Assembly: GCA_011033025.1 (NCBI GenBank)
Contig: WFMF01000446.1
Coordinates: 1-64,000 of the forward strand
Length of the DNA: 64,000 nt
DNA from: Beroe forskalii
Lineage: Eukaryota; Ctenophora; Nuda; Beroida; Beroidae
Reading direction: 5' to 3'
Below, piece by piece: positions 1-64,000 of this stretch. The notes beneath the pieces are model-generated. The model ran no database searches. It was given only the letters and a program-made list of their open reading frames with translations, and was not told the origin of the DNA. The position numbers and the translations under genes are program-made. Numbering within the stretch: position 1 is the stretch's first letter; every line of letters begins with the position of its first letter.

Positions 1-241
1 TGCAAAATTGCAATGTTTCTTAATGCAGCTCATGTGTCAACATCAAGTCATGGGAATCATTCTGAAATTTCTATTCATGCAAAATTGCAACACAAGGTAT
101 TTAGTATCATTTATGTACTAATTACTAAAATTTATCCATGTATGGAAATGTCACAATCATTCTCAGATGTTGAATAGTTATTTTATATATGTAGCATATT
201 TAATGAAACTGCTGTCATTCATTGAAAGTAACAATTATGAT

Positions 242-795
242 CCCTGAGACATGACTCACTGAAAAGTACCATTGCAAAATTACTAGAACAGGTATGCAAG
301 GACACAGTTGTTGAACCAAGCCTGATACCTATAACCACTGAACAGCTACAAAGGGGTACTGATGTGAGTGATGGGGCTCGACTTGATGTATGCACAAGAG
401 GTTTCTGGACGCCTTTGGACAGAGCATTTACTGATATAAGGGTATTGCACCCACAAGCTCAATCCAATGCAAACACTAGCCTCTTTCAGATGTACAGGAG
501 ACACGAGAATGAGAAGAAAAGCAAATACAATGACAGGGTACTGCAGGTTGAAAAGGCCACAACTGGAGGCATGGGCAACGAAGCAGCTAGGTTCCTAAAG
601 CACTTGGCTGTGAAATTGAGCAATAAGAGTGGGCAATCCTACAGTGACACTGTTGCCTTCGTGAGGAGACGCATAAGATTCGACCTTCTCAAGACATGTG
701 TCATTTCACTCCGGGGCTATAGAGGCAAACCCAAGGGAAAAACATCAGAAATGGACACACTTGATCTGAATCTCATACCAAAAACTGATTACTAA
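242..795 (+). CDS. Truncated C-terminal domain of a reverse-transcriptase-like repeat protein
   Basis: The frame is open from the left edge of the insertion to a TAA at 793-795, about 184 residues with no natural start. In order it reads RHDSLKSTIAKLL, EVC-like QVCKD, VEPSLIP, DGARLDVCTRGFW, AFTDIRV, then KKSKYNDRVLQVE, TTGGMGNEA and a basic RRRIRFDLL segment ending in LRGYRG. From memory this motif series is common at the C-terminus of uncharacterised reverse-transcriptase-like proteins in cnidarians, molluscs and lancelets. The F-T-D-I-R-V stretch resembles the acidic core of PD-(D/E)XK nucleases, which is inference only. The upstream polymerase part is absent. It is most likely a dead fragment, since it starts exactly at the insertion edge. 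Confidence 0.55.
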
Positions 796-1108
796 TTGAT
801 TGGGGACATTTACTCCCATATCTTGTTGTAGAGATAAAAATACAATTTGAAATTTGATTTTTACCCATAAGGCCAGTTCTTAATATTCTAACTTAGCTTT
901 CACCCTTTAGTTTCAGGAGTTTCGATAAATTTTTATTCATCAGTAATTTATCAAATTTGTTTTACACTCAGTTTATTCTATAATCATATTTGTAATCATG
1001 TTCCTCGGTGCTCTGGGATTCCCCAACATCAATTTACATTATGACATTCATATACGTTGCTTTTATATATTGATATTCGTCAGACTGTTGAAAATATTTT
1101 GACTTCAG
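242..1108 (+). mobile_element. 5'-truncated retroelement fragment with 8-bp target-site duplication
   Basis: The flanking sequence (about 192-241 joined to 1109-1248) matches an uninterrupted copy at 5117-5308. The 867 bases between are therefore an insertion. The octamer ATTATGAT occurs at both edges (234-241 and 1109-1116) but once in the uninterrupted copy, so it is a target-site duplication. The insertion begins inside an open reading frame and ends after about 310 bases of non-coding sequence, with no terminal inverted repeat. This is what a 5'-truncated retroposed copy looks like. No poly(A) tail is seen at the right edge, so the class is an inference. Confidence 0.6.
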
Positions 1109-1322
1109 ATTATGATTCAAGCCAAATAACTACTCCACAATATCAACTGACAGTTTCGAAACATAACTTTAAGATTGACTTTATGAAAAGCTATGAATCA
1201 TCTTCAGGATCTTCGAGGAGCAGCCTCAACACATCCTCAAATTTGATTTATTTATTTATTTATTTACGTCTAATATATAACATGTGTCACTATACACAAA
1301 TAATTTAAAATAGCTTAAAACT

Positions 1323-4130
1323 CCAGGTTCTGATGATTCGGGCACCATACCGTTAAATCAGAACATCGGTGAGATTCCCTGGAACGGAGCTTCGTTGCTG
1401 CTCCCGAGGCCGTAGTCTGTAAATTAGCTTGCTAATACTACAGCGATGGTGCGTTAAGACTAAGAAGCAACAAGTAGGCTGCCAACTTTCTTATGCTCTT
1501 GGAGTATAAGAACAATGTGCAACCTAACAGACTAGCGCTGTATCAGCCATTAGTCTTTCCTCTTACAGTCAATAGTTCTTTGTGCTTTTAGCCGGATGAG
1601 AACTAAAAATCCTCCAGATCTACCAGTGAGGTCCCAATCTGTCACACTAAAATCAAGTGATATTGGGAATTTTGTTCAGCAGTTTGAAGTAGGGCTTCTT
1701 TGCCCTGCGGAAGCTCTGCCAAAATTTTAAATTTCACTTCTCAAAAAACATAGAATTAATTGAATCTGTGCAATCCTCTATGGACCATTATAAGATTATA
1801 GCTTAAAAATTTGATTATATAATACAGTGACAATATACAAGCATTTGCAGATGATGTCAGTCTACTCAGTACTGGGAAAGTTATATATGGAATAAAAATA
1901 AACACAAAATACGTGGTTGAGAAAATAATGAAATGGTGTAACCAAAACTCACTAGAAATCAGCACACTTAAAACAAAAGTAATTTTCTGGTCTACAACCA
2001 GGGAAAATAAACACTCAAAATCAATCAAACTTGATGGTCACAAAATTGAGATATGAAAACAGTAAAATACTTAGGAATAACAATTGATAATAAACTAAAA
2101 TGGAATGATCACATCGAGAATGTAGTCAAAAAGAGTAAAAAGGCTCTTTTTGCCACAAAAAGGGCAATAGGTAGCAAATGGGGAATATCTCCACAACAAA
2201 TGCTCTGGATATACAAGACAATCATCATACCGATTATAAGTTATGGATCTATTGTTTGGGCAATGAACCTAACTAAATCACAAATAGCTAAAATAACTCC
2301 TATACAAACTATGGCACAACATATGATAACAAGCACTCCCAAAGTACTCCTAAATTTACTCCTTAATATGGCACCAATTGAGTTAAAATTAGAAGAAACA
2401 GCTTTAAAAAGAGCATTAACTCTCAAGACCGAAAGACACTGGAACATGAATAACTATAAAAATGAAAAAAATACAATCAACACAAGAAATAACTGATTGG
2501 AAATTAAAAAATGTGATAAAAATTGACCCAAACCCAATTTCAGACAAAATTAGTCCTTTCTCAATTTTAAACAAAACATACAAAATCAACATTGAAAACA
2601 GGGACAGTATACAAGTGAAAGAATGTGAATCAAACCTTCTAATCTTCACAGATGGGTCAAAAAATGAAAAAAAGGCAACACAGGAATCGGTATAACATTC
2701 AGTGAAGAAGAAATAAATGAGGTAGCAGAACCACTCCCAACACACACCAGCATTTACCAAGCAGAAGCAATTGCCATATGGAAAGCTAGCGAAATCATAC
2801 AAAACAAAAACTTAAGTAATTTAAATATCGAATTCTACTCAGATTCACAAGCAGTACTTAAGTCTCTAATGAACAACATACAAAAAATGAATTAATAAAA
2901 ATGTGCCATAACTCACTTAATGAGCTGGGAAGAAATAACACAGTCAATCTCAACTGGATACCTGGCCACGAAGGTCATGAAGCAAATGAAATAGCTGACT
3001 ACCTTGATAAGAAAGGTTCCCTAAAACAAGTATCAAATCCGCTATATGATAAAGCACCATTCACAACATTTATTAATATCATTAACAAACACTACCATAG
3101 ATCAATAGAAAACAGATTTATATATAGTGATATAAGCTGTGAGGCTAAGATACTTACATCTGGTTTAGTTAAAGCTTATAAATACAGGACAAATAAAATG
3201 ACAAACAAAATCTTAACACTAAACTATGAGAAAATAAGTACTTTAATTAAAATATTATCCAATCATAACAACCTAAACTATCACATGACAAAACAAAACA
3301 GAGTTATAATGGACACTGTGAATACTGTACAGAAGTAATGAAATACGTTGACTACAACTGGGAAGAGAACTGCCTAGAAACAGCGCATCATATACTGTGT
3401 AAATGCTCTTATTTCAGCAATAAAAAGAAAAGAAATATTCAACAAATACCAATTTGATAGCATTGACGATCTGCAAAGTAGTCATCTAATCAACAAAATG
3501 ATAAAATTTTTCAACAACACCAATATTTTTGAAAGAAAGCCACAAATAACAAAAAGAAGCCTTTCCCCAACAGAACACTATCTCACAAAACTAACAAACG
3601 TAGAAGCACACCTACACAAGGTAATAATAATAAAAGACGACGATACACCAGCTGATTCAAGAAAATAATGGAAGGAGAGCAGGAGGGTCCTGACATTTCG
3701 ATAATCACCACTCAAAATGAAATCCGTACCACTTTTTAAATACACTTATGTTACCGAAGGCAACCCAGCTCACGCCTTCAAAACTACACTTACCTTTATG
3801 ACTTTTGACCGACCCATGGCAATGTGGACAGAGAGAGTAAATCTATTTTTCTGTGCTTTGGCAGAGATATAGTTGACTCAAACTGTAGTGTGCAGCAGTA
3901 AAGGCGGCTTGTCTGGCCTAACACCGGACCCCCATTGCTCAGTGAAGTTCACCAAGCCAATGTCACTGAAATGCTGTTCCCAATAAAGCCAGAGCACCCA
4001 GTGGGTACCAGTGGCAACTTGCCGTCGCTATAAGTGGTGTCCCGTGGCCCCAGTGCTGGCAGTGCCCTTAAGGGTACTGTCCCCCTTACTTCCGAGTTTG
4101 GGGAACCTACAATACAATACAATACAATAC
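1323..4130 (+). mobile_element. Non-LTR retrotransposon (LINE, RNase H-bearing) with target-site duplication
   Basis: The 14 bases AATAGCTTAAAACT occur at 1309-1322 and again at 4131-4144, just after a tail of ACAAT units. This marks a target-primed insertion of about 2.8 kb. The body carries the reverse-transcriptase FADD box, the thumb region, an RNase H and a CCHC-like HILCKC tail, then about 450 bases of 3' UTR (roughly 3670-4110). It lacks an endonuclease and the first RT motifs, so it is 5' truncated. An RNase H after the RT points to the I/R1/Jockey group of LINEs. Bases 1323-1800 are not recognisably coding. Confidence 0.75.
1823..3446 (+). pseudogene. LINE ORF2 remnant: reverse transcriptase, RNase H, zinc-knuckle tail
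   Basis: The first frame reads YSDNIQAFADD, whose F-A-D-D is the RT catalytic box, and stops at 2054-2056. A +1 frame resumes at 2053 with VKYLGITIDNKLKW, a hallmark of LINE RT thumbs, and runs to 2496. RNase H follows in two further frames: LLIFTDGSK near 2636-2665 and WIPGHEGHEANEIADYL near 2958-3005. A terminal ETAHHILCKC lies near 3378-3410. At least three frame changes and several stops make it non-functional. Motif assignment is from known LINE protein organisation. Confidence 0.75.
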
Positions 4131-4311
4131 AATAGCTTAAAACTTATATACAAATAGAATTTAAAACCTCAAACTTGTGACACACGCCCTCTACTTGCAG
4201 GGAAAATCGAAAAGTTTCAAACCAGTAAATGTAAAATGATCAAATTAAATGTTCAATTAAACCAATGACCAACAAGGTCCCTATAGCTAAATAGCTAAAT
4301 AAATCAAAATT

Positions 4312-4473
4312 TGAAGATGCTTGCACACCGCTCATCTTGGTGTGACTCACTTAGATCCTGCTGCTCTCCACATTGGATTACCTAAAGGGATCATGTTGGT
4401 GTTCAAGTATGGAGTTGGAGAAAAATCTTGTAGATTGATGTCTTAAAGAAAGATTTCTTTTTGATTCAAAAAT
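4312..4473. repeat. Direct repeat, copy 1 of 2
   Basis: About 160 bases starting at GATGCTTGCACACC match 4816-4979 at roughly 93% identity. They contain CATCTTGGTGTGACTC and end in a T-rich stretch. It is an internal repeat of the composite insertion and no coding content is seen. Confidence 0.8.
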
Positions 4474-4815
4474 GTTTTAACCCTGATTTTCAGGAGAAGC
4501 ATCTCTCAAGATGGAGTATTGAATCAGGATGCATGCCACTTCTCATTAATTTTATTAATGTGCAACGTAAAAGGACACAAATAACCCAGATCCATCCACC
4601 GGTCCTCTACTTCTCTTCACTAAGTGTTTTGCTTAATTTCTTGATGCTTGGAGTACAAATAAAGACCAAAGAGCCAGTTTCAGTTTCATTCAGGCAGGTG
4701 GTCACTGCACTTGACGGTGCTATACCCTGGTACCAGGGGGTGACTGCTGGGGGGCCTACCTCATTAAAAGCTCTCACAATTTAAACACCCCGAAAGCAGA
4801 GGTAGGTATTGGACT

Positions 4816-4979
4816 GATGATGCCTGCACACCACTCATCTTGGTGTGACTCACTTAGATCCTACTGCTCTCCACGTTGCATTATCTAAAAGGATCATGTT
4901 GGTGTTCAAGTAGGGAGTTGGAGAAAAATCTTGCAGATTGATGTCTTGAAGAAAGATTTCTTTTTGATTCAAAAATTTG
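4816..4979. repeat. Direct repeat, copy 2 of 2
   Basis: This is the partner of 4312-4473. The two copies are separated by about 340 bases of unrecognised sequence. Confidence 0.8.
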
Positions 4980-5069
4980 GTCTAGAAGTTTTAATGCTGT
5001 CAACTGAAAACTATGAAAAATTATCACCTGTAAAAAAACAAAATTGCCAAAATTTGATTGTATAAAGTA

Positions 5070-5320
5070 GTGTTGTAAAGTTTAAAACTTTAAGTTTAAA
5101 ACTTTAAGTTTAAAAGTTATATTTAATAAAACTGCTGTCTTTCATTGAAAGTAACAATTATGATTCAAGCCAAATAACTACTCCACAATATCAACTGACA
5201 GTTTCGATTCATAACTTTAAGATTGACTTTATGAAAAGCTATGAATCATCTTCAGGATCTCCGAGGAGCAGCCTCAACACATCCTCAAATTTGATTGTAA
5301 TAAGTAGTGTTGTTAAGTTT
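5070..5320. repeat. Uninterrupted copy of the host repeat, followed by an A-rich tract
   Basis: Bases 5117-5308 are the intact version of the sequence split between 192-241, 1109-1248 and about 5050. They are preceded by tandem GTTTAAAACTTTAA units at 5080-5115, which recur at about 6605-6655, and followed by an A-rich tract (5320-5355). The repeat has a short open frame (MKSYESSSGS...) seen in both copies, but no recognised domain. Confidence 0.6.
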
Positions 5321-5359
5321 AAAAAAAAAAAGAAAAAAAAAAAAAAAAAAAAAACTTGG

Positions 5360-6790
5360 CCCATGGCCAGTCGGTTACCCAAGCAGTCCATTCAAAAAGG
5401 TAAAGAAAAGAAGGCTTGCCCCCTGAAAAAGCATACATGAAAACAATTGGAAGACAAAGAGTCTTCACTTCCATACTCTCGTGTGGGGGTCTTGTGGAAA
5501 AATGGATACAAAATGTATCACAAGAATGCTCAAAGTTTTGCGATTATATCTTTAAAATATTATTCTACTTCAGGTCGCGATTTTGAGACACTGTCCATCC
5601 TCATTTAATTAGCTGTGATCAGTAATGTGCCAGCTGAAACATTACCCTTTTTCACAGACATATCTATTTGAATAATTTAAGGAAAAGAAAAATTATATAG
5701 GCCAAAGATTTTCAATAGTGCCGAGGTTTTGAAGACAAGCTAGATGTCGAACTGCTTGGGCCCCCCGACCAACCATGAACAATTCTGGCAACTCGACTCC
5801 ACAATTAAAACATATCATTAAACAATTTTTGATTAGATGTTTTATTTTAGTTTTATTCTCAATATCATGATTTTGGTATTTAGTAGGCCAAAGTAAACTA
5901 AAATAAATAATGTGGTTTGAGTTGCCACAGGTCAGGTACATCCCCACCGCAATGGTGAGAACCGATCTAGTCCTGTCCTGAGAAGTAAAAATGGTAACAA
6001 TTTGAGAGATTAATAAAAATAATAAATTAATAAGAACATAAATTAATCAATAAAAATAAAATGGCAATAAAAATAACAGTGCTGATGTGATTAATAGATT
6101 ATTAAGTTAAAAATGAAATGTTTGCTGTAGATTTAAAGATATTTAAATTTATGATATTGAATTGACTGTAAATAATATAATCCATTGATTGCATTATAAG
6201 GAATATGAACAATAGGATATAGAAATTATGCCATGCTAAGCAAAATATTGCATTTTAATTCATTTTACTGAATCATAAATTAATAAATGAAAAACACTGA
6301 AGGTCAAGTTTCCACATATACAGATAAAATAAAACAACCAGAAAAGATGTAAGGTTGATGGTAAAGATAAAAAATAGTTCATTAATTCATTGAATTATAA
6401 AAAAAATAGTATAATTAATGATGTTGCATAGCACATTGAGTAGTAAGTAGGGTTTAAATCAGGGAGTTGGAATTAAAGGGGAAGATGATAAATCAACTGA
6501 AATCATATTGAAAAAAACTAGTTATTTTGAAATAATCATGTAAGAGGAGTTGGATAAAATATTTAAAATTGATGAATTTGAATTTGAAAATAAGTTTTAC
6601 AGCACAACTTTAAAACTTTAAGTTTAAAACTTTAAGTTTAAAAGTTTAAAGTTATATATGTAGCAAGTAGTTAATGCGTTTATTTTGACTGACTTTGGCA
6701 AGTCACTTAGCTGCACCTTAATTATGCTAATATCTTCACCTTGCTTTAAAGTAAATACAGTATCATTGCTAGGGTTGGAAGCCAGAGTAT
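5360..6790. other. Intergenic, AT-rich, no gene seen
   Basis: Very AT-rich sequence with many stops in all frames. The only structure noted is the GTTTAAAACTTTAA tandem at about 6605-6655, matching that at 5080-5115. Confidence 0.6.
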
Positions 6791-7014
6791 GCAAAATGGT
6801 TCTAGGTTATGAATCTGGCAGTAAAATTAAGCCTAATTAGCTATGATTAGATATTTTCCCATAATTTGAGACTACGCAAGGGACTTTTTGCAAGACTATG
6901 CATTGCACACTCTTGCAAAAAGTCCTTGCATAGTCTCAAATTATGGGAAAATATCTAATCATAGCTAATTAGGCTTAATTTTACTGCCAGATTCATAACC
7001 TAGAACCATTTTGC
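6791..7014. repeat. Near-perfect 104-base inverted repeat (palindrome)
   Basis: The left arm 6791-6894 and right arm 6912-7014 are reverse complements with only one or two mismatches, around a 17-base loop. The loop sequence ACTATGCATTGCACAC also reappears in reverse complement just outside the right arm, at about 7027-7042. No terminal repeats or clear target duplication were found, so a template-switch inverted duplication is as likely as a MITE. Confidence 0.9.
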
Positions 7015-7396
7015 AATGGTGTGTGTGCAATGCATAGTCTGCATACCCTCTGAGTATCCACTGTCTTAAGGAGGCAAATTTTAGTTATAAGAATCTGGCA
7101 TTCTTTGATGAATATAGATAATTATTCTTTTAGTATTTCTTTGGTTGGTAGCCTTGTTAACAGTTTGTATGATTGGCTAAGTGCTTTCCCACAGCACAAC
7201 CAAGATGCTCCTTTATGTCCAATTGAAAAAATATATACTATAAATGTGTTTCTAAAAATTAGTTTCCATTAGATTCATTTTTGCTACTTTTGTAATGATG
7301 CCATCATAATAATGAATATGTATAGCTCTAACCAAATGATGTCTTTCTTTTACTTACTACTTGTTCTCATTACTTACATTTCAGTGCTCCCTGCTC

Positions 7397-8683
7397 ATGG
7401 CATTGTCTAACAAGGAACTTGATCAAATTCTTCAAATAGTCAGCAGTGAAGCATCTCTGAGCAGTAATCTTGATGCCATTGCACTTTCATTTCATAAAGA
7501 TTTCAACAGATCAGAACATTTTAAAGTTGGAATGGCACTAATAACACTTCTACAGAACAAAGATCTGTTAGAAAGGCCAGCTGAAAGGATTGCTGCATTA
7601 TATTTGTTATTTGAGATGTATAGGTCTGAGTCATTCAGTGTTAACCCATTTGCACCTTTATTCCACAGCTTAGTTCAAGAATCTAGTTCGAACTCTAACC
7701 AAGTGGTTTCTCCTGAGGTCTATTTTATAAGTCTTATCACATCACCATCAGCTAGAGATATTTTCAAGATGAATCCTAATCAGATTATTAAAGCTGCTCA
7801 AGAATGTACAACAAAACCAGATTTTCGTCATTTAAGATTGAATGCACAAATCAATGGTAATCTTCATGGAAATTTGAAAATAACTTCAGGAACATCTGCT
7901 ATCATACCTGATCGAGAAAGTGATGAAAAAAATTTGACTGAACAGACTGAAACTATCTCTAGCTTAGTATCTGGATCATTCCCTCCATCCCTTTCAACAT
8001 TTGAACCCATGTTCATTAGACCTCCTCCTCCATTGCATGAAGACATTAATGAATTACTTTGGCTGAATCCAAACAGTTCAGAGTATACTTTTGAATGGGA
8101 ACCTCTTTTTGTCAATAGTAGTTCTACTGACAATGAGATACGCAAACTCATAACCAAAGCTCTTAAAGCTACTTTGCCTCAACAGCAGCAGAACTTTATC
8201 AGAGAAGAAATTAATAAGAATCCAAAGCTCATTTATCACATTGGACTTACTCCTTCAAAACTGCCTGCCCTGGTGGAAAATAACTGCAAGATAGCCCTTG
8301 AAGTGCTATTGCATCTGTCACAGAGCAATCAGCTCACTGAGTATTTTACAGTCCTTGTAAATATGGAGTTGTCTGTTCATTCCATGGAAGTAATGAATGA
8401 GCTGCTTAGTAGAGTAGTTTTGCCACCAGAATATATCCACCATTATATTACAAAATGCATCTCACATTGTGAAAATTGTAAAGATAGACTCATTCAGCAT
8501 AGGTTTGTTAGACTTGTATGTGTTTTTCTAAGTTCATTGATAAGGAATAATGTTATCGATGTGAAGGACCTTTTCATTGAAGTACAAGCATTTTGCATTG
8601 ATTTCAGTCGAATAAGAGAAGCTGCTGGTCTTTTTAGACTTTTAAAGCAAATGGATAATGGTGGAGCAGAAATTACCACTTAG
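7397..8683 (+). CDS. CNOT11: CCR4-NOT transcription complex subunit 11 (intact copy)
   Basis: It encodes a single-exon protein of about 428 residues. In animals CNOT11 pairs with CNOT10 on the N-terminus of CNOT1 in the CCR4-NOT mRNA deadenylase complex. The N-terminal helical region (ALITLLQNKDLLERPAERIAALYLLFEMYR), the central [19 protein letters not shown] box and the C-terminal CNOT11 domain ([21 protein letters not shown] through [26 protein letters not shown]) all align with the vertebrate protein, and the length is typical or slightly short. The frame also runs 12 codons further up, but the Met at 7397 follows a good acceptor (TTACATTTCAG, ending about 7384), so a 5' non-coding exon is likely. 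It lies about 4 kb upstream of RPRD1 on the same strand. Intronless coding is unusual, since vertebrate CNOT11 has several introns. Confidence 0.95.
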   Translation: MALSNKELDQILQIVSSEASLSSNLDAIALSFHKDFNRSEHFKVGMALITLLQNKDLLERPAERIAALYLLFEMYRSESFSVNPFAPLFHSLVQESSSNSNQVVSPEVYFISLITSPSARDIFKMNPNQIIKAAQECTTKPDFRHLRLNAQINGNLHGNLKITSGTSAIIPDRESDEKNLTEQTETISSLVSGSFPPSLSTFEPMFIRPPPPLHEDINELLWLNPNSSEYTFEWEPLFVNSSSTDNEIRKLITKALKATLPQQQQNFIREEINKNPKLIYHIGLTPSKLPALVENNCKIALEVLLHLSQSNQLTEYFTVLVNMELSVHSMEVMNELLSRVVLPPEYIHHYITKCISHCENCKDRLIQHRFVRLVCVFLSSLIRNNVIDVKDLFIEVQAFCIDFSRIREAAGLFRLLKQMDNGGAEITT

Positions 8684-9356
8684 CAAATTATTTGAATTAA
8701 ATTATCTTAGTGTTACTTAGTTATGAATGAGGAATCAAAATGCATCTTAGTTTCTACCTATTGACTTTTCCATAATATGATCATGTGGGAAACCCATCAA
8801 TTGGATGCACAGACAATTGGATGTTTGGTAAACATCGTGAGTGTGGTACCATTGCCCCCAGCATTTGTTTGTTTTATTTTGGACGATTATTTTATTTTAA
8901 ACGTCTAAGCTTGATCAAAAACCTGATCACTGGAATTGTGACTTTTTATACTTGATCCTTAAAGTTCAGCTTTCACAGAGGAATTTAATCAAAAGTAACA
9001 GGTGATAAAAAATGGGACTATTTTCAAAAGAAACCCCAGATGCCTATTGCCCATCCTTGAAAGAAGTGACAAAGGTTGTTTAATGTTTATTCAAAATTGA
9101 TTCGAATTGATGTTTACTGACAACTTTTTGGGCCATACCATGATGAGTTCAACCGTACTGGTTGTCTATGCACAGAAAGTTTTAGGGTAAGTCAATAACT
9201 ATATCCTGTGATAATCAATTAAAATAAGCAATCATTGAGCTACTCTCATAAAATTTTCGTCAGTGCATGACTGGGTGAAAACAAAGTATTTGACAAATGC
9301 AATTTCGCTTCTTTAACACCAAGAAATCCCACGTACATGTAAGCATTGAAATCTGA
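8684..9356. other. CNOT11 3' UTR and intergenic spacer
   Basis: No gene is seen. The sequence is shared with 20036-20554 of copy 2 at high identity. Confidence 0.6.
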
Positions 9357-9589
9357 GGCGGCCGTAACGTTCGTCGGTCGATCGAATGGAACCGGTCCAT
9401 CGATCAACTTCATTTGAAAGAACGATGTGTTTAACTGGTCCCTAATGACTTGAATCGTGTTTAAATGAGCAATATTTAGTTGTTTCCCTACTAGCTCAAA
9501 GATTTTCTATTTAAAACACATCAGTTGATCAAATGAAGTTGATCGATCGACCAATTCCCTTCGATCGACCGACGAACGTTACTGCCGCC
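9357..9589. mobile_element. Harbinger-like MITE, 3-bp TSD
   Basis: Copy 2 of the duplication lacks these 233 bases and reads straight through. TGA lies on both sides (9354-9356 and 9590-9592). The ends are inverted repeats of about 30 bases, starting GGCGGCCGTAACGTTCGTCG. The termini resemble those of the MITE at 34300-34455. The 3-bp target duplication suggests a PIF/Harbinger-type transposase acting in trans. There is no coding capacity. Confidence 0.85.
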
Positions 9590-10183
9590 TGAATTTATAA
9601 CTTTTTCAGACCAACACACCGTTTGCCAATTAAATATCATTACCTATAATATATGAAAAGAAAAAAACTCAAAATAACACGTTTTACTCAACTAGTATAA
9701 CCACGTGGTAAAGAAATGGCGGTTTTGACTGTTCAAAAGGGGGTCAAGATGAAAATAATCTAATGATAAAACCGGCAGAGGACATAAACCTGCAAGTCCC
9801 ATTTTTGTAATCACCCGTAATAAGTGGGTAGCCACGATTAGGTATTATGTTTAAATGTTTAAATTTATAATATTTGTATAGTGAATATATTTATTAGAAC
9901 TTGCTGAGAGAAAATTTTGATAGTTTGGGGGTAATTATATCGGTTTATTTAATCCAAATTATGCTCATTCGTGAAAATTGTGGTACAGTAGCAGTATCTA
10001 TTATATTCAGTAAAACACAGAATTTTGAGACCTCAGAACACTTCAGAATGATATTCTCAATTTTCATGAAAAACAATTTCAAATTTTACCTGCCATTCCA
10101 ATTGATATTTATATAACATGAAAAATATCTGTCCATATTCAAGGTTTCAAAAGGAATCAGTAATTGTGTACATATGCATATTA

Positions 10184-11636
10184 TCAGGGGGCTGGCAAGC
10201 CCCCCGCGGCGGTTTGCGAGCCCGAGGGCCCGAAGGGCCCGAGGGCGAGCATTGGACGTCGATCCTAACAGTGCGAGGGCCGAAGGCCCGAGCCGCGAGC
10301 CCGAGGACCCGAGGGGTCCGAGGGCGAGCATTGGACGGCGGACCTAACAGTGCGAGGGCCGAAGGCCCGAGCGCGAGCCCGAGGACCCGAAGGGTCCGAG
10401 GGCGGGCATTGAACGGCGATACTTACAGTAAACGAGCTTCCGGACATCGGCAGAGAGTTTTGTTAACTTTGCTTGCCAGCCCCCAACTATATGTTTTCAT
10501 GGATTGGCCATATTTCACGTTGAAATTTGAGTAAGTTCCCCTTGCCGAAATCGCACTAAAATTTGAACATCGCATGTTTAGAGGTCAAAGGTGCAACTGT
10601 CAAAATTTCAGATCGATTGGATTAGAAATGGCCAAGTTATTATGACTTGAAATTTGCCAAAATCGAGGGTGTTCTTGTTAAATTGGGTTACGACCATATA
10701 TATACATAGGTATATATATACCTACATAGGTACCTACATACCAATAGAGAACATTTTTAGGTGAAAAGTATACCCTCTTTAAACGGCTATATGTCAGGAA
10801 CCATAAAAGATACAGAGCTCATCGACCCAGCGTTGGAAAGAAGAAAGATAGAACTTGCAAAAAATGACCTTAAAAATTATTTTACGTCATGATAATGGCG
10901 TCATAATGACGTCACAAAACTAAGTATTTCAAATGTCGGTTTTCCCAAAATAGGCGTTTTTCAACGCAATTTTTCGGTATGAAGCTTTTGAGATAGGAAA
11001 AAATGCTCCTGTTAGTGCAGAAAGGATATTCAATGTACTTTTCAAAGATGTGGTCGAAAAGTTATGGGCTCCTTGGGATCATTGAGATATTCGCGCTTGT
11101 TTATAACACTTTGACACGAAAAAGTCGCAAAATATAGCAAAAACGGTAAGGATGATTTTGTTAGAACGGGACCATATTAGAACTTCATCTTTGGATATGT
11201 TGTCGGTCATAGTCCAAAGATTGCAGATGAATGGGTCTCAGATAGCCTATCTAATTTTATGACGTAATTGTGACGTCATCAGTTATGCTAGGTAACGCGA
11301 ATTTTGTTCGCGCAATTTGGCGCAAAATTTCAATATCTGACCACACAAAAAGGGTGATATTTTTTCCCAAAACCAAAAAGGATTTGGTTGTGATGGTCCG
11401 CGGCGGTTTTAAGGCGTTCTTTACTGTAAAACCCATGATATGGAAAAGAACGCGACGGTTAAAACTGCCGCAACGGCACTTTTTCGAAGAATTATAGTTA
11501 CGTGAATGCTGTACATTTTTAAGTGCCGTTGCCGCAGTTTTAACCGTCGCGTTCTTTTCCATATCATGGGTTTTACAGTAGAGAACGCCTTAAAACCGCC
11601 GCGGACCATCACAACCAAATCCTTTTTGGTTTTGGG
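10184..11636. mobile_element. 1.45 kb non-autonomous element with GC-rich minisatellite head and hairpin tail
   Basis: It is absent from copy 2 (about 21848). ATTA flanks it at 10180-10183 and 11637-11640. The head (10184-10490) is a GC-rich tandem array of about 60-70 base units based on CCCGAAGGGCCCGAGG and GCGAGCATTGGAC, bounded by GGGGGCTGGCAAGC and its reverse complement at about 10469-10485. The middle holds AT-rich sequence with TGACGTCA-rich stretches. The tail is an inverted repeat of about 115 bases per arm (11367-11483 and 11520-11638). Related copies occur at 37497-38000 and 38919-40912. No transposase is present and the superfamily is unassigned. Confidence 0.8.
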
Positions 11637-11640
11637 ATTA

Positions 11641-12676
11641 AATTGTATAGAAATTCCGACTGGCAGGCAAACTTTGGATTTTGGGAGATAAAGTTAAGTG
11701 TAAGTAAATTAACTTTCCTGGGGAAAACGTGGACCGTGGTATTTCACCATTCAGGCTGTGGTGTTACTGATGTACACTGGATATACCATAATGTATCCCG
11801 AAGTTTCACACAAATTTTCAGTTTAACGACACAGTCTAGCCCAGGCTTTCACAAACCTTTATCCTTGCTAGAAGTTCGAATTCCATTTTAACATGATTTA
11901 TGATAAGTATGTATATATTGTATTTATACAGGAACTGACCGGAATAAGGGTTTCATAAATCCAGTCCCCAGTCCTGTGACATAATATCTAATTATCCATG
12001 AAAATTTATATTCCTCAAACTGAATAGCCGTCTACCTATTTGAAAGTTGTTTGCAGGACAATCACCGAGAAAATTATCGTGCTTTCTCTTTTCTCTTATG
12101 AACATTTATAATCAATAATTTTCGACCACGAGTGAAATACCAGAACTCAATAACAACTCTTAGAAGTCCTGACAAAAGTTAAGTCATCCCGACCCCGACT
12201 TCAATCTATATTCCCGTTGGTGACTGCATTTATTATAGTTAGGGTATTGGAAATGTTTATTGTTTAATAATAATGTTCATAGCATTCTTTATATCGAAGC
12301 ACACGTCAGTTGTTTCCAGAATTTCTTGTTTTCTCAAGTATCCCATGACATGGAGATTGTAGTCAAGGTTCAAATAAAATTGGTTTGAAAATTATATTTT
12401 GAAAAATATCCAAGTTGGATTTTATTTGATGTTTTGCTGATTACCAACTCCGGCCTACTTCGCATTCAGTTCTGTTATTAAATTCAGCTGTTAAATTTTG
12501 ACTGAAATATAACAGTACTATTATGTTACAAATATCTCACATATTATTTTTAGATGAAACTATTTGCTTTTACTGTTCAAGCGGTATAAGATGTTTACAG
12601 TATAACTGTGCCATTTCTCCCATCTAGAATCTAGATGATCACATAGCCGTTCATAGCACTACAATCTGGCACCAGA
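11641..12676. other. Intergenic DNA and putative RPRD1 promoter/5' UTR (copy 1)
   Basis: No gene is seen. It matches 21850-22907 almost perfectly, apart from small indels near 12360 and 12530. Confidence 0.55.
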
Positions 12677-14748
12677 ATGTCATTCAACACGGGAAGTTTT
12701 GTCGGTGAGTCAAAACTCTGAATTCTAATGTAACATGTACATCTCAGCTCAGGGTATGTTTAGAGTATATCATTACTGTGTAGCGGAAAATGAAGTCATC
12801 AAGAACTTTGTCAATTATCTGCTCTCTGTGCTTTTAATTCTTCACAATGGCACATAGAAATCATTTAAAAAGATACTCATTGATGTTCTACATTCTAGTC
12901 ATGAGTGACAATAATATAATAGTCTAGATTACTATCAGACTATTTGACCCCACAGGCAAGCTGATAGAACTGAACCACAGTCAACAAAGCATCCAGACTC
13001 TGAGTGGTTGGGCAATCCACCACCGCCGTAATGCACAGCAGATTGTGGACGTGTGGTTCCAACAACTTACCAAATGTAAGTTAGTGGTGGACTTTATCTT
13101 TAATCTTTCAATGAATACAGGCAGCGTAAGGTATCAAAATTCAAGGAATTTCTCTTGGAACTATCGCTTTAATGACAAAATCCTATTCCTATCAGAAGTG
13201 AAAAGTAATTGTCACGTTTCAGCCCCCAAAGAGAGGAAGCTCCTCTTCATGTTCCTTAGCAACGATATCATACAGAACAGCAAGAGAAAGGGAAACGAGT
13301 TTACTCAGGAGTTCTCCCGGGTCTTGCCTGACGCCCTGTCACACACTTACAAGTTAGTTACATTCTTACATAGATTGGTAGATAAGGATTATGGGTATTT
13401 CATTTTATCTTGATTACGATTCAAGAACTTTTAAAGAGGTATAAGTTTACTAAGTTACTAGTTTAAATGTTTATTTACTGATATGAGAAATATTTTCATC
13501 AGAAGCTTCCAAGAATCATGTGATGATTGTGGTAGAGAATTTTGTGCCCATGCCACATGTTTTAACGTCAAATTCCTGAGTATTCATCACTAAACTACAC
13601 ACTAACAATGCAACACTTTCACCAGGAGTGCTGTGGACGATATAAAGACAGTGAAACAGATTGACAGGATCCTTTCCATCTGGAAGGAAAGGGAGATATT
13701 CGGCAAGGACTTCATTGAGAAACTCCAATCCTACCGACCCAAGGCTCTGGGGGCGGAGTCACAGGACACAGATCCGGTGGACTCCTCCATAACTTCACCC
13801 ACCAAGAAGAGAATCAGATCAACTTCAGACTCAGGTGCAGCGAGTACTGCGTGTTGTTACTTCGTGGTACTTTGTGTTGCTTACCAAACACTGACTACTA
13901 AGGTGGCATAAATTCAATCTCGTTTACTGTGCGGCCAATTTCAGTTGTCACCGATCTGGCTAACCACCAAAAGCTCTCAACAAGAGATAAGCAGAGAGTA
14001 TAACATTGAGATCTCTCATCCGGCCATTATTAATTTTGCAATCAATCCGCGCAGCATAATAAGGTACTCATGAAATATAAACTATGTATTCAATGTAAAT
14101 GTAACCTCGACCTTAGCTGACATGTTATATTTCGCATCAGCACCGGACCCCGACACAGTAATCAGATCACTAATCAACTTGGAGCGAAGCAGTGCTCTCC
14201 AAGACAGCCGGATCAAGCAACAGTTCTCCACCATTCCTAACGAGGTGTGGAATGTCCAGGCTGTAGAGAAGATAACTGACCGGAAGAGACTCGAATCTCT
14301 CCTAAAGTCGGTGGACAGCAGCTATGATCTGATATCAGAACACCGCATTAAGTTACAGGTTGGACAAGTGCACGGTGTGTTGTTGTTATATTATCAATCT
14401 GTTTTAATGTGTTTCAGCTGTTATATCAACACAGAGACATGATCAGACAGAAACATGTGTTGATCGAATAACTGCAACTTTGTACTGTGTTTTGTAGACT
14501 AAAATCTATTGTTCGGCCTTCTAGAATGTTTACATTCGAACTTACAATCCTTGTAACATAACATATTGGGGCCCCAACGCACGGATTAACACACTTGAAT
14601 TATCATCACGTTGGATAGCGTTGAAAATAACGTACTTCCCTTAATTCCTCAGAACGAGTTCCAGGAACGGAACAAGGTAGCTACCATGTTGAAGGAGTTT
14701 GTAATGCATCAGAAGGACCAGTTGAGGAATGTTGAGAGCAGACTCACG
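12677..14748 (+). CDS. RPRD1: RPRD1 (CID-domain RNA polymerase II CTD-binding protein), copy 1, exons 1-6
   Basis: Coding exons are 12677-12704, 12956-13075, 13223-13352, 13626-13834, 14141-14358 and 14653-14748, all bounded by GT-AG and in consistent phase (235 codons through exon 5, 32 in exon 6). The product matches RPRD1A/B. The CID domain (LIELNHSQQSIQTLSGWAIHH, then LLFMFLSNDIIQNSKRKG and IDRILSIWKERE) covers about residues 8-135, followed by a Pro/Ser linker and a coiled-coil region starting near DTVIRSLINLE. The family binds the phosphorylated C-terminal repeats of RNA polymerase II in the nucleus. The last coding exon is not present between exon 6 and copy 2, so this copy is 3' truncated unless it splices over copy 2 to 33742. 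Confidence 0.9.
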
Positions 14749-15155
14749 GTAACTTAAGATTTCACTTGCCTTTATACACTTTTATATTTGTACTTTTATA
14801 TTTGTCTCCTAGGAGCACGATAATAGACCAAAATGTGGACAATATTGACATATTTCAAAATTGGGACAAATTACAAAATTGCTTCTAGAAAAATGTAATA
14901 CCAAACCTTTTGAACCCTATAGATTCAAGCAATCAGCCATTGGTCCACAGAAATTTGTCAACATTTCCCCCAATTTTGTTCCAAATCCGGCGAAAAATCA
15001 TATATTTAAAACTGGCGCGCGGTTTTCAAAGTCTTTTTTACTGTCAAAAGGACCCATCACGACTGTATCAATTACGCGCAGTAGTGCTTTGATGATAAAT
15101 CTTATATTGTGCATGCATGACCCGGGTGAGTACTTTATTAAGCCCACCGCTGTCA

Positions 15156-18044
15156 TAGTCCGGTCGAAAACAAACAAATTTTGAAGAGTTAGGGAACTAA
15201 CTTGCAGCAATGACTTAGGGTGTTTTTTCGATTCAATATGGTCACAGGAGTCACCAAACCAAAATCCCCTAAAAATCCGGTCGGCACTTTTCGAGATATG
15301 GCCACGTGCCCTTTTTTTAACCGTGGAATTTTTGGTGAAAAATCTGAATTTCAAGATTTTGAGCTTTATAGGCAGGATAATACACTAAATCCACTTATTT
15401 TTTGCACGAGAAAACGATGCAACTGTTATTTTTTGGCTATAATCATTGTTGAGGCCAATTGTCACGCCCATTTTTATCGTGGGAATTTTGGGCAGAATTC
15501 CAAATTTTAAAAAATTTTGAGCTATACACGCAAGATTATACACTAAACCCACTAATTTTGCACGAGAAAACGATGCAACTGTTATTTTTTGGCTATAATC
15601 ATTGCTGAGGCCAATAATTGGCCGCCCATTTTTATCGCGGAATTTTTGGGCAGCCGGCAGAATTCCAAATTGGAAAATTTTGAGCTATACAGGCAAGATT
15701 ATACACTAAACCCGCTTATTTCTGCACGAGAAAACGATGCAACTGTTATTTTTTGGCTATAAATTTTGCTGAGACAAATTATTGACCACACCATTTTATC
15801 GTGGGAATTTTGAGCAAAATCTAAATTTCAAAATTCTGAACAATACACTAAACCTAATTTATTTTTACACGAAAAAAAACGATGCAACTGTTTATTTGTA
15901 GCTATAACCCCCATGGAAGCCAATCATGCACAACGCAAATTTTTGCCCGTGAGAATTAGGTCGAAATTATTAATTGGTTAAATACTTTCGCTCCTATGAC
16001 GTGTACATTGTATAATGAAAATATAGGTAGGTATGTTAATATATTGTAAACACCTATGAAGTTTCGATCGGTGTATATAATACGTAGATCCTTGCCTAAC
16101 ACACTGTGAAATGCCCATAACACACTGTGAAATGCCCATATGTCCTAGTACCAGTACTCTCTTATGACCCTCCGTCTTTCTAGTACACTTTTGTGGCTTT
16201 CTTACACACCTTGCGCGATTTTTCAACGCAGTCTGTGTCTGCTTAAAACGTTCCTATTTGATCTTTTAAAACAGTGCTATATCTTCCAACTCACTCTTAT
16301 GCCTTCCTAGCACACTGCTGTGTCTTCATAACACACCTGCGTCTTCCTAACACACTCGTGTGATTTCCAACTCATTCAGGTGTATTTCAACACACTCTTG
16401 TGACTTCCTACTACACTTCTGTATCTTCCAAGTACACTCCTGTCTTCCTAAGACACTCTGTAACTTTGTATCACACTCCTATGACTTTAAAATAAATTCT
16501 TCTTCTTCTCAATATGTTCCTGTTTCTATTGTATCTGTATCTTCAACTCATTCATAAACAATCCTTGTGACATTCTTTTGTGACTTCAAACTTTTAAAAC
16601 ACTCTTAAATGTATTTTTGTATTTTGTGACTCTCTTACACGCACTCTTGCATCTTTCCTAACGTACGTGCACGTGACTTTTTAATACTCATGTGATGCTT
16701 AAACGCTCTCTGTATCTTCCTTTCGAACACAATTTTGTGGCTTTCTATAACAATCCTGTGTCTTCCGATACACTGTTTTGTCTTCTCAGCACACCCATAC
16801 TTCGTCTTTATCCATTTTTATGGCTTTCCAATAGGTACTGATTAGTACTAAGACACTCCTGTGAGTTCTAAAACCAAAGGTGTGTCTTCCAACTCACTTT
16901 TATGACTTACCAACACACATAACTCACTACTGTATTTTTCCATCACACTCTAATATGGCTCCCAAATAAGTTCTTTGTGACTTTCTAACATACTCCCCTG
17001 CGTCTTCTGAAACGCTCTTGCTCATTTCCAAACACAAAATAAGACATTCGTGCGACCTAACTACATTCTGATGCTTCTTTGCGCATTGTTCTCGCACGAT
17101 TTCTTGTCGCTGCATCCTCTTTACTTTCTTCCATGACTTTCAGCACATATAATTGTGACGTCTCATGTCTTAACACACTATTGCGTCTTCCGGTACACTT
17201 CTTGGTCACCATCGGAGTACTTGTATTTTTCTAACACAAATCAATATCTTTCCAACATACTCGTGTGTCTATATCGCACATTCTTGCTTATTCCAACTCA
17301 CTCTGAATAAATTTTCCACCAATTTCTGTGTGTTTAAAGGATGTTAGAAAATATGAAGCTGCAAAAAAAATAAGTGGTTTAGTATATAATCTTGCCTGCA
17401 GAGCTCAAAATTTTAAATTTGTATTTTTGCCCAAGACCTTAATGATAAAAATGGGCGGCCAATTATTGGCCTCAGCAAAATTTATAGCCAAAAATAATAG
17501 TTGCATCGTTTTCTCGTGCAAAAATAAGTGGGTTTAGTGTATAATCTTGCCTGTATAGCTTCAAACTTTTCAAATTTGGAATTCTGCCCAAAATTCTACT
17601 CGATAAAATGAGCGTGGCCAATTATTGGCCTCAGCAATGATTATAACCAAAAAATAACAGTTGCATCTGTTTTTCTCGTGCAAAATAAGTGGATTCAGTG
17701 TATTATCTTGCGTGTATAGCTCCAAAATTTTGAAATTTAGATTTTTGGTCTAAAATTCTGAATGATAAAATGGAAGTAAATAAATTATTGGCCTCGGCAA
17801 TGAAGTTATAACCAAAAAAATAACAGTTGCATCGTTTTCTCAGTAAAAAATATAGATTTAGTGTATATTTTGTTTAAAAGCTCAAAATCTTGAAATTAGA
17901 TTTTCACCAAAATCTCACAAGCAAATATATCTAGAAAAGTGCTGACCGGATTTAGATTAATTGGGACTCCTGGGGACCATATTGAACGAAAAAACCCAAG
18001 TCATTTCTTTTTGTTCCTGACCGATCTTATTTTCGACTGGACTA
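15156..18044. mobile_element. 2.9 kb foldback element with tandem-repeat arms and minisatellite core
   Basis: Copy 2 reads through the site uninterrupted near 25345. TCA occurs on each side (15153-15155 and 18045-18047), and the ends are inverted (TAGTCCGGTCG and CGACTGGACTA). Each arm of about 700-800 bases holds four or five units of about 130 bases (15351-15960 and, inverted, 17340-17935), carrying GCACGAGAAAACGATGCAACTG. The core (about 15990-17330) is a degenerate minisatellite of about 22-24 bases around CTTCCTAACACACTCCTGTG. No protein is encoded. The architecture recalls foldback elements of Drosophila (FB, Galileo) and TU elements of sea urchin. Confidence 0.85.
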
Positions 18045-18155
18045 TCATTGTTCATAAAAAAGCAAATGAAACTATAAGGGGGTTCCAATTTATTTTAAAC
18101 AAACCCCTTCATTGCGGATATGATTATCAATTTATCATTTCAAAAGGAGCTGAAC

Positions 18156-18709
18156 CAGAGGGCCCCACACGGACCCCCTCAAAAACCCTTCCAATTGAGT
18201 TGAAACGGTCCCAAACCCGTCAAAACCACAAACCTTTAAAACCTATTGAGAACCCGTCCTCTCTAAAAAGAAAAGAAACCCGTTTGACCTGTCAAAAAAC
18301 CCCCAAAACCTTGAGAACCCGCCCCTAAAAATTTTTTTTAAGAACCCTTCACAGCCTGTCCCGCAAACTTTTGAACGGAAAACAATGGAAAAATAGATTA
18401 ATTCTAATATTACAAATGAAATTCTTGATCGTCTTCCTGAGCCTCTGCTTCATTAATTACTGTTCTAAATTTTTGAATTTCAGTTGTTTTAACCATTTGA
18501 CTTTGACTAAATTATCTGTAAATATCTGAAAACTCATCTCTGAAACGAAATTGACTGTTTTAGTACAGATAGGTCAAGAAATTTCGAAAGCGGGTTGAAT
18601 TAAATCAGGGAGTAAAATTGTGGCGGGCAAAATTTTGGTAGGTTGAAAATATGGGGATTTTTTCGAAAAATCCCCAAATTACAACCTTTATAAATAGACC
18701 TCCTAAGGT
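18156..18709. other. Junction between the two duplication copies, partly poor-quality sequence
   Basis: Homology to copy 2 fades at about 18155, and copy 2 itself begins at 18710. Bases 18150-18350 are a run of C- and A-inflated homopolymers (CCCCC, AAAACCC patterns) unlike the surrounding DNA. No gene is seen. Confidence 0.6.
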
Positions 18710-18747
18710 ACTTGTTCTCATTACTTACATTTGAGTGCTCCCTGCTC

Positions 18748-20035
18748 ATGGCATTGTCTAACAAGGAACTTGATCAAATTCTTCAAATAGTCAGCAGTGA
18801 AGCATCTCTGAGCAGTAATCTTGATGCCATTGCACTTTCATTTCATAAAGATTTCAACAGATCAGAACATTTTAAAGTTGGAATGGCACTAATAACACTT
18901 CTACAGAACAAAGATCTGTTAGAAAGGCCAGCTGAAAGGATTGCTGCATTATATTTGTTATTTGAGATGTATAGGTCTGAGTCATTCAGTGTTAACCCAT
19001 TTGCACCTTTATTCCACAGCTTAGTTCAAGAATCTAGTTCGAACTCTAACCAAGTGGTTTCTCCTGAGGTCTATTTTATAAGTCTTATCACATCACCATC
19101 AGCTAGAGATATTTTCAAGATGAATCCTAATCAGATTATTAAAGCTGCTCAAGAATGCACAACAAAACAGATTTTTCGTCATTTAAGATTGAATGCACAA
19201 ATCAATGGTAATCTTCATGGAAATTTTGAAAATAACTTCAGGGACATCTGCTATCATACCTGATCAAGAAAGTGATGAAAAAAATTTAACTGAACAGACT
19301 GAAACTATCTCTAAGCTTAGTATCTGGATCATTCCTCCATCCCTTTCAACATTTGAACCCATGTTCATTAGACCTCCTCCTCCATTGCATGAAGACATTA
19401 ATGAATTACTTTAGCTGAATCCCAAACAGTTCAGAGTATACTTTTGAATGGGAACTCTTTTGTCAATAATAGTTCTACTGACAATGAGATACGCAAACTC
19501 ATCACCAAAGCTCTTAAAGCTACTTTGCCTCAACAGCAGCAAAACTTTATCAGAGAAGAAATTAATAAGAATCCAAAGCTCATTTATCACATTGGACTTA
19601 CTCCTTCAAAACTGCCTGCCCTGGTGGAAAATAACTGCAAGATAGCCCTTGAAGTGCTATTGCATCTGTCACAGAGCAATCAGCTCACTGAGTATTTTAC
19701 AGTCCTTGTAAATATGGAGTTGTCTGTTCATTCCATGGAAGTAATGAATGAGCTGCTTAGTAGAGTAGTTTTGCCACCAGAATATATCCACCATTATATT
19801 ACAAAATGCATCTCACATTGTGAAAATTGTAAAGATAGACTCATTCAGCATAGGTTTGTTAGACTTGTATGTGTTTTTCTAAGTTCATTGATAAGGAATA
19901 ATGTTATCGATGTGAAGGACCTTTTCATTGAAGTACAAGCATTTTGCATTGATTTCAGTCGAATAAGAGAAGCTGCTGGTCTTTTTAGACTTTTAAAGCA
20001 AATGGATAATGGTGGGAGCAGAAATTACCGCCTAG
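18748..20035 (+). pseudogene. CNOT11: CNOT11, broken second copy
   Basis: It is nearly identical to 7397-8683 but has several one- and two-base length changes. Compensating changes lie near 19167-19172. An extra T near 19225 leaves the frame, with more changes near 19314, 19352, 19420 and 19456, and an extra G near 20013. A TGG to TAG change near 19412 adds a stop. Most differences sit in or beside homopolymers, so sequencing error in one haplotype is as likely as true decay. The last 180 residues remain readable in one frame. The splice-acceptor-like TTTCAG upstream of the start in copy 1 is TTTGAG here. Confidence 0.85.
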
Positions 20036-20554
20036 CAAATTATTTGAATTAAATTATCTTAGTGTTACTTAGTTATGAATGAGGAATCAAAATGCATCTA
20101 AATTTCTACCTATTGACTTTTCCATAATATGATCATGTGGGAAACCCATCAATTGGATGCACAGACAATTGGATGTTTGGTAAACATCGTGAGTGTGGTA
20201 CCATTGCCCCCAGCATTTGTTTGTTTTATTTTGGACGATTATTTTATTTTAAACGTCTAAGCTTGATCAAAAACCTGATCACTGGAATTGTGACTTTTTA
20301 TACTTGATCCTTAAAGTTCAGCTTTCACAGAGGAATTTAATCAAAAGTAACAGGTGATAAAAAATGGGACTATTTTCAAAAGAAACCCCAGATGCCTATT
20401 GCCCATCCTTGAAAGAAGTGACAAAGGTTGTATAATGTTTATTCAAAATTGGTTCGAATTGATGTTTACTGACAACTTTTTGGGCCATACCATGATGAGT
20501 TCAACCGTACTGGTTGTCTATGCACAGAAAGTTTTAGGGCAAGTCCATAACTAT

Positions 20555-21104
20555 TAGTACAGAATATTTATACGTCACGAATTTTATACGGATATTATTT
20601 ATACGACATTAAATTTATACGATTTTATCAGCAACCATGAGGAAATAGAAATTCGGTTTAATGAATTAAGTAAAAATTTTGAAATTAATTATTCAATGTG
20701 AGACGTATTCTTCTCACGGCTTCCGCGCTATTAGCTGCAGACCATTCTTGTAAAATAATTCGCTTTCCTTCTGGTGTCTTAAAGTAAGTAAAAGCATTTG
20801 ATATTGTCTTTGCATGCAGAGTTCGAAAAACAGCTTTTCCTGTATTTACTTTGATGTCATCTACTCGTGTAGAAATGTTAAGGCATCTAGTAATCTAATC
20901 ACTAATATAATCAGCACTAGCAATTAGCATCCTGTTCAATACGTTTCATAATGTACGGTTTACAGTCAGATCAAGTGGCGACAAGAATGGAAAATTTGTA
21001 CGACACAGTAATTTATACTTCATAAATTTTATACGACATGAAATTTATACGAAAAAATCAAAATTCGTATAAATATTGTGATGTATAAATATTCTGTACT
21101 AAGG
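20555..21104. mobile_element. 550-bp DNA transposon derivative with TIRs
   Basis: Copy 1 lacks it (site near 9202). TAT flanks it (20552-20554 and 21105-21107). The termini are inverted repeats built on TTAGTACAGAATATTTATAC, followed by degenerate TTTATACGA units. A short open frame sits on the minus strand inside it, so it may be an internally deleted autonomous element rather than a simple MITE. Confidence 0.8.
20685..20894 (-). CDS. Residual open frame inside the 550-bp transposon
   Basis: It has 69 codons open to a TAA at 20685-20687, with no start codon of its own. It includes TRVDDIKVNTGKAVFRTL, AFTYFKTPEGKRIILQEW and a terminal EAVRRIRLTLNN. Its composition looks like real protein and it ends just before the terminal repeats. 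It is likely the C-terminal remnant of the element's transposase. The family is not recognised. Confidence 0.4.
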   Translation of the reverse strand: MTRCLNISTRVDDIKVNTGKAVFRTLHAKTISNAFTYFKTPEGKRIILQEWSAANSAEAVRRIRLTLNN

Positions 21105-22907
21105 TATATCCTGTGATAATCAATTAAAATAAGCAATCATTGAGCTAATGTCAATAAAATTTTCGTCTGTGCATGACTTAGTGAAAACAAAGTATTTGAC
21201 AAATGCAATTTCACTTCTTCAGCACCAAGAAATCCCATTCATGAACTGTAAGCATTGAAATCTGAATTTATAACTTTTTCAGACCACCACACCAGTTGCC
21301 AATTAAATAACATTACCTATAGTATAGAGATACATAACAAAAACTCAAAATAACACGTTTTACTCAACTAGTATAACCACGTGGTAAAGAAATGGTGGTT
21401 TTGACAGTTCAAAAGGGGGTCAAGATGAAAATAATCTAATGATAAAACCGGCAGAGGACATAAACCTGCAAGTCCCATTTTTGTAATCACCCGTAATAAG
21501 TGGGTAGCCACGATTAGGTATTATGTTTAAATGTTTAAATTTATAATATTTGTATAGTGAATATATTTATTAGAACTTGCTGAGAGAAAATTTTGATAGT
21601 TTGGGGGTAATTATATCGGTTTATTTAATCCAAATTATGCTCATTCGTGGAAATTGTGGTAGCAGTATCTATTATATTCAGTAAAACACAGAATTTTGAG
21701 ACCTCAGAACACTTCAGAATGATATTCTCAATTTTCATGAAAAACAATTTCAAATTTTACCTGCCATTCCAATTGATATTTATATAACATGAAAAATATC
21801 TGTCCATATTCAAGGTTTCAAAAGGAAGCAGTAATTGTGTACATATTATTAAATTGTATAAAAATTCCGACTGGCAGGCAAACTTTGGATTTTGGGAGAT
21901 AAAGTTAAGTGTAAGTAAATTAACTTTCCTGGGGAAAACGTGGACCGTGGTATTTCACCATTCAGGCTGTGGTGTTACTGATGTACACTGGATATACCAT
22001 AATGTATCCCGAAGTTTCACACAAATTTTCAGTTTAACGACACAGTCTAGCCCAGGCTTTCACAAACCTTTATCCTTGCTAGAAGTTCGAATTCCATTTT
22101 AACATGATTTATGATAAGTATGTATATATTGTATTTATACAGGAACTGACCGGAATAAGGGTTTCATAAATCCAGTCCCCAGTCCTGTGACATAATATCT
22201 AATTATCCATGAAAATTTATATTCCTCAAACTGAATAGCCGTCTACCTATTTGAAAGTTGTTTGCAGGACAATCACCGAGAAAATTATCGTGCTTTCTCT
22301 TTTCTCTTATGAACATTTATAATCAATAATTTTCGACCACGAGTGAAATACCAGAACTCAATAACAACTCTTAGAAGTCCTGACAAAAGTTAAGTCATCC
22401 CGACCCCGACTTCAATCTATATTCCCGTTGGTGACTGCATTTATTATAGTTAGGGTATTGGAAATGTTTATTGTTTAATAATAATGTTCATAGCATTCTT
22501 TATATCGAAGCACACGTCAGTTGTTTCCAGAATTTCTTGTTTTCTCAAGTATCCCATGACATGTATCCCACCATGTAGATTGTAGTCAAGGTTCAAATGA
22601 AATTGGTTTGAAAATTATATTTTGAAAAATATCCAAGTTGGATTTTATTTGATGTTTTGCTGATTACCTACTCCGGCCTACTTCGCATTCAGTTCTGTTA
22701 TTAAATTCAGCTGTTAAATTTTGACTGAAATATAACAGTACTATTATAAATTTATGTTACAAATATCTCACATATTATTTTTAGATGAAACTATTTGCTT
22801 TTACTGTTCAAGTGGTATAAGATGTTTACAGTATAACTGTGCCATTTCTCCCATCTAGAATCTAGATGATCACATAGCCGTTCATAGCACTACAACCTGG
22901 CATCAGA

Positions 22908-24958
22908 ATGTCATTTAACACGGGAAGTTTTGTCGGTGAGTCAAAACTCTGAATTCTAATGTAACATGTACATATTATACAGCTCAGGATATGTTTAGAG
23001 TATATTATCATTTCTGTGTAGCGGAAAATGATGTCATCAAGAACTTTGTCAATTATCTGCTCTCTGTGCTTTTAATTCTTCACAAATATTATCACAATGG
23101 TGCATATAAATCATCCTAAAAGAGACTTATCGCTGTTCTACATTCTAGTGATAAGTGAAAATAATATAATAGTCTAGATTACTATCAGACTATTTCACCC
23201 CCCAGGCAAGCTGATAGAACTGAACCACAGTCAACAAAGCATCCAGACTCTGAGTGGTTGGGCAATCCACCACCGCCGTAATGCACAGCAGATTGTGGAC
23301 GTGTGGTTCCAACAACTTACCAAATGTAAGTGGTAGAATACAAGCAGGGTAAAGCAGTGAAATTCAAGGTATTTCTCATATTATCTTGGAACTCTAGCTT
23401 CAATAACAAAATCATACCTATTCCAATGAGAAATGTAAAGTAACTGTCACGTTTCAGCCCCCAAAGAGAGGAAGCTCCTCTTCATGTTCCTCAGTAACGA
23501 TATCATACAGAACAGCAAGAGAAAAGGAAACGAGTTTACTCAGGAGTTCTCCCGTGTCTTGCCTGATGCCCTGTCACATACTTACAAGTTAGTTAAACGG
23601 ATTGCCGGATTGGCACATAGGTATTTTACTTATGTTTCATATTGCAGTGATTACGAATCATGAAATTAAGTGGTTTTAGTTTAAAATTGTTTATTGACTT
23701 TTAACTGAAATGAATATGATAATTGTCGTCGAGAATTTTGTACCCAAGCCACTTGTCATTCATCAAATTCCTGAGTATTCCTGACTAAACTACACACCAA
23801 CAATGCGTCACATCGTCCAGGAGTGCAGTGGACGACATAAAGACAGTGAAACAGATAGACAGGATCCTTTCCATCTGGAAGGAAAGGGAGATATTCGGGA
23901 AGGATTTCATCGAGAAACTGCAATCCTACCGACCCAAGGCTCTGGGGGCAGAGTCACAGGACACAGATCCGGTGGACTCCTCTATCACTTCACCCACCAA
24001 GAAGAGAATCAGATCACCTTCAGACTCAGGTACAACGATTACTTTGTGTTGCTAACACTCACTACAAAGAATTTATTTTATAAGTTCGGTCTTGTTTACT
24101 GTGCAGTCAATTTCAGTTGTCACCGATCTGGCTATCCGCCAACAGCTTAAAATCAGATGAACAGAGAGTATTTTAACATTGGGATCTCTCATCTTGTCAT
24201 TATTAATTTTGTAATCAATCCTGCAGCATAATAAGATACTCATGAAATATTAACTATTTATGCAATGGAAGTGAACCTCGGCTTTTGCTGATACGTTCTA
24301 TTTCGAATCAGCACCGGACCCCGACACAGTAATCAGATCACTAATCAACTTGGAGCGAAGCAGTGCTCTCCAAGACAGCCGGATCAAGCAACAGTTCTCC
24401 ACCATTCCTAACGAGGTGTGGAATGTCCAGGCTGTAGAGAAGATAACTGACCGGAAGAGACTCGAATCTCTACTCAAGTCTGTGGACAGCAGCTATGATC
24501 TGATATCAGAACACCGCATTAAGTTACAGGTTGGACAAGTGCACGGTGTGTTGTTGTTATATTATCAATCTGTTTTAATGTGTTTCAGCTGTTAAATCAG
24601 CACAGAGACATGATCAGACAGAAACATGTGTTGATCGAATAACTGCAACTTTGTATAGTGTTTTGTTGATCAAAATCTATTAGTGGGCCATGTAGAATGT
24701 TAACATACGAACTTACCACCCCTAGAACATGCACAATCTAAAGTTTGTGAACCTCAATCAATAGCCTTTTACTTGTTATAACATATTGGTGCACCAACGC
24801 ACGGAAAAGCACACTTGAATTATTATCACGTTGAAAATAACGTTCTTCCCTTAATTCCTCAGAACGAGTTCCAGGAACGGAACAAGGTAGCTACCATGTT
24901 GAAGGAGTTTGTAATGCATCAGAAGGACCAGTTGAGGAATGTTGAGAGCAGACTCACG
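22908..24958 (+). CDS. RPRD1: RPRD1, copy 2, exons 1-6 (probably joined to the exon at 33742)
   Basis: Coding exons are 22908-22935, 23206-23325, 23458-23587, 23821-24029, 24312-24529 and 24863-24958, with the same lengths and phases as copy 1. The protein differs from copy 1 by very few residues (for example T to P before SDSG), while introns 2 and 3 differ strongly. With the last exon at 33742-33888 it makes a complete 315-residue protein, comparable to human RPRD1A (312) and RPRD1B (326). It carries an N-terminal CID domain and a C-terminal coiled coil that in the family mediates dimerisation. The final intron would be about 8.8 kb and contains two satellite-rich elements and an antisense receptor gene. 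Confidence 0.92.
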
Positions 24959-25510
24959 GTAACTTAAGATTTCACTAACCTTCATACATACTTTTATATT
25001 TGTCTCCTTGGAACACAATTAGATCAAAATGTGGACAATATTGACATATTTAAAAGTTGGGATAAAATTGATTCTAGAAAAATGTTATACCAGAGCTTTT
25101 GAAACCTTTAGATTCAAGCAGTTAGTCAACGGTCCACAAAAATTTGTCGACATTTCCCCCAATTTTGTTCCAAATCCGGCGAAAATCATATATTTAAAAC
25201 TGGCGCGCGGTTTTCAAAGTCTTTTTTACTGTCAAAAGGACCCATCACGACTGTATCAATTACGCGCAGTAGTGCTTTGATGATAAATCTAATATTATTC
25301 GATCATGCATGGCCCGGTAGAGTACTTTAAGCCCACCGCTGTCATTGTTCATATAATAATAGCTACAATGCAATGCCCGTATCAAGGCGTGAAAGCCAAT
25401 TCTTGATTCAGGAAACAAAAGTCTTTCATTGCGTATATATTTATCAATTTATCAACTTCAATATTGGAGCTGTAACCAGTATTTTAAAAGTGGAAGACTC
25501 GTCTTCTAAA

Positions 25511-26841
25511 ATTTAATCAGAAATAGGACGAGTAGAGTGGTTACGAACATCTTCAATTGTAACAATTAAAACGTCGTGTTCTTGTGATATTTCAATGAAT
25601 ATATCATTCATCATAGTCATACATTCTGAGAAGTTTATTGGTTAGAACATACAACTGACACACAACATATTCATATCACTAAAAGCTCTTATCTTAGCTA
25701 AATCTATAAATAATTGAATTAAATTAATTTATTGGAAAAATGCAATGCACTGAATATATCATACGATAATCTACTGTCTGCTATTATGTGAAATACAATA
25801 TACATTATACAATATACACAGCAATTGGCAATGTCAAGGCACGAGCACTGTACTCAGTACAGTGACGTAATGACATTATGACGTATAGTAGAGAGAGAGA
25901 GAGAGAGTTCCCGCTCAAACCCTATGCTTGTCAATACGTCACTGCATACCAACACTCTGTTGCTCAGTGACTCTGTGTCTTGACCTTGTCAATAGCTGGG
26001 GAGAATTCTGCCCTTGAAGGGCCTAGTGGAGGCTGAGTGGAGCCTAGTGGAGGCTAGTGGAGGTTGAGTGGAGCCTAGTGGAGCCTAGTGGAGGCTGAAT
26101 GGAGCCTAAATGGAGGCTAAAATCATGGCCCCTGGTGGAGATAATATGCTGGCCTCCACAAAATTAAATTACTGTCATGTTTTTACAAAAGAATACATTT
26201 TTTCACATTAGACCATAAATCTAGTATTCAGGCAACACTAGGCCTCCCACTAGAATCCACTCAGCCTCCACTGAGGCTTCACTCAGCCTCCCACTAGGCT
26301 CCTCAGCCCTTGAAGGGCAGGGTACACCACAGCTATTGACAGAGGTCAAGACACAGAGTCGCAGGCAACAGAGTGTTAATGGGAGGCTTATGGAGGCTAA
26401 TAAGCATCATAGGGAAATGTAGCGGTGGCCTCTCTGCCTCTCTAGCCTCCATGCGTCATTTTTTCACCGTGTACTGAGTCCAGTGCTCGTGCATGGACTA
26501 ATGGAATTGCTGTGTAATTTTGTCGTGTATATTGGTACCATTCACATAATAGCACGAGTAGAAGTGTCTCGTATGATATATTCAGTGTATTCACTTTCTG
26601 CCTTGATATTAATTTAATTCACTATTTATAGATTTCAGCTAAGATAAGAATGTTTAGTGATATATGAATATGTTTTGTTCATCCAATTTATGTTCTAAAC
26701 TGGCTTGCGAAACAATTTTCAGAATGTATGACTATGATGAATGAATATATTTCATCGTCAAATATCACAAAACACGACGTTTTAATTGTTACAATTGAAG
26801 ATGTTCGTAACCACTCTACTCGTCCTATTTCTGATTAAATT
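25511..26841. repeat. 1.33 kb foldback palindrome with GGAGGCT-repeat centre
   Basis: The left arm begins ATTTAATCAGAAATAGGACG and its reverse complement ends the right arm. The pairing continues with gaps for about 650 bases per side, through TTGACCTTGTCAATAGCTG and a CTGCCCTTGAAGGGC block, into GGAGGCTGAGTGGAGCC units around about 26130. A 13-base direct repeat CTCGTCTTCTAAA lies at 25498-25510 and 26868-26880. It may be a target duplication if a short unpaired tail belongs to the element. No coding capacity is seen. Confidence 0.8.
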
Positions 26842-27081
26842 GACGAAGAAATCCCTATTCTACACACCTCGTCTTCTAAAGAGTGACACTGGAAAATTGT
26901 CTCATCGCAAGCCATAATAAACACAAATTGGATGGAACAAAACATTTTCATTGCACACTTAAACATTAAACACAATAGCTGAAACCCAGCAAGATTACAT
27001 ACCATCCATATCAAGGCAGTGGCGGAATTAACAGAACATCTCATGAAATGAGGACACTTTTAATAATTAGTAATAAGTGGT

Positions 27082-29403
27082 GGCAAAATGGTACCACAGG
27101 AACACGACAAAAATTAGCCTCCATTAGCCTCCATTAGCCTCCATGGAGGCTGAGTGGAGCCTAAGTGAGGCTCATTTCAAAATTAGCCTCCACGGAGGCT
27201 AGTGGAGCATGAGGCTAATTTTTGAAAAATAGCCTCCACTATGGAGGCTATATTAGCCTCCACTAGCCTCCATTAGCCTCCACTAGCCTCCGCCACAGCC
27301 TCCATGGAGGCTAAATTTTGTTTAGCCTCCACTAGCCTCCACTTAAGAATTAGCCTCCATTAGCCTCCCACAATTTAAAAGTCATTTTGTGCGATAAAGC
27401 CTCCATATGGAGGCTAATGGAGGCTGAGTGGGCTTAAGTGGAGGCTGAGTGGAGCCTAAATCAAGCCTACAAAACACAAATTTCTTGCTGAAAATGGTGA
27501 TTTATGTGTACTAATGTGAAAACAATATATTGCTTCAAACTTTCAGACAGCTCCAACTGTCCTACACTCAGCCTCCACTAGGCTCCCTCAGCCTCACTAG
27601 GCTCCACTCAGCCTCCACTAGGCTCCACTCAGCTTCACTAGGCTCCACTCAGCCTCCACTAGGCTCCACTCAGCCTCCACTTAGCCTCCACTAGGCTCCA
27701 CTCAGCCTCCACTAGGCTCACTGGCCACCACTAGGGCTCCACTAGGCTCCACTAGCCTCCACTAGGATCCAATAAACCACTAGGATCCATTCAGCCTCCA
27801 CTAGGCTCCACTCCAGCCTCCACTAGGCTCCACTCAGCCTCCACTAGCCTCCACTTAGCCTCCACTAGGCTCCACTCAGCCTCCACTAGGTCCACTCCAG
27901 GCCCCACTAGCCTCCACTCAGCCTCCACTAGGCTCCACTGGCCACCACTAGGCTCCACTAGCCTCCACTAGGATCCAATAGGCTCCACTAGCCTCTGAGC
28001 TCCATTCAGCCTCCACTAGGCTCCCTTAGCCTCCACTGGGCTCCACTCAGCCTCCACTAGCCTCACTGGGCTCCACTCAGCCTCCACTAGGCTCCATTCC
28101 TTCTCACTAGGCTCACTCAGCCTCCACTAGGCTCCACTCAGCCTCCACTAGGCTCCGCCCAGCTCCACTAGCCTAGTGGAGGCTAGTGGAGCCTAGTGGA
28201 GCCTAGTGGAGGCTGAGTGGAGCCTAGTGGAGGAAGCTGAGTGGAGGCTAATGGAGGCTGAGGGAGGCTGCGTGGAGGCTAGTGGAGGCTGAATGGAGCC
28301 TAGGGAGGCTGAGGGAGCCTAGTGGAGGGCTGAGGGAGCCTAGTGGAGCTGAGTGAAGCCTAGTGGAGGCTGAGTGAATTCTAGTGGAGGCCTTTGTGTT
28401 GCCTAATACTAGACTTTGGTCTATGTTGCAAAATGTACTCTTTTTGTAAAAACATGACAGTAATTTAATTTTGTGGAGGCTAGCATATTATCTGTGTTTT
28501 TTCATGATTTTAGCCTCCATTTAGGCTCCATTCAGCCTCCACTAGGCTCCACTTAGCCTCCACTAGGCTCCACTCAACCTCCACTAGCCTCCACTAGGCT
28601 CCACTCAGCCTCCACTAGGCTCCTCAGCCTCCACTAGGCTCCTCAGCCTCCACTAGGCTCCACTCAGCTCCACTAGCCTAGTGGGCTAGTGGAGCCTAGT
28701 GGCTTCTAGTGGAGGCTGAGTGGAGCCTAGTGGAGGCTGAGTGGAGGCTAATGGAGGCTGAGTGGAGGCTGCGTGGAGGCTAGTGGAGGCTGAATGGAGC
28801 CTAGTGGAGGCTGAGTGGAGCCTAGTGGAGGCTGAGTGGAGCCTAGTGGAGGCTGAGTGAAGCCTAGTGGAGGCTGAGTGGATTCTAGTGGAGGCCTAGT
28901 GTTGCCTAATACTAGACTTTGGTCTATGTTGCAAAATGTACTCTTTTTGTAAAAACATGACAGTAATTTAATTTTGTGGAGGCTAGCATATTATCTGTGT
29001 TTTTTCATGATTTTAGCCTCCATTTGGAGGCTATAGCCTTCACTAGCACTGTAAGAATAGCTTACATAGAATCCAAAAATGCTAAATTTCAGTTTCCGTG
29101 GAGGCTAATGGAGGCTAAATCTTGAGTGGAGGCTAGTGGAGGCTAAACCAAAAATTTAGCCTCCATGGAGGCTGAGTGGAGGCTGAGTGGAGGCTGAGTG
29201 GAGCCTAGTAGAGGCTAGTGGAGGCTAATATAGCCTCCATAGTGGAGGCTATTTTTCGAAAATTAGCCTCATGCCTCCACTAGCCTCCGTGGAGGCTAAT
29301 TTTTGAAATTAGCCTCCACTTAGCCTCCACTCAGGCTCCACTCAGCCTCCATGGAGGCTAATGGAGGCTAATTTTTGTCGTGTTCCTGTGGTACCATTTT
29401 GCC
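27082..29403. mobile_element. 2.3 kb transposon made of GGAGGCT minisatellite, with 8-bp TSD
   Basis: The octamer TAAGTGGT lies at 27074-27081 and 29404-29411. The termini GGCAAAATGGTACCACAGGA are perfect inverted repeats that run on through CACGACAAAAATTAGCCTCC, about 50 bases. The interior is almost wholly alternating blocks of CCTCCACTAGGCTCCACTCAG and its reverse complement. Two direct copies (28390-28520 and 28890-29020) of a non-repetitive block contain GTAAAAACATGACAGTAATT. An 8-bp duplication is typical of hAT and a few other superfamilies. The terminal repeat itself contains the repeat unit, so the core probably grew out of the TIR. Confidence 0.88.
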
Positions 29404-29411
29404 TAAGTGGT

Positions 29412-30002
29412 TACTGGACCAGCATTAAAGTTTCAATGCACAAAACGTAAAACTTCAAATTGTTCATGAGTTTAATATACTGCTGAATGCTTAGTTCAGA
29501 AGCTTTCAAAAGTCATATGACGATCTTCGTCCGCCTAAATCATGTCTACTGTCCTGTGAATATTGCAAAGTTATGTTTAGATGCGATGAACCTTACTTTC
29601 TCATTATCTGATCTGAAGCAGTAATTGATTGTTACTCGGCAGTTGAATGTCAAATAGCATTACCGATCATCTGGCAGCCAGATGAAACTCAGACTGCCCA
29701 ACGTCTTGCGCGCATACGAAACCCTGGGTGTTTCAAGTAGTGGTTTTTTGTTATTGAGTGCTACATGTGTGTGGTATTTTATTACTTCAGTAGCAATGGG
29801 GCTACTTTGTACTATGAACACATGCCTTGATTGGCATCTCAATGTGCTTGTGGCTTGTTTTTGAATTTTATGGATTTATTATATTTTATTTATTTCGGCA
29901 CATTGCCAGCCCCACCGTGGGTTTTCAAACAAAAAAAATGATTTAGCACATCAAACACATCAAACATCGATATGTTGGTGGTGTGTTAGATATACGTTGT
30001 CT
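29412..30002. other. Spacer within the last RPRD1 intron, no gene seen
   Basis: Ordinary intron sequence. Short open frames on both strands near 29660-29864 overlap each other and carry no recognised motif. Confidence 0.5.
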
Positions 30003-30165
30003 AGAACTAGTTTTTAGCCTTTTGCTTAGAGTATACCCCATTATACCTCTTTATAGTCCAGAACTAGTTCTCTGCCTTCTGCTTAGGGTATACCCCAGTG
30101 TACCTCTGTGTATTCCAGAACTAGTTCTCAGCCTTATGCTCGGAGTATATATCAGTGGCAAAGAC
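30003..30165. repeat. Three tandem units of about 57 bases
   Basis: Units start near 30005, 30062 and 30118 and share GAACTAGTT, a CAGCCTT-like block and GTATACCCC. The reading frame through them is an artefact of the repeat. Confidence 0.75.
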
Positions 30166-30294
30166 CACTCAATTGTTCCACACTCTCCAATTTTCTTTGT
30201 ACAAGGCGCCATAAGACCACCTGTCGGGCTAAAGTATCTTTATCTTGTTATTTGAGTCTGCTTGCAGACCAGGATAGTCGAGTTCGAAAGGAAA

Positions 30295-32617
30295 TCACTT
30301 AGCTTCCCCACTCTCTTTTGCTTTAGGGTTATTGATGACGAGGTCTGGTAAGGTTTGTAGCTCTAATGTTTCTTCGGTGTTCTTACGGTTCGCATGTTTT
30401 CTCCGAAATGCGTTTCGAGGGTTAATTCTCCGCATGCATTTCCTTACCACGGCCGATAACCACTTTCTCAGGACTTTGTCAAAACCACTATAGAAAAGAG
30501 GGTTGAGCAAACTATTGATCGGCACTACAATCAGAGCAAATATTTCAAAGGTAATGCTTGGAAGGGAATCATTGCCAAAGTAAACAATAGTTGTGGTGAC
30601 GAGTGATACCCAGGATGCCAACTGTGACCCAATTATCAGGCACACTTTGATGATCAGACCCTTGGCTTCAGCCTGTGGAGACTTGACCTGTTGAACTATG
30701 ATGGCGATGTAGGATGCGATGACCAAACTCAGTATCATGCCCACTGAAATACAATAGACGTACTTGTATACTTGGTAAGATTCTTGATTCTTGAAAACAT
30801 TCTGAATGCACAGTGGGGTTGTACCGTAGTACCCTATCTTTGTATAGTCGAAAATGCTTGGATTGGATGTAATTGATCGAAGCTGATCAAGCATATCCAA
30901 AACACTATCTGTGCTTTCTTCAGGTTTGTACGCATCATAGATCAAACGCACGTGTTCTCTGTCAAAGCTTTTGATGAACGGGTTTTCAAATGTGTTATCA
31001 AGACGAATCTCAGAGACAAACACGTCCTGCAGGAATCTGATTCTTATCGCTGGAATGACCGAGTGAATAAGATTAAGGAAGGTAATGCAGAGAGATGTGA
31101 CTATTACAGCCCGATGAGATATATCGACAAAGACAAAGGTGCACTGGATTCCTCGGATGAAACTCATCAGAGAGACCATGAGGAGGGAGCCATGGGAGGA
31201 GAAGGAGAAGAGAATGCCCAGCAAGTCACAAGGAATGCTGCTTCCTCCACTGGTAAAGGATTTGGCAGTAGTCTCCATTGAAACGCAGGATGAAGTTGCT
31301 AACGGCTATTAGGCAAAGGTAGAGGCCCATCAAGAGATCATAGAATGCGATTGTAATGCACAGGAATGTGTCTATCATCATACTTTTAGAATTATTGTCA
31401 TTTCTAGAAGTAGAAACCTTCTTCACTGCTTTGTATCCAGTCACCACGTTCAGTATGACTACTGCTATACCAGCCAATAGGGATGCCAAGGCCATTGAAA
31501 ATGATTTCATCTTTGACTGTGAAGATGTAAGTATCCCAAAGTTGCAGTCCTCACATTCATCACGACCATTTGGGCAGTGTTTGATGTGGTCGCACCTCAA
31601 TCTCTCCTCAATCCAAACCGAAGCCGGATTATCCGGAGAACAATAAAACCTTCCCGGGCAACCTAACTCATCAAAATTGTTCTTACAATCATTAATTCCA
31701 TCGCATATATGCCTCGCATCGAGCTTCTTGTAATTTAGCTTTTCATTTTCGCCATTGCAAAAGAAATATGCTTTTTCTACAAAATTTTGGCAAAACTTTT
31801 GCCACTCGAACTTTCCAAAGTATGCGAGGCAATCCTGTTCGCAAAACTCTCTTATTTCTGTTGTATTGAGATCCATTAAAAGATAGTTTTCCCTGAAACA
31901 TTGTGCGATTGGATTTTCAATGTAATGTTTGCTTTTTTGATCAAAATCTTTGATGGCAGAGCAATTAACATGGGGCTCAGTTTTACAACGAGATCTTTTC
32001 CTACCATATAAACAAAAGTCAAGTGGTGAGGTGCATCCCATCGTATCATTTCCACAAACAACCCTTACGTTTCCTTGACACAGACACTCGTCACTCGAGT
32101 CATAGCAGTCCTCATTACCGTCACAGACGTTTTGAAATGAAATACATCCCGGTTGCTCGAGGCAGTAAAACACGTCACTCGCCTGAGTCTCTCCTTCACA
32201 CTCGCACTCGTCCGTGAGACACATTGAATAACCATCACACTTACGGTACCGAGGAATAAAGCAGCTCCAGTCTTTGGCTCGCAATACCTTGAACTTCCAA
32301 TCGAGACGGATCACCGATCCAGTGATATCCAAATGGAATGGGCATTGGAAGCCTAGCTCCGGTTTGAATTCCGGAAGGTTTCTATCATCCTGTGCATCAT
32401 CATACCAAATAACTTTGGGTTTGTTAAAGCGGCTGAAGTATAAGGGGGTATAATAGAACAACCCATCCGATGAGCATGATAGATACTGATTTGGATATTG
32501 AAATGACTCCATGAAGCTACTTGAAATAACACGCAACGTGTCTATCTGTGCATGACAGTGTATTGGGTGACAGACCCAGAACAGCATAAATGCAATGGGC
32601 AATGCCATTGCTTGCAC
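30295..32617 (-). CDS. LDL-receptor class A module G-protein-coupled receptor (GRL101-like), one frameshift
   Basis: It is an intronless gene read from 32617 down. A signal peptide (residues 1-24) leads a long extracellular part with LDLa modules at about 110-185 (CDGNEDCYDSSDECLC), 295-320 (CDGINDCKNNFDELGC) and 325-360 (RLRCDHIKHCPNGRDECEDC). TM1 and TM2 follow (SFSMALASLLAGIAVVI; FLCITIAFYDLLMGLYLC). The frame changes near 31250: one extra A in AGGAAGCAGC would explain it. TM3-TM7 then continue to 30295, including LLGILFSFSSHGSLLMVSLMS, a TM7 NPLFY variant of NPxxY, and MSFIRG in place of DRY. The family is the rhodopsin-type LDLa receptors of snail GRL101, cnidarian and placozoan type; ligand unknown. 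It lies antisense inside the last RPRD1 intron. It is either a sequencing slip or a recent pseudogene. Confidence 0.85.
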
Positions 32618-33152
32618 TACGGTCTACAAGGATGTAACAGTCTTCAAACACAGCCGAAAAACACCTAACTATTTCTGTTTCTGACGCTCAGTTGAATCAA
32701 ATAACTATTGGCTATTATTGCCCTGAGTTCTTTCTCACGTTCACAATGTGAGTCAATGTGGTCAAAGTCCATTAATCCTAACAATTAATATTATAACATA
32801 TGAATTGTTTAATTGTTCTCTTTCGAGAGTTTGAGCACCATGAACTTGAGAATAATCAATTCGTCAAAAGCGTTGTGAGAGGCATCGAGAACTAAAGTAA
32901 GCCCAAAGTAAGTAGCAGTATTAATATTAATATGCCCACACGGGAAATCTCGTCAGTAAGATGTCGTCATTATCACTGCACAATGCAGTAAGTCGGCGAC
33001 GTTGAACCGCCCATTTTTGCACCAGAAATGAGAAAAGTAACATTTTTGGGGGGCGAATGAGACTCATTGATGATAAGAAAAACGAAACAATGGAGACATT
33101 ATATTTCGCTGTAATAATTAATATGAAATTACCGTAGTTGCGTTGTTTTGAC
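32618..33152. other. Receptor upstream region, no gene seen
   Basis: Intron DNA of RPRD1 that must also hold the receptor promoter. No clear TATA box or other site could be supported. Confidence 0.45.
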
Positions 33153-33397
33153 CAGGCCTGTAGCCAGGATTTTTTCCGGGTAGGGCCCTTCACATTGAGC
33201 AAGCTACAGCAGGGGTTTGGGCCCGGCCCCCGGATTTTTTGTTGTTGAAAAATTGGGTGTTCCAGAATGTTTTTGGGGTCGAAATCAAGTTTATCATTAC
33301 GGCATTTTTTCAAATAAGAGAAAATTTTGGGAGGTTACCATTGGGAGGTTCTGAGGGGGGCCGCAGCCCCCACGGCCTCCCCCTGGCTAAGGGCCTG
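33153..33397. mobile_element. hAT-type MITE, 8-bp TSD
   Basis: GTTTTGAC is duplicated at 33145-33152 and 33398-33405. The ends are CAGGCCTGTAGCCAGG and CCTGGCTAAGGGCCTG, imperfect inverted repeats with CAG termini as in hAT elements. The interior has no coding potential. It lies in the last RPRD1 intron. Confidence 0.85.
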
Positions 33398-33741
33398 GTT
33401 TTGACTAAGGTAAAATGTGTGACTTACATTGCGTACGGGCCCAATCACCTTTTTGTTTTACAAAAAGGCACTGAGGTAAAGTTGGAAATTGAGGTTAAGT
33501 TGAGAGTGCTCCGAAAATTTGTGCCATGTCCATACTACAATACATCTTAAGGAGTAACCATGCCGTACACGAGCGCGCGTCATGAATCATGACTTCGGTC
33601 CGTCCGTCGTCGTTTTGATTCATGAGCCTTTCTGTTGTCGACCAGAGTCATGGGCATTGGAAATATCAATTTAGCAACCCTCGGCAAACACAACATTACA
33701 ATTTCTGACAGTATGAACTATTGATTGGCACCTTTTTTCAG

Positions 33742-33888
33742 GAATACCAAGGAAAACTGCAGAAAGTCCAAGCAGTTCGCGCGCAGCTGCAATCACACCT
33801 TAACAGTTTACCTGACCTGTCCACTGTGACGACAGCCCTCGAGCCTTTACCCGAACCGGGATCCCTCTTCGGAGGCACTGATGACTGA
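33742..33888 (+). CDS. RPRD1: RPRD1 last coding exon
   Basis: It is preceded by a pyrimidine-rich acceptor (CCTTTTTTCAG). It opens in phase 0 with EYQGKLQKVQAVRAQLQSHL and continues LNSLPDLS to a C-terminal GSLFGGTDD stop. This corresponds to the RPRD1 C-terminus (KLARVTQVRKELKSHIQSLPDLS... LFSTD in the human protein). The coiled-coil register continues from exon 6. Only one such exon exists for the two upstream RPRD1 copies. Confidence 0.93.
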   Translation, partial: EYQGKLQKVQAVRAQLQSHLNSLPDLSTVTTALEPLPEPGSLFGGTDD

Positions 33889-34299
33889 CGATTCTCTGTG
33901 TGTGTTTGCGTGATGTACTGTCAATCTTAGCTTGAATTATACGGTCAAGTATCGACTTAATTGGTCAAAGCTCTGATATTTTGCCTCACTGACGCCAGCT
34001 GCTATTTGATATTGTTTTATTGACACCAGTCGCAACTCTACCGACCTTTATTTATTCCACCGAATACTGGATGCCATTATGCCCATTATCTCTGGAATTA
34101 TGAGTTACATCAATCTGGAACTGCCGCCACTTATATGTCTGAGAAGATGCATCCTTTTGACATGGCAAGTATACATTCGTGACGCTCGTGTACGCAGAGG
34201 GCTCAATTAACGGAGGGCTCGAAAAAGACATGGGATGTTTACCCGAAAAATGCCTTTCATAACCTTCCAGGTCACTTATTAAGACGAAAATAGGACTTA
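33889..34299. other. RPRD1 3' UTR and downstream spacer
   Basis: No gene is seen and no unambiguous polyadenylation signal was found close to the stop. The first AATAAA downstream is at about 34534, inside or after the next MITE region. Confidence 0.45.
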
Positions 34300-34455
34300 G
34301 GTGGTTTCATCGTTCCGCGCCGATCGAATGGACTAATCAAATTAAAAACGCGCACAATACACGATGACGTCCGCGCAAAACAGCAAGCGCCAGCTGAATT
34401 GTGAGCGTTTTTCATTTGTCAGTTTATTCGATCGACGCGGAACGATGTAGGTGCC
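34300..34455. mobile_element. PIF/Harbinger-like MITE, TTA TSD
   Basis: TTA lies at 34297-34299 and 34456-34458. The inverted termini are GGTGGTTTCATCGTTCCGCG and the complement of ATCGTTCCGCGTCGATCGAA. The TTA target fits the TWA preference of PIF/Harbinger, and the termini resemble the 9357-9589 element. Confidence 0.82.
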
Positions 34456-34458
34456 TTA

Positions 34459-35147
34459 CTTTTGAAGTCATTATACTTTCTTGTAATTCTTGCAAATTCA
34501 TTTTCCAATGCATGAAGCCTAAATTAATGTACCAGAATAAAGAATTTTTCGAGCAGGTGGGTTGGTCAATGCTGATGTCAGCAGCAAGAGGAACAGGTTT
34601 GCAAATGCTGACAGAGCTAGGGGAGGGAGGGGCATGAATTTAAAATGGTAAAACTTGTAGCAGACGTAATATGCAACAGCTCTCTTGATTTTCATTTCTC
34701 TATGTCGCGACTCGTTCAGAAACTATTAAGTTGTTTTGGCGACAGTTTATCAATTAATGACTGACATATATTATTATTATTTTGTAAAATTATAATTTAT
34801 GATACAATGTATACTATCTCTAAATCAATCTCAGAAGTGCGGTTAATTTGAAATTGAAGTAGTTGATATTTTTAATTTCGGAAGACTTTCGAAGATAAAA
34901 TAAATGGCATTGGTTGTGAGTTGTCCTGTTTACCCCAGACGTTCCCCTTTTTGCCTCTTTTATTAGTACCTTTCCATCTTTAGATATTTTCCATCAGAAT
35001 CGAGTCGCAAAGAAATCCTCTGGGGGCTACCGACCCCAGGGGCCTTGCAGGTCTTTTTAATCATAATGATTCATTTTGTCCCCGGTATCAAGGGTATGCA
35101 ACGGGAATATTCCGCTTCCCGTAGATGTTCATAACTAGCGGTGGTGT
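34459..35147. other. Intergenic, no gene seen
   Basis: AT-rich sequence with an AATAAA at about 34534 and another at about 34898, either of which could serve RPRD1. Confidence 0.45.
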
Positions 35148-35262
35148 GTCGAACTCCTACGTGCGCGGCTTTTTCATCCGCAACTCACCGGCTGTAAGTG
35201 TAATAATGACACTGACAGGCAGTGCACAAGATAGTTGGACGCCGCGCACGTAGTAGTTCGAC
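35148..35262. mobile_element. Small MITE with GCGCGGC termini
   Basis: Inverted ends GTCGAACTCCTACGTGCGCG and CGCGCACGTAGTAGTTCGAC enclose about 70 bases. Related sequences with GTTCGAACTGC and TGCGCGGC motifs occur at 36491-36657, 44078-44252 and 62053-62176. The target duplication was not resolved. Confidence 0.65.
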
Positions 35263-36490
35263 GACCCCTGTTCTACTAGTTCTATGACTACTTATAATAG
35301 TACCGTATTTATTTAAAATTTAATTTAGAAGTTTTATGCAGTCAACTGTTGAAGATACAATATACCCTTGTGTTTATCTTGATAATGTTATTCAACTATT
35401 ATATTTTCGATTTGAAATTGAATGCAAACATTAACAAAGGTTTATCACTGCTTTGCGTACTTTAAGTCCCTCTTCGGAAGGGATCACCCAAAGGACAAAT
35501 AATAACATGCTGGTGCAAAGGTGAAAAGGTCAAAACACTACTCCCAGCATTTAAATTGAATTATGCGTGCCAAAAATCGTCAAAAATACGAAGTATCTTG
35601 ATTATGAAGAAAAATATAAATACGCGCATTTTTCTTTAAATTAAAACTATATCATGACTTTAAATTCCATTTCCTATGAAATAAAAGCTGGATGAGAATA
35701 GTCCGATAGGAGATCGTGAAATTTTCGCTGCAAATACGGCTGATGCGCTGATTTTAGATCCATAAAGGACATAAATAAAAATTACATTGTAAAATCGTAT
35801 TTTTGGACTCATCTTTGAAAATATGCGTGTAAAATGTAATAGCAACCTTGGCCCGAACCAATGAACCATCCGCCGTGCCGCAGATGGAGGGTACCGGGCA
35901 GTTTTTAATGCAGCGATAATGACTTACAACTTAGAATAAAACTTTGAAAATCCAATTTTAGACTTAGAGAGATTTGTTTCTGAAAAACTTATTCCTGCCA
36001 ACTGTCACGAATCTCAGTAAAAGTAAAACATGAAGCTTCATGAAATTATCATAAATTTTAAACATGGATACATAAAATCCTAAGCTGGTAAATACAATTC
36101 ATTTCAATTCAAATTGTTTCAGTAGAATCTAGAATGTAGATCACAAGGACAAATGATATTTAATTATTATGTTGGACGTTGAAAATTGAAATTGAATATC
36201 ATTGATCTGCGAAGCGTCTGATATTGAAAAAATATGAACAACTGCAATAAAACAGGCCGGACGTGTTGAAGTTGAACTCCTAGTCCTAAGTCCTACTTGC
36301 GCGGCTTGTTCATGCGCGGCTTGTTCATGCTTGTTCATGCGCGGCTCACTGCCTACTACTATTAGGCAGTTAAACAGTAACGCTCACAGTTAAACAGTAA
36401 ACAGTAACGCTCACAGACAGTGCATGACAGTGAGTCGCGCATGGAAAAGCCGCGCACGCAGGATATACTTATACTCATAGGAGTTCGGCA

Positions 36491-36657
36491 CGCCACCGCT
36501 CAATGGGCAGCTCGAACTGCACTTTGCACATCTTTTATGTGCGCGGCTTAAGTTTGCACGACGTATAGACATGTCAATAACAAGTCTGTACGCCGCGCAC
36601 ACAAATTCAAAATCAAAAGACGCACATGCAGTTCGAACTGCTCATTGAACGGTGGCG
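36491..36657. mobile_element. MITE with CGCCACCG termini (copy A)
   Basis: The ends CGCCACCGCTCAATGGGCAG and its imperfect complement near 36638-36657 enclose further inverted TGCGCGGC blocks. The allelic counterpart at 44078-44252 confirms the unit is shared by both duplication copies and so predates the duplication. Confidence 0.65.
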
Positions 36658-37496
36658 CGCTTAACATTACATTCTGCGTGCGCGGCTTTTTCAATTTCAT
36701 GCGCGACTCAAGTTTGCGCGTCTTCTATGCGGCGCTGTGGCCTGTGGTATACAGAGTACACCACAGTGCCACACACTGATACACTAAAGACACGCAAACT
36801 TGTAACTGCAATGCAATGCAGTTCGAACCAACACAAACAATCACAATATGAATATCTTTGCCAGACGTTGCCTGCCCCATATTTTTTCCTGTTCCCAATC
36901 GCGTTTTTGTTTTACAAAAAGGCATTGAGGTGGAGAGATGGCAGAGCTGTTAATGGACAGATGTGGCTGTGATGGGGATGGTGGCTTCGCGGACTTTCAA
37001 ACGGTGGGTGACAGATTCTTGCAGCGCCCTGACTCCTTACCATTGATGGTACTTAATATGCGCCGCCAGAAATGGCGAGGAAGTATTGGGAGTAGGGTGC
37101 AGTGTGTAGAGTATAACATCAGCATACACACTTATATTATTTATTATTAAGGTTAGCAGAGATCGTGTTTTGTGTATACTACCTTTACGCGTACTGTTAA
37201 ATCTGAAATAGGTGGTGTGCTGCGCGCGACCAAATTTGGTATGGGTTTTTAGTGGGTGTCAACCCCCACAGCATGGGTCGTAAACCACGCGTTTCACTTT
37301 GTTGAGTATGTCGTATGTCACTTTTTCAATCATTTTCAAGCATCGAACTGCTCCTTTATAATATCACTCGCGCCAATATAGCTTGGTGTAGTGACATCCT
37401 GTACAGTGTGCACTGCATCTAGCTTACATTTATTCGGGTTCAATGCTCTGTTCATCCTAATGTTGAAACTTGGAAATTGGTTCTTTTTTAGAATCT

Positions 37497-38000
37497 TCAT
37501 CAGGGGGCTGGCAAGCCCCCCGCGGCGGTTTGCGAGCCCGAGGGCCCGAAGGGCCCGAGGGCGAGCATTGGACGGCGGTCCTAACAGTGCGAGGGCCGAA
37601 GGCCCGAGGACCCGAAGGGTCCGAGGGCGAGCATTGGACGGCGGACCTAACAATGCGAGGGCCGAAGGCCCGAGCGCAACCAAGGACCCGAAGGGTCCGA
37701 GGGCGAGCATTGGACGGCGATTCTAACGAGAGAAATCACATGTATTTCCCACATTTCACGAAGAAATTTGGGCAGTTTTCCCGTTATTGGTTTCCACCAA
37801 AATCGATACGTCGCATGTTTGAGGGTCAAAGGTGCAACTGTCAAAATTTCAGATCGATTGGATAAAAGATGCCCAAGTTATGACATCTTATTCGCACTGA
37901 AATCGTACACGCGATGCGTACGCATCGCTGCACTTGCCAGCCTCCATATATATGTTTTTGTGGATTCGCCAAATTTCAAAATTTTTTACGGAACCTTCCC
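37497..38000. repeat. Second copy of the GC-rich minisatellite head
   Basis: It begins TCAGGGGGCTGGCAAGCC exactly as at 10184 and contains three CCCGAAGGGTCCGAGG/GCGAGCATTGGAC units. It ends near a TTGCCAGCCTCC block at about 37933. The following 60-80 bases also match 10486-10560. Confidence 0.8.
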
Positions 38001-38918
38001 GACGATCAAATCGATTGAAAATTGAGTTTTCGCGCCTTTGCTGTGCGCGCGCTCGGAGTTCCAAATTTGAGATCAATTCATTAAACAAGAATTGCGCCTG
38101 CCGGTGCTTTTCTTGTTTTCCGTTGTTCCCGTATGCAGGCGCTTAATTTCCCTCTCCTATGTGCTTGATTTAACGCGCGCATGCACGTGGGCGAATGATC
38201 AGTCCGGATGCACGTGGCAAAATCTACGCGCGCGCAATCACCACAATTCGTACAACTCTGAAGATTCGTTTGTTGCGCGTCGTTCCCAGTTTCATAAACA
38301 AGAGGTTCATTTTTGTTACGCGTTAAATTTTCTTTGCTGTTGATATCAAGCCGTGGCACCTTATTGTTGCACCCCGACTCCTTTTGCATGAAATCAAGAG
38401 TTCAATGAACATGAAGATAGAAATGATGGGGAGGTACCAGAATGGAAAGGATTGCAGATTTGTATATAATTACGGGGATAACTTCTACTCAATTCCTTGG
38501 ACCAATCATCATGATCCATCATCGCACTTAAATCATAAATTCATTTTCAGTTAGCTGAGGCTCAAGCCGATAAAAGACCAAATGTTTCAAACTCCAATAA
38601 AAACCGTGAAAATTGATACTGTAAATATTTTGAATTCATTATTTTAGCGTGAAAAGATTTGATGAAATCGATCTGACGAGATTTTGAAAAACAATCAATT
38701 TCAAGGATAGAATGACCTGAGCATCGAACCCAAATTCCTGTCAGCTAACAGAAGTTTACAGTTTCACTCGATGCCACTACACCAAAAACTCCAAAATACC
38801 CCGACTTGACTGATATTATAAAGGAGCAGTTGCTTGATTTCTTACGCCATTTGTGGAAATTTCTCCCCCATATTTAGAGATTTCTCCCCCACCTGGGCAC
38901 TCTTCAGAATTAACAGTA

Positions 38919-40912
38919 CGGATAAAGGTAGTATACACAAATTCTCCCAAAATCCTCCAAACCACGATCTCTGCTAACCCTCTCATTTGCCTTTTTGTAA
39001 AACAAAAACGCAATTGGAGAGGGAAAAAATGGCTGAGTTATTACTACTTGAAATCGCCGAAATTGAGGCTGTTCTTGTTAAAAAGGGTTACGACAATAAC
39101 ATACCAATAGAGAACATTTTTAGGCGAAAAGTGTACCCTCTTTAAAAAGCCATATCTCGAGAACCGTAAAAGATACAGAGCTCATCGACCCAGCGTTGGA
39201 AAGTAGAAAGATAGTACTTGCGAAAAGTGCCCTCGAAAAGCATCTTACGTCATGTTGATGACGTCATTATGACGTCACAAAGTCGTGAATTTCATATTTT
39301 GATTTCCCGAAAATCGGCGTTTTTCAGCGCAATTTTTCGGCATGAAGCTTTTAAGATAGGTGAAAATGCTTATGATAATGCAGAAAGGAAATTTAATGTA
39401 CTTTCCAAAAATGGGGTCGAAAAGTTCCGGGCCCTCCGGCATCATTGAGATATTTGCAATTGTTTGAAACACTTTGACACGAAAAAATCGCAAAAAATAG
39501 CAAAAACGGTAAGGATGAGTTAGAGAGAACGGGACCATTCCAGAACTTCATCTTTGGATATGTTGTCGGTCATAGTCCCAACTGTGCTAATGAATGGGTC
39601 TCAGATAGTTAATATAATTTTATGACGTAATTGTGACGTCATCAGTTATGCTAGGTAACGCAAATTTTGTACGCGCGATTTGACGCCAAATTGCAATATC
39701 TGAGTACAGAAAAAGGATGATATTTTTTCCAAAAACCAAAAAGGATTTGGTTGTGGTGGCCCGCGGCGGTTTAAAGGCGTTCTTTACTTTAAAACCCATG
39801 ATATGGAATAGAACGCGACGGTTAAAACTGCCGCAACGGATAAAGGTAGTATACACAAATTCTCCCAAAATCCTCCAAACCACGATCTCTGCTAACCCTC
39901 TCATTTGCCTTTTTGTAAAACAAAAACGCAATTGGAGAGGGAAAAAATGGCTGAGTTATTACTACTTGAAATCGCCGAAATTGAGGCTGTTCTTGTTAAA
40001 AAGGGTTACGACAATAACATACCAATAGAGAACATTTTTAGGCGAAAAGTGTACCCTCTTTAAAAAGCCATATCTCGAGAACCGTAAAAGATACAGAGCT
40101 CATCGACCCAGCGTTGGAAAGTAGAAAGATAGTACTTGCGAAAAGTGCCCTCGAAAAGCATCTTACGTCATGTTGATGACGTCATTATGACGTCACAAAG
40201 TCGTGAATTTCATATTTTGATTTCCCGAAAATCGGCGTTTTTCAGCGCAATTTTTCGGCATGAAGCTTTAAAATAGGTGAAAATGCTTATGATAATGCAG
40301 AAAGGAAATTTAATGTACTTTCCAAAATGGGGTCGAAAAGTTCGGGCCCTCCGGCATCATTGAGATATTTGCAATTGTTTGAAACACTTTGACACGAAAA
40401 ATCGCAAAAAATAGCAAAAACGGTAAGGATGAGTTAGAGAGAACGGGACCATCCCAGAACTTCATCTTTGGATATGTTGTCGGTCATAGTCCCAACTGTG
40501 CTAATGAATGGGTCTCAGATAGTTAATATAATTTTTATGACGTAATTGTGACGTCATCAGTAATGCTAGGTAACGCAAATTTTGTACGCGCGATTTGACG
40601 CCAAATTGCAATATCTGAGTACAGAAAAGGATGATATTTTTTCCAAAAACCAAAAGGATTTGGTTGTGGTGGCCCGCGGCGGTTTAAAGGCGTTCTTTAC
40701 TTTAAAACCCATGATATGGAATAGAACGCGACGGTTAAAACTGCCGCAACGGCACTTTTTCGAAGCATAATAGTTTCGTGAAAGCTGTACATTTTTAAGT
40801 GACGTTGCAGCAGTTTTAATCGTCGCGTTCTATTCCATATCATGGGTTTTAAAGTAAAGAACGCCTTTAAACCGCCGCGGGCCACCACAACCAAATCCTT
40901 TTTGGTTTTTGG
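38919..40912. repeat. 918-base tandem duplication of the element tail, then complete hairpin
   Basis: Unit 1 (38919-39836) and unit 2 (39837 to about 40750) are about 99% identical and join at ACGGATAAAGG. Only unit 2 continues into the second hairpin arm (about 40795-40912). Both contain TGACGTCATTATGACGTCA and a GTAAAACAAAAACGCAATTGG block, and match 10690-11640 more distantly. The near identity points to a very recent duplication or an assembly duplication. Confidence 0.85.
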
Positions 40913-41829
40913 AAATCATTCTTCAATTTCATCAAACTTTTTAACTATAAGAGGTGCATGAATGTCTTTCGATTTTCTTGGAACTCTCCATCAAATGTTG
41001 TCTTATGACTGAAATTCAATCAAATTAACATTTGTCTTTAAGAATGAGACAATAATTGACGATGAGCAATCGAGTTCGATCAATGATGATTGTCCTTGGC
41101 AATTTCGCTGAGGAAAGTTACTAGTTAAAGATGAAAATTTATCCCGGTATCTCATGAATTTACGAAACACAAATCTTCAATCTTGGCTATTAATCCTTCT
41201 TTTTATCATCAAGTTTGCCCAGTCGATCATAAAATCACAAATTTCGACGCACAGAAATATTGCATTTGGTTGCAGGTTGAATATCAATAGACGCCTTGAC
41301 AAATCCTCGATCAAGTGAGCTCTGGCCTCTGACTGCGGTATCTGAACAACACAGCATCAAACTGCAGAAACTTGTCAGGACAGAAAATAATTTCATTTCA
41401 TATGATATAATTAGTCTCATCAATGAAAACGCTTGATAATGCGCAACTCTTGATGTGGCCACGAGACGTCGCACAAAACTCAAAAGGAAACAACCAAGAA
41501 TGAATGCGTACGCGCGCAAACGGAACATGGCAGGTGTTTCTTGCGCGCGCAATAAAATGCACGTGCGACTGGTGATCACGTACGACCCTCATTGTAATTC
41601 ATGGAACTTAAGCGCTCGCCGAGGTTACAGAAAAAGAGCGCCATTATTGTTTTCAGTTTACACTTACGAATGGAACATTTATAAAATTGATTCAATAATG
41701 TTACCTATTGCGATGTGACACTGATAGATAAAGCGATTTATTGTCAACTCATCCTGTCAGTAAGCGAGACAGACAATGGTCGACGGCGTGTTTTAATGAA
41801 GGCGTGGTTCAATACCAGCCCCGGGGAAC
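40913..41829. other. Interior of the 5.1 kb insertion, no gene seen
   Basis: Mixed AT-rich and CGCG-rich sequence. Short overlapping open frames occur on both strands near 41235-41720, but none has a recognisable motif. Confidence 0.45.
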
Positions 41830-42173
41830 AGGAAATTAAGCGCCTGCATACGGGAACAAGAAATGTTCCGGCAGGTGCAATTCTTGTTTTCAAAATAAGT
41901 CGGGGCGCGCGCGCTTCGCGCGCGCGAGGGGGCCAGGCAACGCCTGGCAAAATCTCACTATAGTTACTAATACTACGCCCTAGTGGCAAAAGTCAGAGTC
42001 CATGTACCATGCCAAAATCCAAGAATCCAATTAAGTTAACTCTGCATGGGATGGTTGCCTTCCAAATCTTTTAGATGAATCTGCATCCAGGTGCAGATAC
42101 AGAACTTCAACATCATGCAATGCGCCTTTTCGTATTTTATGATTTTATCCCATGGGTTATATAAAAATTGTTG

Positions 42174-42419
42174 GGTATGTCTATTGTCTCCCATGTAAAC
42201 GGGGCTGAGTGACGTCACAGATCTAAACGTCAATTTTTCTGTATCCTAAACCTATCCATAGCCCCAACCAAAACCCTAACCTTAATCCTAACCCAACAAA
42301 TCCTGACCCAACCAGAACCTAACCCTAGTCCTTAAAGCGCTAGGTGCGCGAATTATATTTTTCTGAGTGACGTCATTGTCATAGATAATGAAGGCTCCCG
42401 TTTACATGGGAGACTGACC
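42174..42419. mobile_element. MITE with 8-bp TSD and degenerate CCCTAA core
   Basis: AATTGTTG is duplicated at 42166-42173 and 42420-42427. Copy B has a single AATTGTTG and no insertion (about 44687). The inverted ends contain GTCTCCCATGTAAACGGG and its complement. The core (42250-42330) is a degenerate run of CCCTAAC/CCCAAC units. An 8-bp duplication fits a hAT-type transposase. Confidence 0.85.
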
Positions 42420-42707
42420 AATTGTTGAGGGTCACTCTATGGTTATATTTCATTTTCATTGCGTAAAATCATCGATCGATTAATCGGTCGATGCGTGAAA
42501 CTTTCGCATTCTAATTATACCATTAAAATCTGTCAGTTTTTAACTTTTTATGCTGCTCAAATCAATACGGTTTTAGAAAGTTTCAAATGTTAAGTTCCTA
42601 ATTGAATTGAAAATATCACATAAAATAATGTTCTTGAAATGTCTAGCATAACGTCTATGATAACGGGGGAATAGAAAATGTTGCTCATTTTCTGATGAAT
42701 ACCCGGC

Positions 42708-42863
42708 CTAAAATTTTGCCCAGATGGGATCATGATCGATGTACTGAGATACAGTATTCCAGACGTCATTACTCTCAATCATCAAGCGAACAGCCTCAAT
42801 GTCGTCAGTGAATGCCCTGTCTTCGACATATGGGGCAACCTTAGTTCGGACCAGTTGATACAC
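42708..42863 (-). pseudogene. HAL: Duplicate of the HAL last exon (copy A)
   Basis: It is identical in length (52 codons with stop) and protein sequence to 44974-45129. It has a GTAG acceptor at its 5' edge, preceded on this strand by CTTC. Only silent differences were seen, for example in the codon before NDVW. It could be used as an alternative last exon if the duplication is real, but it ends with the same sequence, so it adds nothing to the protein. Confidence 0.85.
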
Positions 42864-44077
42864 CTACGAAGGGAGGTTGTTAGCAACTTGCACAGAGGAT
42901 GAAAAGAGCCACTTGAATTTAAGGAAACATATCAGTCATCGATTAATGAGAAACTTCTCGGCCCTATTATGGAAGTGTGCCATAAGTGAATGCCATCGTA
43001 CGTGCATGATGAAAGAACTCATGCTGAAAGAACTGATTCTTTAAAATTAAAAATTAAACTCACAGCCCGATTTGAAATTGAATGCAAACATTAACAAAGG
43101 TTTATCACTGCTTTGCGTACTTTAAGCCCCTCTTCGGAAGGGATCACCCAAGGGACAAATAATAACATGCTAGGCTGGTGCAAAGGTGAAAAGGTCAAAA
43201 CACTACTCCCAGCATTTAAATTGAATTATGCATGCGTGCCAAAAATCGTCAAAAATACGAAGTATCTTGATTATGAAGAAAAATATAAATACGCGCATTT
43301 TTCTTTAAATTAAAACTATATCATGACGTTAAATTCCATTTCCTATGAAATAAAAGCTGGATGAGAATAGTCCGATAGGAGATCGTGAAATTTTCGCTGC
43401 AAATACGGCTGATGCGCTGATTTTAGATCCATAAAGGACATAAATAAAAATTACATTGTAAAATCGTATTTTTGGACTCATCTTTGAAAATATGCGTGTA
43501 AATGTAATAGCAACCTAAACCTTGGCCCGAACCATCCGCCGTGCCGCAGATGGAGGGTACCGGGCAGTTTTTTAATGAGTGATTATGACTTAGAATAAAA
43601 CTTTGAAAATCCAATTTTAGACTTAGAGAGATTTGTTTCTGAAAAACTTATTCCTGCCAACTGTCACGAATCTCAGTAAAAGTGAAACATGAAGATTCAT
43701 GAAATTATCATAAATTTTAAACATGGATACATAAAATCCTAAGCTGGTAAATACAATTTATTTCAATTCAAATTGTTTCTGTAGAATGTAGATCACAAGG
43801 ACAAATGATATTTAATTATTATGTTGGACGTTGAAAATTGAAATTGAATATCATTGATCTGCGAAGCGTCTGATATTGAAAAAATATGAACAACTGCAAT
43901 AAAACAGGCCGGACGTGTTGAAGTTGAACTCCTAGTCCTAAGTCCTACTTGCGCGGCTCACTGCCTACTAGTACTAATAAAGTTAAACAGTAACACTCAC
44001 AGACAGTGCATGAGTCGCACATGGAAAAGCCGTGCACGCAGGATATACTTATATACTTTACTCATAGGAGTTCGGCA

Positions 44078-44252
44078 CGCCACCGTTCAATTATGGGCAG
44101 TTCGAACTACACTTTGCACATCTTTTATGTGCGCGGCTTAAGTTTGCACGACGTATAGACATGTCAATAACAAGTCTGTACGCTGCGCACACAAATTCAA
44201 AATCAAAAGACGCGCAAAGTGCAGTTCGAACCGCCCACTGAACGGTGGGCGG
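44078..44252. mobile_element. MITE with CGCCACCG termini (copy B)
   Basis: Counterpart of 36491-36657, with the same inverted ends and internal TGCGCGGC blocks. Confidence 0.6.
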
Positions 44253-44973
44253 CATGGGCGCGCTGAACTCCTACATTCTGCGTGCGCGGCTTTTTCAATT
44301 TCATGCGCGACTCAAGTTTGCGTGTCTTCTGTGCGGCGCTGTGGTGTACAGAGTACACCACAGTGCCACACACTGATATATGAAAGACACGAAAACTTGT
44401 AACTGCAATGCAATGCAGTTCGAACTAACATAATAACAATCACAATATGAATACCTTGCTAATCTCACTAAATACTACTAATACTACGCCCTAGTGGCAA
44501 AAGTCAGAGTCCATGTACCATATGTACTATGCCAAAATCCAAGAATCCAATTATAAGTATAACTCAGCTTGTGAAGGTTGCCATCCAAATCTGCATCCGG
44601 GTACAGATACAGAACTTCAACATCATGCAATTGCAATGCGCCTTTTTGTATTTTATGATTTTATCCCGCTGGTTATACAACTACAAGAATTGTTGAGGGT
44701 CACTCTATCATTATATTTCATTGCGTAAAATCATCGATCGATTAATCGGTCGATGCGTGAAACTTTCGCATTCTAATTATACCATTAAAATCTGTCAGTT
44801 TTTAACTTTTTATGCTGCTCAAATCAATACGGTTTTAGAAAGTTTCAAATGTTAAGTTCCTAATTACATTGAAAATATCAAATAAAATAATGTTCTTGAA
44901 ATGTCTAGCTTGCATAACGTCTATGATAACGGGGGCATAAAAAATGTTGCTAATTTCCTGATGAATACCCGGC

Positions 44974-45129
44974 CTAAAATTTTGCCCAGATGGGATCATG
45001 ATCGATGTACTGAGATACAGTATTCCAGACGTCATTGCTCTCAATCATCAAGCGAACAGCCTCAATGTCGTCAGTGAATGCCCTGTCTTCGACATATGGG
45101 GCAACCTTAGTTCGGACCAGTTGATACAC
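44974..45129 (-). CDS. HAL: HAL exon 10 (last exon)
   Basis: It opens in phase 0 with [18 protein letters not shown] and ends [13 protein letters not shown] stop. It is preceded by an acceptor CTCCCGTAG. It corresponds to the region after 'TPLE' in vertebrate HAL but stops earlier, so the C-terminal tail is shorter. Confidence 0.9.
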   Translation of the reverse strand: MYQLVRTKVAPYVEDRAFTDDIEAVRLMIESNDVWNTVSQYIDHDPIWAKF

Positions 45130-48100
45130 CTACGGGAGGAGGTTGTTAGCAACTTGCGCAGAAGGTGAAAAGAGCCACTTGAATTTAAGGAAACATATCA
45201 GTCATCGATTAATGAGAAACTTCTCGGCCCTATCATGGAAGTGTGCCATAAGTGAATGCCATCGTACGTGCATGATGAAAGAAGTCATGCTGAAAGAACT
45301 GATTCTTTTAAAATTAACAAATTAAACTCACAGCCTCCAAAGGTTCCGTTGTGTGATGTGGGCGTCTGAACTCCAGAGCTTGGCAAGCTGCCAGCAACTC
45401 AATAGCCAGAATATTCTCCAGGTTCTTAACGGCTTTCAGTGCTTTCCTAGCAGACCATCCCCCCATGGACACGTGGTCCTCCTTGCCAGCAGACGTGCTC
45501 TGGGTGTCGGCAGAGGAAGGGAAGCAGAGTGTCTTGTTCTCACTCACTAGCGCAGCCGAGGTGCAGTGCGGGATCATGAACCCAGAGTTCAGTCCTGGTG
45601 ACTCAACTAGGTGTTCAGTGCGGGATCATGAACCCAGAGTTCAGTCCTGTGGAGTGAGTTAGATGTTCAGTGCGGGATCATGAACCCAGAGTTCAGTCCT
45701 GTGGAGTGAGTTAGATGTTCAGTGCGGGATCATGAACCCAGAGTTCAGTCCTGTGGAGTGAGTTAGATGTTCAGTGCGGGATCATGAACCCAGAGTTCAG
45801 TCCTGTGGAGTGAGTTAGATGTTCAGTGCGGGATCATGAACCCAGAGTTCAGTCCTGTGGAGTGAGTTAGATGTTCAGTGCGGATCATGAACCAGAGTTC
45901 AGTCCTGTGGAGTGAGTTAGATGTTCAGTGCGGGATCATGAACCCAGAGTTCAGTCCTGTGGAGTGAGTTAGATGTTCAGTGCGGGATCATGAACCCAGA
46001 GTTCAGTCCTGTGGAGTGAGTTAGATGTTCAGTGCAGGATCATGAACCCAGAGTTCAGTCCTGTGGAGTGAGTTAGATGTTCAGTGCGGGATCATGAACC
46101 CAGAGTTCAGTCCTGTGGAGTGAGTTAGATGTTCAGTGCGGGATCATGAACCCAGAGTTCAGTCCTGTGGAGTGAGTTAGATGTTCAGTGCGGGATCATG
46201 AACCCAGAGTTCAGTCCTGTGGAGTGAGTTAGATGTTCAGTGCGGGATCATGAACCCAGAGTTCAGTCCTGTGGAGTGAGTTAGATGTTCAGTCCTGTGT
46301 GAGGGATGCTATCATGAACCCAGAGTTCAGTCCTGTGGAGTGAGTTAGATGTTCAGTGGGGATCATGAACCCAGAGTTCAGTCCTGTGGAGTGAGTTAGA
46401 TGTTCAGTGTTTAGAAAATTTTTTAAATACGGGTCAGAAAAGTTCAGTCCCGTGGAGTGTTAGTTTCAGTGAGGACAAAAAGCCGGGAATTGTCCTTATG
46501 GGGTTTAGTTTCATTTTAGGGAAAACAAAAGAACAATTCATCCTGGGATATTAAAAATGGCCACAGAACCTTTCAAAGTTGGGGCAATTTGTTCCATCAC
46601 AAATTTGTTTTGAAACTCAATTAATCAAACGGTGGTACTGGCTTCCCTTGGAACTGAATTAAATTTTTGTTTTTAACCCATATTTTCAAAATGTTTAAAT
46701 TTTTTTCTACAATGGATAAATTTAGTAATTCTCATTTGATCATTTGGGAAGCTTTAATTTTTAGTTTCAAAAAAGCAACAATTTGCTTTCAAAGGTAAAA
46801 GGGGAAGTCAACTATTAAATTCCCTAAATCCCCCTGACCCTGCTGAGGGTAATTGCTCCCTTGGACCCTGGGGACCAAAACGTTTAGTGGCCTTTTCTTT
46901 TAAAATTTCCAAATTTTTGCCGGGGAACGCAATTACCTTGGAGGGAAAGGATGGGCTCTACAAAAGGAGGAGTTATTAGTTGGCAAGTGTCTTTAATTTT
47001 TTGTGATATTTTGTACAGGACGCATCTGAGTGTGTAGGGGTCTCACCTGAGGGACGCATCTGAGGGTGTAGAGGTCTCACCTGAGGGACGCATCTGAGGG
47101 TGTAGGGGTCTCACCTGAGGGACGCATCTGAGGGTGTAGAGGTCTCACCTGAGGGTGTAGGGGTCTCACCTGAGGGTGTAGGGGTCTCCCCTGAGGGTGT
47201 AGGGGTCTCACCTGAGGGTGTAGGGGTCTCACCTGAGGGACGCATCTGAGGGTGTAGGGGTCTCACCTGAGGGACGCATCTGAGGGTGTATGGGTCCTGC
47301 ACATCATGTTTCTCCAGCTCGTATATCTCAGAAGGGTACTTGGCACTGTGACAGAGCGCTCTGAAGGCTGCAGCTACACGTTGCTGTCCTGAGTGGGGCC
47401 GTATCTCGTGGACTCGCTCGTCAAATGCCTCCATGTGGCCGAACAAGATGTCCAGGATGAGGGAACACGTCACCAGGGTCGTGTTCAGACAGTGCTTCGC
47501 TCGGTGGAGCGCCTCCGCTCCCACCTGGACCAGGAAGTGGGTGTTAGCGCGCGCTCAACGTCTGATGCTGCCTTCTGATTGGTCAGTGTCATGTCACGCG
47601 CATGTCACGTGCGAGGTAGCTCGAAGGAGTCACCAAGCAGTCCGCCAATATCTAATACGCTGAATATGGTGTGGTGTCCGACCCTTGAGTGGCAAGGCGT
47701 ATTACGCAACGAGATGTGTTTTTTGCAGAGAAACTGAAAGGTTGGGCACCACAGTAACGCTGGTGAGGTATTGTCAATGTCTCTTAAAGTCTCAAGTGAG
47801 AAATGATTTCAAAGTTCATGTCGCACCAGCCCCTGAAACAAATCTAAGGTTCACTTACTGCACAAATGAATTGAGTTCCATTGATGGAGCTGAGTCCGTC
47901 CTTGGCTTTCATCTGGTAAGGAGTAATGCCATTAGCAGCCAGGACCTCCAACGCATCACCCCACCCTGTACTCGGACTCCACATCTTGCCCTCCCCAATG
48001 GCACCCTGAGCCAGGTGAGCCAGGGGTGCCGGTCACCCTCCTCTGTTCCCTTTTGCTGAGAAAAAAGGGAAAATTATTAATTTGGAGTTGCTTCATCCAT

Positions 48101-51100
48101 ACATCAATTGATCTACTACTACTAGAAGGGGGATGGACCCCGAGGGGGCCCAGGCGGCGCCCAGGAGGGAAGCTGCCGGGGCCGAGACAAGCCTTCCAGG
48201 GCCCAAGCCCGGGTGGGAAAGGGGGCCCCTTCCTCCCCTTTCCATTTTCGGGGAAAAGGCTTTGCCCCGGGGGGCCCCCCTTTGTGGCGGGCGGGGGGTC
48301 CTGGTATCCCCGGGACGCTTTAGTTTCCGTTACTGAAGGGTCAGTCCCGGGGAGGGGCCGTGCCTTTGTTTCAGAATCTGCCTCTCTTGGTTTCCAGGCG
48401 ACCGTCCTGTGGGGTAGCTGACGATCCTGTTGAGTTTGAACCTGTCCAAACGGTACCTAATAGTAGTGTCGAAGTACTCGGCCCTAATACTTGCCTAGGG
48501 AGGGCATTTCCCCAGGAAGTGCGATACCGTTTCATCTTCGCTTTCATAAAGGGACAGGTTGCAGGGACAGCGGGGTTCAGTTTCTTGAGGTGGTAGTTTA
48601 GGACTGTGTGACCTGTCAGGAGTTGAGTAGCCACTCTCAGATCCTTCCTATCCATACTGGATGGCTCCTTTGCAAATTTGTCCCTCCACATCATGTTGAA
48701 CATTCTGGGAGGATCCAGCTTTTGTAGGAGCTTATCCAGTCCTCTGGTCTTCCTCCTCATTGCCGCGAAACATACCCCACGCGGTATGGGAGTATTAAGA
48801 CCCTGCGCTGTCGTTTGAGTTGGTCGCCCCAGCTTTTGCTGTTTGGTCGGCCAGCTCGTTCCCCGTACACCCACTGTGGGCTGGAATCCAACTGAGTGTG
48901 ACCTCGTTGGTGATTCCAAGTGAGTTGAGGGAGTTTGATGCCTTTAGAAGTGGCACTTGATAATCGTAGCATTTATCGCCTGAATAGCCGATTTGCTATC
49001 ACAATTTATCAAGATTTGGTGTTACTCAGTGCGTGTCCCTGCAGTATCTCCGCCGTTTTTAGCAACAGCAAAGACTTCTGCTTAAACACCGTACTGTGTG
49101 TAGCCCAAGATGGAAAGGATCACCAGTGGTCCAGGTGACCTGCTGATGGTCCACGGTCACCCTACTCCTCCTGTTCCGTGTGGTCGTTGATTTTAGAACC
49201 GTCCGCACACGACATCAAAGTCACTCACCCTTCGGCTCCTTGTACTCCTCCCGAGACGGGACTAGCACAGTGAACCGTTGGCTATACGAGAATCGGTTTC
49301 ATCGGATCTTGTTCTTTGGGAAGTTAAACTTGGGCAGGGCCCTGATAAACTTCTCGTTCTCACTGATGTGGCTGGTGATGCGCTTTGAAGGCTTTCCAGG
49401 GCGGAGGGAAGCACAATGACCTTGGCAGCACTTCAGACGCATGGTTTCCCTGCAGCGACCTCCCCAACCACAGCGTGATTGGGGTAATCCTCAGACGACA
49501 TCCAGTTGTATGGGTCAAAAGGTGGCCCCGAAATGAAAAAATTTTTCCCCAAACCCCCTTTTTGAACCCCCCTTTAAGGCCCCCCCGGTTGGGGTTTTTG
49601 GGTTTGCCAGCGACCCAAACGTGGGAACCAAAATGAGTTTTGGGGTCGAACCAAAACCCTAAATCCAGCGCATGGGTGATTTCCCCCCCAGGGGGGGCCC
49701 AAACCCGTTTTTCCTGAAATTTTGCATTAGGATAGTTTGGGTTTTTTGCAACAGTTTCGAGGGTTTTTATTCCCCCAAAGCTTTGAGTTTGGGGGTTTCC
49801 CTTAGAAACTTAGGGGAAGTTTTCATTTGTTTCACGTCGTCTACTTTCGAGGCTTACTGAATGACCAGTTCCTCCTATTCGTAAACCCTGACGCAGTGGG
49901 TCTTCAGCTGAGAAAGTTTTAGACCATTTGCCCTCCCCACTGGTTGATACTTTTTTTGGGTTTTTTTTTGGGTTACCCCCCAAGGGGACCGGTAAAAACC
50001 CTTTGGCGGTATTTACCAGTTGGTTTGGGCGCAGTTACTACTGAGACCAGGGATAGCACAAGTTTGGCAAAACCCTGGAGGTCGCACGGGATTTTTGTCC
50101 CTGGTGAACTCAGTAGATCGGTTTATTACAAGGTTCCATAGGAATGGGGATAGAATCCCCCCTGCGGGCATCCTCGTAAAATGGATATGACCTTTTAGCT
50201 TGCCCTGCAGCTCCACCAGGAAAAGCCTAGACCAGATGTTGACATGATCCATCTATTCACGCCTGCCGAGCCACAGTTCTTAAGTTAGGGCCTTATCAAT
50301 TGAGAGTCGACACATTGTAAACATGCTCCTTCTATGTCAAGGAAAGTCCGAGCGCCATCCCCTTTGTTGAGGATGGCCATCTCGGAGTTTCCTGACTAGC
50401 TTATGGGTCGCAGCTGTTGTCGAGCTTCCTCGCTTGAAACTTCAAATTGTTTCTTGCTTAGGCGCTCATAACTCTCAGGTCTGCTTCCGTAGCACAATAA
50501 TACCCTCTCCATCCATTTCAGAATGACGGTGTGAGAGTGATTGTCCTAAAGGATTTGGTATAATCATCCTTCCCAGGTTTCTGGGAGAAAGATACTAGAG
50601 AGTCCCTCCATATTGCAGGAGTATACCCCCATCCGGTAGCTAGCCTTAGCGATGCTCGTGAAAGCACCCCAATGCTCCCCATCCTTTTGAAGCATGATTG
50701 GGCGTACCCCGTCCGGCCCCGCCGCTGAGAGTGGATCGAATTCTTGTAGTGCCCGTTTCACCCTATTCTCAGAGAATATGTGATCCAGACTCACCGATCT
50801 TCGATGTCCACTCCCGCAGCAGTGCTCGAGAGGGTTAGGTTGGCCAGTGAAAAGGATCAGTGCACTTCAGTCATGCGGTCCAAAAGTTTCGGATGGCGTC
50901 TCTGAGAGACCATCCTTATTCTTAACCGCACATAACTTAGTGTCCTTGTTGTCCTTTATGAGACAGGATATCCTTTTGGATTCGGATTTAGATTCCAAAT
51001 TCGCACAGAAATTCCCTGTATTTTGCGGGTCCAAGTATTCCGCAGTTTTTCATACCGCGGGCCTCTTTCCTGATAGTATCAAGTTCCGAATCCCGAGGTA

Positions 51101-54100
51101 TTTTCCAGTGTCTTCTCCTTATCTTTGCCCTCATGTCCCTCCTAGCTTCCCTCACCTCTGGCGTATCCCACGGAAGTGGTTTAATCTTCGCTGACACGTA
51201 TGTCAATTGATCAATCAACATTTAACATGAACATATTCTGAGGCCGCGAATGTTTGACTTATCGCTCACCTGGAATATAAGGCAGACAATCCTTGTTGAA
51301 CATCCTAACCATGTGCTCCACAAGATCTGGACTGCAGCCCGAGTACGCCTTTGCTAGCACGTTGATACGCAGAGCTAGCATCCGACGAGTAGCTTCAAGA
51401 GATAGAGCTTCCCCCACTCCAGCGCAGTGTGACCTGTGATAGTTGCCATGGTTACACCAGCGCAGTGTGACCTGTGAGGGTTGTCATGGTAAGTGGTAAC
51501 ACCAGCGCAGTGTGACCTGTGAGGGTTGTCATGGTAACGCCAGTGCAGTGTGACCTGTGAGGGTTGTCATGGTAACACCAGTGCTGTGTGACCTGTGAAG
51601 GTTGGCATGGTAACACGGAACACCAGCATTCGCATTGAATTCCTTTGTCTTTTGATCACTTGTTCTAGTTCCACGATCTGGTGTGACAGGCCAACGGAAA
51701 TATCAATTACTAAAAAGGTTATTCAAAGAAAGCTGCTGAGCTCACCTGACGATATTGTACTGCAGGTCCACGAGTTTATCGTTCTCCACGACTACCCTTG
51801 ACAGAAGTCCGAAGCCGGTGTTGACCCCGTACTTTATGTATCCCTTGTCTACGATGCCCTCGACAATTCCCCTCGTTTCTGCCAGCCGCCCCATTGTTTC
51901 CTCGCTGAGGGACAGCTGCCACCCACCCTTGCCTGACAGGACGATAATTAGTATTTCTTTCAATTGAATACAGAACAGGGAGAAAGGATTTATTTTTAAA
52001 AGACAGATTGAACTAAAATCGGGAAGTCTTTATAGGGTAAAGCGGGGTGAAGTGGGACAATTTGAGACATATTCAGGTGCCACAGTCACACTTTTAACGA
52101 AAAATTAATTTTTGGTTGATGATTTTAGCAATGAACCCATCCTCTTTCCATAGAATTGGTCGGAAAAATCTCAACCAATGGTTTCATATAAGAAAAAGCT
52201 GTCCATCTTTCCCGCAGCATGTTCCACTTCACCCCTCATGTGGAGGTAAAGAGGGACAGTCTCTGTAGCCCTGAGATAACCATTTGAGAAGTTTATTCTT
52301 CATTGTTGGACATGTACAGTTCTTTAGAATAAGTTTAGACAAAACCACTTTGGAACAGAGAAAAGATTAGAGTCTAATTGGGCAGAATTGGAGAATGGAA
52401 TGAATTGGTCCACTTTACCCCAAAAAAAAATTATTCTTTTAGATTTAAACTTTCAAATTTCATAAAGAGGTTCATATATGGCCAAACATGGAAAATAAAG
52501 TACCTTTTGGCAAGAATTTTGGTTTTGGTCATTTTACAGCCTTTTTAAAAAATGTCCCACTTTACCCGCGCTCACCTAAAAACTTCGTAAATTTGTTGTA
52601 TGGGGAACCATTAATCGATTTTCTCCATTCCAACGGTTCAGTTGTCATCTGAGTGAAGCCCAATTAATGACGAAATTTAATGAGAAAATGTAATTACCTA
52701 TAATTAACACGTTGTGGGGAAAAGGGACACTGATAGTTAACAAGGATAATTATACAATATACGGCAATAAAAAAAGCATTTGCAATTCATAATTTGTTTA
52801 TTAAAACATCCCTTATAAGTTTCTCAGGCATGAAATTTTATTTTCATTGAAAATCATGTTAATGGGGAAAGTGGGACAGTCAAGTCAGATAAAATGAAAT
52901 CATGTATTCCTAAGGAAACAATTATGCTGTGGAGGTTGTTTTTCATCAAGATTTTTCACTTTGGTTTTAGTATACTTTATTTTTTCTTGAAAATAGCACT
53001 AAATGATATGGTATAATAATTTTGGGGGGAAGTGGGACAGTTGCGCAAAAATTGTCAAAAATTCAATAAAAATCAATAATTTTAATTCGTGATGCTGTAT
53101 TAAAAGTTTTAATAGGCATTATTGATATTCTCACATACATAAGTCACAAAACAGGGCGATTTTCGATTAGTTCCATACTTTTTTATCAATTGTCCCACAT
53201 TACCCCCACCAATCCCATAATCAAGATTAAATTCTGTTCCACTTTCCCCACTCACCTCTAAAGTCTTGTGGGCAATAGAATTCCATCTAAATTATAACAA
53301 ATAAATGTCTAGATCATTATAAAAATCAATTGTTATTGCTGTACCACTTTACCCCACAATGGGTAAAATATATAAAATACGACTGTCCCACTTTACCCAG
53401 TGGCTTTTATTGCATGAAATACTGTTGGGGTGTTGCTTTGGAAAATTTTCGAAAATTTGTCCCACTTTACCCCACATCGGTCTTATGCATCATTTTGACA
53501 GTGTTCCTCTTTACCCAAAGTGTAGTCTTCACCATAGCTTTGCATAGGTGAAGGTTTTTTGAAATTTCGTTAAGTGTCCCACTTTCCCCCCAGGTGTTCC
53601 ATTTCACCCCAATTTGTCCCTCTTTACCTCCTGTCCCACTCCACCCCGTTTTACCCTAGTCAGACAGAATTTGAGAAGATTAGTTGCATACTCAGTAGCA
53701 TCAAGATATCGAGGTCGAGACTACTGCCGTCCATGGCGATAGTTTGCTCTGATTCATGAGATGCGCTGCATTCTTCAGATTCTTCAACTCGACCATCCTC
53801 TGAACCTGGACTTCTCTCTTTACGTTTCACTTTACGTGCAACGATCTCAACCATGTCATCGTCACTGTGAAAAATTGGCAATGCCATCAAATGCCAAAAA
53901 TATAATTCACGAAAATAAGATACATCTTAGAACTTAAGAAAGTCAGGAAGCAGGCAATGTGAACAAATTTACCACTTTTAATTCACCTCAGCACGTCCTT
54001 AATGATATCAGAGGGTTTGATAATGTAGAACTCATCCCTGTGGAACTTCTTAAAGTAGCACTGGTCATGTGCCATGTCACAGTCTACCCCAGAATCTTCC

Positions 54101-55104
54101 AATCTTTGTATTGCTTCCTGTGAAGTAACGAATAATCACATCCCTCAATTGTTAATCATTAATAATTTCCATTCAACAAATGCATTTTATTAATAGTTGA
54201 AAATTTTATTGTGAACAGAAATTTTGAAAATGTTAGAAACAATATACGGCCCAATATGTAAAGTATCGCGTTAATCAAGAAAGTGAAATAATGTATCATG
54301 TACCTTGATTACGGACTACGGTGAACAAAACGAACACATAAAATCTCATTCAAAACCTATATCATATTGACTTGAATTATAAAAACTGAAATTGAAATAA
54401 CTCCTTTATAAACATCTTCAATCATATTGAATGAATAAAAGCGCGCATTCTTAAGAACAATCGAGTCAAAATGTATCAGTCACGTACTCAATGATCAACA
54501 CATGACTGTTCTTCTCTTCAATAATAAATTATCGAATATCGATAGGTAGTTTAAATTCGTTCTAGAAGCAGCTGCGTTTGCATAATGTTTAAAACTAGAA
54601 AATATGTATAGTTTCGTTTTGAAATACCGTAAGAGCGGGCATGCGATCAGATGAAGATATGGGCGATTTTTATAGTAAAGCAGCATATAAATATCCATTG
54701 CCATCATATACAGATATACCTAAACATGTATCTGGCAGAGTAAGAGTAACGCATCGGCATAAACGTAAGATTGCACGTACATAAACGTAAATGAACGTAA
54801 AATTGCGCCATTCCAAATGTATATTTCTAAGCACGGTAAATAAGATCAGGTCAACTTCAATAATTAGCGGCTTCAAACCACACAAATGTCGTCACTCCCA
54901 TACCATTAAACTCACCCTGGCCAGATGAGACAAGGATTGGAGTTGGTTGATTATCGGCACGACGATGTTGTGCCCATCTATCTTGACGTGTACACACATC
55001 ACGTTGGTCTCCGTGCGCAGCGGGGTGTGTCTCTTCATGGCGAGACCGCTCTTGGTCTCTATTGGAGGCAGGTCCTCGAAACTTCGCAATTCCTTCCATA
55101 CCAT
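44974..55104 (-). CDS. HAL: Histidine ammonia-lyase gene (nine readable exons, one exon missing)
   Basis: Histidine ammonia-lyase deaminates L-histidine to trans-urocanate in the cytosol, the first step of histidine breakdown. Exons read on the minus strand are 55104-54916, 54117-53987, 53864-53692, 51932-51746, 51433-51270, 48055-47859, 47524-47267, 45594-45332 and 45129-44974. All have GT-AG borders and phases that agree. Family blocks seen: N-terminal [61 protein letters not shown] and IELLAACQ. The exon expected between YTLRCVPQ and LNSGFMI (carrying NSATDNP in relatives) is not found in 45595-47266. The MIO-forming Ala-Ser-Gly exon is damaged. The introns carry a LINE, a TA-flanked element and three splice-site minisatellites. 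As written the gene cannot make active enzyme, but part of this looks like poor sequence. Confidence 0.9.
45332..45594 (-). CDS. HAL: HAL exon 9
   Basis: It encodes [20 protein letters not shown] through [32 protein letters not shown] and TTEPLEA. The KEDHVSM motif marks histidine rather than phenylalanine ammonia-lyase. The donor is GCT|GTGAGT. The acceptor side is expanded into the 45612-46412 array. Confidence 0.92.
45560..46412 (-). repeat. 52-base minisatellite repeating the HAL exon 9 splice acceptor
   Basis: About 15 nearly identical 52-base units. On the gene strand each holds CTAAC (branch-point-like), TCACTCCACAG (acceptor) and then GACTGAACTCTGGGTTCATG of exon 9. The array lies wholly on the intron side of the true exon and fades into poor sequence after 46412. 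A few units carry one- or two-base changes. Confidence 0.93.
46413..47005. other. Low-confidence sequence where HAL exon 8 should be
   Basis: Homopolymer-rich, with inflated runs (AAAAATTT, GGGG, CCCC). No HAL coding block is readable on the minus strand. The missing exon may have been lost in a poorly resolved or collapsed stretch. Confidence 0.5.
47015..47295 (-). repeat. 34/21-base minisatellite repeating the HAL exon 7 splice donor
   Basis: About ten units. Long units of 34 bases carry, on the gene strand, CTACACCCTCAG, ATGCGTCCCTCAG and then GTGAGACC, that is the last 13 bases of exon 7 plus the donor. Short 21-base units in the middle lack the ATGCGTCCCTCAG part. The array extends from the exon edge into the intron. 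Confidence 0.92.
47267..47524 (-). CDS. HAL: HAL exon 7
   Basis: 86 codons in phase 0: [59 protein letters not shown] and RCVPQ. The match to vertebrate HAL is clear (DTDIHALRPHRGQ and VQDAYTLRCCPQ). The acceptor is CTGGTCCAG and the donor is CAG|GTGAGA, repeated downstream. Confidence 0.93.
47859..48055 (-). CDS. HAL: HAL exon 6, active-site exon, damaged
   Basis: It is bounded by TTCTCAG and GTAAGTG. From about 48028 down it reads [37 protein letters not shown] and INGTQFICA, a strong match. The first part should read KGTVGASGDL, whose Ala-Ser-Gly makes the MIO cofactor. Instead AAAGGG is followed by AACAGAGGAGGGTGACCG, six bases shorter than expected, with an in-frame TGA and no Ala-Ser-Gly. 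The neighbouring intron is poor sequence, so error cannot be excluded. Confidence 0.85.
48060..48390. other. HAL intron 5 segment of low-confidence GC-rich sequence
   Basis: Long G and C runs unlike the surrounding intron. Nothing recognisable lies between HAL exon 6 and the LINE. Confidence 0.45.
48391..51221 (-). mobile_element. LINE (RNase H-bearing, Jockey/R1-like) in HAL intron 5, 5' truncated
   Basis: It is read from 51221 down. The linker before the RT comes first ([20 protein letters not shown]), then the RT start ([21 protein letters not shown] near 50700-50770) and [14 protein letters not shown] near 50310-50360. Next are [32 protein letters not shown] near 50130-50220, RNase [21 protein letters not shown] near 48825-48895, and [18 protein letters not shown] near 48560-48615. 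The endonuclease is missing. The pieces lie in different frames with stops, so the copy is dead. It differs in clade and sequence from the 1323-4130 LINE. The stretch 49500-50000 is poor sequence. Confidence 0.8.
51270..51433 (-). CDS. HAL: HAL exon 5
   Basis: It encodes [41 protein letters not shown] and [10 protein letters not shown], aligned with SHSSGVG...CLPYVP of vertebrate HAL. The second Ser of the SSG motif is Ala here and the first is Cys. The donor is CAG|GTGAGC. Confidence 0.93.
51417..51617 (-). repeat. 38-40-base minisatellite repeating the HAL exon 5 splice acceptor
   Basis: Five units. On the gene strand each reads GTTACCATGACAACCCTCACAG and then GTCACACTGCGCTGG, the first 15 bases of exon 5. 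The unit nearest the exon has diverged most in its intron part. The core unit length of 38 is not a multiple of three, so use of an upstream acceptor would shift the frame. Confidence 0.92.
51746..51932 (-). CDS. HAL: HAL exon 4
   Basis: It encodes [53 protein letters not shown] and [17 protein letters not shown] carries the catalytic Tyr of the ammonia-lyase family (Tyr53 in bacterial HutH). Confidence 0.94.
52035..53656. mobile_element. 1.6 kb TA-flanked element made of 'gggtaaagtgggaca' repeats, in HAL intron 3
   Basis: TA lies on each side (52033-52034 and 53657-53658). The ends GGGTAAAGCGGGGTGAAGTG and its complement (CACTCCACCCCGTTTTACCC) are inverted repeats. Variants of GTGGGACA and TGTCCCACTTTACCCC recur throughout, in one orientation in the left half and the other in the right half. 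The TA target points to the Tc1/mariner group. There is no transposase, and the open frames near 53330-53760 are just the repeat. Confidence 0.8.
53692..53864 (-). CDS. HAL: HAL exon 3
   Basis: It encodes [20 protein letters not shown], a Ser/Glu-rich insert ([18 protein letters not shown]) and then [18 protein letters not shown]. The end matches the 'IELDGDRLTTEDLVNLGKG' region of vertebrate HAL. Confidence 0.88.
53987..54117 (-). CDS. HAL: HAL exon 2
   Basis: It encodes [20 protein letters not shown] and [23 protein letters not shown]. It corresponds to the animal-specific N-terminal region after the DGEWL-like strand. The acceptor is TACTTCACAG and the donor is GAG|GTGAAT. Confidence 0.85.
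54118..54915. other. HAL intron 1, no other feature
   Basis: AT-rich intron DNA. A short ATAAACGTAAATGAACGTAAA repeat lies at about 54760-54805. Confidence 0.5.
54916..55104 (-). CDS. HAL: HAL exon 1 (first coding exon read)
   Basis: It starts at [20 protein letters not shown] and includes [18 protein letters not shown] and SLSHLAR. The VHVKIDG strand matches the vertebrate N-terminus (YTVHVRGEWLAVP). The frame is open to an acceptor-like TTTCAG at about 55140, so coding may begin in an earlier exon. The Met at 55104 is the first in this exon. Confidence 0.75.
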
Positions 55105-55379
55105 GATGTTGAGAGGGGTGAGGGGGGATCTCACCTGCTGAAATTTGAAAGTAGTTGCAAAATTAACATCAATGTACTTCAATTATCAATTCATTCTCAA
55201 TTCTATTTAACTATTTAACTGCTAATTAACAATATCACGATGAATAAAATATCATGATGGTACTAAAGAGTCAAGGCGGTGCATGGAGACATAATCATGC
55301 GGGCAACGACAGCTGGATGTCATAACAGGGCGGGTTGGAATAATTAACTGTGAAATTAATAAACACGATATAAATACAT

Positions 55380-58300
55380 AGTCTGGTCAGTATATGCAAA
55401 AATAGGCTCATCTGTGCAAAAATTCAGGAACTTATCCCGCTATGTTATTTGTGCTTCTTATCATGTTAGAAAACATATAAGCCCAGGAGTATTGAAAAAT
55501 ACCTTGGGAAACTCGAAAATTGACCACGCCCTTTTCCGACCGTGGGAAAAATTTATCGATCACAGAAAAAAATAAATTTATTGACATATATAGCATGATG
55601 GGTGTCTAAACCCATGTTTTTTTGGGACGCTGAATCGATTGCAAGGGTTTTAGTCTCTGACCATCACATAAGTCATTAGTGACCACGCCCACCTTTTAGT
55701 GTGGGAATTTTTGAGTCATTTTCACATGATATTTTTCCAAATCAAACTGTGGCATGTTAGGTGTCTAACCCATGTTTTTGGGACGCTGAATCGATTGCAA
55801 GTGTTACTTTTAGTCTCTGACCATCACATAAGTCATTATTGACCACGCCCACCCTTTAGCATGGGAATTTTTGAGTCATTTCATGATATTTTTCCAAATC
55901 AAACTGTGGCATGTTAGGTGTCTAAACCCATGTTTTTGGGACTGGAATCAATTGCAAGTGTTACTTTTTAGTCTCTGACCATCACATGTCATTATTGACC
56001 ACGCCCACCCCTTTAGTGTGGGAATTTTGAGTCATTTTCACATGATATTTTTCCAAATCAAACTGTGGCATGTTAGGTGTCTAACCCCATGTTTTTGGGA
56101 CGCTGAATCGATTGCAAGGTCTATTTTGAGTCTCTGACCATCATATAAGTCATTAGTGACCACATACCCTTTAGCTTGGGAATTTCTGAGTCATTTTCAC
56201 ATGCTGTACTTTCAAACCAAGCAACACACAAGTCACAAATCTTCTTTCATCAGTAGGGCAATTCATTACTTTAAGTGTTATGGCAAACTTTGCCAAACAC
56301 TTTTTTTTGGCAAACTCCAAAAAAATGGAAGCATTTGCCAAAGTTTGCCAAAAATTAAACACCTTTTTGAGCACTTTTGCAACAATTTAGGTACCAATAT
56401 TATGATTTTCAAGGATGAGGAATCGATTCCCAAGGTCTGTTTAACATTTTGACGTTATCCAGAGTCTGTAGCAGAGACCACAGAGAATAGAGTATGAGGT
56501 GTGGCCTTATCAAAGCTTTGGCAAACTCCAAAAAAGTGGAAGCATTTGCCAAAGTTTGCCTAAAATTAAACACCTTTTTGAGCACTTTTGCAACAATTTA
56601 GGTACCAAGATTATGATTTTCAAGGATGAGGAATCGATTCCCCAAGGTCTGTTTAACATTTTGACGCTATCCAGAGTCTGTAGCAGAGACCACAGAGAAT
56701 AGAGTATGGAGGCTACAGTAACAAAATGATATTCATATCCTCTTACTTAAAGCTTTATGCATTCAAGTCCTACGTAGTCCGATCAAACCGTTGTATTAAG
56801 CCCTCAAACCGAAGCATGCACGCTACATTAGTCTGTTCTAGCAGCCTGAAATCAATAATAATAAGGCCCCCACTGCGGACCATTGACCAGTTTCCATGGA
56901 TTCATCCTCAGCTGCGTGGGAGGCGAGTGGAGGCTGTGTGGAGCCATTCATGCTCCCCACCAGGCTCCACCAGCTCTACTAGACTCTCCACTCAGCCTCA
57001 CTCAGCCTCCAGCCAAACCACATAGCCTCCATAGGCTCAACTCAGCCTTTACTAGTAGTGGAGGCTCAGTGGTGCCAAGTGGATGCTGAGTGGAGCCTAG
57101 TAGAGGCTGAGTGGAGACTAGTAGAGGCTGAGTGGAGACTAGTGGAGAGCCGAGGGGAGGATGTTTGGAGCCTAGTGGAGGTTTAGCGGTGTCTAGTGGA
57201 AGCTGAGTGGTGTCTACTGTCTAGTGGAAGCTCAGTGAAGACTAGTGGAGGCTCTGTGGAGCCAATTGGAGGCTGAGTGGAGCCTAGAGGGCTGAGTGGG
57301 AGACTAGTGGAGAGCCGAGGGAGGCTGTTTGGAGCCTAGTGGAGGTTTAGCAGTATCTAGTGGGAGCTGAGTGGTGTCTACTGTCTAGTGGAAGCTCAGT
57401 GAAAGACTAGTGGAGGCTCTTTGGGAGCCTAGTGGAGGTGAGGAGCTTAGTGGAGGCTGAGTGTGGAGCCAAATGGAGGCTAAGTGGGAGCCTAGTGGAG
57501 GCTGGCTGGAGCTTGGAGGCTGAGTGGAGCATGAGTGATGCCTAGTGAGGCTGTGAGTCAGGGAGGCTGTATTTGGCTGGAGGCTGTGTGTGAGCCTAGG
57601 AGGCTCTGTGGAGCCAAGTGGAGGCTGAGGAGCCTGTAGAGGCTGAGTAAAGACTAGTGGAGAGCCGAGGAGGCTGCCTGGTTTAGTGAGGCTTAGTGTC
57701 TAGTGGAAGCTGAGTAAGTGCTCCAATGTCTAGTAAAGCTTCAGCGAAATAATTTTCAGTGGCTTGAGTCAGTGGAGGCCAGAGTGGGTTTCAGTAGAAA
57801 AGGGAGTGAGACTAGTGGGGGAGCCGAGGGGGGCCGGGTTTTTGCCCCGGGGGGAGGTTTAAAAGGGGGTCTAGTGGAAGCTGAAAATGGTGTTTACTGT
57901 CTAGTGGCTCAGTAAGACTGGGGAGACTTTTTTGGGCCGGGGGCTGAGGGGGCTTTGTGGGGCTGAGGGAAACCGAATGGAGGCTAAGTGGAGCCTAGGG
58001 AGGCTGGCTGGGCGGTGGGGGGCTGGGGAGCAAGGGAGAGTTTTTTGGAGGCAGTGGGGCCAGTGGGGCCGGAGCCTGGGGAGGGGAATGGGCCAGTGGG
58101 GGTTGGGGGCCATTAGGCTTTTGGGGAGCCGAGGGGGGCTGGGGCCCCGTGGGGGTTTAGGGGGCTGGGGGAAGCTGAGGGTGCCCACTGTCTAGTGGAA
58201 ACTCAGGGGAAGCCTAGGGGGGAGGCCCGGGCCCCCCTGGGGAAAAAACAGCCTCCACCGGGCCCCCACAGCCTTTCCCAGGGGCCTACTACCAGTAAAA

Positions 58301-59540
58301 CTGGAAAGGGCCCAGTGGAGACTGGTTTCCTTTTGGAGGCTATGTGGGCCTTTTTAGGCTGAGGGAGGCTAGGGAAACCCAGCATATGTTTGTGTCTCAT
58401 TGGGAAATTTTTTTAAAAATTTTAGCCCCCATTCCCTTTTTTGATACTTGACTGCCATTTTGTTGGAGCTCGCTTTTTGAATTCATAAATTTTTCAAAAA
58501 TTATTTTGCCAAAAAATTTTAAATTAAAAATTGGGGTTTTAGTTGCAATACTTTTGATTCGATTCCGTAGTACGATATCCAACATAACTCTATTAACATA
58601 ATTTTTTGTTCAGGGTTCAGTATGTTTTAGTATCTCTGGAATTATCCTGTTGCCGTTTGGGTCTGAAGATAAAAATTTACCAAAAATAAATTGCCCTACT
58701 GATGAGAAGATTTGTGGACTTGTGTGTTGCTTGTTTGAAAATATAGCATGAAATGACTAGAAAAATTTCCCGCCAAAGGGTGTGGGTCACGACTTTATAT
58801 GTGGGCCCGAGACCAAAATAAACCTTTCACCCATTCAGGTCCCCAAAAAAAAATGGGGTTTGACCAACATGCCCAGTTTGATTTGGAAAAAATATGGAAA
58901 AAGACTCAAAACTTCCCACACTAAAGGGTGGGCGGTCAATAATGACTTATGTGATGGTCAGAGACTTAAGTAACACTTTGAATCGATTCAGGGCCCAAAA
59001 AACATGGGTTTAACCCAAAAAGCCAACAGTTTTATTTTTTGGGAAAAAAATCATTTAAAATGACTAAAAAAATTCCCCCTGTTAAAGGGGTATGGTCACT
59101 AATGACTTTGATGGTCGGGGACTAAAAAAACCCTTTTCAAAACGATTCAGCGGGCCAAAAAACATGGGGGTTTTGATACCCATCATGCCTTTTATGTCAA
59201 AAATTTATTTTTTCTGTGGGTCGATAAATTTTCCCACGGTCGGAAAAGGGCGTGGGCAATTTTTTGAGTTTCCAAAGGTATTTTCAATACTTGGGGTTAT
59301 AATTTTTAAATGGGGAAAAAAGACAAAAAATAGCAGGGGTAAGTTCCTAATTTTTGCAGGGCATGGGGAATTTTCCCTTCAAAAAAACCAGGAAATTTTT
59401 AAAATATTGTACCAAAATCTAGGAAATAAAAAGGGGCAAAATTATTTTAAAAGGGCCTGTTTTTGGGTTTAAACAAAAATTCCCCAGAAAAAAAAATTTG
59501 GAAAAAAAATCAACAGTTCCGATTGTATACATTTACCAGT
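55380..59540. mobile_element. About 4 kb foldback element with 165-base repeat arms and GGAGGCT core
   Basis: The left arm (55380-56210) has four to five tandem units of about 165 bases with GACCACGCCCACC and CTGAATCGATTGCAAG. The same units occur in reverse complement at about 58700-59260. Single-copy outer parts pair too (CAGGAACTTATCCC near 55430, GGGTAAGTTCCT near 59335). Between them lie a 220-base direct repeat (about 56280-56480 and 56515-56705) and the GGAGGCT array. The right half is poor sequence, so the ends are approximate. Confidence 0.7.
56900..58380. repeat. GGAGGCTGAGTGGAGCC minisatellite
   Basis: Degenerate units of about 20 bases, mostly one orientation, of the same family as 25990-29400. 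From about 57720 onward homopolymers are inflated (GGGG, TTTT). All open frames here, including a long Pro-rich one on the minus strand, come from the repeat. Confidence 0.85.
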
Positions 59541-62052
59541 CGCTAGAGGACAATTTTTTCACTGTTTTTTAAAAAGTTAAAGGGAGCAACCTCCTCTGCC
59601 GGAAACCTGGGAAAAGGGAAAAAGGCAAAACCCGTTCAATTTGGGGGCAGGGCCCCCATTTGGCAAAACCCACTGTATTATTGTATGTTTTGGGGAAAAA
59701 GGTGTTAATTTTTCATGTTATCCCATGGGAAATGGGGAGGTAGATAATCGGGAATTGGCACTATGTAGAGAGGGGTGTCCGTTCCTCCACGCTATGCTCT
59801 GGGCTTTTTACCCAACCAAAAAATTATCCTAATTCCCCCTTTATAAGAAGGTTACTTCCTTAAAAAAATGTGCCTAAAAAAACTTTAAAACTTGAATACA
59901 ATTTTTGGGGGTGGCCGGGTTTTTGAATTTCGTCCCCATTTTAAAAGAGGAGAAAAAATGTTTAATTTTTTATAGATAGTCAAAATTTTGAAGGGGACGA
60001 CACTGAAACAATACTAACATGACGTCCTTTCCAAAAAAACAGGTTTTACCAACATTATTCAGGTTCTTTGAATGGGGGGAAAAATACTGACCCGACTAAC
60101 ACAATATGATTTAAAGTCCCTTTAAAACCTAAACGATACTGCCCCGAAAACCTAACAAGAAAATAAAACAGGAAAAGATTAAAAAAGGGGCCCCCGGGGA
60201 CAAAAACTTTGATAATAAAAATACTTCAATTTAAGACTGAAGACAGATCCAAGTATATTATTCATGGGCGGTGACGGGGTATGGATGCTGTGAGACAGGA
60301 AATTGTAAAATATATCCTTGTGTTTGAAAAGAAACGATGAATATAGTCTTCGACGAATTTCAAATCCCCCGATTATAATGCCTCTAAGTTCTATAATCGT
60401 GAAATGACTATCGCAAACAAAAATGGTTATCTATCAGACTCAACGGCCACGGCTCCTCAATTTGTCAGATTTCATAAATTTCTGTAGCTAAATATGGAAG
60501 AATTTAATATAGAACCGACTATAGGACATACATGAAGCATATTATTACTCGTCTTCTAGTGGTAGATTGCGCTACATAGCGAGGGATTTTCAATCATTTG
60601 ATGAGGGCGTTTGCAGCCACACTTGGATCGAAATTAAAAACACTAACTTAGAAAAGTTAAGACGTCAATGTTTAGAATCAGATGTTTGAACCCGGTTATA
60701 AGTCCAAAATTGAATTTAAAAAGCTTAAAAGTGAAAAGTTCTATGCATGAAAACTGTGCAGGATGATTGAACTTAAAGATTGTTTACATACTACTATACG
60801 TAATCAGCTAGTGGAGCGGTTTTCGTGGTTGATTGGGTAATCAAAATATCTTTAATTCTCCACATAATTTGCAAAAAACATATTGGGCAATTGGGGGGCC
60901 ATAAGCTCAAAATATTCTTTGTTCATGGAAAATTTCCAAAAAGATTGACTCGAAAACTTGATTTTTTATGCAGAATTTTGAACAGTTTTTATGATACATA
61001 CATGAGCGTCAGTTCGCTTGAACTATTTGTTCCCATCTATTTGAAGAAGGCCCCATTTAATAATTGTCAGGCTAAATCTTTGGAACCTCAAGACATATTC
61101 CAAAAATAGAAAAACCCAAAGGTCGCAGTATTATTTATGTGAATGCAATAATAATGCCATTTAAACATAGCCATTTAACATAGCCATTTAACATAGCTGG
61201 TAGCAATGGGTCATCATATCAATATGGATGATATGAATGCTCTGAATATCATGTTATCATACATCTCAACCCTTGAGATGGATAACAGGATGCGGTATGG
61301 CAGGTATGGAGAAACTGAAAACGTTCAAGGGTTTGATGAATGGTCTACGATCAAGCCTTGAGAACAATGAACTGAAAGTTATCTGCACACTCAATAGCCA
61401 TAAGCGAAGATCACGCGACAATCACACCATTCGGATTATTGTCCTCCATACAACACACATTGAAACAAAGTCAACGCATTGAAATAGGTCAATTCTACGG
61501 AGTAATAAGGCACGAGCGATGCCAAGAGCAATCACACTATGAACGTAACACGTTTCCATGTTGAATCATCATATTGTTGCAATTATTGTTAACACCATCA
61601 CCGGGGTTCTCCAGAATTTCTAGTACTTTCTGAATAACTGCGACAACAATTGCCTCCTACACGCTCCGTAGAAGCAAAATTGAAAGAAAACTTACACCTC
61701 TCAGAGTCTCAGGGGAATGCAGATTAATTGTTGTATGGCGCTGTAATGTGTACTCTGTTCAATAAATATGGCTAAATGCCATCTTCTAGCACTTTCTCCC
61801 GACACTATCTAACCGAGGTCAACAACTTCAAGCAAGAAAACCGAGGTTTATTAGCGAAATGAAGAAAAATCCAATTTATCAAATGTTTGAGACCATAACG
61901 AATTAACGAACAATAAAATATCATTGAATATGCTTCCTTAGATATCATGGACGGCCCCGCCAGTGCCTAGAATGCATTAGAAGCTCACAATCCGCATTAA
62001 GAAGTGTGAAGTGCATTATAAACAAAATAATATTATCGCAAAATAATATTAT
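59541..62052. other. Intergenic, no gene seen
   Basis: Poor-quality sequence to about 60200, then ordinary AT-rich DNA. Three tandem CATTTAACATAGC units lie at about 61160-61198. Confidence 0.5.
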
Positions 62053-62176
62053 CAGTGACAGTTCGATCTGCAGTTTTGTGTGTGCGGCGTAAAGACACAT
62101 AATGATAAATAACAAGTACGCCACGCAAATTTACGCCGCCAGCCGCACATTTAAAATTTAGTTCGAACTGCCACTG
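62053..62176. mobile_element. Small MITE of the GTTCGAACTGC family
   Basis: The termini CAGTGACAGTTCGATCTGC and the complement of GCAGTGGCAGTTCGAACT are inverted. Inner blocks (GTGTGCGGCG and CGCCGCCAGCCGCAC) also pair. It is related to the units at 36491 and 44078. Confidence 0.7.
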
Positions 62177-62305
62177 CAAATCCAATGAAATCTACGAATA
62201 CTATATAAACAAACCTGGTTTCAAGTCACTGGTGGAGGTGTCTCCAGTACAGCTGCCTTGGTCCCACACAAATCATGCCAGATCTTGTAGCTGCGCCATT
62301 CTACG

Positions 62306-62461
62306 TCATCTTATGACCACCTCATTCCCAACAGCTTCACACTTAGAGAGTGTCCTGCTCAATACAATACGTCCGTTGAGAAGGTTGTCCTCTCTTGAGC
62401 AGTAGATCGTTCTCTTTTTTCCTTCTAACTTCGAGATACCATACACAATCTTCCATGCTAT
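62306..62461 (-). CDS. Probable last exon of an unrecognised gene
   Basis: The frame is open from an acceptor TCTTTCTCAG at 62462 to a TGA at 62306-62308, 51 codons. It reads IAWKIVYGISKLEGKKRTIY, then CSREDNLLNGRIVLSRTLSK and CEAVGNEVVIR. The composition and clean acceptor support a real exon. The family was not recognised. Confidence 0.5.
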   Translation of the reverse strand: MAWKIVYGISKLEGKKRTIYCSREDNLLNGRIVLSRTLSKCEAVGNEVVIR

Positions 62462-63427
62462 CTGAGAAAGAATACGGATTTGAGAATGAAATGATGATTT
62501 GTAACTATTATTCGTAATACAATAAAGTGTTTTTCATGGGTACATTGTGAAAAAAGAGGCCAATGGAATTGACGCGGATCAAAAACCCATGAATATTATC
62601 GAATTTGAACATCATAAGATAAATGGCCCAGAGGAAGGTACATAAATCAAGTAGTTAATTCAAAGATGGAGGTAGTAAAATATTTTGCAACAATTCTTTA
62701 GTGAAAAAGTCTCATCCCAGGAAGTTCCATGAAATAGAACTCCTTTCTTTTTTGTATTCGGAATCCGTATTTCAATTTCATGTAAAATTAGTAGAAGTGA
62801 TGTTCTATTATTTATTACAAACAATATTTTCATAAACTATAATACATTTTGTAACATTTTTGAGTAACAGGTGTTAATAACAATAAATTTGAAGCATTAT
62901 GATGAGTCTTTATAATAAGTTTTATAATGAGTTTTTGGTGGAAGATGCGAACCATTTCAATTGTCATGCTGTGAACTACTATTATTGCTACAGCTACATC
63001 AAACTATTCTAGAAATCGTCGTCATTATTGATTATGGCACATGAAAGAGTTCAGATAAAATCCCACCGTTGCCAACTGTAACATGAAGCTGACAGCGTTT
63101 CACCAAGTAAACAAGTTTATAATATGAAACAACTCTGTATTTATTCAGTATTCATTGCATTGGATTGCACGTTTTCCGTAATCATAATATTATCACATAA
63201 TTATAACTTATACGTATGAAATAGTGTATACAACGAAACTTCTGATAAACTTGGTGCCCATATCGAATCTCTGCAAACCTTGTTAATACCGCTGCATGAT
63301 AAAAACCAATCTTAAGCGAAAATCCTGAGTCACTAGCAACACTGATCACACGCGAATCCTGCGTTATTATAAACACGCGCGAATCCTGCGTTACCAAGCA
63401 ACACTGATAACGCGTGAGTTCTGAAAA

Positions 63428-63606
63428 TTACTTCAAAACGCGTGATATGATAAGGGTGGAAAGGAAGATAATCCCGCCGCACATGAGATGCTGCTTATAA
63501 CTCTTCTCAGGGAAGTACCGCTGTACGACCTTGAACCCGAGTACTCCGGCGAGTGGTGAAAACATGGTGAGGTTGGAGGCGAAGGTCATCTTGTAAAAAT
63601 CTTGTG
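63428..63606 (-). CDS. Probable exon of a small membrane protein
   Basis: It follows an acceptor CCACCTCAG at 63607. The frame reads QDFYKMTFASNLTMFSPLAG, VLGFKVVQRYFPEKSYKQHL and MCGGIIFLSTLIISR, giving two hydrophobic segments. It may splice near 63438 to the exon at 62461, which would join in phase 0, or end at its own TAA (63428-63430). It could be a mitochondrial or ER membrane protein, but no family is recognised. Confidence 0.5.
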
Positions 63607-64000
63607 CTGAGGTGGTTCAAGTGTTAAGATAAATCTGAAATTTGGGGAACCCAAATCTTTTCAATTATTTAAATCCATTTTTGAATGATACTGGCGATAA
63701 ACACATCGAATATCAACAGTTTATATAGTGAGATACAAGCCAATCACTTCATCGCAATCATCACATCGATCAAACGCATTTCATCATGTCAGCCGGATGT
63801 ATAATTAAGAACATTCGAATATCAAGACACCAGATCATAACAGAAGCAAGTTAAATTCTCTAGCAGAAGCAAGTTATATTTTCTAGCAGAGTGTAATCAT
63901 GCAATCATGTCACAGCCGAACCGATCATGGCACTTCTAGCTACATTGGCACTTCTAGCTACATTGTGAACTAAACCTCTTGAATTACATACAATCAAGGG

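Follow-up and report, generated by a model that had tools for sequence, protein, structure and literature searches.

Tandem arrays over three exon borders of a HAL gene in the ctenophore Beroe forskalii, probably mirage-type minisatellites

Introduction

Why should three splice junctions of one gene each be drawn out into a minisatellite? The question is raised by a HAL gene on the minus strand of the window, by which we mean the whole stretch of 64,000 nucleotides analysed here (contig WFMF01000446.1). The initial annotation took such arrays for an undescribed class of splice-site satellites, and this was mistaken, because the parts of two earlier reports drawn on here describe the same anatomy in the mirages of amphioxus (PMC3087553) and in boundary repeats of the human genome (PMC2812944). 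Mirages, as described in those parts, are minisatellite-like tandem duplications that take in an intron-exon boundary, either donor or acceptor, in Adh3, in the globins BflGb6 and BflGb9 and also in PGBD5 and troponin C; many copies bear AG/GT signals, and the Adh3 units measure 10-72 bp (PMC3087553, PMC3902484). Arrays of this kind occur at 5' as well as 3' borders, and RT-PCR showed splicing to be regular (PMC3087553). The human internal tandem repeats of segmental duplications are, in the portions cited, minisatellites with a mean unit of 30 bp, some of them at exon-intron boundaries, where they can alter splicing or form introns; they were found by comparing recent paralogues, and about half lie inside coding exons (PMC2812944). 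In the literature searched, no border minisatellites were reported for comb jellies. The arrays described here add a ctenophore, from a very distant animal branch, to the lancelets and human duplications in which boundary minisatellites are documented.

Results and discussion

Gene model and array anatomy

COX1 of the assembly is 100% identical to that of Beroe forskalii, which ruled out a sponge as the host. Amphioxus, considered because of its mirages, was rejected on the same match and because CNOT11 of the window is only 47% identical to CNOT11 of Branchiostoma lanceolatum. The HAL gene was identified in three ways. Pfam PF00221 matches 4 of the 8 supplied exon translations, the PDB matches are histidine ammonia-lyases for both exons tried, and the closest proteins (one of them named Bolinopsis microptera) align to the gene exon by exon. 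The exons, placed by protein alignment unless stated otherwise, and the arrays are as follows.

54916..55137, minus strand, HAL exon 1 (the first found)
53987..54117, minus strand, HAL exon 2
53692..53864, minus strand, HAL exon 3
51746..51932, minus strand, HAL exon 4
51419..51616, minus strand, 38-bp array over the acceptor of exon 5 (TRF: 38 bp x 5.0)
51270..51433, minus strand, HAL exon 5, starting after CACAG|G
47863..48036, minus strand, HAL exon 6, ends approximate; the GTVGASGDLAPL motif lacks about 7 bases
47267..47524, minus strand, HAL exon 7, ending VPQ|; protein alignment and PDB match
47018..47296, minus strand, 34/21-bp array over the donor of exon 7 (TRF: 34 bp x 7.7, with 21-bp sub-repeats)
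46410..47017, minus strand, stretch expected to hold HAL exon 8, which was not found in it
45564..46409, minus strand, 52-bp array over the upstream edge of exon 9, with CACAGGACTG x 16 (TRF: 52 bp x 16.1, 95% match)
45332..45606, minus strand, HAL exon 9; acceptor predicted at 45606/45607
44974..45129, minus strand, HAL exon 10 with the stop codon

TRF thus confirmed the three tandem arrays first noticed by inspection, with units of 38, 34/21 and 52 bases. In the exon-7 array there are nine donor-like sites, the exon's own counted, eight reading CAGGTGAGA and one CAGGGGAGA, at spacings of 34, 21, 21, 21, 21, 34, 34 and 34 bases, and the exon-5 array holds five sites including the exon's own (spacings 38, 38, 45 and 38). 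With the revised exon placement, the overlap between each array and its exon falls short of one full unit (43 bases for the 52-bp array, 30 for the 34/21-bp array and 15 for the 38-bp array), and the remainder of all three lies on the intron side, as had been claimed for the surplus copies. None of the unit lengths 52, 38 and 34 is divisible by three, and splicing at the next copy along would therefore cause a frameshift.

The units were also said to straddle the exon edges. This agrees with homology for the acceptor of exon 5 (NIVR|SHC at 51433) and the donor of exon 7 (VPQ|V, CAG|GTGAGA at 47267). The edge given for exon 9 was 12 bases off, because related HAL proteins show coding further upstream: their sequence here is LV(D/E)SPGLNSGF or nearly so, and the 11 corresponding residues are encoded in the window from 45610. 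The acceptor CAG|GACTG at 45594 was accordingly rejected, as it falls inside coding sequence by comparison with these proteins. ACCTAG|TTGAG at 45606/45607 is the better candidate, and would still lie inside the 52-bp unit; we infer this border because exon 8 was not found.

Integrity of the locus

Exon 8 (about 90 residues) was found neither between the exon-7 and exon-9 arrays nor elsewhere in the assembly, and a second HAL allele, sought in the assembly as a sign of polymorphism, was not found either, a single HAL locus being recovered. Either the assembly is defective around the arrays or the HAL gene is broken, and with exon 8 not found and exon 6 about 7 bases short, neither the lengths of the arrays nor the intactness of the gene is certain. 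Could the arrays themselves have been inflated or created by poor assembly of noisy reads? Besides the missing exon and the indel, homopolymer-rich odd stretches seen by eye and duplicated neighbouring blocks point that way. However, the copies vary by substitutions and in unit length (34/21, 38/45), the units are gene-specific, and a kinesin gene on another contig has the same anatomy; we therefore regard an artefact as highly improbable, although the lengths may still be wrong.

Origin of the units

Five of the units had no further match in 345,506 fetched bases, and for the exon-9 array with its exon the sole match in the assembly was the array itself, in a search that ignores very common words. 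The units look private to their own loci, each apparently built from its own border. Dispersed satellites and introner-type mobile introns received no support for these units on the same grounds, the exon-9 array matching itself alone in that search and the five units lacking a second locus in the fetched bases. Three traits of a mirage were found here: a tandem unit that holds exon, splice signal and intron (at exon 9, with the acceptor at its predicted position), donor (exon 7) and acceptor (exon 5) borders both affected, and units unrelated between loci, as judged from five units in the fetched bases and one array in the assembly. In the parts of the amphioxus reports cited, the border-spanning tandem anatomy at donors and acceptors is the same. 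The host differs, being a cephalochordate there and a ctenophore here, and HAL has up to 16 copies and three affected borders in one gene; for mirages regular splicing and length differences are also reported in those parts.

Short direct repeats were seen by eye at the joints of the arrays. For example, CACTG recurs 52 bases apart in the 52-bp array, GCTGG stands at the 38/45-mer of the exon-5 array, and in the exon-7 array the 21-mer corresponds to the 34-mer with 13 bases removed between two CCCTCAG. These repeats fit duplication of the microhomology type.

Arrays in kinase and kinesin genes

Junction-straddling arrays recur in two further genes of the same genome. A kinase gene neighbouring HAL has a border array at a donor, with four GTGAGT, and a kinesin gene on another contig has a donor followed by nine intronic copies of the preceding exon end. 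The kinesin sample comprised 20 of 120 matches, from four genes; at the KIN3 donor, one of three kinesin edge matches, no array was visible in the bases displayed and none was called by TRF. Three genes of one genome now carry boundary minisatellites, and this occurrence in a ctenophore makes an old question testable, namely whether borders are hot spots of duplication or merely tolerant places.

The kinesin intron bears on the AGGT-type intron birth that the initial annotation had offered as one origin, in which AGGT-type exon sequence is duplicated in tandem to form an intron, and the arrays would be the product. In the model of Rogers, introns are reportedly gained by tandem duplication, and a duplicated AGGT sequence can supply the splice sites. 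The kinesin intron resembles this model: about 93% of its 311 bp is array, in which the exon end next to it is copied nine times, each copy with AGGTT. It offers a concrete case of how an intron could grow from copied exon sequence, and its own birth in this way is possible, although its acceptor lies outside the array. The HAL introns, in contrast, are not made solely of repeat, the arrays filling only part of them beside other sequence, and HAL lends the idea no support. Intron gain from boundary repeats has been proposed, in the part of the report cited (PMC3087553); as the source of the arrays we consider it quite improbable.

Position of arrays relative to exon edges

Chance had been thought a poor explanation for three such junctions, and it was suggested instead that exon-intron borders of this genome are the specific target of a duplicating process linked to transcription or splicing, such as breakage connected with R-loops or the spliceosome. 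The genome is rich in minisatellites, other loci totalling about 99 kb holding 32 arrays of score at least 150, so three arrays in 10 kb are ordinary here. Their positions speak more for the suggestion, as 3/3 HAL arrays lie on exon edges (P=0.0004 for uniform placement given three arrays, computed after the fact); counted per edge, HAL gives 3/17 against a background of 7% (P=0.11). In a score-only test with 45-base probes, the three HAL borders scored 54, 88 and 55 and 15 other ends 11 to 19, where 5% of 400 random positions reach at least 40.

An excess of arrays at exon edges was looked for in eight genes (HAL, kinase, RPRD1, gelsolin-like and four kinesins, of which RPRD1 and one kinesin are array-free). 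This set excludes the YIPF-like and myosin-tail fragments, and a number of its exon ends outside HAL are approximate. Here 6/12 arrays lay across an edge or at most 10 bases from it, with 2.34 expected (P=0.009), under a rule chosen after the first result, by which overlapping TRF rows were united, 10 bases were allowed and two kinesin exon ends were changed. Without HAL, the count fell to 3/8 with 1.99 expected (P=0.31). For arrays of score at least 100, the figures were 6/8 against 1.78 (P=0.0006) with HAL and 3/5 against 1.5 (P=0.14) without it. An earlier version of the test (best TRF row, straddle of at least 6 bases) gave 5/13 arrays at edges, with 1.88 under the null (P=0.022). That version included a questionable 18-bp array in the second kinesin but not the arrays at the kinesin donor and in the kinase, because the TRF rows of these two end before the exon.

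Per edge, 4/42 edges qualified, and 3/39 in the kinesins, against 350/5000 random positions outside HAL, 192/3000 random positions and 205/2904 intronic positions. The ends in the count of 42 were kept mostly by recognisable splice context (kinase 4/5, RPRD1 5/7, YIPF-like 1/3, myosin tail 2/6 and gelsolin-like 13/24), the RPRD1 exon-2 donor and the YIPF acceptor being kept without a clear one. In looser counts two myosin ends scored 34 and 43 beside a microsatellite and two gelsolin-like acceptors 32 and 52; the stricter count found no unit across the border at these ends. The names JNK or MAP kinase, gelsolin, YIPF and myosin serve as putative labels, read off the translations. Pfam returned protein kinase, CID, CREPT and 7tm_1 on these fragments (gelsolin excepted), and no fitting family for the myosin-like and YIPF-like fragments or the arrayed kinase exon.

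The excess at edges therefore rests largely on HAL, the gene of discovery, and a border-targeting process was not established by these counts; no observation made here points to R-loops or the spliceosome. The recurrence in the kinase and kinesin genes speaks for such a process, as does the scarcity of arrays in kinase and gelsolin-like introns, where 61/2934 positions (2.1%) qualify. However, exons and arrays share a higher G+C (0.50-0.61, against 0.31-0.32 in the two intron stretches measured), which could alone favour exon edges, and we judge such a process unlikely. It is likewise unlikely that exon borders of Beroe are true hot spots of tandem duplication, with copying of exon ends lengthening or creating introns genome-wide, of which the kinesin intron, almost entirely built of such copies, would be an example.

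Proposed origin of the HAL arrays

The HAL arrays are probably mirage-type minisatellites in a ctenophore, arising from ordinary short tandem duplication that was tolerated at exon edges and later amplified. A short duplication, probably aided by a few bases of microhomology, would have chanced to span an exon border. Splicing would have kept using the copy adjoining the exon, and the other copies would have become neutral intron; duplication would be tolerated at exon edges because the surplus copies become intron, whereas the same event within an exon would mostly be purged by selection. The array could then have been lengthened and homogenised by slippage or unequal exchange, the exon copy staying under selection. 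Chance and this filtering by selection may not account for everything, because all three HAL arrays lie on edges and the HAL edges stand out against the 2.1% in the kinase and gelsolin-like introns. In the 52-bp array, ATCTAACTCACTCCACAG is common to 15 copies and the single exon copy reads ACCTAGTTGAGTCACCAG, differing at 7/18 positions, which fits a founder duplicate that may have diverged first and been amplified later.

Tandem arrays at the exon borders of HAL

The histidine ammonia-lyase (HAL) gene of the window lies on the minus strand; four of the eight exon translations submitted matched Pfam PF00221, and a PDB search with two exons returned histidine ammonia-lyases for both. We aligned the gene exon by exon with the four closest proteins, one of them named Bolinopsis microptera and the other three taken as ctenophore from likeness. 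The initial annotation described three splice junctions of this gene as tandemly amplified, and all three arrays were recovered by Tandem Repeats Finder:

45564-46409, HAL (minus strand), exon 9: 52-bp array, 16.1 copies
47018-47296, HAL (minus strand), exon 7: 34-bp array, 7.7 copies, with 21-bp sub-repeats
51419-51616, HAL (minus strand), exon 5: 38-bp array, 5.0 copies

Homology agrees with two of the proposed borders, the exon-5 acceptor (exon start after CACAG|G, as in the relatives, NIVR|SHC) and the exon-7 donor (exon end VPQ|, ahead of CAG|GTGAGA). The proposed exon-9 acceptor, CAG|GACTG at 45594, falls inside coding sequence, because an 11-residue stretch is unbroken across it in two relatives compared in full and the window codes its counterpart from 45610. 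A likelier acceptor is ACCTAG|TTGAG at 45606/45607, and the 52-bp unit spans this site too. Since exon 8 is missing, we could only infer this border.

The 38-bp array carries CACAG|GTCACAC five times at spacings of 38, 38, 45 and 38, and the 34/21 array contains nine donor-like sites (eight CAGGTGAGA, one CAGGGGAGA) at spacings of 34, 21, 21, 21, 21, 34, 34 and 34. The 52-bp array contains CACAGGACTG 16 times, and ATCTAACTCACTCCACAG, common to fifteen copies, differs at 7 of 18 positions from the single exon copy. As the fifteen copies are alike and share this distance from the exon, the founder duplicate seems to have diverged first and to have been amplified after. By eye, short direct repeats lie at the joints, namely CACTG, 52 bases apart, in the 52-mers, GCTGG in the 38/45-mers, and CCCTCAG where the 34-mer becomes the 21-mer by loss of 13 bases. 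The G+C contents of the HAL arrays (0.50, 0.61 and 0.53) were similar to those of their exons (0.55, 0.58 and 0.52) and unlike those of the two intron stretches measured (0.31-0.32).

Recurrence in other genes

Arrays of this kind were also found in a kinase and a kinesin gene:

L031:235-345 (contig C521 about 64235-64345): kinase donor array, GTGAGT donors
L050:2519-2829: kinesin intron, 311 bp, nine copies of the end of the exon before it (SKLTRLLQ|GTTT)
L050:695-801: second array in the same kinesin gene, touching an acceptor

The kinase gene neighbours HAL and was identified as a Pfam protein kinase from another exon than the arrayed one; we read it as probably MAP-kinase-like. Its exon end, TGGAGGG|GTGAGT, is followed by three more GTGAGT copies at spacings of 20, 28 and 28. 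In the kinesin gene, the exon ends VPYRESKLTRLLQ|, the next exon starts DSLGG, and about 93% of the intron between them is taken up by the array. Elsewhere, G000:C291:171201-174881 holds seven kinesin matches of two kinds (three to profile positions 221-264, four to about 263-302), which looks like tandem exon duplication. In a gelsolin-like gene (L048:8539-8791), 26 bases at one exon's end recur exactly at the next exon's start, 227 bases away, which might be the trace of an intron gain that brought direct repeats at its flanks.

Arrays at edges and chance

Three arrays in one 10-kb gene are ordinary in this genome. We counted 32 arrays with a period of at least 15 and a score of at least 150 in about 99 kb of 31 other loci. 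Five random 10-kb stretches held 15 arrays scoring at least 100, and the window held 15 scoring at least 150, 3 of which are in HAL. If arrays were placed uniformly in HAL, with about one unit of exon allowed, 3/3 on edges would have P=0.0004, calculated after the fact. When edges were counted (alignment score of at least 30, with 6 or more bases on both the exonic and the intronic side), the result was 3/17 for HAL, 1/25 for five other genes and 3/39 for four kinesins, compared with 192/3000 random positions, 205/2904 intronic positions, 350/5000 in all but HAL and 406/3000 in HAL introns; these controls are hard ones, because positions inside long arrays also count. At a 7% background, 3/17 (HAL) has P=0.11 and 4/42 (HAL with the five other genes) has P=0.34; against kinase and gelsolin-like introns (61/2934, 2.1%), the HAL edges would stand out. 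When arrays were counted in eight genes, a small sample partly chosen by the discovery itself, 6/12 spanned an edge or came within 10 bases of one, where 2.34 were expected (P=0.009), by a rule adjusted after its first form had given 5/13 (P=0.022). Without HAL, the count was 3/8 against 1.99 (P=0.31). At score 100 or more, it was 6/8 against 1.78 (P=0.0006), and 3/5 against 1.5 without HAL (P=0.14).

Proposed working and precedents

Tolerance at borders is most likely how the HAL arrays work. A short duplication would span an exon border, splicing would continue with the copy at the exon, and the additional copies would be harmless intron, free to grow; duplications within exons would mostly be lost, and those at borders would survive. 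The process aimed at exon borders that was first suggested is not needed for this explanation, and it may act all the same. We infer the duplication, its amplification and the choice of splice site; the anatomy and recurrence of the arrays are observed.

The arrays had been thought to form an undescribed class, but there are published precedents in amphioxus and human segmental duplications. The amphioxus boundary arrays of Ebner et al. 2010 (PMC3087553) resemble the HAL arrays, and the PGBD5 paper (PMC3902484) adds one more amphioxus gene of the kind. For human segmental duplications, exon-intron boundary repeats are reported in 162 alignments before manual checks and 27 intron modifications left after them (PMC2812944). 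No boundary-array report was found among the ctenophore papers listed for tandem repeats/introns, minisatellites and intron gain, in a search mostly of journals outside subscription. The words 'tandem' and 'intron' are both absent from the main text of the Beroe ovata genome paper; in Hormiphora, 13% of the genome is reported as repeat called by TRF (PMC8527503).

Missing exon 8 and the assembly

With the four ctenophore-type proteins as queries and E allowed up to 1, the window showed no HAL exon 8, and amphioxus and Nematostella HAL queries gave only weak exon-8 pieces elsewhere, at 32253-32414 (E 0.13 and 0.055). In the whole assembly (216,145,372 bases, 1134 contigs; E up to 0.01, best candidates scored), PF00221 had five matches, every one in the window HAL, and none over profile positions 280-362. 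Exon 6 has lost about 7 bases from its GTVGASGDLAPL motif, and exon 9 is 90-91% identical to the two closest proteins. Since one HAL locus was found and its exons are otherwise well kept, a defective assembly seems likelier than a dead gene.

The expected place of exon 8 (46410-47017) is odd and homopolymer-rich, as are, by eye, ~48130-48340 and ~49520-50020. A 95% copy of 44688-45335, with a second HAL last exon, lies at 42420-43067, and the copied piece stops 3 bases into exon 9, at its donor end. CNOT11 and an RPRD1-like gene lie in a block that occurs twice (7358-15159 and 18709-25348; 98.6% over the CNOT11 part, 87% beyond), either as a tandem duplication or as two haplotypes placed in a row.

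COX1 had a single match in the assembly which, translated with code 4, was 100% identical to Beroe forskalii over the query; the next two named matches (61%) were the ctenophores Tjalfiella and Vallicula. The host may be a sibling species despite this identity.

Within HAL introns, 52033-53658 is a 1.6-kb dispersed element with 39 scored matches (94-97%) in the assembly, and 48800-51200, after exon 5, holds pieces that we read from translations as like a decayed non-LTR retrotransposon. In addition, related 10/21-bp TAGTGGAGG-type minisatellites occur at 26021-29359 and 57056-57676, and also at another locus (L017).
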